From NCBI GenBank assembly GCA_022827025.1, contig JAJDTT010000209.1:1-38433 (forward strand): DNA of 38,433 nt, read 5' to 3'. Made by a program: the position numbers and the translations under genes. The notes beneath the pieces were generated by a model. The model made no database searches, was not told the origin of the DNA, and saw nothing but the letters and a program-made list of their open reading frames with translations. Positions within the stretch are counted from its first letter, which is position 1. Each line of letters begins with the position of its first letter. The stretch is from Acidobacteriota bacterium (lineage in GTDB: Bacteria > Acidobacteriota > UBA6911 > RPQK01 > JAJDTT01). Below, piece after piece: positions 1 through 38,433 of this stretch.

Positions 1-111
1 TCCTACCCATCGATCCAAGAGACAGTTCAGGCACTCAGAGATTATGAGGAGTCCGTCCGAGAGCTTGCGGACGCGAAACGAGAGTGCGCCGACCTTGGCC
101 TCTGCGTCTAA
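1..111 (+). CDS. C-terminal end of an unidentified protein (5' partial)
   Basis: Reading from the first base of the window, 36 sense codons precede a TAA stop at 109-111. The peptide is charged and looks helical (it ends ...AKRECADLGLCV), as expected for the tail of a helical or coiled-coil protein. Nothing identifies its family because the start lies outside the window. Its stop codon overlaps, antiparallel, the stop of the leftward lamin-tail gene in a shared ctaa. The 17-base near-palindrome at 110-126 starts at the stop and could form a small hairpin. An open frame of this length could occur by chance, so confidence is moderate. Confidence 0.4.
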   Translation, partial: SYPSIQETVQALRDYEESVRELADAKRECADLGLCV

Positions 112-779
112 GTCACATTGTGACTTTGCGATATAATCCCCTTTTTTTTCCCGGGCCATCCCCCGAGAAGCCACATTTTTCCGGCGAAAACCACATCACC
201 ACCGTAGTCTCGGGGAGGAAAGGGGGTACGGTTGATCACCTTGGCCCAGAATTCCGGCTCTGGATTCGACCGTCCCGGAGAACTGGTCAGGTTGGTATAG
301 AAGATCCCCTCCTCGCGCCCGTCAGGATGTCTTCCATAGGATTCGTCACGGACGATTTCTGAAGGAGCCTGCAGCGAGTCTATCAAGGTGTTTCCGTCCG
401 GGGCGGTGAGAAGAACCGGCTGCGCACCTGACAATTGAAAATTGGTGTGCAGCGCTCCGCTGGCTCCGATCTTGTTCTTCGCGGAGGCCCATATCACCAG
501 AAACCCGTGAGGAGAAACACGGCCAGACGGGAATCTCCAACTCCTGGGCTGTTCGGGATCATTGGAGAGGTAATAGCCGGTCAGGTCGATGGCACTCTCG
601 CCGCCGTTGTAGAGTTCAATCCAGCCTTGGAAATCGCCATCTTCATCCATGGCCTCATTGGTAAAGGCACTGGCGGTCATGATTTCATTCACAAAGAGAA
701 CGGCCTTATCTGGCGATCCTGCCCACACCAGGGATACGGCGGCAAGGATTGCCAGACCAATTGAAGAGGGTTTGAGCAT
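108..779 (-). CDS. Secreted lamin-tail-domain protein, Kelch-like region truncated at the 3' end
   Basis: I start at the ATG at 779, which gives a Sec signal peptide (MLKPSSIGLAILAAVSLVWA) and about 223 residues. An ATG three codons upstream (788) is an alternative. From about residue 30 to 150 there is a lamin-tail domain: VNEIM, DEDGDFQGWIELYN, DLTGYYLSND and SYGRHPDG match the family pattern. These beta-sandwich domains occur in secreted bacterial proteins and probably mediate binding. After it comes FPPRDYGGDVVFAGKMWLLGGW, which looks like the first blade of a Kelch or galactose-oxidase-type propeller. The protein then switches to GKKKGIISQSHNVT and stops, where a propeller should continue for hundreds of residues. 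The break falls at a run of eight T's (A's on the coding strand) near 145-152. I infer a truncated gene; expression is uncertain. Confidence 0.7.
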   Translation of the reverse strand: MLKPSSIGLAILAAVSLVWAGSPDKAVLFVNEIMTASAFTNEAMDEDGDFQGWIELYNGGESAIDLTGYYLSNDPEQPRSWRFPSGRVSPHGFLVIWASAKNKIGASGALHTNFQLSGAQPVLLTAPDGNTLIDSLQAPSEIVRDESYGRHPDGREEGIFYTNLTSSPGRSNPEPEFWAKVINRTPFPPRDYGGDVVFAGKMWLLGGWPGKKKGIISQSHNVT

Positions 780-892
780 ACATGGCATACGAACCGTTGC
801 GCCCCTTTTCCCGTCAGCACGGTGAACTCGGCCGCAGTCCAGCCAAGGCATCGAGCGCCTCTCCGTTGAGGGATTGACTTGCCTACGATCCA

Positions 893-907
893 TTTATAAC
901 TTATAAA
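893..907. promoter_or_regulatory. Perfect 15-bp A+T-rich palindrome (candidate operator)
   Basis: TTTATAACTTATAAA is a perfect inverted repeat, seven bases each side of a central C, in an otherwise GC-rich region. It lies exactly midway between two divergent starts, 114 bases from the lamin-tail start at 779 and from the sialidase start at 1021. It resembles sites at 3644-3658 and 6532-6550. The regulator is unknown. Confidence 0.4.
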
Positions 908-1020
908 GTACCAGCGAGGAAGGCGATAATCAATCTGGAATCACGGCAGGCTGGATGTTTCCAGGTGACGCGAGGCCAGCCGAAAAACACCAATATACTT
1001 AAGTTGGAAGGGGAAGTTGT

Positions 1021-2349
1021 ATGTACAATTTGTATGACTACAACGCAGGGTCGAAGCGGGTGCTACTGCTCTGGGTATTAGTGGCTATTTCAATCTGCGA
1101 CCATGCCCAGCGCATTCATGCTTCGGGCATATTCGCAACGGAAAAAATGGCCGAGGTGAAGTTGGAAGGGCTACAGGTGCGCCTGGGCCGACCCATCCAG
1201 GTGACCGCCCAGCGGGCTTGGCGGAGCGGTTCCGATGGCCCTTGGGCATTCATTCATCCTGTTCCCGCCATCGCAAGATTTCCTACTGGCGAACTTATGG
1301 TGACCTACTCGCTGGTGGCGGACACGAACGAAGAGCCCCTTTACCTCAGGGCCTTCCAGATCTCCAAGGATGGGGGCAAGACCTGGGGGCATCGCTACGA
1401 CCTGATTCCCGATCATCAGCCCTGGATCTACTTTCCCCAAGCCGACGGCTCCCTGCTGGCCATTCCCTCCCATTTCTATCAGTCAGACTCCAAGGACAGA
1501 CACAACCTGCATGCTCCATACTGCCGCTTTGAACAAGGAGGAGATCGGCTCATCTTTGAACCGGGTGGAACGAGAATCGTGGACCTGCCCTGGGCCGTGG
1601 ATATGTTTCCCAGCCGCATACCACGAACGAACTGGATTGCGCGGACCAAACTGGACGGCAACGCCTATGAACTGGAAGGGAAGCTCTTCGTTACCGGATA
1701 CCTGAGCACAAGATCATACCCGGAGATATTGATGAGCAACCTGCTCTTTGTCTCCGAAGACCGGGGGCGGACCTGGCGCTACTTTTCGACAATCTCCGAT
1801 CCTGCCGTCATGCCCGACTCACCCAAGAGGGGGGCCAATGGTCCCAGCGAAACGGCACTCATCCAGCTTGAGGACGGAGATCTGATGGCAGTGTTTCGCG
1901 TAGGCAGCGGCCTCCCCTGGTACCTGCACCGAGCCTATAGCAGTGACGGGGGTCGCAACTGGACGAAAGCGGAACCCATCCCCGCCTACAGCGTGGAACC
2001 CAGCATGCTGCGCATCGCCAATGGAACGATCGTCATCTCAACCGGTCGGCCCGGTATATGGCTTTGGCTTTCCACGGACCATCGGGGTGAGAGTTGGCAG
2101 AGCATCGATATCACAGAGCATCACAACGGATGGGCGCCTGACGCCACCTATCGCATCGGTTCTTACGCGTACGACGCATCCACTCCTGGTCGTGAGGGAC
2201 GCACGCAAACCTCGGCCTATACCGAGATGGTGGAAGTCTCCCCGAATCGGCTGCTTCTCGTTTATGACCGCGGAGCAAAACCACAACCTGCCCATGAGGG
2301 CGATTTCACCCGCATCTTTGTACTGCCCATCGAAGTACAGCGGAAATGA
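1021..2349 (+). CDS. Secreted sialidase/BNR-repeat (Asp-box) protein
   Basis: A 442-residue protein with a hydrophobic N-terminal segment (about residues 14-26) consistent with Sec export. Four Asp-box motifs of the SxDxGxTW type are visible: SKDGGKTW, SEDRGRTW, SSDGGRNW and the degenerate STDHRGESW. They mark the blades of a six-bladed sialidase-like propeller. The family includes exo-alpha-sialidases that release terminal sialic acids, but many environmental members act on other glycans or are uncharacterised, so the substrate is not assigned. The ATG at 1021 is well placed behind GGAAGGGGAAG, and TATACT at 994-999 could be a -10 element. The gene is divergent from the lamin-tail gene and converges with the FAD oxidoreductase. 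A second, Tat-exported sialidase-like gene lies at 13106-14347. Confidence 0.85.
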   Translation: MYNLYDYNAGSKRVLLLWVLVAISICDHAQRIHASGIFATEKMAEVKLEGLQVRLGRPIQVTAQRAWRSGSDGPWAFIHPVPAIARFPTGELMVTYSLVADTNEEPLYLRAFQISKDGGKTWGHRYDLIPDHQPWIYFPQADGSLLAIPSHFYQSDSKDRHNLHAPYCRFEQGGDRLIFEPGGTRIVDLPWAVDMFPSRIPRTNWIARTKLDGNAYELEGKLFVTGYLSTRSYPEILMSNLLFVSEDRGRTWRYFSTISDPAVMPDSPKRGANGPSETALIQLEDGDLMAVFRVGSGLPWYLHRAYSSDGGRNWTKAEPIPAYSVEPSMLRIANGTIVISTGRPGIWLWLSTDHRGESWQSIDITEHHNGWAPDATYRIGSYAYDASTPGREGRTQTSAYTEMVEVSPNRLLLVYDRGAKPQPAHEGDFTRIFVLPIEVQRK

Positions 2350-2357
2350 GCTCAACC

Positions 2358-2380
2358 TTCTCCTCGGGAATGAAGGAGAA
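2358..2380. terminator. Hairpin between convergent genes (weak terminator candidate)
   Basis: TTCTCCT at 2358-2364 pairs with AGGAGAA at 2374-2380 across a nine-base loop, just after the sialidase stop and before the convergent FAD oxidoreductase stop. There is no U-tract, so it is at best a weak or factor-assisted terminator. Confidence 0.25.
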
Positions 2381-2445
2381 ACGAGGGAAGAAGGAAGCGA
2401 AGTACCCGAATCGAGAACTCTCCGCTAACAGACGATGCCACGTCA

Positions 2446-3627
2446 CTACGAAATCGAGCCAATCCCATATGCGCCGTGTAGCGCTTCTCCCTGGCTAAAG
2501 CGTGTCATGGAGTACTCGCTGATGGGCAGTCGCGGTTCCAGGCCAAGCACGCTCTGAGCCAACGCTTCGCTAATCGTCGGAGCCAACTTGAAGCCGTGAC
2601 CACTGAACCCAACCGCAACGTAGATATCGTCCCGGCCTGGTACAGGCCCCACCAGCGGGTTCCAATCGGGGGTGATGTCGTAAGGGCCGGTCCAACTTGC
2701 CGTACATTCAGCCGTGCGGAAAAACTCAGGCATCCGTCTGGAAATCAACCCACTGATACGAGAGATGTGAGCTTGGTCCACCTGGTCGGTGAGCGAATCC
2801 GGATCCTGAATCGGATCACCGTGGTCACCCGTGCCGACGAGAACTGTCCCTCCCCGGTCCGATCGAAGATATATTTTGTCAGGCGTCGTCATGTCTTTCA
2901 CGATGGGCCAATCGATTTGGTAGGGTTGATCGCCCTTGAGCGTGATGACTTTGTGCCGGCTGACGACATAAGGTAACTCGACACCGATCATTTCCCCTAC
3001 CGCCCGAGTCCAAGGACCAGCGGCGAGCACCACAATTGAGCTTTCGAAGTCGCCGCTGGGAGTCTGGACGGTTTTTACCCGCCCATTGAGGCGGATTCCG
3101 GTCACCGGAGTATTGGTCTCTATGGTCACCCCGAGATCTTGGGCGCGCCGCGCGTACGACATCGTGGTCAGGTAGGGGTCGCAGTAGCCGCCACGTGTAT
3201 CGTAGCCGATGACCTCAACGTCGTCGAGATAGAGCAGTGGGTGGATCTGCGCGGCTTCTTCACGCGAGACAGTCGCCGTGTCGATACCATATTCGTTTTG
3301 CCTGCGAAACACGGCTTGCATCGGTTCACCGTATTCCTCCGGGCCAAGGATCAAGTAGCCGGTACGGCGAAAGCCGGGATCTCCGCCGACGATCTCGCCG
3401 AAATTCTCGAATATCTTCAAGCTTTCGACGGCATGGATGAGATTCGTCTGAATCGAATAGTGGGTGCGAGAAGCGGCGCAAGATTTCGCCGTACCCCCGG
3501 AACAGATCGCCTTACGTTCAAGAAGCACCACGTTATTGGCGCCGTTCTTGGCCAGATTGTAAGCGATACCGCAACCATAGACCCCAGCACCAATGATGAT
3601 GATATCGGCTGTTCTATTCGTCCGCAT
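2446..3627 (-). CDS. FAD-dependent oxidoreductase, DAO family (sarcosine oxidase beta-like)
   Basis: A 393-residue cytoplasmic flavoprotein of the D-amino-acid oxidase/sarcosine oxidase family. The N-terminus has the dinucleotide-binding strand and glycine motif DIIIIGAGVYGCG (GxGxxG at residues 13-18), with ERK following at the end of the second beta strand. The C-terminus has the family's second FAD-contact segment, VGPVPGRDDIYVAVGFSGHGFKLAP. Members oxidise secondary or primary amines of amino acids such as sarcosine, glycine or proline derivatives; the substrate cannot be told here. The start ATG has GGAGG about nine bases upstream (near 3637-3641). An A+T-rich palindrome sits at 3644-3658. 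It is the last gene of a leftward group with an alpha-toroid protein, a TIGR04076 protein and an M24 peptidase, at spacings of 58-118 bp, so they may form one transcript. Confidence 0.88.
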   Translation of the reverse strand: MRTNRTADIIIIGAGVYGCGIAYNLAKNGANNVVLLERKAICSGGTAKSCAASRTHYSIQTNLIHAVESLKIFENFGEIVGGDPGFRRTGYLILGPEEYGEPMQAVFRRQNEYGIDTATVSREEAAQIHPLLYLDDVEVIGYDTRGGYCDPYLTTMSYARRAQDLGVTIETNTPVTGIRLNGRVKTVQTPSGDFESSIVVLAAGPWTRAVGEMIGVELPYVVSRHKVITLKGDQPYQIDWPIVKDMTTPDKIYLRSDRGGTVLVGTGDHGDPIQDPDSLTDQVDQAHISRISGLISRRMPEFFRTAECTASWTGPYDITPDWNPLVGPVPGRDDIYVAVGFSGHGFKLAPTISEALAQSVLGLEPRLPISEYSMTRFSQGEALHGAYGIGSIS

Positions 3628-3643
3628 GCCGTGTCGCCTCCAA

Positions 3644-3658
3644 TATATAAATTATATA
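3644..3658. promoter_or_regulatory. Perfect 15-bp A+T-rich palindrome upstream of the FAD oxidoreductase
   Basis: TATATAAATTATATA is a perfect 7-1-7 inverted repeat ending 17 bases upstream of the start at 3627. On the coding strand it contains TATAAT, so it could be a -10 element, an operator overlapping one, or both. It shares the ATAA-N-TTAT core with sites at 893-907 and 6532-6550. Confidence 0.45.
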
Positions 3659-3714
3659 AATTCCACGATGTGGATGATGAGAAGATTCCCGGTGGTCGGC
3701 AGCGTGACTCATAA

Positions 3715-4749
3715 CTATTTTTGCAAGGACAGTTCTATATTTCCCAGATGAGCCACAAACTCCCCTGTGATGTCGGCAGAAGGTTCAGGGCTCTTCGTCA
3801 TTTCGTAGTCGTAGACGTTGAGAACGCTCCACCAGCCCCTCTCGCTTTGAAGAGCCAGTAATCCTTTCTGTACAGCCTCCGCAATATCACGATCCCTGGG
3901 ATCTCCCGTCAACCGATACGTCCAGGCCGCTCCCCACCCAATCTTCCCGCTCTGGGGCTGGCGGTACACATCCTCAGCGCAATACCGGGTTGCCTCCAGG
4001 AATCGTTGAGACAGTTTCAACCATTTCTGCTCACCGGTGGCAGCATGCAAGGACGTTAGAAACGCGGCGGCAATACCGTATTGGTAATAACGTTGCCTCA
4101 CCTCCGACGTGGACACGCAGAACTCATGCGCTCGATCTCTTGGAAAGTCTACGACGAGTCCGTCACGAGAGTGCCAAACGAAACAGAGTCGCCTCGACAG
4201 GTCAGGTTGCTCGTCGTAGAGGTTTCTCATCCAGCGTCCCGTAGCCCGTGCCAAGTCCAATCGGCCTCCCCATACGCACGCAATCCCAGCCATGGCCGTC
4301 GTCATGATCTCTTGAGCACCATCTCCTTGATCTCGTCCTTCAGCCGTCGTGAAGAATCCGCCACTGCGGCTGTTGTGGAAAGTGGAGAGGAATCTCAGGA
4401 TTGGATAGGCGATATCGAACCGGCCTCTTGCCATAGCCGCCGCAATGATCCAACCATGGGCGTAAATGCGAAAATCTTCGAACCATGGGCAGCCTGTACC
4501 GTCCAGGTCGCCATTTTCTTTTAGAAATCGACCGGCGACGTAGTCGAGCATTCGTTCCGTGGCGGCATTGTGACCGGTCACCGCCAGACCGTAACAGACT
4601 TTGTAGTAGTCACTCAGGCTTGTAGCGTGACGCAGCGAGCCGTCACCCCGCATTTGAGCCTTCAGCCACAAGGCTCCCTTCTGGGCGGCTGAATCGCACG
4701 CCGGACTGGAGACCTCGGAGCGGTCCGCCGCCGTTGGTTCTTTACTCAT
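3715..4749 (-). CDS. Uncharacterised alpha/alpha-toroid (terpene-cyclase-like fold) protein
   Basis: A 344-residue protein without a signal peptide. It has repeated helical hairpins with GxG/W-rich turns (MRGDGSLRHA, GDLDGTGCPWFEDF, GGFFTTAEGRDQGDG, SGKIGWGAAWTYRLTGD, SERGWWSVLNVYDYE). This is the usual look of alpha/alpha-barrel proteins such as prenyltransferase/terpene-cyclase-like and six-hairpin glycosidase-like families. I do not recognise a specific enzyme family, and no catalytic motif such as DxDD is evident. The start ATG has GAGGGAGG immediately upstream. It sits between the TIGR04076 gene and the FAD oxidoreductase on the same strand, 87 bp before the latter, so a role in the same pathway is likely but unproven. 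Confidence 0.65.
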   Translation of the reverse strand: MSKEPTAADRSEVSSPACDSAAQKGALWLKAQMRGDGSLRHATSLSDYYKVCYGLAVTGHNAATERMLDYVAGRFLKENGDLDGTGCPWFEDFRIYAHGWIIAAAMARGRFDIAYPILRFLSTFHNSRSGGFFTTAEGRDQGDGAQEIMTTAMAGIACVWGGRLDLARATGRWMRNLYDEQPDLSRRLCFVWHSRDGLVVDFPRDRAHEFCVSTSEVRQRYYQYGIAAAFLTSLHAATGEQKWLKLSQRFLEATRYCAEDVYRQPQSGKIGWGAAWTYRLTGDPRDRDIAEAVQKGLLALQSERGWWSVLNVYDYEMTKSPEPSADITGEFVAHLGNIELSLQK

Positions 4750-4807
4750 CGGTTCGTCCCTCCCTCAGATATCGATGCCAGACATTCGATTATCCACAAC
4801 GATCCAT

Positions 4808-5131
4808 TCACGACGATTCGTCCTCCTCGACGCGCTCCAGTTTGAAGAACACGGGTCTGAAACCGTCCGTGCAGCAAGTCACGAAGACTCCAGGTTTGAC
4901 ACCGACCATATTGCCCCCCCGGGCCAGAACCACGACATACTTTTGAATGTCCGTCCACGCCCAATCGCTGAAGCCGTCCGGCATGTGTCCATCCGAGAAA
5001 AACTCCTGGCCCACTTCGAAATCATGGCAACAACCACGTGGCTTCCAGTCAAAGCCTTCCGTGTAGGCATCCACGAAGTCTTGATTGAAGGTTTTGCGCA
5101 ACACGGTAATTCGGACCTTCTTTGCTTTCAC
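4808..5131 (-). CDS. TIGR04076 family protein
   Basis: A 107-residue protein matching my recollection of the uncharacterised TIGR04076 family. It shows KVRITVLRKTFN at the N-terminus, CCHDFEVGQEF, MPDGFSDWAWTDI, the GGNMVGVKPGVFVTCCTDG segment and RPVFFKLERVE at the end. The cysteines at CC (about residues 34-35) and CC (about 86-87) are visible and could bind metal or form disulfides. No biochemical function is established as far as I know; members are often found beside redox or catabolic genes, as here. The ATG has GGGAG a few bases upstream. It lies 118 bp after the M24 peptidase and 58 bp before the alpha-toroid gene, same strand. Confidence 0.8.
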   Translation of the reverse strand: MKAKKVRITVLRKTFNQDFVDAYTEGFDWKPRGCCHDFEVGQEFFSDGHMPDGFSDWAWTDIQKYVVVLARGGNMVGVKPGVFVTCCTDGFRPVFFKLERVEEDESS

Positions 5132-5233
5132 ATGTGAACTCCCTCGTTGGGAATGGAGCCTCCCCCACGAATCATCGATTCACTCTGTCCTCAGCTCCGC
5201 CCCTCGGAATTTCGAAACAGGTTTCAATCCTCT

Positions 5234-5249
5234 CCCCTCCGGCGAGGGG
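5234..5249. terminator. Short GC hairpin just after the M24 peptidase stop
   Basis: CCCCTC (5234-5239) pairs with GAGGGG (5244-5249) around a four-base loop, directly beyond the leftward M24 stop at 5250. No T-tract follows on the minus strand. It could attenuate read-through into the TIGR04076 gene or stabilise the message end. Confidence 0.25.
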
Positions 5250-6410
5250 TTAATGGACGACAAACAGATCCGGACTCTCAGTCGTCAGGAGTTCGTGACC
5301 GGATTCGGTGATGACCAAAAGGTCTTCCCAGACCAGAGGACCATCCTCCGGCAGGAAATAGGGCTCGCTGCTACAGACGATTCCTGGTTCAAAGACCGTT
5401 TCATCCCAAGGGGCGATCCTGGGGGGCTCTCCGAGAAGCATGCCCATTCCATGCCCCACTATGACTCCTGGATTCTGAAGTTTGTGTCGCCGGCACTCGG
5501 CAACATAGACCTCATACACCTCGGCGGTGCTCACTCCGGGCCGAAATGACTCCAGCATCTTGTCGTTCAAATCTCGCAGCCTTTCGTACAGGTCCTTCTG
5601 CCGGTCACTCGGACGGCCCAGAACGGCCAAGCGATCATAATCGCAACTATAGTCCTGCACCCAGCACCCTCCGTCCAGACAGATGAGGTCCCCCGATTCG
5701 AGCGACCGGCCCGTGGGCACTCCAAATAATGGAATTTCCGGCTGCAGTGGACCCGCCGCCACGAACCCGAACGACGGCCGATCACCTCCGACTTCGAGGA
5801 TTTCCCGGAAGAAAAGATTCAGGACCTGCCTATCCGTCATGCCGGGCTTCAATTGGGCGAATGTCCGCTGGCGCGCTGCTCCCGTGATCTCAGCCGACCG
5901 TTTCAATAACTCCAATTCGGCAGGGGACTTTCGCATTCGCACCTTCCAGATTGGATCTGAAGCATCGCGAAACTCTGCGTCCCGGAGTGCCGCGCGCAAC
6001 CGCTCGAAGTCTCCAACGGGCATCCCCATTCTGGTGTCATGACCCAGCTCTACACCGATTCTGCCACGCTCCAAGCCCCGTTCCCGAAGAAGATTTGCCA
6101 GTTCGGCAACGGGCGCACACCCGTAGGGAACTTCCTCGGAGGTCGCATATGTTCTCAACTCGGAGATGGGTGAGTTGACCCGGGTGTCAGCGACTCGCGA
6201 ATTATGAATCAGTACGACCGGATCGCGGCTGACGGGGATCAGAACGAATAGAGGGCGGGTCTGGATCAAACGGGGCAGAAGGGAACGGATGCCGGCAAAG
6301 TAGGTGATGTTGTCGTCCCCGCTAACCAGAAGGGCGTCCAGACGGACAGCCTGCAATTCTCTGCGGATCCGGTTCTGACGATGTTGATATTCTTCGGCGG
6401 AAAACAACAT
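5250..6410 (-). CDS. M24 family metallopeptidase with creatinase N-terminal domain (Xaa-Pro peptidase-like)
   Basis: About 386 residues from the ATG at 6410 (MLFSAEEYQHR), chosen because family members usually begin this way; a GTG ten codons upstream (6440) is possible. The N-terminal half is a creatinase/prolidase N domain (DALLVSGDDNITYFAG). The C-terminal half is the pita-bread fold with all five metal ligands apparent: Asp in ICLDGG, Asp in YSCDYDR, His in VGHGMGM, Glu in SSEPY and Glu in VWEDLLVITE. This supports a metal-dependent hydrolase that cleaves peptides before proline. It argues against true creatinase, which lacks the metal site. It leads the leftward group ending in the FAD amine oxidase, so breakdown of N-alkylated or proline-containing compounds is a reasonable inference. 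Confidence 0.85.
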   Translation of the reverse strand: MLFSAEEYQHRQNRIRRELQAVRLDALLVSGDDNITYFAGIRSLLPRLIQTRPLFVLIPVSRDPVVLIHNSRVADTRVNSPISELRTYATSEEVPYGCAPVAELANLLRERGLERGRIGVELGHDTRMGMPVGDFERLRAALRDAEFRDASDPIWKVRMRKSPAELELLKRSAEITGAARQRTFAQLKPGMTDRQVLNLFFREILEVGGDRPSFGFVAAGPLQPEIPLFGVPTGRSLESGDLICLDGGCWVQDYSCDYDRLAVLGRPSDRQKDLYERLRDLNDKMLESFRPGVSTAEVYEVYVAECRRHKLQNPGVIVGHGMGMLLGEPPRIAPWDETVFEPGIVCSSEPYFLPEDGPLVWEDLLVITESGHELLTTESPDLFVVH

Positions 6411-6531
6411 TGCAGATCTCTTCGGGGAAACTCCTGTCACTGAACTGGGGAATGTCTTCTGTCTGGTTCGAGAATATGGGAGAGAACCCTCCCTGACTCA
6501 CTCCAGAAAACTTCGTCCCGAGGTTTCATTC

Positions 6532-6550
6532 TTCTGATAATTTATAAGAA
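6532..6550. promoter_or_regulatory. 19-bp A+T-rich imperfect palindrome in the M24/MBL divergent region
   Basis: TTCTGATAATTTATAAGAA is a 9-1-9 inverted repeat with one mismatched pair, in the 305-bp region between the divergent M24 (6410) and metallo-beta-lactamase-fold (6716) genes. It shares the ATAA-N-TTAT core with 893-907 and 3644-3658. Confidence 0.4.
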
Positions 6551-6584
6551 AATTGGCAGAAAGAAAACGGAAGTTTGGTGGTGG

Positions 6585-6612
6585 GTTCCGCATTTCCCGC
6601 TAAATGCGGAAC
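6585..6612. promoter_or_regulatory. Perfect 11-bp inverted repeat, six-base loop
   Basis: GTTCCGCATTT (6585-6595) and AAATGCGGAAC (6602-6612) form a perfect 11-bp stem about 100 bases before the metallo-beta-lactamase-fold start. It could be an operator or a 5' leader hairpin. No T-tract follows on the plus strand, so a terminator is unlikely. The rest of the 305-base intergenic region 6411-6715 holds this hairpin, the palindrome at 6532-6550 and nothing else I recognise. Confidence 0.45.
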
Positions 6613-6715
6613 TGCCTTTGCATTTCGACATGAAGGAGCTAACCTTCCAGGGAAAACCCCGTAGCAGCCAATTTTCCGCGCGGGTCTTGGTCCGTGGCAG
6701 CAGGGGAACAGCCGC

Positions 6716-7603
6716 ATGAGAATCACATTGCTGGGCACCGGGTCGCCGACACCCTTGGTAAAGCGTGCCGGATCCGGATACCTGGTGGAGACGCCATCAG
6801 GAGTTTTTGTGTTCGACTGTGGCCCCGGTTCCTACCGGCGTTTTCTCGAGGCGGGGAAACAGCCGACCGAGGTCACTCAACTCTTTGTGACCCACTGGCA
6901 TTACGATCACTGCACGGATCTTCCGCACTATGTTCTTCAGCGCTGGGATCAGGGGGCGGGGAAGATTCCCGAGTTGAAGATCTATGGTCCTCGGCCGATC
7001 CAACGAATCCTGGAATCCCTGTTTGGTAGAGATGGAGTATTCGATTCCGATTTGGAAGCCCGGACCAAGAACGAAGCCAGTGTAGCGCTCTACCATGCGC
7101 GTGGCGGCACGGGGGCGAGAGAACGGCCGCGGCCCATCATTGCCGAGGCGGAGCATGGGTCCGAGTTTCGGGGTGACGATTGGACGGTTCGGGCCATTGA
7201 AGTTCCCCATGCTCAGCCGTATCTGCGCTGCCTGGCCTATCGATTGGAATCCGAGGGGATCACTTTGGTTTACAGTGGAGACTCAGGTCCGACCGATCGC
7301 ATGGTCTCCTTTTCCGAAGGCGCCGACGTTCTCATTCACATGTGCCACTACCTCACGGGCACGGAACTCAACGAGGCTATGGCCAAGGGTTGTGGAAGCC
7401 CTGGGATGATTGGCGCTCTTGCCCGGGACGCAGGTGTCAAAACGGTCATTCTGACTCACATTACGGGACAGATCGACAGGCCCGGAGTGCGAGAGCAGGC
7501 CATCTCGGAAGTCCGTGAGGTCTTCCGGGGCACGGTCGTTTTCGGAGAAGATTTGACGGTCATCTCTCCTGAATCTATAGGCCGCGCAGAAGACCCACTC
7601 TGA
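6716..7603 (+). CDS. Metallo-beta-lactamase-fold hydrolase (RNase Z/ElaC-like)
   Basis: A 295-residue cytoplasmic protein. The N-terminus MRITLLGTGSPTP and the metal motif THWHYDHCTD (H60-x-H62-x-D64-H65) are characteristic of the RNase Z-like branch. Further ligands are seen in EVPHAQPYLR, VYSGDSGPTD and ILTHITGQ. Members hydrolyse phosphodiesters, lactones or thioesters. The catabolic context (a dioxygenase and a glycosidase-like protein follow) makes a small-molecule or sugar-ester substrate as likely as tRNA. The start has AGGGGAA about eight bases upstream. It leads a rightward set of three genes with gaps of 41 and 95 bp, divergent from the M24 peptidase. Confidence 0.87.
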   Translation: MRITLLGTGSPTPLVKRAGSGYLVETPSGVFVFDCGPGSYRRFLEAGKQPTEVTQLFVTHWHYDHCTDLPHYVLQRWDQGAGKIPELKIYGPRPIQRILESLFGRDGVFDSDLEARTKNEASVALYHARGGTGARERPRPIIAEAEHGSEFRGDDWTVRAIEVPHAQPYLRCLAYRLESEGITLVYSGDSGPTDRMVSFSEGADVLIHMCHYLTGTELNEAMAKGCGSPGMIGALARDAGVKTVILTHITGQIDRPGVREQAISEVREVFRGTVVFGEDLTVISPESIGRAEDPL

Positions 7604-7644
7604 ACTCGAGTCTCCAGGTGGCAGACAGGAGGTTGGATAGAGAA

Positions 7645-8517
7645 ATGGACGCATCTTTCACCAACAGTCGAGAAAGTCTGGAGCGGGCGAACCGGGTCCC
7701 GGAAAGCCATTGGTACGGTCTGACCCTGGCCCAGCAGATTCGTTCCATTGAGTTGGAGGGTTTCGTCGTCATTCCGGACATGCTGAGGGACGAATTGATG
7801 GAGGAAATCCGTCGGGAGACCTCCAGAGTCACGACCACGCCGACCGATTATAGCGACCATCAGCGAAGCCATCCCAATCTGCAGTGGACCGACTCACCCC
7901 GAGCTACGTCGGTGATCGCACTTCCGGCCACGGTAGAGTTCTTGGAGGAACTTCTGGGCGACGAGTTGATCTGCACGTCCTGCACCTACACCGAATCCAG
8001 GCCAGGCCACCCGGGAATCGCCATTCACACCGATTCCCAACCCTACGGCTCCAAGATTTTCGGAGTCCAGGCCAGCTCGCCCTGTCTGGTCCGCGTCCTC
8101 TACTATCTGGACGATCTCACTCCGGAGTGCTCCCCGTTCAAGGTGGTCCCGCGCTCCCACCTTTCGCTCCACCGCGACGCCAACCCGTACAACCGCTACC
8201 TTTCCCACGACGATGAGGTGATGGTGACCTGCCGAGCCGGCTCGGCGGCGATCATCAACCAGAAGGTGTTTCACGCCAACTTTCCCAACTACAGCGACCG
8301 GACTCGCCGCATGTTGGCCATCGCCTATCGGCCCACCTGGGCGGGTCCCATAGAAGATGTTCCCGACCGCGACCCGGAGAAGGTGGCCGGTCTCCCTCCG
8401 GCCGTCCAAAAATATTTCAGGAGCCTCAACACGAGGAACATCGATTTCGATCTGCCGAACCGCCCGGACAACATGGCGAGGCATGCCGCAGGCATTTCGC
8501 CCAGCCGTTGGAGCTGA
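7645..8517 (+). CDS. Phytanoyl-CoA dioxygenase (PhyH) family protein
   Basis: I start at the ATG at 7645, 12 bases after AGGAGG (7627-7632); a GTG at 7618 is in frame but poorer. About 290 residues. The non-haem iron facial triad is visible: HTD in AIHTDSQPYG (about residues 128-130) and a distal His in KVFHANFPN (about 209). The 2-oxoglutarate-binding arginine follows in RTRRMLAIAYRP. The family hydroxylates or halogenates aliphatic, alkaloid or modified amino acid substrates using 2-oxoglutarate, oxygen and Fe(II). The substrate here is unknown. It is cytoplasmic and lies between an MBL-fold hydrolase and a glycosidase-like lipoprotein on the same strand. Confidence 0.88.
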   Translation: MDASFTNSRESLERANRVPESHWYGLTLAQQIRSIELEGFVVIPDMLRDELMEEIRRETSRVTTTPTDYSDHQRSHPNLQWTDSPRATSVIALPATVEFLEELLGDELICTSCTYTESRPGHPGIAIHTDSQPYGSKIFGVQASSPCLVRVLYYLDDLTPECSPFKVVPRSHLSLHRDANPYNRYLSHDDEVMVTCRAGSAAIINQKVFHANFPNYSDRTRRMLAIAYRPTWAGPIEDVPDRDPEKVAGLPPAVQKYFRSLNTRNIDFDLPNRPDNMARHAAGISPSRWS

Positions 8518-8612
8518 TCCAGGCTATTGGGGCACAGGACTCGGCAGTTCATCGCCGTGGATGGAAACGAACCTTGCTCCAGACAGGAACGACTCAGACG
8601 GAAGATGGTGCG

Positions 8613-10679
8613 ATGTGGGGTTTCGCGGCGGTTCTGGTTCTCTTGCTGACCGGTTCTTGCGGGAAGGGAGCCGAGCAGAGTGAGAGTCCGCTGCAGGCGG
8701 GTTCGGAAAGTCCGGCGTGGTTGGATGAGGCGCCCATCATCATCGTGGGGGGCTGGGACGACATGCCGCTCTTCCGGCGGCGGGTCGGCAGCCTGAGGAC
8801 CTGGCACGATGAGGCGTACGAGCGGGCCCACACCGAGGAGCGGGTCCTCCAGCTGAAGGAACTGGGCGTCACCCTGGCCGTGCTCCACTTCTACAAGGGC
8901 TTCGGGCTCGAGGCCGAGGCGGAGCACCTGGCCTACGCCCGCAAGTTGGCCGAGCTGTGCCGCAAGCACGGCATCCGCGTGGGCGTCTACGTCGGGAGCA
9001 CCGTGGCCTACGAGACCTTCCTGCTGGAGAAGCCGGAAGCCGAATCCTGGTTCGTGCCCGATTACCTGGGACAACCGGTCCACTACGGAAGGACCCAGAC
9101 CTTCCGCAAGCGGGTCTACTTCTCCCATCCCGGCTACAAGGAGTACATCCGGAGGGTGGTCCGCATGGCGGTGGAGGACTTCCAGGCCCACCTGATCCAC
9201 TTCGACAACACCAGCACCCAGGCCCGCAGGCCCATTTTCTTCCACCCCATGGCCATCCGGGACTTCCGGGAGTTTCTGGAACGGAAATACACGCCGGAGG
9301 TTTTGAAGCGGCGGTTGGGATTCAACGATCTCCGCTATGTCACCCCGCCGGCGCACGAGGGTCCTCTCTCCACCATCCCCGACCCGCTCTTCCAGGAGTG
9401 GGCCGACTTCCGGTGCCATCAGTTGACCGAGTACTACCGGGAGATGAAGGAGTACATCCACAGCCTCAATCCTGTGGTGGCGGTGGAGAACAACCCTCAC
9501 TCCGGCATGTCGGGCGTGAACACCGTCTGGGAACAGGGGGTGGACTACCCTCGTCTCCTGGAGCAGACGGACATCGTCTGGACGGAGGAGGGAAACGAGG
9601 CAGGGATCAGCCCCGAAGGGGTACTGGTCTCGAAGATCCGGAGCTACAAGACGGCCACGGGCCTGGGGAACAAGGTCTTCAGCTACACCTTTCGGTCGCC
9701 ACTGACGGTGGCTGAAGACATGGCCTACAACCGGGGTTGCCTGGGGATGGTAGGAGGCATCCAGGAGTACCCGGATCCACCTGCGGCGCAACGGCGCTAT
9801 ATCAGCTTCTACCGCGACCTGTTCGACTACTACCGGAAGCCCGAGAGCGCCGCCGACGTGGCCGTGCTCCATTCCTACGCCACCATGGCCTTCAACAACG
9901 ACCGCCCCTATCAGAGCACGTTCCTCTTCGAACAGGCCCTGATCCAGGCCAAGGTCCCCTTCGACATCATCTTCGACCGGCATCTCTCCGATCTTTCCCG
10001 CTACCGGGTTCTGGTCCTGGCGGATCAGGAGTGCCTGAGCGACGAGCAGATGGAACAGGTCCGCGCTTTCGTGAGAGGGGGAGGGGGATTGGTGGCCACC
10101 GAGCACACCTCCCTTCTGACACCCTGGAGAAGCCGCCGAGCGGACTTCGGGTTGGCGGATCTCTTCGCGGTCCGGGCGCCGGAATTCGTGCCCTGGCCCC
10201 GGCGGCCCGAGGCGATTCTCGCCATCGACCCGGTCCGGCGCCGCGTCGGCGAAGGCCGGGTGGCCTACCTGCCCGAGGTGAAACCGGCGGTGGAGAAGCC
10301 GGCCGCGGAGCCCATGACCAGCCGGTACTGGCACCTCCCAGTCAACTGGCCGGAACTGGTGGACTCGGTCCGATGGGCGGGCGGCGGCGATCCGCTCCTG
10401 AAGGTCGAGGGGCCTCTGACCGTCACCGCCGAGTTGCTGAGCCAGGAACGGGAGAACCGCCTTCTCCTGCATCTGGTCAACTACGGAATGAAAGAAAACC
10501 CGGTGGTCCGGAATCTGCAGATCGACCTCAGGTCCGGGGAGGGGGAGGTCCGGAAGGTCTACACCCTGTCCCCTGACGGGGGAGAGAACCCCGGCCTCGA
10601 GTTCGTTGCCGAGGGGAATCGGATCCGGTTCACGCTGCCCCGGCTGGAAACCTACACGCTGGTGGTGATTCAGCTCTGA
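8613..10679 (+). CDS. Glycoside hydrolase-like lipoprotein (GHL6/GH42-like barrel with trimerisation-type domain)
   Basis: The ATG at 8613 gives 688 residues beginning MWGFAAVLVLLLTGSC, a lipoprotein signal with the modified Cys at residue 16. GGAAG about nine bases upstream supports this start over the ATG at 8508. Residues about 75-400 look like a glycosidase-type (beta/alpha) barrel: the segments VTLAVLHFY, GIRVGVYVGST, LIHFDNTST and VAVENNPHSG sit at strand ends and carry acidic residues. A Rossmann-like segment (YRVLVLADQECLSDEQMEQVRAFVRGGGGLVATEHTS) resembles the beta-galactosidase trimerisation domain of GH42. A beta-rich C-terminus follows. I infer a glycan-acting enzyme anchored in the envelope; the catalytic acids and substrate are not certain. 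Base composition is visibly more GC-rich than in the genes to its left. Confidence 0.75.
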   Translation: MWGFAAVLVLLLTGSCGKGAEQSESPLQAGSESPAWLDEAPIIIVGGWDDMPLFRRRVGSLRTWHDEAYERAHTEERVLQLKELGVTLAVLHFYKGFGLEAEAEHLAYARKLAELCRKHGIRVGVYVGSTVAYETFLLEKPEAESWFVPDYLGQPVHYGRTQTFRKRVYFSHPGYKEYIRRVVRMAVEDFQAHLIHFDNTSTQARRPIFFHPMAIRDFREFLERKYTPEVLKRRLGFNDLRYVTPPAHEGPLSTIPDPLFQEWADFRCHQLTEYYREMKEYIHSLNPVVAVENNPHSGMSGVNTVWEQGVDYPRLLEQTDIVWTEEGNEAGISPEGVLVSKIRSYKTATGLGNKVFSYTFRSPLTVAEDMAYNRGCLGMVGGIQEYPDPPAAQRRYISFYRDLFDYYRKPESAADVAVLHSYATMAFNNDRPYQSTFLFEQALIQAKVPFDIIFDRHLSDLSRYRVLVLADQECLSDEQMEQVRAFVRGGGGLVATEHTSLLTPWRSRRADFGLADLFAVRAPEFVPWPRRPEAILAIDPVRRRVGEGRVAYLPEVKPAVEKPAAEPMTSRYWHLPVNWPELVDSVRWAGGGDPLLKVEGPLTVTAELLSQERENRLLLHLVNYGMKENPVVRNLQIDLRSGEGEVRKVYTLSPDGGENPGLEFVAEGNRIRFTLPRLETYTLVVIQL

Positions 10680-10735
10680 ATCGGTGGTCACGGCCGGGCC
10701 CGGCCCGACCGGTGGAAGTGGGCGATGTCCCCGGT

Positions 10736-13093
10736 TCAGAAGCGGAGCCGCTTCAACGGCACCCGCTCGTATCCCTTCTCGCCCTCGACCACCCGGATCA
10801 ACTGACCCGAACCGACTTCGCCGAGACGCTGGGTCTTTCCGGTCGTGGGCCAGAAGATCTCGATTTCGCTGGCTGCCTCCGCTTGGCCCAGGCCGATGGT
10901 CTGGCGCAAGGGGTTGCCCCCGAAGCTGCCTCCACTGTTGACGTGCCGGTAGATGGATCGGCTGGCGCCCTCTTCCACGATCAGCACCCGGATCCGGGCG
11001 CCGATGGCGGAAGCGTTGGACTGCCGGCCCACCAGTTGGATGGCCAGCCAGTGATTGCCGGTGCCGGGGTTCTCGTAGAGGGCATCGCTGTAGGCGTCGA
11101 CCGGAAAGGCGCCGCCCATCTGCTCGAAGATGTCCAGATCTCCGTCGTTGTCCAGGTCGGCGAAGGCGACGCCGTGCCCTTTCTGGAGATGACCGAACCC
11201 GCCCGGGATGGTCACGTCCTCGAACCGCCGGCCCCCCTGATTCAGGAACATGAGGTTGGGCACGATGCTGGCGAGACTGGGATCACCGGTTCCCAGGTAG
11301 AAGTCCAGGTAGCCGTCGTTGTTCAAATCCCCGAAGTTGGAACCCATGGGCTGCATGGGCACGGCGAGATTCCGCTTCTCCACCACTTCCCGAAAGCCGC
11401 CCCGGCCGTCCCCTTCGTAGAGGCAGGGCTTCTCGAACCGGGGAGAGAGTCCCAGCCAATAGGACGCCTGGTTACCGATGTGGCCCGCGTAACTGGAGAC
11501 GAACAGGTCCAGGTGGCCGTCATTGTTGTAGTCCCAGAACCAGGCCGGGAAGCTCTCCTCGGGCTTGCCCACATCCAACCTGGCGGTGACGTTCTCGAAG
11601 GTCCCGTCACCCCGGTTCCGATAGAGCCGGTTCGGGTCCCGGTAGTTGGAGACGTACAGGTCCGGATAGCGGTCTCCGTCGAAGTCTCCCCAGGCGACCC
11701 CCTTGGTGTAGAAGTAATTCTTGACGCCGGCCTGCGCCGCCACGTCCCGAAAGGTGCCGTCTCCCTGGTTGCGGAACAACTGCCAGGGCGCCCGGAAACC
11801 GCCCAGAGACTCGTTTCCCACGAACAGGTCCAGGTGGCCGTCGTTGTCGTAGTCCGCCCATCCGGCCGTCTGGGTCGGGTAGGAGACCTCCGCCAGCCCG
11901 GATTCGTAGGTCGCGTCCTGGAAGGTCCCGTCCCCGCGGTTTCGCAGCAGTGAGTTGGGGTGCTGGCCGTCCACGCCGCACCACGCTCCCCGCAGGACCA
12001 GGACGTCCAGGTGGCCGTCGTTGTCGTAGTCCGCCTGGAGCATGTTGAGGCCTCCCCAAATGCCCTCCAGTCCCGCCTCCCGGGAGATCTCGCGAAAAGT
12101 CCCGTCTCCGTTGTTGCGGAAGTAGTGCATGGGGCCGGTGGCGTCCCAGTCGGACGTCAGTATGTCCAGGTATCCGTCTCCGTCGAAATCGTCCACGATG
12201 GCCCCGCCGGCCAGACTGAAGCTGTCCAATCCCAGTTTCCGGGAGACGTTCCGAAAGCGTGGAAACGAGAGACCGGTCTGGAACGACGATTCGGGGATCC
12301 GGTAGAGGGCCGGAACGCCGTCCGGGTATTGGTCCAGCGTCATGTGGGCGATGTTCAGCAGCCAGAGGGAAGGGAAGTAGTATCCGTGGTTCTTTTCCGG
12401 CGAACCACTTTCCAGCACCTCGGTGAAATATCGGATGGCGCGGGTGGATCCTTCGGGGAGGGAATGGATTCCTTCGCCCCGGAGGGGAAGGATGCAGCGC
12501 TCGGCGCCGTGCTGCACAGTGCAATTCTGGGTTTCCCCCATCCGCATGTAGGCCACCCCCAACTCGAAGATGGTCTGGTCCGCGTCGGCCTGTTGGATGC
12601 GGTTGCGGAGTCCGGGGAGAAGCGCGTAAGCCTCTTTCAGGTGCTTGATGCCGGTTTCCTCTTCACCCAGCCGGACTTCGGCGATTCCCAGGTCCAGCAG
12701 GACCTTCCAGCGGTTCAGGCTGTTCCACCAGGCGGGGAGGTCCGGGGCGGCAGGCCGCTGGTCCATTTCCTCCAATTGGCGCCGGTAGTCGCGAACCACC
12801 GAGTCTCCCAGGTAAGGGTTCTTGCGGTCCACTTCGTCCGCTACCTTCCTGAGAGTCTGCAGCATTCGCCGATGCCCCGGAGACAGGTCGCGGGGCGTGT
12901 CCTGAGGGTCCGCCTCGGGCTGAATTGCCGGTTTGGAATGGTGATGGTGCGGCTTCTTTTGGTCCGGTTTCTGGACCGTGAGGAGAGGTTGAAAGTAGGC
13001 CAAAACGATGGCCGCGACCAGAAGGGCCCGCACCGCGGCGCCGGCGGTGAAAAATTTGACCGGTCGCAACCGCATTGGGTGAATCCCAGGCAT
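10736..13093 (-). CDS. CRTAC1-type protein: TPR region, seven FG-GAP/VCBS repeats, ASPIC/UnbV domain
   Basis: A 785-residue exported protein. A hydrophobic segment near residues 17-32 is a signal peptide or anchor. Residues about 120-215 contain TPR-like helices (EVRLGEEETGIKHLKEAYALL). Seven calcium-binding FG-GAP/VCBS repeats of the D-x-D-x-D-G type follow, for example DFDGDGYLDIL, DYDNDGHLDLF, DYNNDGHLDLF and DLDNDGDLDIF, which build an integrin-like propeller. An ASPIC/UnbV domain (GARIRVLIVEEG...IGLGQAEAASEIEIFWP) ends the protein. The family is usually taken as extracellular adhesion or binding; its biochemistry is not settled. The start lies 13 bp after the sialidase stop, so translation is probably coupled; an ATG at 13075 is an alternative start. 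The related gene at 27245-28960 has the same propeller without the TPR part. Confidence 0.88.
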   Translation of the reverse strand: MPGIHPMRLRPVKFFTAGAAVRALLVAAIVLAYFQPLLTVQKPDQKKPHHHHSKPAIQPEADPQDTPRDLSPGHRRMLQTLRKVADEVDRKNPYLGDSVVRDYRRQLEEMDQRPAAPDLPAWWNSLNRWKVLLDLGIAEVRLGEEETGIKHLKEAYALLPGLRNRIQQADADQTIFELGVAYMRMGETQNCTVQHGAERCILPLRGEGIHSLPEGSTRAIRYFTEVLESGSPEKNHGYYFPSLWLLNIAHMTLDQYPDGVPALYRIPESSFQTGLSFPRFRNVSRKLGLDSFSLAGGAIVDDFDGDGYLDILTSDWDATGPMHYFRNNGDGTFREISREAGLEGIWGGLNMLQADYDNDGHLDVLVLRGAWCGVDGQHPNSLLRNRGDGTFQDATYESGLAEVSYPTQTAGWADYDNDGHLDLFVGNESLGGFRAPWQLFRNQGDGTFRDVAAQAGVKNYFYTKGVAWGDFDGDRYPDLYVSNYRDPNRLYRNRGDGTFENVTARLDVGKPEESFPAWFWDYNNDGHLDLFVSSYAGHIGNQASYWLGLSPRFEKPCLYEGDGRGGFREVVEKRNLAVPMQPMGSNFGDLNNDGYLDFYLGTGDPSLASIVPNLMFLNQGGRRFEDVTIPGGFGHLQKGHGVAFADLDNDGDLDIFEQMGGAFPVDAYSDALYENPGTGNHWLAIQLVGRQSNASAIGARIRVLIVEEGASRSIYRHVNSGGSFGGNPLRQTIGLGQAEAASEIEIFWPTTGKTQRLGEVGSGQLIRVVEGEKGYERVPLKRLRF

Positions 13094-13105
13094 GAGGGGC
13101 CGAGG

Positions 13106-14347
13106 CTAACTTGGGATCTCCCAATAGGAGCCCTGGATGCTGGTGACCCCGTCGGGTTCTTCACCGTAATAGACGGTGAACAGGTGTCCGGGCCGGTACT
13201 CGATGGTCACCGGGTAGCCGAGGTTCCGATTCGGGAGATCGCCGCGGATCAGGAACTCCTGCTCGTAGTCCCAGGTCTGTCCCTCGTCCCGGCTCTGGCA
13301 GGCCCGGATCCCGAAGGGCGAGCGGCGATGGCCGTACGTGACCAGCAGCCGTCCGTCCGATAGGCGCAGCAGATGTCCCGGATAGCCGAATATTCGGGTC
13401 TTGCGCACGGGAGTCCAAGTGGATCCCCCGTCTGAAGACTCGCTTTGGTGAAGGTAGCGCGTGTGGCTGCGCATCATGGCCACCACCTTGCCGCTGGGGA
13501 GAACTGCCGCCGTCGGTTCGGACAACATGCCTTCTCCCGCATTCGCGACGGCCACCGGCGGGGTCCAGGTCAGACCGCCGTCCCGGGACCGCACCGCGTA
13601 GGCCGTGTGATTCAGCGGGTGGTCGGCCGTGACCATGAGCACGCTTCCGTCCTTCAGTTGAGCCACGCCCCGGGGCGTGTAGCCTCCCACGTAGGGTTCG
13701 GTGGGAATCCGGACCGTTCGCTCCCAGGTCCGGCCTCCGTCGGAACTCAAGTGGACGTAGCAGCCGCCGTTGGCCCGGGCCCAGGGATAGAGGCTCCGGT
13801 CAAAATCGGAGTCGGAGGCCGCCGGCAGCCAGCCCTGTTTACGGCTGGTTCTGAGGTAGATCTCCTGTCCCTGGGAGGCGAGTTTCCTCCCCTGAGCCAG
13901 TGGATACCAGAGGAACTGCCACTGGTTCAGGACCACCGTCCCGTCCCGAAGTTGAGCCAGGCCCGGACACTCGACGCCGTACCAGTCCCAGTTGGGAGCG
14001 GCTTCCGGGGGGCTCCAGGTGCGGCCCTCGTCGTCGGAGCGGGAAACCAGGTTGTGGAAGTGGGGATCACCCGGCGGATGGGTGTACGGTTTGATTCTCT
14101 GGCACTCGTTGAAGGCGGTGACCCACTCGCCGTTGGCCAGGCGCACGATGGAAGCATGGGAGCAATAGGCGAAGGGGTCGCGGTAGATGACGATGTCGCG
14201 GCGATTCGGGGCCGGCTGCGTGTGGGGATTGGGCTCGCCGGGGTCGCCGTTGTACTGGGCTCCGACTGAAGCCGTCGAGAGGACGGCCGCCAGCGCGCTG
14301 CCCCGTTTCAGAAACTCTCTTCGTTTGAACGATTCGGCGTAAGACAT
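13106..14347 (-). CDS. Tat-exported sialidase/BNR-repeat protein
   Basis: A 413-residue protein with a twin-arginine signal (SFKRREFLKRG followed by ALAAVLSTASVGA), so it is predicted to be exported folded. At least five Asp-box motifs are visible: SDDEGRTW, SSDGGRTW, SRDGGLTW, SSDGGSTW and SRDEGQTW. They mark a sialidase-type six-bladed propeller. Arginines suitable for carboxylate binding occur, but I could not fix the full sialidase triad, so the substrate remains open. It begins a leftward pair with the CRTAC1 protein 13 bp downstream. Its upstream region (14348-14456) contains the first codons of a broken vapC, so the gene was joined to this place by a rearrangement. Confidence 0.87.
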   Translation of the reverse strand: MSYAESFKRREFLKRGSALAAVLSTASVGAQYNGDPGEPNPHTQPAPNRRDIVIYRDPFAYCSHASIVRLANGEWVTAFNECQRIKPYTHPPGDPHFHNLVSRSDDEGRTWSPPEAAPNWDWYGVECPGLAQLRDGTVVLNQWQFLWYPLAQGRKLASQGQEIYLRTSRKQGWLPAASDSDFDRSLYPWARANGGCYVHLSSDGGRTWERTVRIPTEPYVGGYTPRGVAQLKDGSVLMVTADHPLNHTAYAVRSRDGGLTWTPPVAVANAGEGMLSEPTAAVLPSGKVVAMMRSHTRYLHQSESSDGGSTWTPVRKTRIFGYPGHLLRLSDGRLLVTYGHRRSPFGIRACQSRDEGQTWDYEQEFLIRGDLPNRNLGYPVTIEYRPGHLFTVYYGEEPDGVTSIQGSYWEIPS

Positions 14348-14402
14348 GATTTTTTCCCAGTCTAATGCAATCGTGCGGATGCGGATCGTGAAATCTCGTT
14401 TT

Positions 14403-14456
14403 TTCGTCCTCGACCACCCACTTGACCGCTACGTCGGCGTCGACGACCAGGCGCAT
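14403..14456 (-). pseudogene. vapC remnant: first ~18 codons of a PIN-domain toxin
   Basis: The ATG at 14456 overlaps the stop of the VapB-like antitoxin as ATGA, the usual vapBC arrangement. It encodes MRLVVDADVAVKWVVEDE, which matches the first strand and catalytic Asp region of PIN-domain VapC toxins. After this the similarity stops: the frame runs on as unrelated sequence into the start of the sialidase gene. About 110 residues of the toxin, including the other acidic active-site residues, are missing, so it cannot be active. Confidence 0.75.
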
Positions 14457-14713
14457 CAGACCACCCGGTGTCCACTGTCCCGATCCTTTCGAACGAGAAC
14501 CTCGGAGGGGGTCTGCTTGCGTCCCTCGGTGCGCCGCCTGAGCCGCGCCGCCAGATCATGGAAGGATTCCAGTTTCGCCGCCATCTGATCCTCAGCGGTC
14601 GCAGCTAGGATCTGGCGTATTTCACTTTCCAGGGAACGATGGTTGGCGGCGGCACGCCGTTTGAGTCGTTCCACGACATCCGGATCCAGCCGGCGCACGC
14701 GAACGGTTGCCAT
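14456..14713 (-). CDS. VapB/FitA-like ribbon-helix-helix antitoxin (orphan)
   Basis: An 85-residue protein. Its N-terminus MATVRVRRLDPDVVERLKRRAAANHRSLESEIRQIL is a typical ribbon-helix-helix (Arc/FitA type) DNA-binding domain. The basic, charged tail would wrap a PIN toxin. I start at the ATG at 14713 because GGAGAAA lies just upstream; longer in-frame extensions run into the lpxD fragment. In the family it represses its own operon and neutralises a VapC ribonuclease. Here the partner is destroyed (14403-14456). It is therefore an orphan that may persist by drift, as a repressor, or as an antidote to related toxins elsewhere. Confidence 0.8.
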   Translation of the reverse strand: MATVRVRRLDPDVVERLKRRAAANHRSLESEIRQILAATAEDQMAAKLESFHDLAARLRRRTEGRKQTPSEVLVRKDRDSGHRVV

Positions 14714-14755
14714 ATCGGTTTCTCCGAAAGAACGGAAGCATAATGCTATCACCTT

Positions 14756-14948
14756 GTCGTCACGACCCGGTTTCCGATCTTCCGATGGCCGGCCACGCCC
14801 ACCTGCCCCGTCACGGTCGCGTGGTTCCCGACCGTGGTGGTGCCGGCGAGTCCTGTCCGGGACGCCGGAATACTGCGGGAGCACAAGGTCGAACCGTGTC
14901 TGATCCGGACCAGATCATCGATTTTCCTCCCGTTCCCCATTCGAGCTT
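14756..14948 (-). pseudogene. Decayed internal fragment of lpxD (partial duplication)
   Basis: This stretch aligns without gaps to 15760-15952 inside the intact lpxD, in the same orientation and offset by 1004 bases. I count about 150 of 180 matching bases (roughly 83%). The translation (e.g. HGSTLCSRSIPASRTGLAGTT) matches the hexapeptide-repeat region of LpxD at about two thirds of residues. It lacks the N-terminal domain and the C-terminus and has no start of its own in a sensible context. It lies between the VapB-like antitoxin and yefM. Confidence 0.85.
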
Positions 14949-14962
14949 CGCCTTCGGAATGA

Positions 14963-14992
14963 TTCACACACTAGTACGGAATCTTGTACAAT
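14963..14992 (+). promoter_or_regulatory. yefM-yoeB promoter with embedded paired operator
   Basis: TTCACA (14963-14968) and TACAAT (14987-14992) make a -35/-10 pair with an 18-base spacer. Two GTAC-centred palindromes, TAGTACGG (imperfect, 14972-14979) and TTGTACAA (perfect, 14984-14991), have centres exactly 12 bases apart, the second overlapping the -10. E. coli YefM-YoeB is known to bind paired TGTACA-core repeats at its promoter, so this fits autorepression. The -10 ends six bases before the yefM ATG, suggesting a leaderless message. Confidence 0.6.
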
Positions 14993-14998
14993 TCCCAG

Positions 14999-15280
14999 AT
15001 GCCTCGAGTGACCACCTATTCCGATCTTCGTGCCCGTCTCAAGAACCACTGCGATCGCGTCGCCGAAACGGGAGAACCGCTGATCATCAGGCGCCGAGGA
15101 GGCGCCGATGTGGCTCTGGTCAGCCTGGAAGAGTTGTCCGGGCTGGAAGAAACGGCTCATCTGCTGCGATCCCCGGAAAACGCTCGACGCTTACTTAAGG
15201 CAATCGAAGAAGTCCGGTCCGGGAATGGCGTCGTGTTGACCGTTGCGGAGCTCCGCAGCAAGTTCGGTCTCGATGAGTGA
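14999..15280 (+). CDS. yefM: YefM/Phd family antitoxin
   Basis: A 93-residue antitoxin starting at the ATG at 14999 (MPRVTTYSDLRARLK). An in-frame ATG at 14984 would overlap the -10 element and is less likely. The segment SLEELSGLEETAHLLRSPENARRLLKAIEEVRSGNG is nearly diagnostic of YefM. The N-terminal half would form the Phd/YefM DNA-binding dimer and the C-terminal half would mask YoeB. No Shine-Dalgarno sequence is visible and the promoter ends just before the ATG, so translation may be leaderless. Its stop overlaps the yoeB start by eight bases, coupling antidote and toxin synthesis. Confidence 0.92.
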   Translation: MPRVTTYSDLRARLKNHCDRVAETGEPLIIRRRGGADVALVSLEELSGLEETAHLLRSPENARRLLKAIEEVRSGNGVVLTVAELRSKFGLDE

Positions 15281-15536
15281 ACGGCGAGCCGTCTTTGCGA
15301 CCCATTTCCTGCAGGACATGGAGTATTGGACGCGTACCGATCACAGGACCGCGATTCGTTTGCTGCGTCTCGTCCGCAAGATTCTGAAGGCTCCCTTTGG
15401 TGGTATCGGCAAGCCCGAACCACTCAAGCGCGAGTTGGCCGGGTTGCGGTCGCGCCGTCTCACCCAGGAACACCGGGTCGTATACGAGGTGGTGAAGAAC
15501 GAGGTCCGTTTCCTGCAGGCTCGCCACCACTACTGA
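15273..15536 (+). CDS. yoeB: YoeB family mRNA interferase toxin
   Basis: An 87-residue RelE-superfamily ribosome-dependent endoribonuclease. Aligning by eye to E. coli YoeB, GKPEPLKRELAGLRSRRLTQEHRVVY and the ending ARHHY conserve the catalytic residues: Glu49 (E46 in E. coli), Arg68 (R65) and His86 (H83). The toxin should therefore be active. The chosen ATG at 15273 overlaps the end of yefM (stop 15278-15280), the normal arrangement. The pair sits between the lpxD fragment and the intact lpxD and converges on the latter. Confidence 0.93.
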   Translation: MSERRAVFATHFLQDMEYWTRTDHRTAIRLLRLVRKILKAPFGGIGKPEPLKRELAGLRSRRLTQEHRVVYEVVKNEVRFLQARHHY

Positions 15537-15575
15537 GCCGTGGGTCCGCACTTCGGCTGCGCGATCGCGTACGGC

Positions 15576-16607
15576 CTACCGTCCGATCAGGGACTTTCGG
15601 AGTTCCGCCAGTTCCTTCTGAAGCCGCTTGACCGTCTTGACCAGCTCGGGGAACCGGTGCATCAGGATGTAGTTCCGTTTCCACAGGGTGGTGTCCATCT
15701 CCGGTGACCCTGAGACGACGCTTCCCGGGGCAACGTCCCGCCCGATGCCCGTCTGCGCCGTCGCCACGACCCGGTCTCCGATCTTCAGATGGCCGGCCAC
15801 GCCCACCTGACCCGCCAGGGTGACGTGGTTCCCGATGGTGGTGGTGCCTGCGAGTCCGGTCTGGGACGCCAGTATGTTGTGGGAGCCGAGGGTCGAACCG
15901 TGTCCGATCTGGACCAGGTTGTCGACCTTCGTCCCTTTCCCGATCCGGGTCTGGCCCACGGTGCCCCGATCGATGCAGGCGTTGGCGCCCACCTCCACGT
16001 CGTCTTCCAGAATCACCACGCCCGACTGCACCATCTTGAAATAGCTGCCGTCGGCGCGGGGAGCGAAGCCGAATCCGTCGCCTCCGATGACGGCGCCGTT
16101 CTGGAGGATGATCCGGTGGCCCAAGCGGCAGTGCTCGCGGACCACGGCGTTGGAATGGGCCACGAAGTCGTCGCCGATGCGGGTGTGGGGATAGATGACC
16201 ACGTTGGGGTAGATCACGGCGTTGCGACCCATTCTTACCCCGTCGCCGATGACCGCGTGGGCTCCGATGGAGTGGTTCTCTCCCAGTTGGGCGGTCTCGG
16301 CGATGATGGCAGTGGGGTGGATTCCCGGAGTGACGGAAGGCGGACGGTAGAAGAGGGGGATGGCGCGAGCGAATGCCAAGTAGGGATTGTCGCTGAGCAG
16401 GGTCGGGAGCCCGGTATCGGGCGCGTCCCGCGACACGACGATGGCGCCCGCACGGGTCGACGGGATCTTGGAGTAGTACTTGGGATTGGACACGAAGGTG
16501 AGCTGTGTCGCCGTCGCCTCTTCGATGCCGGCCACACCGTCGATCTCGGTTTCAGGCGGTCCCCGGAGCTCGCAGTTCAGTTCCCCGGCGAGATCTCCAA
16601 GCTTCAT
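15576..16607 (-). CDS. lpxD: UDP-3-O-acylglucosamine N-acyltransferase
   Basis: A 343-residue cytoplasmic enzyme of lipid A synthesis that adds the second 3-hydroxyacyl chain to UDP-3-O-acylglucosamine from acyl-ACP. Residues 1-100 form the uridine-binding domain (LTFVSNPKYYSKI). From about 105 to 290 run left-handed beta-helix hexapeptide repeats (IGDGVRMGRNAVIYPNVVIYP, IGKGTKVDNLVQIGHG). His236 in QIGHGST aligns with the catalytic histidine. The C-terminal helix (RFPELVKTVKRLQKELAELRK) fits the trimer. GGAG lies about ten bases before the ATG. It is divergent from murJ across 109 bp. A partial decayed copy lies at 14756-14948. It indicates a Gram-negative outer membrane with lipid A. Confidence 0.96.
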   Translation of the reverse strand: MKLGDLAGELNCELRGPPETEIDGVAGIEEATATQLTFVSNPKYYSKIPSTRAGAIVVSRDAPDTGLPTLLSDNPYLAFARAIPLFYRPPSVTPGIHPTAIIAETAQLGENHSIGAHAVIGDGVRMGRNAVIYPNVVIYPHTRIGDDFVAHSNAVVREHCRLGHRIILQNGAVIGGDGFGFAPRADGSYFKMVQSGVVILEDDVEVGANACIDRGTVGQTRIGKGTKVDNLVQIGHGSTLGSHNILASQTGLAGTTTIGNHVTLAGQVGVAGHLKIGDRVVATAQTGIGRDVAPGSVVSGSPEMDTTLWKRNYILMHRFPELVKTVKRLQKELAELRKSLIGR

Positions 16608-16716
16608 TCCGGACTCCGTGCTTCCCGACGTACGGGTCAGATGAGAATGATAGCGTAACCACGGGTCGGCGCGTTTTTGATGCCGGTTTCGATTCCCTCA
16701 ATCAAGTGACCGCGGG

Positions 16717-18324
16717 ATGGTCCAAGCCGACAATCAGGAGTCCCAACGGAGGATTCGGTCGACTCGCGCCGCCCGGAGCATCAGCGCCGCCGTTCTGCTC
16801 AGCCGGATTCTGGGTCTGGTCCGGGACCGGTTCTTCGCCCGGCTCTTCGGGGCCGGCGCCTTCATGGACGCCTACAACGTGGCGTTCCGGATCCCCAATC
16901 TCTTCCGCGACCTCGTCGCCGAAGGAGCGTTGAGCTCGGCGTTCGTCCCCACCTTCACGGAGGTCCTGCGCAAGCAGGGCAAGGAAGAGGCGTGGCGGCT
17001 GGCCAATCTGGTGATCAGCGCTCTGCTCTTCCTCCTGGGGTTGCTGGCAGTGGCATTCTTCGTCCTGTCCGACTATTGGGTCTATCTGCTGGCGGCGGGA
17101 TTTGCCAACGATCCGGGCAAGCTCGAGGTCACTTCCAACCTGGTTCGGATCCTGTCCCCCTTCCTGGTATTCGTCTCCGTGGCCTCGATCCTGATGGGGA
17201 TGCTGAACGCGCTGAATCGCTACTTCGTCCCCGCGCTCGCCCCGGCGCTGTTCAACCTGGTCCTGATTGCCTTCTGTATTTTCGTCGTCCCCTGGTTCGA
17301 GTACGAAGGGATCCTGGCCGTCTATGCCGTAGCTCTGGGCGCCCTGGTGGGCGGGGCTCTCCAGTGCGCCGTCCAGCTCCCCCTCCTCTACCGGCGGGGA
17401 TACCGCTTCCGTTTGGGTCTCGACTTCCGCCACCCGGCGTTGCGCCGGATCGGACGCCTGGTGGCGCCAGCCCTGCTGGGAGTCAGCGCCCTTCAGATCA
17501 ACGTCCTGATCAACACGCAGTTGGCCTCTCTCTTGGGCGGCGACGGACCCATCTCCTGGCTCAACTACGCGTTCCGCATCATGTACCTGCCCATCGGACT
17601 CTGCGGAGTGGCGGTGGGCGTGGTGAATCTTCGCGAGGTGTCGGTCTCGGCCGCCCGGGAAGAATGGGACGGGCTGAAGGCCATGGTGGCCCATTCGGTC
17701 AAGACCGTTTCCCTGATCGCCCTGCCCGCCGGTGTCGGGCTCCTGATCCTGGCCGGACCCATCGTCCGCCTGCTCTTCGAAACCGGCGAGTTCACCGCCG
17801 ATGCCACCCGGAGGACCGCCGCCGCCTTGATCTGCTACTCCTTCGGCCTGTTCGCCTACAGTTGCATCAAGGTCTACGCTCCCACCTTCTATGCCCTGGG
17901 GGACACCCGAACGCCGGTGCGGAGCAGCTTGATCGCCGTCGCCACCAACCTGGCGGTGAACCTGATCCTGATCTGGCAGCTTCCCCCCGCCCACAAGTAT
18001 CTGGGGCTGGCTCTGGGGACGGCCGCTTCGGTCTGGGTGAACCTGGCGCTGCTGGTCCGGTCGTTCGGGCGCCGGGTGGGGTCTTCCGCGGACCATCGAG
18101 TCGGTTCCACGCTGGCCAGGAACCTGGTGTCGTCGGTCCTCATGGGGATCCTGGTCCTGTTCCTGGCGGATTACCTCCAGTTGGATCGGGCCAGAAGCAC
18201 CTGGCTGGGGGAGGCCGCGGTGCTCTTCGGGTGCATCGGGGCCGGAGGCCTGTTCTATTTTGGCTGTTGCCGCCTCCTGGGCGTCGAGGAGGTCGGGCAC
18301 CTTTTTGCCCGAATGCGAAAATGA
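16717..18324 (+). CDS. murJ: Lipid II flippase MurJ (MviN family)
   Basis: A 535-residue membrane protein of the MOP superfamily that flips lipid II across the inner membrane for peptidoglycan synthesis. The N-terminal signature is clear: ISAAVLLSRILGLVRDRFFARLFGAGAFMDAYNVAFRIPNLFRDLVAEGALSSAFVPTF. About 14 hydrophobic segments follow. Arginines and acidic residues needed for transport in the family (for example in SRILGLVRD) are present. The Shine-Dalgarno sequence is weak (GCGGG). Its stop overlaps the start of the tyrosine recombinase gene as ATGA, so the two are translationally coupled. Confidence 0.95.
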   Translation: MVQADNQESQRRIRSTRAARSISAAVLLSRILGLVRDRFFARLFGAGAFMDAYNVAFRIPNLFRDLVAEGALSSAFVPTFTEVLRKQGKEEAWRLANLVISALLFLLGLLAVAFFVLSDYWVYLLAAGFANDPGKLEVTSNLVRILSPFLVFVSVASILMGMLNALNRYFVPALAPALFNLVLIAFCIFVVPWFEYEGILAVYAVALGALVGGALQCAVQLPLLYRRGYRFRLGLDFRHPALRRIGRLVAPALLGVSALQINVLINTQLASLLGGDGPISWLNYAFRIMYLPIGLCGVAVGVVNLREVSVSAAREEWDGLKAMVAHSVKTVSLIALPAGVGLLILAGPIVRLLFETGEFTADATRRTAAALICYSFGLFAYSCIKVYAPTFYALGDTRTPVRSSLIAVATNLAVNLILIWQLPPAHKYLGLALGTAASVWVNLALLVRSFGRRVGSSADHRVGSTLARNLVSSVLMGILVLFLADYLQLDRARSTWLGEAAVLFGCIGAGGLFYFGCCRLLGVEEVGHLFARMRK

Positions 18325-19220
18325 CGGAAGAGATGCGCCGCCGGGCCTTCGAGAGCTACGTCGACTACCTGGTCGTGGAGCGGGGACTCTCGCCCAACAC
18401 GGTCGAGGCCTATCGGCGGGACCTTCTGGAATTCCTGGCTTTCCTGGAAGACCGTGAAGTGGAGTTGAACCAGGCCGAGAGGCACGACCTGTTCGATTTT
18501 GTGCGCCGCCTTCACCAGCGGCTCTCGGTCTCCTCCATCATGCGGAAGATCGTCAGTCTTCGTTCCTTCTACCGCTTTCTTCTCTTGGACGGTTACGTGG
18601 GGAAGGATCCCACCGAGACCCTGGAGTCGCCCAAGCTCTGGAGACGACTGCCGGTCTACCTGGAACCGGAGGAGGTGGAGCGGCTCCTGGAAGGTCCGGA
18701 CCTCTCCACCCCTCTCGGCCTGCGGGATCGAACCATGCTGGAGGTTCTCTATGCCACGGGACTGCGGGTCACGGAATTGGTGCAGATGCGGGTTCGCGAG
18801 GTGAGTCTGGAGGCGGGCTTCTTGAGGACCATGGGGAAGGGAAGCAAGGAGCGGCTGGTTCCGCTGGGGGACGAGGCCGCCGAGTTCGTGGACGCCTATC
18901 AGAAAGAGTCGAGACCCTATTTTCTTCGCAAGCGATTCTCGAGTCCCTTCCTCTTCCTGACCCGGCGGGGAGGGCCCATGACCCGTCAGAATTTCTGGAA
19001 ATTGACCCTGAACTACGGCAGGAAGGCGGGAATTGACGGCAAGCTGAGCCCTCACGTGCTTCGCCACAGCTTCGCCACCCACCTGCTGGAAAATGGCGCC
19101 GACTTGAGGGCGGTCCAGGTGATGCTGGGACATGCCGACATCTCCACCACGCAGATCTATACCCATGTGAGCCGGGAGCGCCTGAAGAAGGTCTACAGCA
19201 AGTTCCACCCCCGGGCGTGA
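18321..19220 (+). CDS. xerD: Tyrosine recombinase XerC/XerD type
   Basis: A 299-residue site-specific recombinase that resolves chromosome dimers at dif with a partner Xer protein. The N-terminal SAM-like core-binding domain (YVDYLVVERGLSPNTVEAYRRDL) is followed by the catalytic domain. The full active set is visible: Arg149 (ATGLRVTEL), Lys176 (GKGSKERLVP), His245 and Arg248 (HVLRHSFATHL), His271 (LGHADISTTQ) and Tyr280 (QIYTHV). I start at the ATG at 18321 overlapping the murJ stop. The same frame stays open far upstream within murJ, but that part is not coding. Length and completeness favour a housekeeping Xer protein over a mobile-element integrase. XerC versus XerD is not decided. Confidence 0.92.
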   Translation: MTEEMRRRAFESYVDYLVVERGLSPNTVEAYRRDLLEFLAFLEDREVELNQAERHDLFDFVRRLHQRLSVSSIMRKIVSLRSFYRFLLLDGYVGKDPTETLESPKLWRRLPVYLEPEEVERLLEGPDLSTPLGLRDRTMLEVLYATGLRVTELVQMRVREVSLEAGFLRTMGKGSKERLVPLGDEAAEFVDAYQKESRPYFLRKRFSSPFLFLTRRGGPMTRQNFWKLTLNYGRKAGIDGKLSPHVLRHSFATHLLENGADLRAVQVMLGHADISTTQIYTHVSRERLKKVYSKFHPRA

Positions 19221-19285
19221 TTGAGTCTCACGGACCACGTACCATGGCGGGACCACCGCATCTTGGCGGGAAAGGAACCTGATCT

Positions 19286-19825
19286 ATGCGAAACCTCTGC
19301 TTCCAGCCTTTGCACACCTCTCTGGGCACCTTTCTCCTGGCCGCATCCGATCAGGGACTCTGCCGGTTGCACCTTCCCGGCGAAGCCGATTGGTCCGGAT
19401 GGTTCGAAAAGCATACCGGGGGGCCTGCGTCTCCGGGTTGGAACCCTGTTCTGCGGCGTGCCGCGTCGCAGTTGGAGCAGTTTCTGGCGGGAGAGCGGCG
19501 GGATTTCGACCTGGCGCTGGACCTGAGGGGAACGCCCTTCCAGATGGGGGTCTGGAACCAACTCCGATCCATCCCCTTCGGTGAGACGCGAAGCTATGCG
19601 CAGGTGGCGGCCGGGATCGGGCGTCCCAGGTCGTCCCGGGCGGTGGGCGCGGCGACCGGCCGCAATCCCATTCCGGTCGTGGTTCCCTGCCACCGCGTCA
19701 TCGGCTCCAATGGGCGCCTGGTGGGTTACGCTGGCGGTCTGGGACTGAAGCGGCGGCTGCTGGAGTTGGAAGGCGTCCTCGTTCCGGGTCAGGCCTCAAA
19801 GGGAAACGGGGCCGACCCTCCCTGA
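19286..19825 (+). CDS. ogt: Methylated-DNA--protein-cysteine methyltransferase
   Basis: A 179-residue suicide DNA-repair enzyme that removes alkyl groups from O6-alkylguanine. The active-site motif VVPCHRV carries the acceptor Cys135. GTPFQMGVWNQLRSIPFGETRSYAQVA and the arginine-finger region RPRSSRAVGAATGRNP are typical, as is the end GYAGGLGLKRRLLELE. The N-terminal domain (19-80) is the variable ribonuclease-H-like part. The start ATG has AAAGGA about 11 bases upstream. It follows xerD by 65 bp and converges with the ceramidase-like gene. Confidence 0.94.
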   Translation: MRNLCFQPLHTSLGTFLLAASDQGLCRLHLPGEADWSGWFEKHTGGPASPGWNPVLRRAASQLEQFLAGERRDFDLALDLRGTPFQMGVWNQLRSIPFGETRSYAQVAAGIGRPRSSRAVGAATGRNPIPVVVPCHRVIGSNGRLVGYAGGLGLKRRLLELEGVLVPGQASKGNGADPP

Positions 19826-19833
19826 AGGTCGGC
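19811..19833. terminator. Hairpin at the end of ogt, between convergent genes
   Basis: GCCGACC (19811-19817) pairs with GGTCGGC (19827-19833) across nine bases, enclosing the ogt stop codon and ending four bases before the stop of the convergent ceramidase-like gene. No strong T-run follows on either strand. It could serve both genes as an imperfect terminator. Confidence 0.35.
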
Positions 19834-19837
19834 GTCA

Positions 19838-21217
19838 TCACTCCTCATCGTCCTGCGCCGGCGCCGGCACAGCCGGGTCATCGGTCAAACGCCCCAACAT
19901 TTCATAGATTCGGATGAGGCAGTGATCCACGATCCGTTCGCCTGCGCCCGGTTCGATCCGGGCCCAGATATTCTTTGCTCCATGGCCGCCTTCGGTGGCC
20001 GCGCGAATGGTGGGGAAGTAGCTGAAAAAGCCGTTCGCAAACCCCAGAAAGAAACTGTCGGCGACCGGAGACCGCTCGCGCCAGTTCATTTGGAACTCGA
20101 TAAAGGGTTCGCCCGGCATCCCCATGAATGCGATCTCCTTGTTGATGAGAACGGTGGTGACGGGCACCTGCTTTTCCGGCTTGATCTCGGGCAGATAGTA
20201 CGGGCGGAGTTCGGGTTCCACACTCTCCTCAAAGGCTTTCATGTACTTCTCCACGTCCCAACGAAAACCGAACGTCAGCCAGTCTTCGGAGAAATCGAGG
20301 CTCGCTTCAGGGGACGGTTCGGTCCGGATCTTCCGGGCCACGCGAACGGCTTCCTTGCCTAGCGTTTCGCCGCTCCACTCCATCCTCGCGACCGGGTCTT
20401 CTTCGAGAGGAACGCCCGTGTAATAGGTGTCGATGTCGCCGGCGCCGCCGTTCAGGAAGAAAGCCATGGTCTGCGGGCCGAAAGCCTGTTCGATGGTATT
20501 GCACATGACGCCAGGGAAATCGGCCGAGTACTGCTTGAGGTTTGCCATCACCACCACGGGGTGGCAGGCGTAGTTCACCAGAACGGCCAGCGGCTTGCGG
20601 TTCCCGGTGTCTATGCGCAGGACCGCAACCGTGGGATCGAAGGGAGCCGTAGGAATCTTGGTCGGGTTCCTGAACATCATGGTCACGGTGCCGTCCGGGT
20701 TCAGTTTTCTCCGGTTGTGGCCGATGTAGGCGACTCCGTAACCCGTACCCAACCATGCCTCTGCCGCCTGCCGGTGAGCTTGTTCAGTGGCTTTTGCGAT
20801 TTTCGCGACGGCGTCCTCTTGCCAGGCCACCATGCCGGTCAAGGGATGGTTCTCATTGATGGGAATAATGGGAGCGGAGTGAGTGTGGGTCGCAACCATG
20901 AGCACAAAGGAGATTCCGCTTGATTCCTTGACTTCCCGACGCAGACGATCCATCAAGGGTGCCTGGAAGACCCGGCAGAGATCGACTGTGATCAGTGCCA
21001 GCCGCTTTTGGTCGACCTCCAGCACCAGGACGCGTGCGTACAGCGGATCATGGGCTCCGGTTGCCAGCGTAGTCCCGGAACCGAGCATGTATTTTCCCGG
21101 AGCCGGAGTAATATCAACTTTGGCCACCCCGGCCCTCAGGCCGGAACCATGCACCCAAGGGCTCACCGTCAGGCCCAACAGACAAATGCCAAAGCCAACC
21201 TTTTTCAGATTCGTCAT
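19838..21217 (-). CDS. Exported neutral/alkaline ceramidase-like protein lacking the usual serine
   Basis: A 459-residue protein with a Sec signal peptide (residues 1-24). It has the N-terminal VAKVDITPAPGKYMLG segment and the zinc motif ATHTHSAP (His111, His113) of neutral/alkaline non-lysosomal ceramidases. A further conserved His is likely at 219 (YACHPVV). At the position of the family's nucleophilic serine (GDVSPN-type motif) it reads GAGDIDTYY, with Asp263. The paralogue at 34331 has GNISP there. It may therefore hydrolyse something other than the amide of ceramide, or use metal-activated water. The ATG directly follows the TPR gene's stop with no spacer and no Shine-Dalgarno sequence, so translation is probably coupled. 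The tail is acidic. Confidence 0.82.
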   Translation of the reverse strand: MTNLKKVGFGICLLGLTVSPWVHGSGLRAGVAKVDITPAPGKYMLGSGTTLATGAHDPLYARVLVLEVDQKRLALITVDLCRVFQAPLMDRLRREVKESSGISFVLMVATHTHSAPIIPINENHPLTGMVAWQEDAVAKIAKATEQAHRQAAEAWLGTGYGVAYIGHNRRKLNPDGTVTMMFRNPTKIPTAPFDPTVAVLRIDTGNRKPLAVLVNYACHPVVVMANLKQYSADFPGVMCNTIEQAFGPQTMAFFLNGGAGDIDTYYTGVPLEEDPVARMEWSGETLGKEAVRVARKIRTEPSPEASLDFSEDWLTFGFRWDVEKYMKAFEESVEPELRPYYLPEIKPEKQVPVTTVLINKEIAFMGMPGEPFIEFQMNWRERSPVADSFFLGFANGFFSYFPTIRAATEGGHGAKNIWARIEPGAGERIVDHCLIRIYEMLGRLTDDPAVPAPAQDDEE

Positions 21218-22360
21218 TTATTGAGGCTTTTCTTGAAGACCACTCTCGATGGCGAGATGTTTTTCCCGCCTCATTTTCTGTTGAATCGCCTCGAAGCGCT
21301 GAAGTTCCTCCAGGGCTTTTCCCACGTTTCCCAATTTCTTGTAGATCTGGGCTAACTGATAGTGGGGAGCGGGTTTATCGGGGTCCAGGGCGATCGCCCT
21401 TTCCATGGCTGCTGCTGCCTCCTCCCAACGCCCCTTGCCGGCGTACGCCTTCGAGAGTTCCATATAGGCTTGGGGGAGCTGGTCGTTGACACGCAACACC
21501 TTGTTGAGATGCAGAATCGCCTCGTCAAACGCCTGCTCCATATTCTTGATGACAGCCAGGTTCAGACGCGCGATCGGAAGGTCCGATTCCAATTCGAGCG
21601 CCTTCTCAAGGTAGGGTCGGCCTGCTTCGTACAGCCCTTTCTCCAGATATAGAATCCCCACCGCCTGGTTGAGTCCAGCCGCATTCGGGTCAAGGGCAAG
21701 TGCTTTGTGGTATTCGCTCAGGGCCTCCTCCGGACGGCCCTGGAAAACGTATGCCTCAGCCCGCACCTGATGGGTTCGGGCGGAGCCGGAGTCGAGTTTG
21801 CGGAGTCGTTCGTAAATTTGCTCGAACTCGGCGAACTTCCTGGTGTTGAGGTAGGCCTGCGCCAGCATGTGCAGGACCGGGACATGGCCGGGATCTTTTC
21901 GGGTCACCTCCTGGAGCAATTCGATCGCCTCACCGAAACGGTTCAGCGCCAGATAAGATCCCGCCAGGCACAGTTGAAGGCTGATGTCCCCGGGACGAGC
22001 GGCGATGGCCCGCCCGAGGGGACCGAGTGCTTTCTCGTATTCGTAGAGAAGATAGTAATCGAGGCCCAGAAAAAGGTTCGCCTCGACACGGTCGGGATCG
22101 AGCTGCAGCGTTTTTTCGAAGGACCCTGTGGCCGCTTCATATTTGCCCTGAAAGTGACGGGCAAGACCCAGCCCGTAATTGGCATCGGCCCTTTCGGGAG
22201 ACAGCCTCAATATGGCCAGGTAGGCCTGCTCGGCTGAAACCCAATCCTGGATTTTTGCCGCCTCGGAAGCCTGTTGGTAGTATTGCCGGAGCTTTTGCTG
22301 CTGGGGTGGGGTCTGAAGACCGTAGAGCAGGAGCCCCGAAAGCAAGAGGCCAACCAGCAT
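21218..22360 (-). CDS. Exported TPR-repeat protein
   Basis: A 380-residue protein. An N-terminal hydrophobic stretch (MLVGLLLSGLLLYGL) is a signal or anchor. From about residue 25 to 360 it consists of roughly ten tetratricopeptide repeats, for example ADANYGLGLARHFQGKYEAATGSFEKTLQLDPD and AGLNQAVGILYLEKGLYEAGRPYLEKALELESD. TPR solenoids bind partner proteins; no enzyme motif is present. Its stop abuts the start of the ceramidase-like gene, so the two products are likely made together and may interact. The upstream 240 bp (22361-22600) to the divergent CocE-type gene contains no other gene. Confidence 0.88.
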   Translation of the reverse strand: MLVGLLLSGLLLYGLQTPPQQQKLRQYYQQASEAAKIQDWVSAEQAYLAILRLSPERADANYGLGLARHFQGKYEAATGSFEKTLQLDPDRVEANLFLGLDYYLLYEYEKALGPLGRAIAARPGDISLQLCLAGSYLALNRFGEAIELLQEVTRKDPGHVPVLHMLAQAYLNTRKFAEFEQIYERLRKLDSGSARTHQVRAEAYVFQGRPEEALSEYHKALALDPNAAGLNQAVGILYLEKGLYEAGRPYLEKALELESDLPIARLNLAVIKNMEQAFDEAILHLNKVLRVNDQLPQAYMELSKAYAGKGRWEEAAAAMERAIALDPDKPAPHYQLAQIYKKLGNVGKALEELQRFEAIQQKMRREKHLAIESGLQEKPQ

Positions 22361-22600
22361 TGCAGGAAAAACCTACCAAGTCCGGCAGTCGGCATTCAAG
22401 TTCGAGTCGGGAGAGAAGCACATTTAGGAGTCCGCGCGGTAGAAATGATCGTAGCGAGAAAGTGTAGAATCGAGGCCAGATTTTCACGATTTTGAGGTGC
22501 ATAGTTGTTCTATTCGCCGAGAGATCGCACGAATATGGACCGATTCTATGCTTTCGCAGTAGATTAATTTCTGCCGCGGAGGCTCCCAGGAGGCCCCTCC

Positions 22601-24649
22601 ATGGTGCGAACCAATTCACGGGGCGGGGACCGCTCCCAGTCTCAATGCCAGGTGAAAATCCTCTACACGCGAGTGCCGATGCGCGACGGAGTGGAGCTGG
22701 GGGTGAAAATAACGCGGCCGGACGCGGAAGGCCGATTCCCGGCGATCATGGAATACAATCCTTACCGTCGCATCAGAAAGCCCTTGGGCGACTATCGGGA
22801 GGAGTACCCCCCGGCCGTTCCCTACCTGGCCGAGCGTGGCTATGTCATTGCCCAATTCGACGTGCGTGGTACGGGCAATTCCAGCGGATGGAGCAAGGAC
22901 ATCTACTCTGCGGACGAGAGGCAGGACGGGTACGACATGGTGGAATGGCTCGCCGCCCAATCCTGGTGCAACGGCAATGTGGGGATGATCGGCAAATCCT
23001 ACAGTGCAGTCGTCCAGTGGCAGGTAGCGGTCCAGGCGCCCCCCCATCTGAAAGCCATCATCGTGCGGTCGGCCAATGACAACGTCTATACGGAGTGGAC
23101 CTATCCGGGCGGTGTCCTTCGCCCCTACATGTTCGACAGCTACTCCGCTCTGATGAACGCCTACAATTTCTCGCCTCCCGACCCGGATATCGTGGGAGAG
23201 AAGTGGAGCGAGATCTGGCAACAGCGCCTGGAAAACAGCCAGCCTTGGGGCATCGGTTACATTTCGAATCAACTGGACGGGCCCTATTGGCAAGACCGGT
23301 CGCTGTCGACCGACTACGGCGCGGTCCAATGTGCCGTTTTCGTCATCGCCGGCTGGTCCGACTGCTATCCCACGGCGCTGTTGCGTGCCTACTCGAAGCT
23401 GAAGGTTCCCCACAAGCGGGCGTTGGTGGGACCCTGGGGGCATTGGTATGGCGAAGAAGAATGCGCCGTGCCCGGCCCCAGGATCGATACCCGTCCGCTT
23501 TACCTGGACTGGTTCGACCACTGGCTCAAAGGGATCGACAATGGGGTGATGGACGAGCCGCCGGTCACGTTTTTCGTCAAGCGGTACAGCCCGCCTTCCG
23601 CGCGCATGCCCTTGGAAGAAAAAGGCTTCTGGCGATCGGAGCGAGAGTGGCCGATCGCCCGGACGCAGCGCACGCCCCTCTACTTTCATTCCCACGGGAA
23701 GATGAGCCCGGAGCCGTGTGAGGCAGCCGTTGAGGAGCGGGACGAGTACCCTTACAACCCTGGCGTGGGAATCACCTCCGGAATCCACTGGGGGGGAGGC
23801 ATCCTGCCCTGGGGAACGCCCATCGACCAGCGCTGGGACGAGGCGTATTCGGTGACCTATACAACGCCTCCACTGGAAGCGGATCTGGAGGTGACGGGGA
23901 CTCCTACGGCGGTCATCTACATCTCCTCCACGGCCGAGGTGGCCTACTTTCGGGTCAAGCTCATCGACGTGGCGCCGGACGGCACTTCCAAACTGGTTCG
24001 CTATGGAGGCTTGAATGCCACCCACCGCGACTCCCACTTCGATCCCGAGCCTCTGACACCCGGGGAAGTGTATGAACTCAAGATCGACCTGAAGACGATG
24101 TCCTATGTTTTCGGGACCGGGCACCGGATTCGCGTGGCCATTGCCAGCGCCGACATCCAGAATGCCTGGCCCACAGCCGAACCTGCCATCAATACGATCC
24201 ATCGAGGCCGCCGCTGTCCGTCACATATCGTCCTGCCCGTGATCCCCGGGCAGAATCCGGAGCTGCCCCAGCCCGATCTGGTGCGATTGTCCAATGCCGA
24301 CCCGCAGGACTTGTCCACACCGGAGGAATACTCGATCACCCACGACCTTGTGAATCAGAAGACCATATTTCGCATTGCTCCGGTGCACGTGCCGGAAGCG
24401 GCCGGTTTTGACCTGCAACAGCATTCCAGCCTCACCGTCTCCACGGTCAATCCTGCCGAGGCGGTCCTGAAGGCCTATTGCGCCTACACCCTCAAGCAGT
24501 TGGGTTCAGACATACGAATAGAGGCCAATGAACTGACCACCAGCGATGAGTCGGCTTTTCGCCACCTGGTGCAGTTGACGATAACGGTCGACGGAAAGCT
24601 CCACTTCAACAAGAGCTGGTCTCATACGGTGCCCCGACTCCTGAACTGA
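22601..24649 (+). CDS. CocE/NonD family serine hydrolase (X-Pro dipeptidyl-peptidase S15-like)
   Basis: A 682-residue alpha/beta hydrolase. The catalytic triad is visible: Ser133 in IGKSYSAVV, Asp254 in GWSDCYP and His281 in GPWGHWYG. The N-terminal strand segment (VPMRDGVELGVKITRP...FPAIMEYNPYR) and DVRGTGNSSG fit the family. The C-terminal jelly-roll domain (LEVTGTPTAVIYISSTAEVAYFRVKLIDVAPDG...) is the galactose-binding-like PepX_C domain. Members cleave esters (cocaine esterase), acylated antibiotics or peptides; the substrate is unknown. No signal peptide is seen. AGGAGG about seven bases upstream supports the ATG. Residues after about 560 extend beyond many CocE proteins. Confidence 0.9.
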   Translation: MVRTNSRGGDRSQSQCQVKILYTRVPMRDGVELGVKITRPDAEGRFPAIMEYNPYRRIRKPLGDYREEYPPAVPYLAERGYVIAQFDVRGTGNSSGWSKDIYSADERQDGYDMVEWLAAQSWCNGNVGMIGKSYSAVVQWQVAVQAPPHLKAIIVRSANDNVYTEWTYPGGVLRPYMFDSYSALMNAYNFSPPDPDIVGEKWSEIWQQRLENSQPWGIGYISNQLDGPYWQDRSLSTDYGAVQCAVFVIAGWSDCYPTALLRAYSKLKVPHKRALVGPWGHWYGEEECAVPGPRIDTRPLYLDWFDHWLKGIDNGVMDEPPVTFFVKRYSPPSARMPLEEKGFWRSEREWPIARTQRTPLYFHSHGKMSPEPCEAAVEERDEYPYNPGVGITSGIHWGGGILPWGTPIDQRWDEAYSVTYTTPPLEADLEVTGTPTAVIYISSTAEVAYFRVKLIDVAPDGTSKLVRYGGLNATHRDSHFDPEPLTPGEVYELKIDLKTMSYVFGTGHRIRVAIASADIQNAWPTAEPAINTIHRGRRCPSHIVLPVIPGQNPELPQPDLVRLSNADPQDLSTPEEYSITHDLVNQKTIFRIAPVHVPEAAGFDLQQHSSLTVSTVNPAEAVLKAYCAYTLKQLGSDIRIEANELTTSDESAFRHLVQLTITVDGKLHFNKSWSHTVPRLLN

Positions 24650-24715
24650 TTGCGCTCTTTCAGGCTGGAATCCAAGGGAAGGACGGAAAAATGGGCAGTT
24701 TCTGTGGCGCTTTTT

Positions 24716-25636
24716 TCAAAATTCCTTGGAATGACGAATGGCCCAGATCCAGGTGGCTCCCTCTTTTCCTCCCACCAGCGCGTCCCAGGTGGAGTTCAGG
24801 TACAGGGTCCGGCCGTCGTAGCCCAGCCAGGGGCAGGTGTCGGTTCCGGGAGTGTTGATCCGCGGCCCCATGTTCTGCCAGGGAGTCCATTGAGCGTCGA
24901 CTCTTTTGCTGATGTAGAGATCCACACTGTCGTTTAGCGAATCATTCCTACGCAGTGGAAGGATGATCGTGGTTTCTTCGGGATTGACGGCCACGTCGTT
25001 CTCGTCGCCGGCGCTGTTGACGACAGGGCCCAGATTGACGGGCTCTCCCCACCGGTCCCAACCGGAGCCGATGCGATCGCTGGTGTAAACGTCGAACCCG
25101 CCCTGTCCGCCCGGCCGGTTGCTGGAGAAGTACAATCTTCTCAGGTCTTTGGAGAGCAAGGCTCCGAATTGGACCGTGTCCGGAAGACTGACGGGCGGAC
25201 CCAGCAACTGGCCCGTGGACCAGGAGCCGTCGCGAAAGTGGGAGACGTAGACGCGGGAGGATTTTCTGAAATCGTCGCTGCGCAGAAAAATCATGACGGT
25301 CCCGTCGGCCGACAGTTTGGCATCGGCTTCGTGGGACCCGGTGTTGACCTGCGGGCCCGCGTTGAAGGGTTCGGACCAACGCCCGTTCTCCAGGCGGGAG
25401 AACCAGATGTCGAGCTTTCCCCGACCTTCCGGATGGTCGATTTGAAAGGCCAGGAGCCTCCCATCTTCAGTCTCACTGGCACAAAAGGGTTTGGCGTCTT
25501 TTGCAAGCGGGATTGAAAGCCTGGATATGGCCAGCTCTTCATCCTGGCCTTGAACGGTTGTTCCCAGGCTCATCACCTGCAAAGCGACCAATCCCGGCAT
25601 GATCGCAATCGAGCAGAGTAATCGCAAATACGGCAT
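24716..25636 (-). CDS. Exported PD40/WD40-like beta-propeller protein
   Basis: A 306-residue protein with a Sec signal peptide ending near VQGQ (residue about 30). It is built of PD40-type beta-propeller blades: SADGTVMIFLRSD, SKDLRRLYFSSNRPGGQGGFDVYTS, VNPEETTIILPLRRND and GYDGRTLYLNSTW. Such propellers occur alone or fused to OmpA domains and bind sugars, peptides or partner proteins; no catalytic site is evident. AGGGGGGA precedes the ATG. It is the third gene of a leftward set after the CRTAC1 and TPR genes, 50 bp behind the latter, and converges with the CocE-type hydrolase. Confidence 0.82.
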   Translation of the reverse strand: MPYLRLLCSIAIMPGLVALQVMSLGTTVQGQDEELAISRLSIPLAKDAKPFCASETEDGRLLAFQIDHPEGRGKLDIWFSRLENGRWSEPFNAGPQVNTGSHEADAKLSADGTVMIFLRSDDFRKSSRVYVSHFRDGSWSTGQLLGPPVSLPDTVQFGALLSKDLRRLYFSSNRPGGQGGFDVYTSDRIGSGWDRWGEPVNLGPVVNSAGDENDVAVNPEETTIILPLRRNDSLNDSVDLYISKRVDAQWTPWQNMGPRINTPGTDTCPWLGYDGRTLYLNSTWDALVGGKEGATWIWAIRHSKEF

Positions 25637-25686
25637 CCGATGGTCCCCCCTTCTCGACTCGAGGATTTCTCTCCTGTTTCAACGCC

Positions 25687-27264
25687 TCAGGGACGAGAGT
25701 ACTTGGCTCTTGCCTTGAGTTCTTCGAACTTGCGCAGATGTTCTTCCGCCTTCTGGTGCTGCTGGAGCCTCTTGTAGAGGAGCCCGAGACGGTAGTGGAC
25801 TTCCTCCTCAAGCGGTTGGAGCTTGGAGCTCAGCGCGTATTCCCGGCGTGCCTCCTCCGGTCTTTCCAGCCTTTCCAGCACCTTTCCCAGGATGAAACGG
25901 CAGGCGGCATCGTTGGCATCGACCGTGACGCCCCGTCGAGCCATCAGGAGCGCCGGCTCGAGCTGGTTGTGGCGTTCCAGAGCCGTGGCATAGACGTAAT
26001 AGAGGAAAGGATCCCTTGAATTAAGACCCAGCGCCCGCCCATAGGCCTCCACCGCCTCGTCATAGGCGCCCAACTCCAGTTGGCTGTTCCCCAGGGCAAC
26101 ATAGGCGGCATAGAAATCGGGTCTGTTCTTCACTGCCGACGCCGAGGCGTCGCGGGCCTCTTCGAAACGATTTGCGGCATGATGACTTCGGGCCTGGGCC
26201 AGGAGCAGATCCGGATCGTCCGGGAATCGGGCAATTGCATACCCGAGAAGGTCCCTGGCCAGCGGAAACAGGTTCTCCTTCAGCAACTCCATTGAAATAT
26301 CGAAGAGAAACTCCGGTTCGCTGGCCGTCGCAGGCATTCCCCGCTTGAGGGTATTGAGAGCCTCCGCCTCTAACCCCTGCTTCACGTATGCGACGCTCAG
26401 GAGTCCATAAAGTTTGAGGTGCGTTTGCACGGCGCCGCGGGTGTACGGTTCCAGCAACTGCACGACTCGCGAATAGTCCGCCTCCAGGTAGCAGGCATAG
26501 GCCAGCCAATAGTTCACCGGGAAAGAGGACTCTCTCCTCCGGACCAGTTCGAAATGGGCGATGGCTTCGGAAGCCAGACCCCGCTCGAGCATCCACTTCC
26601 CCACGCGCGTGTGGATGACGGTATCGGAAGGCAGGATTCGTCTGAGCCGAGAGGCCAGGGGGACAGCTTCGCGCGTCCGTCCCAGGTCGAGGTAGATTTC
26701 GACCAGGTAGACGAGAATTGCGGGATCGCCCGGTTGCAGATGGTGAGCATGCTCGAGAGCCGCCAGCGCGCGGGGCAGGTTGGCCTTCTTGAGATAGAGC
26801 AGGCCCATGTTGTAGAAGGCGGAGGCCCTGCCGGGGTCCAGCACTGTCACCTGCTCGAACTGCTCGATCGCCTTCTCCTGCTGGTCCAGACGCAGGTAGG
26901 TGACGGCCAGGTTGTTGTGGGTCATCAGATCTCCAGGCTTCAACTCGAGAACCCGCTCGAACTCGTGCACGGCTTCGGCATAGCGTTTCATTCTCGAATA
27001 GACCATGCCCAGGCCACCGTGCAGGGAGGGTTGATTGGGGTACCTGTCGAGGAGAGCCCGGAAAGCATTTTCGGCTGCTGCGAGTTTGCCTTCCTGGAGC
27101 AGGCGAAAAGCCTGCTGCGGACTCTGCCCGGCAACCTCGCCCTGCAGGAGGAAAGCCACCGCCACGAGTGCCAGGAGACGGGTCCATGTGATGCTGCGGG
27201 CCTGGCGGCACGCCCCCTTCTTCGTCAGGCTGGAGGTGCGGGACTCAGTCTTTGTCTCCCTCAA
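25687..27264 (-). CDS. Exported TPR-repeat protein, probable TTG start
   Basis: From a TTG at 27264 (MRETKTESRTSS...) this encodes 525 residues. I choose it because GGGAAGG lies about ten bases upstream and the overlap with the CRTAC1 gene's end is then only 20 bases. An ATG at 27423 would overlap that gene's conserved C-terminus by 179 bases. A hydrophobic signal (LLALVAVAFLLQGEVAG) is followed by about 13 TPRs, such as PSLHGGLGMVYSRMKRYAEAVHEFERVLELKPGD and AAYVALGNSQLELGAYDEAVEAYGRALGLNSRD, and a basic tail. It is probably a periplasmic scaffold. It is coupled to the CRTAC1 gene upstream and followed by the PD40 protein. Confidence 0.87.
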   Translation of the reverse strand: MRETKTESRTSSLTKKGACRQARSITWTRLLALVAVAFLLQGEVAGQSPQQAFRLLQEGKLAAAENAFRALLDRYPNQPSLHGGLGMVYSRMKRYAEAVHEFERVLELKPGDLMTHNNLAVTYLRLDQQEKAIEQFEQVTVLDPGRASAFYNMGLLYLKKANLPRALAALEHAHHLQPGDPAILVYLVEIYLDLGRTREAVPLASRLRRILPSDTVIHTRVGKWMLERGLASEAIAHFELVRRRESSFPVNYWLAYACYLEADYSRVVQLLEPYTRGAVQTHLKLYGLLSVAYVKQGLEAEALNTLKRGMPATASEPEFLFDISMELLKENLFPLARDLLGYAIARFPDDPDLLLAQARSHHAANRFEEARDASASAVKNRPDFYAAYVALGNSQLELGAYDEAVEAYGRALGLNSRDPFLYYVYATALERHNQLEPALLMARRGVTVDANDAACRFILGKVLERLERPEEARREYALSSKLQPLEEEVHYRLGLLYKRLQQHQKAEEHLRKFEELKARAKYSRP

Positions 27265-28960
27265 TTCCCATGCCTTCCCTGATGGTGAGAAACTGATTGG
27301 CTGCAACCCCGGCGAACTTTTCCACTGACCCATCGGGCCATCGGACTTCCAGATCTGTCTTTTTTGCGGTCCCCAAGCCGAAATGCAGTCGCAAGTCGCT
27401 CTGTGAAGCGTAAGTTCCGCCACTGCGCACTTCTTTGATCAGTTTTCGTCCGCCGTCCCAGACTGCCGAGACGCGCGTACCGATCGCACTCCGGTTCGAG
27501 CGGCTGCCGATGGCCAGTATTACGATCCAATTCCCACGTGGCCCGTAGTTCTTGTAAAGACTGGGCCTCCCGTTTTCGTTGTTCACCAGGATTTCGAGCG
27601 TCCCATCGTTGTCGAAGTCTCCGAGAGCAATCCCCCGGCTGGTCTGTGGCTGAAGCAGATCCGCTCCGGACGACGCGGTGACATCTACAAACGTGCTTCT
27701 GCCCGTGTTCCGGTAAAGGACTTTCCGCTGCCGGTACCGGGACCGGAATCCGTGGCCGTCGATTTCCGGATAGACGTGACCATTGGCGATGAAGATGTCG
27801 TCGAATCCATCCTGATCGTAGTCGAGAAAACCGACGCCCCAGCCCAGATATGCCAGGTTCACTCCCAATCCGGCTTCAAACGTCGCGTCGCTGAAGGTGC
27901 CGTCGCCATGGTTCTTGTAGAGACTCGATTTGTCGTCCGAAAAATTGGTCTTCACGATGTCCAGATCACCATCGTTGTCGTAATCTCCGGCGTCGACGCC
28001 CATGCCGGCCTGCTCTTTTCCATCACCGCTGTAGGCCACTCCCGCCAGCAGACCCATCTCGGAGAAGGTCCCGTCCCGGTTGTTGCGAAACAGAAGATTG
28101 GGTGTCGAGTCGCAAGCGACGTAGACGTCGGGCCAGCCGTCGCTGTCGTAATCCGCCACCAAGACCCCGAGTCCGTATCTTTCACCGGTGGCGGTAATCC
28201 CAGCCGGCCCGCTCACATCGGTAAATGTCCCATCGCCTTCGTTCCGATAGAGATTCGAGGGCAGGCCCTTCAGGCCTCGAGGACCACACATGACCGGAAT
28301 CCCCTTCCACAGGCAGTTGGAATTCTCTCCGGGACGGGGAGCGGACACCGGATCGAAATCGATGTAGTTGGTGACGAACAGGTCAAGGTCCGAATCCCGG
28401 TCGTAGTCCAGGAACGAGCAGCCCACGCCCCACAATCTTTGCTTTGTGTACAGCCCCGCCTTTCGGGTGACTTCCATAAAGGAGCCCTCTCCGGTGTTGC
28501 GGTAAAGGACATTGTGTCCATAGTAAGTCAGGTAGAGGTCGATCCAGCCGTCATTGTCGTAGTCTCCGGCGCATACTCCCTGGCCCCAGCCCGATCGCAC
28601 CAGTCCGGCCTGGCCGGTGACGTCGCTGAACCGGCCGTTGCCGTCATTCCGATACAGGCGGTTGGAAGGCTCGGCGCCCTCCGCGAACCCCTCGCTACGG
28701 CTGGCCGTCATCAGGAAAATGTCGAGGTCGCCGTCGTTGTCGTAATCCAGAAAGGCACAGCCCGCGCCGGTCGTTTCCAGAATGGTTTCTTTCCGCTCTA
28801 TTCCTCCCGAATAACAGACGAAATCACCCAGTCCGGCCTCGGCTGCAATATCCACGAAACGGGCCCCGGGACGGCTTGAAACGGACTCTTCTTGCGCCCA
28901 GGCGGAGACCCATAGGAAGCAGAGAACCATCGGGATATGGATCGTCTTCTCAAAGCTCAT
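27245..28960 (-). CDS. CRTAC1-type secreted protein: seven FG-GAP/VCBS repeats and ASPIC/UnbV domain
   Basis: The ATG at 28960 gives 571 residues and a clean signal peptide (MSFEKTIHIPMVLCFLWVSAWA), so I prefer it to longer in-frame starts. Seven calcium-site repeats are seen: DYDNDGDLDIFLM, DYDNDGWIDLYLT, DYDRDSDLDLFVT, DYDSDGWPDVYVA, DYDNDGDLDIVKT, DYDQDGFDDIFIA and DFDNDGTLEILVN. The C-terminal ASPIC/UnbV domain is complete (GTRVSAVWDGGRKLIKEVRSGGTYASQSDLRLHFGLG...LEVRWPDGS). It is divergent from the TonB receptor across 179 bp and heads a leftward CRTAC1-TPR-PD40 group. The joint arrangement suggests an outer-membrane uptake or binding module, which is inference. Confidence 0.9.
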   Translation of the reverse strand: MSFEKTIHIPMVLCFLWVSAWAQEESVSSRPGARFVDIAAEAGLGDFVCYSGGIERKETILETTGAGCAFLDYDNDGDLDIFLMTASRSEGFAEGAEPSNRLYRNDGNGRFSDVTGQAGLVRSGWGQGVCAGDYDNDGWIDLYLTYYGHNVLYRNTGEGSFMEVTRKAGLYTKQRLWGVGCSFLDYDRDSDLDLFVTNYIDFDPVSAPRPGENSNCLWKGIPVMCGPRGLKGLPSNLYRNEGDGTFTDVSGPAGITATGERYGLGVLVADYDSDGWPDVYVACDSTPNLLFRNNRDGTFSEMGLLAGVAYSGDGKEQAGMGVDAGDYDNDGDLDIVKTNFSDDKSSLYKNHGDGTFSDATFEAGLGVNLAYLGWGVGFLDYDQDGFDDIFIANGHVYPEIDGHGFRSRYRQRKVLYRNTGRSTFVDVTASSGADLLQPQTSRGIALGDFDNDGTLEILVNNENGRPSLYKNYGPRGNWIVILAIGSRSNRSAIGTRVSAVWDGGRKLIKEVRSGGTYASQSDLRLHFGLGTAKKTDLEVRWPDGSVEKFAGVAANQFLTIREGMGIEGDKD

Positions 28961-29139
28961 GCGGGGCGAGCCGATCCAATGGCTTGAATTACCAAGGTAC
29001 ATGCAAGCGTAGCACAGCACTTGAGGTGGTCCTCTCCTTTTTTCTTGACCCTTTCTGACAGATTCGTGTAGCGTTGTCCGCAACTGCTGGAATCTTAATT
29101 CCAGCGCTCGCCGACCGGCCCGCCAAGGAGGATGAGACA

Positions 29140-32100
29140 ATGCAGGCTTCCCTCTTTTCTGCCAAGAACACCCTTCTGCTTCTTGTTCTGGTGGTGCTTG
29201 CCACCGCCGGCGCCCAAGGCCAGGTCAAGAGCACCATCTCGGGGACGATCAAGGATGACACCGGTGGCGTGGTGCCCGGCGTCGACGTAACGGCCACCAA
29301 TCTGGAGACCAATATCGCCCGTTCGGTGGTGACCGGGGATACGGGTGGTTACGAAATTCCTTTCTTGGATCCTGGAATCTATCGAGTCACGGCTGAGATG
29401 GCCGGATTCAAGACGGCTGTCGAACCGGGTGCCGAACTGGACCTTGCCACCAAGCTTCGCGTCGATTTGACGCTGCAGGTGGGAGAGATCGGGGAGGAGG
29501 TGGAAGTCCGGGCGGCGGTGCCGCTGGTCGAGACCGAGACCTCGGAAGTCGGGGGGACGATCAAGGAAGAGCAGATGCGCCAGCTGCCGCTACTGACCCG
29601 CAACTATCAGGCTTTGGCGACCTTGTTGCCCACCGCCGTCACTCCCGTTCCCAGTGCCACCGGCTACATACCGAATCAGAACCGCGGCAATTACTACCAG
29701 CTTGCCGGCCAGCGGGGAGCGTATACCTCCTACACCATCGACGGAATCGACTCGAATACGGTTTGGATTCAAACCCAGTCGGCCACTCCGTCATTGGATT
29801 CCCTGCAGGAATTCAAAGTCAAGAGCCATAATTTTTCGGCCGAACAGGGTCGGGGATCGGTCCAGTTCATAACCACAACCAAGAGCGGCACCAACGAACT
29901 GCGTGGCGCGATTTACAACTACAATCGAAACGACATCTTCAACGCCAACAGCTTTTTCAGCAACCGCGCCGGGGCGGACAAGAACGCATTCAACTACAAC
30001 CAGTTCGGCGCCAACGTCGGTGGACCCATTCGGGTGCCGGGTTATGACGGCCGAGACCAGACCTTCTTCTTTTTCGCCTACGAGGGAACCCGTTTTCGCC
30101 AGAGTGCGACCAGCTTTGGGAGATTTCCCGATACCAGGTGGCTCCAAGGCGATTTCTCTACCCTGGGGAAGACCATTTACGATCCCTATACGACTGTCGA
30201 GGATGCAAGTGCGCCGGCGGGATACAGCCGGCAGCCCTTCCCGGGAAACCAGATTCCCAGCAACCGCATCAATCCTCAGGCCAAGACTCTGATCGGTCTG
30301 GGGCTGCTTCCGAGCCCCAACCACGCGGAGGGGACGACGCTGCCTGGAAACAGCAATTTCCTCGGAACCACGTCGGACCCGGAGGATATCAACTTCTGGA
30401 CCGTGCGCATCGATCACGTCATCTCCGACAGCGATCAGATCTACGGGCGCTACATGGAGTCGATCGACCGCAAGAGAAGAGGCAGCCTGGTGCCTCAGTC
30501 CGGCACCAACAACGACAACAACATGCACAATGCGATGATGTCGGAGATCCATACGTTTTCGCCCACCACCGTCAATGAGCTGCGCGTCGGCTACAACCGT
30601 GGAAACTGGTTCGGGGGACAGGATGGATCGGGGGATGTGGACTATTCTTCAGAAGTTTTCGGATTCAAGAACATCGGCGGCTCGCCCCTCGGTTTCGGCC
30701 TGCCCCGATTTGGCTGGAGCAACTACACCAGCCTCGGGCCGACCCCTGACGCACCTTTCGGTGCTCTGAACAACACCTACCAGATTTCCGACAACCTGAT
30801 GACGAGGTATGGAAATCATTCGATAAAACTGGGCTTCGACATCCGGGAGATTCGCATGCGCTGGTTGGCTCAGGCCGGCATCCGGGGGAATTTCAGCTTC
30901 AACGGGATTTTCTCGCAGTTTCCGGGAGATACCGAGTCGGGCAGTCCGTTCGCGGATTTCCTGCTGGGACAGGCGCAAGAAACCTGGGGACTGGCCGGCA
31001 ACGGCACCGGTTACTTCAATCAGAAGCTGTGGGGGTTCTACCTGCAGGATGACTGGAGAGTCTCCCCCGAGCTGACCGTGAACCTGGGCCTGCGCTATGA
31101 GTACTACGAGCCCTGGAATGCGATCCGGGGAGATTACGCGGTTTTCGATTTCGTGGCTCCTCCGGGAAGTTGTTTTCGGGATACGACTCCCTGTCCACCG
31201 ACTCCGCTGGACGCCGCCGAGCCCGGCGAGAGTTACTACAATGCCGACAGGAACAACTGGGGTCCGAGAGTCGGTCTTGCGTACGCCCCCTTCGGAGACA
31301 ACAGGACGGTCATTCGCGCCTCGTATGGCATCTTCTACTCTCCTCCCGATGCCACCGACCAGGTCAATGGAGCCCTGAATCCGCCCTCCAACGTGCTGCG
31401 GTTCATCAACCCCGCGACCTTGTATACCGATCTGGAGACCAATGACTTGACCAAGTTGTTCCCGGTTGCCGATATCACTCGCGCGGATTTTCCCCAAATC
31501 ACCGGACCCACCTGGCATCCCTCCCTGGCCGGCGCCACCCTGCATTCGGTCACCCGGAAGTTCGACGACGCCATCATCCAACACTGGCAGTTGACGGTGC
31601 AGCGGGAAGTCGTCAGAAACCTGCTGGTGGAAGTGGGTTACGTGGGTTCACACGGATACCATGGCCAGCGCCGCATCAATTACAACCAGGCGCACCTGGA
31701 TCCCCCGGGAGTCACGACATCCTTTCGATCCCGGCTTCCGTATCCGGACCTGTCGAATTTCACCTTCATCATGGAGCACAGCGCACAGAACAATTACAAC
31801 GCGGGTCTGTTGCGCGTGGAGCGGAGGTTCGACCGGGGCCTTTCGTTCATCTCCTCATACACCTTTGCCAGAACGCTTGATGATTACGGCAACCTCAACG
31901 ACGCCACCGGGTTCTGGGCCCAGAATTCGTATGACAAGAAGGCCGAGAAGGGCTTGTCGCAGTTCCACGCCAAACACCGGCTGAGCGTCGGGTACATCTG
32001 GGAAATCCCGGTGGGTCGCGGCAAACGCTTCGGGTCCGATATGCACCCGGTGATCAATGGAATCTTCGGCGGCTGGCAGCTCAGCGGAATCACCACCTTC

Positions 32101-32523
32101 CAGTCGGGGAGCCCCAGGATCATTCGACCGTTCCCTCGGGATTTCAGCAACACGGGCCAGTTCTGGTGGGCAACCCGGCCGGACAAGGTCCGGACGGGCA
32201 AGGTGAAGACCCTCGATCCTCGCGCCAACAACCTGCGCTGGTTTGACGCGAACTATTTTGCGAATCCGGAGGTGGGAACCTTCGGAAACACGGGCCGCGG
32301 TGAGGTCTTGGAGCCGGGAATCCGCAACTGGGATCTCAACGTGTCCAAGAGTTTCCACATCGGAGAAACGGCCAGGATTCAGTTCCGCGCCGAGTTTTAT
32401 AACGCCTTCAACCGCGCCCAGTTCTTCGGTTTCGGCAACTCCGTGGGATCGAGCAATTTCGGCATCATCTCCGCAACGCGTCCGCCGAGGAACATCCAGT
32501 TGGGACTTCGCTTGGAGTTTTAG
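29140..32523 (+). CDS. TonB-dependent receptor, Oar-like, with carboxypeptidase-regulatory-like N-domain
   Basis: A 1127-residue outer-membrane receptor. The ATG at 29140 follows AAGGAGG at ideal spacing and gives a Sec signal (NTLLLLVLVVLATAGAQG). Residues about 28-110 form a carboxypeptidase-regulatory-like beta-sandwich (STISGTIKDDTGGVVPGVDVTATN). A plug domain follows (QLPLLTRNYQALATLLP...YTIDGIDSNTV...LQEFKVKSHNFSAEQGR). The rest is a beta-barrel rich in alternating aromatic residues, ending in the outer-membrane-type RNIQLGLRLEF. Such receptors import oligosaccharides, peptides or chelates using TonB energy, or act in surface binding. It is divergent from the CRTAC1-TPR-PD40 set and ends at a strong terminator, so it is probably transcribed alone. 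Confidence 0.94.
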   Translation: MQASLFSAKNTLLLLVLVVLATAGAQGQVKSTISGTIKDDTGGVVPGVDVTATNLETNIARSVVTGDTGGYEIPFLDPGIYRVTAEMAGFKTAVEPGAELDLATKLRVDLTLQVGEIGEEVEVRAAVPLVETETSEVGGTIKEEQMRQLPLLTRNYQALATLLPTAVTPVPSATGYIPNQNRGNYYQLAGQRGAYTSYTIDGIDSNTVWIQTQSATPSLDSLQEFKVKSHNFSAEQGRGSVQFITTTKSGTNELRGAIYNYNRNDIFNANSFFSNRAGADKNAFNYNQFGANVGGPIRVPGYDGRDQTFFFFAYEGTRFRQSATSFGRFPDTRWLQGDFSTLGKTIYDPYTTVEDASAPAGYSRQPFPGNQIPSNRINPQAKTLIGLGLLPSPNHAEGTTLPGNSNFLGTTSDPEDINFWTVRIDHVISDSDQIYGRYMESIDRKRRGSLVPQSGTNNDNNMHNAMMSEIHTFSPTTVNELRVGYNRGNWFGGQDGSGDVDYSSEVFGFKNIGGSPLGFGLPRFGWSNYTSLGPTPDAPFGALNNTYQISDNLMTRYGNHSIKLGFDIREIRMRWLAQAGIRGNFSFNGIFSQFPGDTESGSPFADFLLGQAQETWGLAGNGTGYFNQKLWGFYLQDDWRVSPELTVNLGLRYEYYEPWNAIRGDYAVFDFVAPPGSCFRDTTPCPPTPLDAAEPGESYYNADRNNWGPRVGLAYAPFGDNRTVIRASYGIFYSPPDATDQVNGALNPPSNVLRFINPATLYTDLETNDLTKLFPVADITRADFPQITGPTWHPSLAGATLHSVTRKFDDAIIQHWQLTVQREVVRNLLVEVGYVGSHGYHGQRRINYNQAHLDPPGVTTSFRSRLPYPDLSNFTFIMEHSAQNNYNAGLLRVERRFDRGLSFISSYTFARTLDDYGNLNDATGFWAQNSYDKKAEKGLSQFHAKHRLSVGYIWEIPVGRGKRFGSDMHPVINGIFGGWQLSGITTFQSGSPRIIRPFPRDFSNTGQFWWATRPDKVRTGKVKTLDPRANNLRWFDANYFANPEVGTFGNTGRGEVLEPGIRNWDLNVSKSFHIGETARIQFRAEFYNAFNRAQFFGFGNSVGSSNFGIISATRPPRNIQLGLRLEF

Positions 32524-32542
32524 CACCGATTGGAATATTGGG

Positions 32543-32573
32543 AAAAAAGGGGCGGTCTTCCGCCCCTTTTTTT
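32543..32573 (+). terminator. Rho-independent terminator after the TonB receptor gene
   Basis: GGGGCGG (32549-32555), loop TCTT, CCGCCCC (32560-32566) and a run of seven T's, with six A's before the stem. It starts 20 bases after the TonB stop. The flanking A and T runs make it bidirectional, so it can also end transcription of the convergent symporter gene. Confidence 0.93.
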
Positions 32574-32588
32574 GTGGACCGCCGGTCA

Positions 32589-34226
32589 CTACCAGAGGAC
32601 GACAAATACGACGTAGCCCGACGTAGTCAGTACTGCGGCAGCCCAGAGGGCGGGGGATGCCCACCAGGGAACGCCTCCCGGAAACGGTGACAGGGCAATC
32701 TCCCGGACCGTTCCCTGGGAGCGCGCCAGCCAACCGGAGGGCCGAGGCTTCATTCGGGCCGTTCGCCGGGCAGCCGGCGGAGACACGACGCCCAGGATCA
32801 TCGAGGCGCTCAACATCGCGGCGGCAGTCACGCCGGTCGTCCAAAGGTAAGCCACGAAATTGTCCGTCAACCACAGTGGAAGGTGCGCTTCAAGCGCGAC
32901 TGTCGACAGCCGGAAGGCGGGTCCGGCGATCAGGCCGACAAGGCCGGCGCGCCGGTCCACTCTTGTCGTTGAGCCCACCAGGTACACGGTCATCAGAGGC
33001 GTCACGAAGACACTGGTGATGCCGACGAAGAACTCCACGATGTTCTGAGCGCGAAGGATGAAGGGAACGTAGAGAAACGTAATGGCTACGATGACTACGG
33101 TGGCCATCCGGCTGACAATTACGTAGTGACGATCGTCCCTGTCGGGTACGAGCAGGCGAGCGTAGATGTCACGCGTAAAGAGCGCAGACAGGGCGACTCC
33201 AATACCTTCGAAGGTACTGACGGCGGACGCGATCATTCCGGCGACGACGATGCCCTTCAGTCCGGCGACGAGGTATTGATCGACCAGCCGTGGATAGATC
33301 AGGTCCGGGTTGGACAGGCCGGGAACCAGTGCCCGCCCAAGCAGTCCCAGCGAACTGCTGAAGTAACCCGAGAGAATGATCAGCGCGGCGCCCGCGACGA
33401 CGGACATCTTCAGATCCCACATGGACCGGGCGCCGAACATCTTCATGGTCTGAGTGTGGTTCACGACAAAATAGCCGGTGGCAATCAGGCACCAACCGAT
33501 CACCACCACAATCGGATGACTGCTCGCATCACCCCGACTTCCGATGTGCAGCAACTCCTGCGCTTCTCGCTCACCGAGCTGCGCGACCAGCGCGGCCTGG
33601 GTGCCGGCCCAACCCCCGGCTTCCTGCCAAATGACGGACCAGAGCACCAGAGTCGAGAGGAGCATGAGTGCGCCGAGCAGAACGTCTGCCGCGGCAATCG
33701 TTTTCAGTCCCCCCCAGGCGGCGTAAAGAGTCGTTGCCGCGGTCAAGCCGACAATCAGAATCCAAGCGCTGTGGGACGGGAGGGCGGCCACTTCGGTCAG
33801 CATGAGATGCAAGGCCACGGCGATGGTCGCCAGGGTGGCCGTCCGGTACTGGATCTGAACCAGGACGCTGATGATTCGTGCCGAGATGCCGAACCGGTGC
33901 TCGAGGTATTCCGCATTGGTGTACAGCCCGGCCCGGTACATGCCCGGCATAACGACAAAGGCAGCGATCACGCCGCCGACACCGACCCCGAACACAACCC
34001 CGGTGAACATCACCAGGCCATCCTGGTAGGTCGCGCCGTTGACGGCGACGTATTCGCCGCCGTCGACCGAGGTCGCGAACATCGAGACGCCGATCAGCCA
34101 GAAGGGCAGGCTGCGTCCGCCCAGAAACCAGTCTACGTCCGAGTGCGTCTTGCGCGAACGGAAGGAGGCGTACCCGATGATCAGGAGATTGAGGGCGATC
34201 ACTATGAACCAGTCGATTCCTGCCAT
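32589..34226 (-). CDS. Sodium:solute symporter (SSS family)
   Basis: A 545-residue inner-membrane transporter with about 13 hydrophobic helices. It starts MAGIDWFIVIALNLLIIGYASF and has the typical SSS segments DWFLGGRSLPFWLIGVSMFATSVDGGEY (helix 1-2 sodium-site region), YTNAEYLEHRFG and GLKGIVVAGMIASAVSTFEGIGVALSALFTRDIY, the last being the helix-8 signature. It would couple uptake of a sugar, amino acid or carboxylate to sodium. The substrate is unknown. It is divergent, across 104 bp, from a ceramidase-like gene followed by an amidohydrolase, which may act on the imported compound or supply it. Confidence 0.92.
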   Translation of the reverse strand: MAGIDWFIVIALNLLIIGYASFRSRKTHSDVDWFLGGRSLPFWLIGVSMFATSVDGGEYVAVNGATYQDGLVMFTGVVFGVGVGGVIAAFVVMPGMYRAGLYTNAEYLEHRFGISARIISVLVQIQYRTATLATIAVALHLMLTEVAALPSHSAWILIVGLTAATTLYAAWGGLKTIAAADVLLGALMLLSTLVLWSVIWQEAGGWAGTQAALVAQLGEREAQELLHIGSRGDASSHPIVVVIGWCLIATGYFVVNHTQTMKMFGARSMWDLKMSVVAGAALIILSGYFSSSLGLLGRALVPGLSNPDLIYPRLVDQYLVAGLKGIVVAGMIASAVSTFEGIGVALSALFTRDIYARLLVPDRDDRHYVIVSRMATVVIVAITFLYVPFILRAQNIVEFFVGITSVFVTPLMTVYLVGSTTRVDRRAGLVGLIAGPAFRLSTVALEAHLPLWLTDNFVAYLWTTGVTAAAMLSASMILGVVSPPAARRTARMKPRPSGWLARSQGTVREIALSPFPGGVPWWASPALWAAAVLTTSGYVVFVVLW

Positions 34227-34330
34227 GAGCCATCCGTCTCGAACTCGCCGACTGCGGCGAAGAGATGTAGTATAAATCTATTCAAGGCCTTCCAACCCCT
34301 GACTGTGAAACGGCGGGACATCAACCAACC

Positions 34331-35641
34331 ATGAAATCTTTTCACCGCTCCGTATTCTTCGTCCTTTTCCTCGTCATGACTGCTTCAGGATCCCTTCCCG
34401 GAGGGGCCGCCGGAGACTTTCGGGCTTCCTGCGTGAAGGTGGATATCACCCCGGAAGAATCTCTCTGGTTATTGGGCTATGGTCCGAGGAAATCCGAGGG
34501 TGTACACGACCGCATCTATCATCGAATCGCTGCAATGGATGACGGGAAAATGCAATTCTTCCTCGTCTCCTCGGATCTCGCCGCCATTTCACCCGCCTTC
34601 TACGAGCAGTTCTGCAGAGAATTGGAGCAGGAGACGGGTATCCGGTCCGAGCAGGTGTGGTGGACTCTGACTCACACGCACTCGGCTCCCGAGGTGGGCT
34701 CTCCGGGCCTCATCAGGAGCATGCAGCCGGAGAGGTTCCTGCACGAGCACAATCCGGAGTATTCCGAGTCGGTGAAAACCCGATTGATCGAGGGCATTCG
34801 AGAGGCTCGGTCAAGACTGGAACCGGCGCGCCTGGGGGTGACGACCGGTCACTCGATGGCGAACATCAACCGGCGCGCCATCGATGTTGACGGACGGGCC
34901 TCCTATGGAATGAACCCCGAGGCAGCGGTGGACCGCCAGATCGGACTGATTCGGCTGGACCGGACAGACGGAACGCCGCTGGGCCTGATTGCCGTCTATG
35001 CCATGCACGGAACCGTTCTCGGGGCCGAGAACCTCCTGATCAGCGGAGATGCTCAAGGGATTGTGTCCGAGTACGTCGAGGAGAAGGTGGGTGCGCCGAT
35101 GCTGCACGTCAACGGTGCAGCCGGGAATATATCCCCTCTCTACAGCACCTATCCGGATTTCAAGAAAGGTCACATTACCCAGTTCAACGTCTTGTTGGGG
35201 GATCGAATCCTGCAGGCGAACCGCTCCCTGAAGACCGGCACATCAAATGTCGTCTTGTGGACTGGAGAAACGGTCATCGAGACTCCCCGCAAGGCCGGCT
35301 TCGCCTGGGTCGAGGAACTGGCGCACTACCTTCGAGAGACGGAAGCCGGAGTGACCCTGGTTCGCGTACCGGTCCGCTTCCTGAAGGTCAACGATGATCT
35401 CGTCCTGTGGACAGCGCCGGTCGAGCTGTTCTGCGAGATCGCCATCAACGTACGCAACCATTCTCCCTTTCCCTACACGTTCTTTGCCGGGTACACGAAT
35501 GGTTTTCTGGGGTATTTGCCCACCCGGCAGGCGTTTGCCGAAGGCGGTTACGAACCCGGCCGCGTCTCACCCTTCACCGAGCAGGTCGAAGATGATTTCA
35601 CCCAGGGCGTGACCACTTATCTGCAGGGGATGCCCCGGTAG
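34331..35641 (+). CDS. Exported neutral/alkaline ceramidase-like hydrolase
   Basis: A 436-residue protein with a Sec signal peptide (HRSVFFVLFLVMTASGSLPGGAA). It carries the ceramidase hallmarks: CVKVDITPEESLWLLGYGPR, zinc ligands in LTHTHSAP (His115, His117), a second His in YAMHGTVLG (His226), and Ser268 in the nucleophile-type motif NGAAGNISPLYS. The YAMHGT...SGDAQG segment is closer to true ceramidases than the paralogue at 19838. It is shorter than classical ceramidases (about 650-750 residues) and lacks their C-terminal immunoglobulin-like domain. It could therefore hydrolyse simpler N-acyl compounds. It is followed after 20 bp by an amidohydrolase and is divergent from the symporter. 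Confidence 0.88.
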   Translation: MKSFHRSVFFVLFLVMTASGSLPGGAAGDFRASCVKVDITPEESLWLLGYGPRKSEGVHDRIYHRIAAMDDGKMQFFLVSSDLAAISPAFYEQFCRELEQETGIRSEQVWWTLTHTHSAPEVGSPGLIRSMQPERFLHEHNPEYSESVKTRLIEGIREARSRLEPARLGVTTGHSMANINRRAIDVDGRASYGMNPEAAVDRQIGLIRLDRTDGTPLGLIAVYAMHGTVLGAENLLISGDAQGIVSEYVEEKVGAPMLHVNGAAGNISPLYSTYPDFKKGHITQFNVLLGDRILQANRSLKTGTSNVVLWTGETVIETPRKAGFAWVEELAHYLRETEAGVTLVRVPVRFLKVNDDLVLWTAPVELFCEIAINVRNHSPFPYTFFAGYTNGFLGYLPTRQAFAEGGYEPGRVSPFTEQVEDDFTQGVTTYLQGMPR

Positions 35642-35661
35642 CGACTCGTTTGGTCAACACG

Positions 35662-36750
35662 ATGATTGTCGACACTCACGCCCATGTCTGGCCGCATCCT
35701 GGCCGTGATGAACATGGAACGGTCGAGGAGCGGATGCGATTTCAACAGCGGCATATGCTCTGGCACATGCAGGGGATTCGCCGTCTCGCAGACCAACATC
35801 GGGTGAACAGGCGAACCTTGCATGACGGCCGGGGAACCGGCCTGAGCAACATGTTCGACGTGAACTTCCGGCCGGGAGAGCATGGCCGTCTGGTCTGGAC
35901 CCATGAGGGCGAGGACTACTACGTGCAGTGGATGCCCGCCGCCTTGCAGGCATTCGAGGTGCCGGCGGACCTGATGATCGCACAGATGGATGAGTTGGGG
36001 GTCGACGTCGGGGTCATTTCGCGGGCCCACATCTACGGCCGCCTCAATGACCTGGTGGCGGACGCCATGAATCGGTTTCCCGGCCGCTTCGTGGGCGCAG
36101 CCGAAATCGACGAATGGCGGGCCTATGAAGACAGCCAGATCGCGGAACTGACCCGATGCGTGGAAAGCCTCGGGATGCGGGCGCTGTATTTCGACGGCAC
36201 CGAGTCTTTCTTCATGGTCGACTACAAGACGTACTATGACCAACCCGAGTTCAGGGCGTTTTGGCAACAGGTCGCCAGCCTGGAGATTCCGGTCCTATGG
36301 CACCTGCGGTGCCGCAACGAACTCAGTCCACGTGATTTCACCAACGAGTTGCGGATTTTCAGAGCATTTGTCGAAAAATGGCCGGACATCAACTTCGTCA
36401 TCACGCATTGTTTCGAGATGAACCACTTCGAGAACGACCGGCTCAGCAGCCTCGCACTGGAGATCTGCCGCTTCCCCAATATCCACTTGGAACTGCTGTT
36501 CCCGATCATGAACGGCGCACGCTGGGAGTACCCGTATGCCCAGGCGCAGGAAATCATCAAGCAACTCTATGCTGAAATCGGCGCGGACAAGATCATGTGG
36601 GGATCGGATATGCCGGCAGTCGAGCGCGTTTGCACGTACCGCCAGTCGTTGGATTATCTGCGCTTCCACTGCCGCTTCATCGCCCCGGACGACATGGAAA
36701 AGATCCTGGGCGGCAACGCGGTGAGGCTGTTCGGTATCGACGGACTGTGA
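35662..36750 (+). CDS. Amidohydrolase family protein (amidohydrolase_2, ACMSD-like)
   Basis: About 362 residues from the ATG at 35662 (MIVDTHAHVW); a TTG at 35650 is in frame but has no better ribosome site. The metal centre of the amidohydrolase superfamily is visible: H6-x-H8 in DTHAHVW, His in LWHLRCRN, His249 in VITHCFEMNH and Asp316 in MWGSDMPAVER. These TIM-barrel enzymes hydrolyse lactones or amides, or decarboxylate aromatic acids. No signal peptide is seen, so it is cytoplasmic. It is only 20 bp after the ceramidase-like gene and probably co-transcribed, suggesting it processes a product after uptake. Confidence 0.88.
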   Translation: MIVDTHAHVWPHPGRDEHGTVEERMRFQQRHMLWHMQGIRRLADQHRVNRRTLHDGRGTGLSNMFDVNFRPGEHGRLVWTHEGEDYYVQWMPAALQAFEVPADLMIAQMDELGVDVGVISRAHIYGRLNDLVADAMNRFPGRFVGAAEIDEWRAYEDSQIAELTRCVESLGMRALYFDGTESFFMVDYKTYYDQPEFRAFWQQVASLEIPVLWHLRCRNELSPRDFTNELRIFRAFVEKWPDINFVITHCFEMNHFENDRLSSLALEICRFPNIHLELLFPIMNGARWEYPYAQAQEIIKQLYAEIGADKIMWGSDMPAVERVCTYRQSLDYLRFHCRFIAPDDMEKILGGNAVRLFGIDGL

Positions 36751-36795
36751 ATCAACGCCGTATCCAGGCCGCCGGAGTGCCCCGGTCCGACAGAC

Positions 36796-38010
36796 TCAAT
36801 CGGGTTCGCCACTCGTAGTGTTCCCGATCAGACCCAGTTCCTCCCATTCCTGCAACTGCTTTCTGATCGGCTCCACCATCTTCGGATTGCGATTCACCTG
36901 CAAGAACTGACGAAACTCACTGGCAGCCGCGGCAACATCCCCTTTCTTGACCATGATCATTCCCAGAAGGTAATGAGACACGGGGTAGTTTGCGGCCTCA
37001 CTACTCTGCCTGACATGACGAATCCTCTCTTCCGCCAATTCGAACTGTCCCAATGAAACACCCGCCACGGCGTTGAAGTAATAAGCTTGTGTCATATCGG
37101 GGCTGAGTTCGATGACTCGATTCGTGAGCTGGGCCACATCCTCCCACTCCTGTCTTCTCACCTGAATCTTGGCGAGGGTGAGATAGGGGGTGATGTAGTT
37201 GGGCTCCTCGGCCACCGAGCGCCGGAATGCCTCCCGGGCTCCGGACCCATCCCGAAGCGCCAGTCGGACTTCCCCCAGGAGGTTCCAGGCCTCTGCGAAC
37301 TGGGGATACCGTTTCACGGCTCGTTCCAGACTCCGCGCCGCCTTCGAATAGTCGGTCTTTTTTTTCCTGAGCTCTTTCACTGCCTTGTCAAAGTCCCGTC
37401 TCGCCTTTTTCGGAGCTTGCAGAGTGCTCCTGCTGACGACTGTCCCGTAACCACTATCGAGTCGATACAGAACGATCAGCCCCACGTCCGGATTGTCCAA
37501 CGACTTGCGGACTCCCAGGGGAACGATTTCGGAGCGAAATCCCGGCAAGTTGGCTTGCAACTCGCACGTCGCCAGGTTGAGCGAATCAAAGCTCAACGGA
37601 TGACCACCGCCAAAGTTCTGTTCCTTGGCGCTGATCTTTCTGGCATTGGAGCCGAAGAGATTGGACGGAGCTGTCGAAACGCTGGCGTCCATGGAGGCGG
37701 TCGGAACAACCCGCCTTGAAGTTCCTATTTCGAAACTGAAAGCACCGCTGGCCGAGGTGTAGCTTTGCCGGTACACAGAGCCGTTGCAAACCAAGTCGAC
37801 GAGAACTTGCTCGGTGGGCACCATGCCATCATCCGTAACGACTTTTCCCTGAATATAGACCGGTCTTTGGCGGCGACCCTGGTCAATGGCCTGTCCCTCC
37901 CTGCGGAACTCAGGCGGTTTCTTTTCGGACGTTTGCCCCTGTTGCTGAGCCGCGCCGGACGCTGCCAACAAAGGGATCAAGCAAACGGCAAGAAAGGATA
38001 TCTTGAGCAT
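36796..38010 (-). CDS. Exported protein with regulatory-like beta-sandwich and TPR repeats
   Basis: The ATG at 38010 gives 404 residues starting MLKISFLAVCLIPLLAASGAA, a clean signal peptide, behind AAGGTAGG. Longer in-frame starts run through the intergenic repeat and are rejected. Residues about 45-105 (VYIQGKVVTDDGMVPTEQVLVDLVCNGSVYRQSYTSASGAFSFEIG) resemble a carboxypeptidase-regulatory-like domain. From about residue 190 there are four or five TPRs (PQFAEAWNLLGEVRLALRDGSGAREAFRRSVAEEPN, TQAYYFNAVAGVSLGQFELAEERI). The lysine-rich linker before the TPRs is notable. It is probably periplasmic or surface-attached and a binding protein. It converges with the amidohydrolase gene. Confidence 0.86.
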   Translation of the reverse strand: MLKISFLAVCLIPLLAASGAAQQQGQTSEKKPPEFRREGQAIDQGRRQRPVYIQGKVVTDDGMVPTEQVLVDLVCNGSVYRQSYTSASGAFSFEIGTSRRVVPTASMDASVSTAPSNLFGSNARKISAKEQNFGGGHPLSFDSLNLATCELQANLPGFRSEIVPLGVRKSLDNPDVGLIVLYRLDSGYGTVVSRSTLQAPKKARRDFDKAVKELRKKKTDYSKAARSLERAVKRYPQFAEAWNLLGEVRLALRDGSGAREAFRRSVAEEPNYITPYLTLAKIQVRRQEWEDVAQLTNRVIELSPDMTQAYYFNAVAGVSLGQFELAEERIRHVRQSSEAANYPVSHYLLGMIMVKKGDVAAAASEFRQFLQVNRNPKMVEPIRKQLQEWEELGLIGNTTSGEPD

Positions 38011-38108
38011 CGGCGACCTACCTTCGTGGATGTGCTTCAGAAGGCCAAGACCGTATCGTGCTAATAGGATACTACTCCTCATGCCGCCACGATGGAAAGG
38101 AGAGGACC

Positions 38109-38247
38109 GGACTTTCCCCAGGTATCTCTCAAAGTTCGCGGGGGCGACCCTTGTGTGGTCGCCCTCGCGGTGCAGGCAACCGAGATCGACCGGGAACAAC
38201 CCCGTGACTGCCACGTCATGTCCCGGCGTTCGACCGGGTCCGGGTCG
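38109..38247. repeat. Intergenic direct repeat, copy 1, with internal hairpin
   Basis: This 139-base stretch, from ggactttccccag to the end of gggtccgggtcg, recurs at 38303-38433. It contains GGGCGACC (38142-38149) and GGTCGCCC (38157-38164), a perfect eight-base stem. It is non-coding and lies upstream of the leftward TPR gene. It looks like a dispersed palindromic intergenic element. Confidence 0.8.
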
Positions 38248-38261
38248 ATTCCGACTGAAGA

Positions 38262-38282
38262 GGGCACCCACAAGGGGTGCCC
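38262..38282. repeat. Hairpin between the two repeat copies
   Basis: GGGCACCC (38262-38269) pairs with GGGTGCCC (38275-38282) across ACAAG. It has the same shape as the GGGCGACC/GGTCGCCC stems in the flanking copies but a different stem sequence, suggesting a related unit. Confidence 0.6.
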
Positions 38283-38302
38283 CTGCGGCGGCCTCGATGG
38301 CA

Positions 38303-38433
38303 GGACTTTCCCCAGCTTCCCGCACGTAGGGGCGACCCTTGTGGTCGCCCTCCCAGTGCAGGCTACCGAGATCGACCCGGGGACCACCCGTGACACCCAC
38401 GCCATGTCCCGGCGTTCGACCGGGTCCGGGTCG
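38303..38433. repeat. Intergenic direct repeat, copy 2, cut by the window edge
   Basis: A second copy of the 38109-38247 unit, 194 bases further on, slightly shorter and with scattered differences. It carries the same hairpin (GGGCGACC 38330-38337, GGTCGCCC 38343-38350) and the identical ending TCCCGGCGTTCGACCGGGTC. It reaches the end of the window, so further copies may follow. Confidence 0.8.

Follow-up and report, generated by a model that had tools for sequence, protein, structure and literature searches.

A CRTAC1-TPR gene pair of Acidobacteriota, joined in some loci by an Oar-type TonB-dependent receptor: a candidate nutrient-acquisition locus lacking SusD

In Acidobacteriota, genes for CRTAC1-type propeller proteins lie beside genes for tetratricopeptide repeat (TPR) proteins far more often than control genes do, and Oar-type TonB-dependent receptors (TBDTs) join a subset of these CRTAC1-TPR loci as an optional member. 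Acidobacteriota are abundant in soils, and to our knowledge their Oar receptors and CRTAC1 proteins, which have no assigned role, can number in the dozens per genome. The trio recurs across the phylum, often beside sugar-degrading enzymes, and may therefore be a nutrient capture and import route of its own. Whether the locus described here is a SusD-less nutrient-acquisition locus, a modular acidobacterial unit in which CRTAC1 would bind substrate for the receptor, is a question on which we are evenly divided. The locus lies in a stretch of 38,433 nucleotides (the window) from the metagenome-assembled genome (MAG) of an acidobacterial soil bacterium.

In the window the genes for a CRTAC1-type protein, a TPR solenoid and a PD40 protein form a leftward run in this order, opposite the rightward gene for the Oar-type receptor (Table 1). 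This arrangement, given in the initial annotation as an FG-GAP/ASPIC propeller, a TPR and a PD40 gene with a TonB receptor opposite, was borne out by gene calls and Pfam matches; the TTG start of the TPR gene and its overlap with CRTAC1 likewise proved correct. The 20-bp overlap, followed by a 50-bp gap, suggests that CRTAC1, TPR and PD40 are transcribed as a single unit. A longer TTG frame to 29140 was rejected as the start of CRTAC1, the ATG at 28960 giving a signal peptide; the TTG start of the TPR gene is conserved, with the start region kept in one genome of the genus (G003) and open in another (G001). The locus is kept in these two of the three other genus genomes compared and not in the third (G002), and dN/dS values of 0.09–0.27 point to purifying selection on each of the four genes. 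The receptor had also been credited with a promoter and a terminator of its own. Of the two only the terminator stood. Its 7-bp GC stem carries A6/T7 arms, and its folding energy of −23.9 kcal/mol (z = −4.47) was equalled by none of 200 shuffles. A scan for sigma-70-like promoters found 0 sites with 1.9 expected by chance. A pattern scan had missed this terminator, which was revealed by folding.

Table 1. Features of the window, with coordinates on the forward strand (a point marks features without a strand).
Feature	Position	Strand	Basis and remarks
GH42-related protein beside second CRTAC1	8508..10679	+	PF02449 26.0 bits, PF08532 27.9 bits, both barely over curated cut-offs
Second CRTAC1 gene	10736..13093	-	FG-GAP_3 5.7e-53, UnbV_ASPIC 7.5e-10
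Neutral-ceramidase-like protein	19838..21217	-	PF04734 3.1e-11; directly downstream of second TPR gene; genus-block synteny
Second TPR protein, 380 aa	21218..22360	-	TPR_2 6.8e-36; genus-block synteny
CocE/NonD-family hydrolase	22601..24649	+	TIGR00976 1.4e-99; retained next to the set within the genus (synteny: L056, L057)
Predicted exported PD40 protein, 306 aa	24716..25636	-	PD40 4.9e-10
Predicted exported TPR solenoid, 525 aa	25687..27264	-	TPR_2 7.8e-34; TTG start, overlaps CRTAC1 stop by 20 bp
CRTAC1-type protein, 571 aa	27245..28960	-	Signal peptide, seven-motif FG-GAP propeller, C-terminal ASPIC/UnbV domain
Divergent intergenic region, 179 bp	28961..29139	.	Gene ends; 80% identical to G003
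Oar-type TonB-dependent receptor, 1127 aa	29140..32523	+	CarboxypepD_reg, plug, barrel
Intrinsic terminator 3' of receptor	32543..32573	.	Fold and sequence; symmetric, common to convergent SSF gene

The suspicion that CRTAC1-TPR adjacency exceeds chance in other genomes was upheld: in a phylum-wide sample chosen independently of neighbours, TPR genes are 18 of 47 immediate CRTAC1 neighbours versus 8 of 196 controls (p = 3.5e-9). In the window's own genome they make up 18 of 61 immediate non-CRTAC1 neighbours versus 3 of 270 controls (p = 5e-12); the controls combine 147 control genes, 2 of them TPR genes, with 123 genes surrounding other Oars, 1 of them a TPR gene. Among 228 CRTAC1 genes 18 are open reading frames in which CRTAC1 and TPR are fused, one of them verified in Pfam. 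The labels TPR, CRTAC1 and Oar stem from iterated profiles and a home-made gene caller and were spot-checked against Pfam and the record annotation. The 80 external loci were picked by similarity to the window's CRTAC1 and are mostly from Acidobacteriota MAGs, many of them Terriglobia. A set of 122 CRTAC1 genes includes near-duplicate MAG pairs and three loci also obtained otherwise (L076, L080, L084); these three were excluded from the PD40 cluster count, the own-genome adjacency and distance correlation, the receptor-TPR order and the Oar tree. Also excluded were L074 and L075 from the PD40 neighbour-cluster count, L175 from the receptor-TPR order count and the Oar tree, and L056 and L057 from the Oar tree. 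In the open-access literature no linkage of CRTAC1 with TPR or TonB receptors was found, nor anything relevant on FG-GAP, tetratricopeptide and TonB together in Acidobacteria; a family of ASPIC/UnbV paralogues in Solibacter usitatus is already in print (PMC3174227). What had been called a recurring building block thus holds for the CRTAC1-TPR pair; PD40 drops out (3 loci, one genus), and the receptor is optional, most Oars having no CRTAC1 nearby.

The association of the receptor is more selective. In other Acidobacteriota CRTAC1 loci a TPR gene lies directly downstream of the receptor in 24 of 46 cases versus 0 of 21 in an Oar-centred sample (p = 1.4e-5, Fisher), which was built from one of the best-scoring PF25183 matches per genome in 20 genomes and may be dominated by one receptor subfamily. 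Of the 12 nearest CRTAC1 relatives examined outside the genus, 8 have an Oar gene within three genes. Of the 39 ASPIC matches in the window's own genome, which also has about 40 Oars, 11 lie within 5 kb of an Oar with 3.7 expected (p = 7e-4); within 2 kb there are 3 of the 39, no significant excess (p = 0.3). Adjacent Oar-CRTAC1 pairs are divergent (10), on the same strand (8) or convergent (1), and the distance matrices of adjacent Oar and CRTAC1 proteins correlate (15 pairs, r = 0.34, p = 0.004). On the Oar tree the receptor association changes about 22 times, 500 shuffles having a mean of 30.3 and a minimum of 23. In the phylum sample an Oar was the immediate CRTAC1 neighbour in 0 of 47 slots and lay within three genes in 6 of 34. 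CRTAC1 is missing near 19 of 20 further own-genome Oar loci and near all 21 Oars of the Oar-centred sample, and the own genome rarely shows the receptor-TPR order (2 of 33). PF25183 is present in all 119 genomes of the sample and PF07593 in 51 of them.

The CRTAC1 protein matches FG-GAP_3 (2e-49) and UnbV_ASPIC (2.8e-20) in Pfam and has seven DxDxDG-like motifs. Its AlphaFold2 model (pLDDT 90) finds its best PDB match in murine CRTAC1 (9etn; Z 41.0, 2.3 Å over 456 residues). With the CRTAC1/ASPIC-UnbV family it thus shares the FG-GAP propeller, the C-terminal ASPIC domain and the fold, but not an EGF domain, which the Pfam scan did not find. After murine CRTAC1, Foldseek lists GlcNAc-binding fungal propeller lectins (E = 2e-10 to 2e-8), and VIA-align ranks LGI1 and other propellers; the absence of these lectins among its best 50 rows excludes nothing. 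A lectin-like function was not adopted from the fold, since the two rankings differ and the case is weak. The signals of CRTAC1 and of the TPR protein are SPI-like, that of CRTAC1 without a lipobox; a lipobox occurs in 4 of 188 CRTAC1 and 1 of 140 TPR proteins, and of 144 external CRTAC1 proteins 29 bear twin-arginine motifs. It should be noted that all these signal-peptide, lipobox and twin-arginine assignments come from regular-expression or hydropathy heuristics. The receptor matches CarboxypepD_reg (PF13620, 3e-18) and OMP_b-brl_4 (PF25183, 1.7e-229). Its AlphaFold2 model (pLDDT 71) can be superposed on TBDTs across both plug and barrel at Z about 27–32, best with PirA, FusA, Cir and BtuB (Z 30–32), levan SusC-type chains following at 27.9 and 27.5; at this pLDDT the matches show no preference for a SusC-like fold. 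The closest relative of the receptor outside the genus (37%, L074) has neither CRTAC1 nor TPR nearby.

PD40 was rejected as part of the module and is a genus-level passenger, its neighbour cluster occurring in three loci only, the window and two congeners. The PD40 protein partly matches the NCBIfam profiles PorE and CHU_0125 (74.5 and 108.4 bits), far under their cut-offs of 600 and 620, and a link to T9SS/PorE was therefore rejected; PorE and CHU_0125 are OmpA-like outer-membrane proteins, whereas no OmpA domain was found in the window's protein. Because the neighbours kept with the window's set encode a CocE-type hydrolase and a protein resembling ceramidase, its substrate is probably no plain polysaccharide and more likely a compound with ester, amide or lipid linkages.

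That the set lacks SusD and glycosidases, as annotated initially, is correct: the Pfam scan found no CAZyme among the eight genes from 19838 to 34226, and SusD is not hidden elsewhere in the own genome, where neither PF14322 nor PF07980 was found. Among 31 relatives, own genome included, PF14322 occurs in none, and PF07980 in 1 of the 119 genomes of the phylum sample. The further CRTAC1 gene beside hydrolases was also found as described, adjoining GH42-like and BNR proteins. The likening of the locus to Sus-type logic gains strength from related loci, where the whole trio or some of its members are found among GH28, GH88, GH97, GH42 and GH127 enzymes, LacI regulators and fucP. Among 116 external neighbours (from 140 sampled of 206, at most two per locus) there are LacI 6, GH97 3, GH36 3, GH42 2 and GH127 2, none of which ranks among the 25 most frequent families in 102 control proteins (of 128). 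For example, pACIX902 of Granulicella tundricola has GH88, TPR, TBDT, CRTAC1, GH30 and GH28, and pACPOL3 of Acidisarcina polymorpha has GH172, an Oar-type protein, CRTAC1, TPR, LacI and fucP. In these named cultured strains the trio thus stands among glycan-degrading genes without SusD. Utilisation loci of Acidobacteria were not found in the open-access literature.

In the uptake reading, the Oar-type receptor would span the outer membrane, the seven-bladed CRTAC1 propeller would be its substrate-binding partner, the TPR solenoid may be a scaffold or lid joining the two, and neighbouring hydrolases, varying by locus, would prepare the substrate. Export destination, binding, complex and substrate are all predictions from the genes. 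Such a unit would work like SusC with its binding proteins, or like BtuB-BtuG or XusA-XusB, without SusD or lipoprotein anchors. With the SusCD loci of Bacteroidota it shares a TonB receptor with an N-terminal carboxypeptidase-like domain, partners encoded alongside and, in relatives of the window locus, hydrolases and LacI regulators. The SusC-SusD pair of Hymenobacter volaticus is directly followed by a CRTAC1-like VCBS gene, in a place taken in Acidobacteriota by CRTAC1 or TPR. The window's set differs in that a TPR protein stands in the position of SusD, and the partners are non-lipoprotein by heuristic. BtuB-BtuG and XusA-XusB of Bacteroides are TBDTs capped by a seven-bladed propeller, and as there, TBDT and propeller are encoded adjacently, here as judged from the genes and the CRTAC1 model; XusA also bears the carboxypeptidase-like domain (PMC10404256, PMC13142918). 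In the published accounts, however, BtuG and XusB are surface lipoproteins from other propeller families, whereas CRTAC1 combines FG-GAP repeats with an ASPIC domain and bears a type-I-like signal.

Several observations stand against the uptake reading. Most Oars have no CRTAC1, the set is without a CAZyme, the receptor is not preferentially SusC-like, L074 lacks the partners, the own genome has few cases of the receptor-TPR order, the 2-kb excess is not significant and in the phylum sample no Oar directly adjoins CRTAC1. In addition, almost no CRTAC1 or TPR protein has a lipobox that would account for surface anchoring. It is conceivable, if on balance rather unlikely, that CRTAC1 and TPR are a self-contained exported pair, in which TPR might for instance be the scaffold or folding partner of an enzyme or binding protein, the receptor being one of several genes that the pair serves or adjoins. 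The fusions found join CRTAC1 with TPR, the immediate neighbour is a TPR gene for 20 of 34 CRTAC1 genes of the phylum sample versus an Oar for 0 of 34, the twin-arginine motifs suggest export of a folded protein, and CRTAC1 family genes have been described as also flanking hydrazine-synthase-like (anammox enzyme) genes (PMC12758564). The receptor-TPR order, frequent in CRTAC1 loci and not found in the Oar-centred sample, and the correlated divergence of adjacent receptor and CRTAC1 argue against such a pair.

Export through the receptor itself has a precedent in Myxococcus xanthus, where Ton-energised secretion of the protease PopC depends on Oar (PMC6434023; review PMC11658791). The likeness to the window's receptor is one of domain make-up (CarboxypepD_reg and TBDT), and the published passages mention no CRTAC1/TPR linkage. 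CRTAC1 and TPR proteins with signal peptides and without lipobox have no known way out, which would fit secretion by the adjoining receptor; the catabolic context of the relatives and the many CRTAC1 genes of the 122-gene set without an Oar nearby make this an improbable explanation. We give the least credence, and very little, to a chance meeting of abundant CRTAC1, TPR and Oar paralogues in paralogue-rich genomes. The paralogue numbers of the own genome and the many changes on the Oar tree would allow it, but the clustering on that tree beats all 500 shuffles, the own-genome, phylum and Oar-centred controls speak against it, and for CRTAC1-TPR it is already contradicted, fusions included.

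Should the trio prove to be an uptake unit, it would explain how oligomers are imported in a phylum without SusD, serve as a marker for locating acidobacterial utilisation loci and contradict the view that only Bacteroidota possess lid-capped TonB transporters. With clear loci in the culturable G. tundricola and A. polymorpha this is directly testable. A bolder version, which we hold to be doubtful, is that Acidobacteriota evolved capped TonB transporters of their own, with CRTAC1 as lid or substrate trap on Oar and TPR replacing SusD without lipoprotein anchors; these would be an unrecognised class of glycan and nutrient importers outside Bacteroidota, with many copies per genome and exchangeable hydrolases. 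The SSF symporter gene at 32589–34226 was also considered as a partner and found unsupported in G003, where the sequence compared matches only 177 of its 545 codons. In the own genome CRTAC1 genes do repeatedly have SSF genes close by (4 of 74 neighbours).

The window's genome (5.33 Mb, 318 contigs) has Acidobacteriota MAGs as its relatives. The four genes claimed in the initial annotation, for a PD40 propeller, a TPR protein, CRTAC1 (FG-GAP propeller plus ASPIC/UnbV) and an Oar-type TonB-dependent receptor (TBDT), are real and in their places according to the gene calls, the start of CRTAC1 being the ATG at 28960 and not 29140. TTG at 27264, inside the CRTAC1 gene by 20 bp, is the TPR start codon; the PD40 gene comes next, 50 bp downstream of the TPR gene. 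A promoter and a terminator of its own had also been ascribed to the receptor. The terminator exists (strong, symmetric and intrinsic; overlooked by the consensus scan and found otherwise), and no promoter was identified for the receptor or for the set.

Features of the window and of related loci
Location	Strand	Content
24716-25636	-	PD40
25687-27264	-	TPR
27245-28960	-	CRTAC1
29140-32523	+	Oar-type receptor, on the strand opposite to PD40, TPR and CRTAC1
32543-32573		Receptor terminator
8508-14347		Second CRTAC1 between GH42-like protein (lipobox-like N-terminus) and BNR-repeat protein
14999-15536		Type II toxin-antitoxin pair, YefM (PhdYeFM_antitox 1.3e-18) and YoeB (1.1e-27); gene ends overlap
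16717-19220		MurJ-like flippase, then tyrosine-recombinase (phage-integrase) family gene; 4-bp overlap
L134:16150-17751 and similar		TPR protein near CRTAC1, with N-terminal CarboxypepD_reg of Oar receptors
L144:2-1300, L019		TPR proteins near CRTAC1, with CXXCH or cytochrome-like motifs
G003:C60:3867-4394 (congener)		Only SusD_RagB match among 119 phylum genomes; 45 bits, partial
L092, L108, L109, L113, L120, L123, L124, L129, L134, L146		Copies of the repeated LacI/fusion locus; parts vary or are lost at contig ends
Granulicella tundricola pACIX902		Alginate lyase, GH88, TPR, cytochrome, TBDT, CRTAC1, esterase, GH30, GH28
Granulicella tundricola pACIX901		Alpha-glucosidase, TBDT, TPR, two CRTAC1
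Acidisarcina polymorpha pACPOL3		GH172, Oar-type protein, CRTAC1, TPR, LacI, fucP
Acidisarcina polymorpha pACPOL4		TPR, CRTAC1, GH27; receptor absent

The possible uptake or surface module of the initial annotation stands in part: the CRTAC1-TPR unit is real and recurs above controls; in it the Oar receptor is optional, the enzymes are exchangeable and PD40 is a local passenger. In the window's genome (39 ASPIC matches, about 40 Oar receptors) a TPR gene is found directly beside 18 of the 47 CRTAC1 genes that encode 350 aa or more, and no more than three genes away in 24. When the CRTAC1 regions were compared with 20 control contigs taken arbitrarily and with 20 additional Oar regions, TPR made up 18 of 61 immediate non-CRTAC1 neighbours versus 2 of 147 control-contig genes and 1 of 123 genes around Oars (p = 5e-12). 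In 80 external loci a TPR gene adjoins 62 of 122 CRTAC1 genes; these loci were chosen by similarity to the window CRTAC1 and are biased, which is why a phylum-wide sample was drawn (the first-listed ASPIC match from each of 20 genomes, and 15 control stretches). There, TPR stands next to CRTAC1 in 20 of 34 cases and fills 18 of 47 slots, whereas in the control stretches it accounts for 8 of 196 genes (p = 3.5e-9), one control stretch (L205) containing by chance an Oar-TPR-CRTAC1 run. The adjacency is above control in the window's genome and in the phylum sample, a stronger recurrence than could be known from the window. Adjacent pairs share the strand in 64 of 89 cases, and fusions with TPR repeats make up 18 of 228 CRTAC1 genes, one fusion being confirmed in Pfam (order FG-GAP, ASPIC, TPR). 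No prior description of the unit was found in the literature searched.

The CRTAC1-TPR pair is a tighter unit than the set with the receptor. In neighbour clusters from own-genome and external loci, TPR (72 loci) and Oar receptors (50) lead, the next cluster having 13. In the window's genome 11 of 39 ASPIC matches lie within 5 kb of an Oar (3.7 expected, p = 7e-4) and 3 within 2 kb (p = 0.3). Outside the genus, the 12 closest CRTAC1 relatives that were examined include 8 with an Oar no more than three genes away. Where Oar and CRTAC1 genes adjoin, 10 pairs are divergent, 8 lie on the same strand and 1 is convergent (divergent over convergent, p = 0.012). The distance matrices of receptor and CRTAC1 are correlated, with r = 0.34 (p = 0.004) for 15 immediate pairs, r = 0.25 (p = 0.038) for 24 pairs and r = 0.68 (p = 0.010) for 7 pairs from the window's genome. 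At CRTAC1 loci of other Acidobacteriota, TPR follows the receptor directly downstream on the same strand in 18 of 33 cases from the external set and 6 of 13 from the phylum set, in contrast to 0 of 21 in an Oar-centred sample of PF25183 matches (p = 1.4e-5), where CRTAC1 was within three genes of none of the 21 Oars; the figure is only 2 of 33 in the window's genome and 1 of 14 in the close relatives fetched. Mapped onto a 90-Oar tree, the association label switches 22 times, below all of 500 shuffles (mean 30.3, minimum 23), and the association is therefore heritable, yet often gained or lost. Against a fixed complex, Oars occur in all 119 genomes sampled and CRTAC1 in 51; of 20 additional Oar loci in the window's genome, 19 lack CRTAC1; in the phylum sample Oar is a direct CRTAC1 neighbour in 0 of 47 slots and within three genes in 6 of 34; and the closest receptor from beyond the genus (37% identity, L074) has neither partner. 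Since Oars are mostly without nearby partners, the receptor works without CRTAC1 and TPR in most cases.

Within the genus all four genes are under purifying selection (dN/dS 0.09-0.27 versus two congeners) in a block kept in the order ceramidase-like, TPR2, CocE-type hydrolase, PD40, TPR, CRTAC1, receptor. In the third congener, G002, the receptor match is absent at the threshold used and the CRTAC1 matches are other paralogues only. The CRTAC1 neighbours in the genus are unlike those of external loci: among 74 are 4 SSF symporters, 4 GWxTD proteins and 3 CocE/X-Pro hydrolases.

At pLDDT 90, the model of the CRTAC1 protein aligns with murine CRTAC1 over 456 residues (Z 41.0, 2.3 A). The receptor model shows the plug and barrel of a TBDT, and at its pLDDT of 71 the structure comparison gave no special closeness to SusC. 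SusD is a helical protein with TPR-like units, and compared with a susCD pair the TPR gene takes the position of susD. PMC10404256 and PMC13142918 describe solved structures of seven-bladed propeller lids on TBDTs: BtuG, which caps the BtuB barrel and captures vitamin B12, and XusB on XusA, a receptor that like the Oar type has an N-terminal carboxypeptidase-like domain. Because of these precedents and the TPR gene in the susD position, we propose that the CRTAC1 propeller would trap the substrate and the TPR protein would be scaffold or lid. Two features depart from the Bacteroides model: by heuristic the signals of both partners are type-I-like, a lipobox being found in 4 of 188 CRTAC1 and 1 of 140 TPR proteins, and a twin-arginine motif occurs in 29 of 144 CRTAC1 proteins from external loci. 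Both partners may be periplasmic or released. A recurrent propeller motif, CxWKGxxxxCGP, noticed in an alignment of external CRTAC1 proteins, is present in 106 of 183 CRTAC1 proteins with at least 500 aa and points to a disulfide and to a specific site. That the Oar-type receptor might export rather than import is a live alternative by analogy with Myxococcus Oar, to which PMC6434023 and PMC11658791 assign an export role for PopC.

Nutrient capture is the most likely, putative role of the CRTAC1-TPR unit. Among 116 proteins neighbouring external CRTAC1 are LacI (6), GH97 (3), GH36 (3), GH42 (2), GH127 (2) and ROK (2), none of which is among the 25 commonest families listed for 102 own-genome control proteins. 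A locus repeated mostly in Terriglobia MAGs combines LacI, a CRTAC1-TPR fusion (about 1200 aa), a large TPR protein (about 850 aa), two CRTAC1, sugar-type dehydrogenases, GH97 or GH42, and a CarboxypepD-TPR protein; several copies also show part of an Oar where the contig ends. Plasmid cases come from 8 matched records examined, 6 annotated and 2 without annotation. A CRTAC1-like VCBS gene comes after SusC and SusD in Hymenobacter volaticus, and one lies two genes away from a TBDT in Alteromonas. The further CRTAC1 that had been noticed beside a hydrolase in the window indeed adjoins a GH42-like protein, and its surroundings are a candidate for another carbohydrate locus on the same contig.
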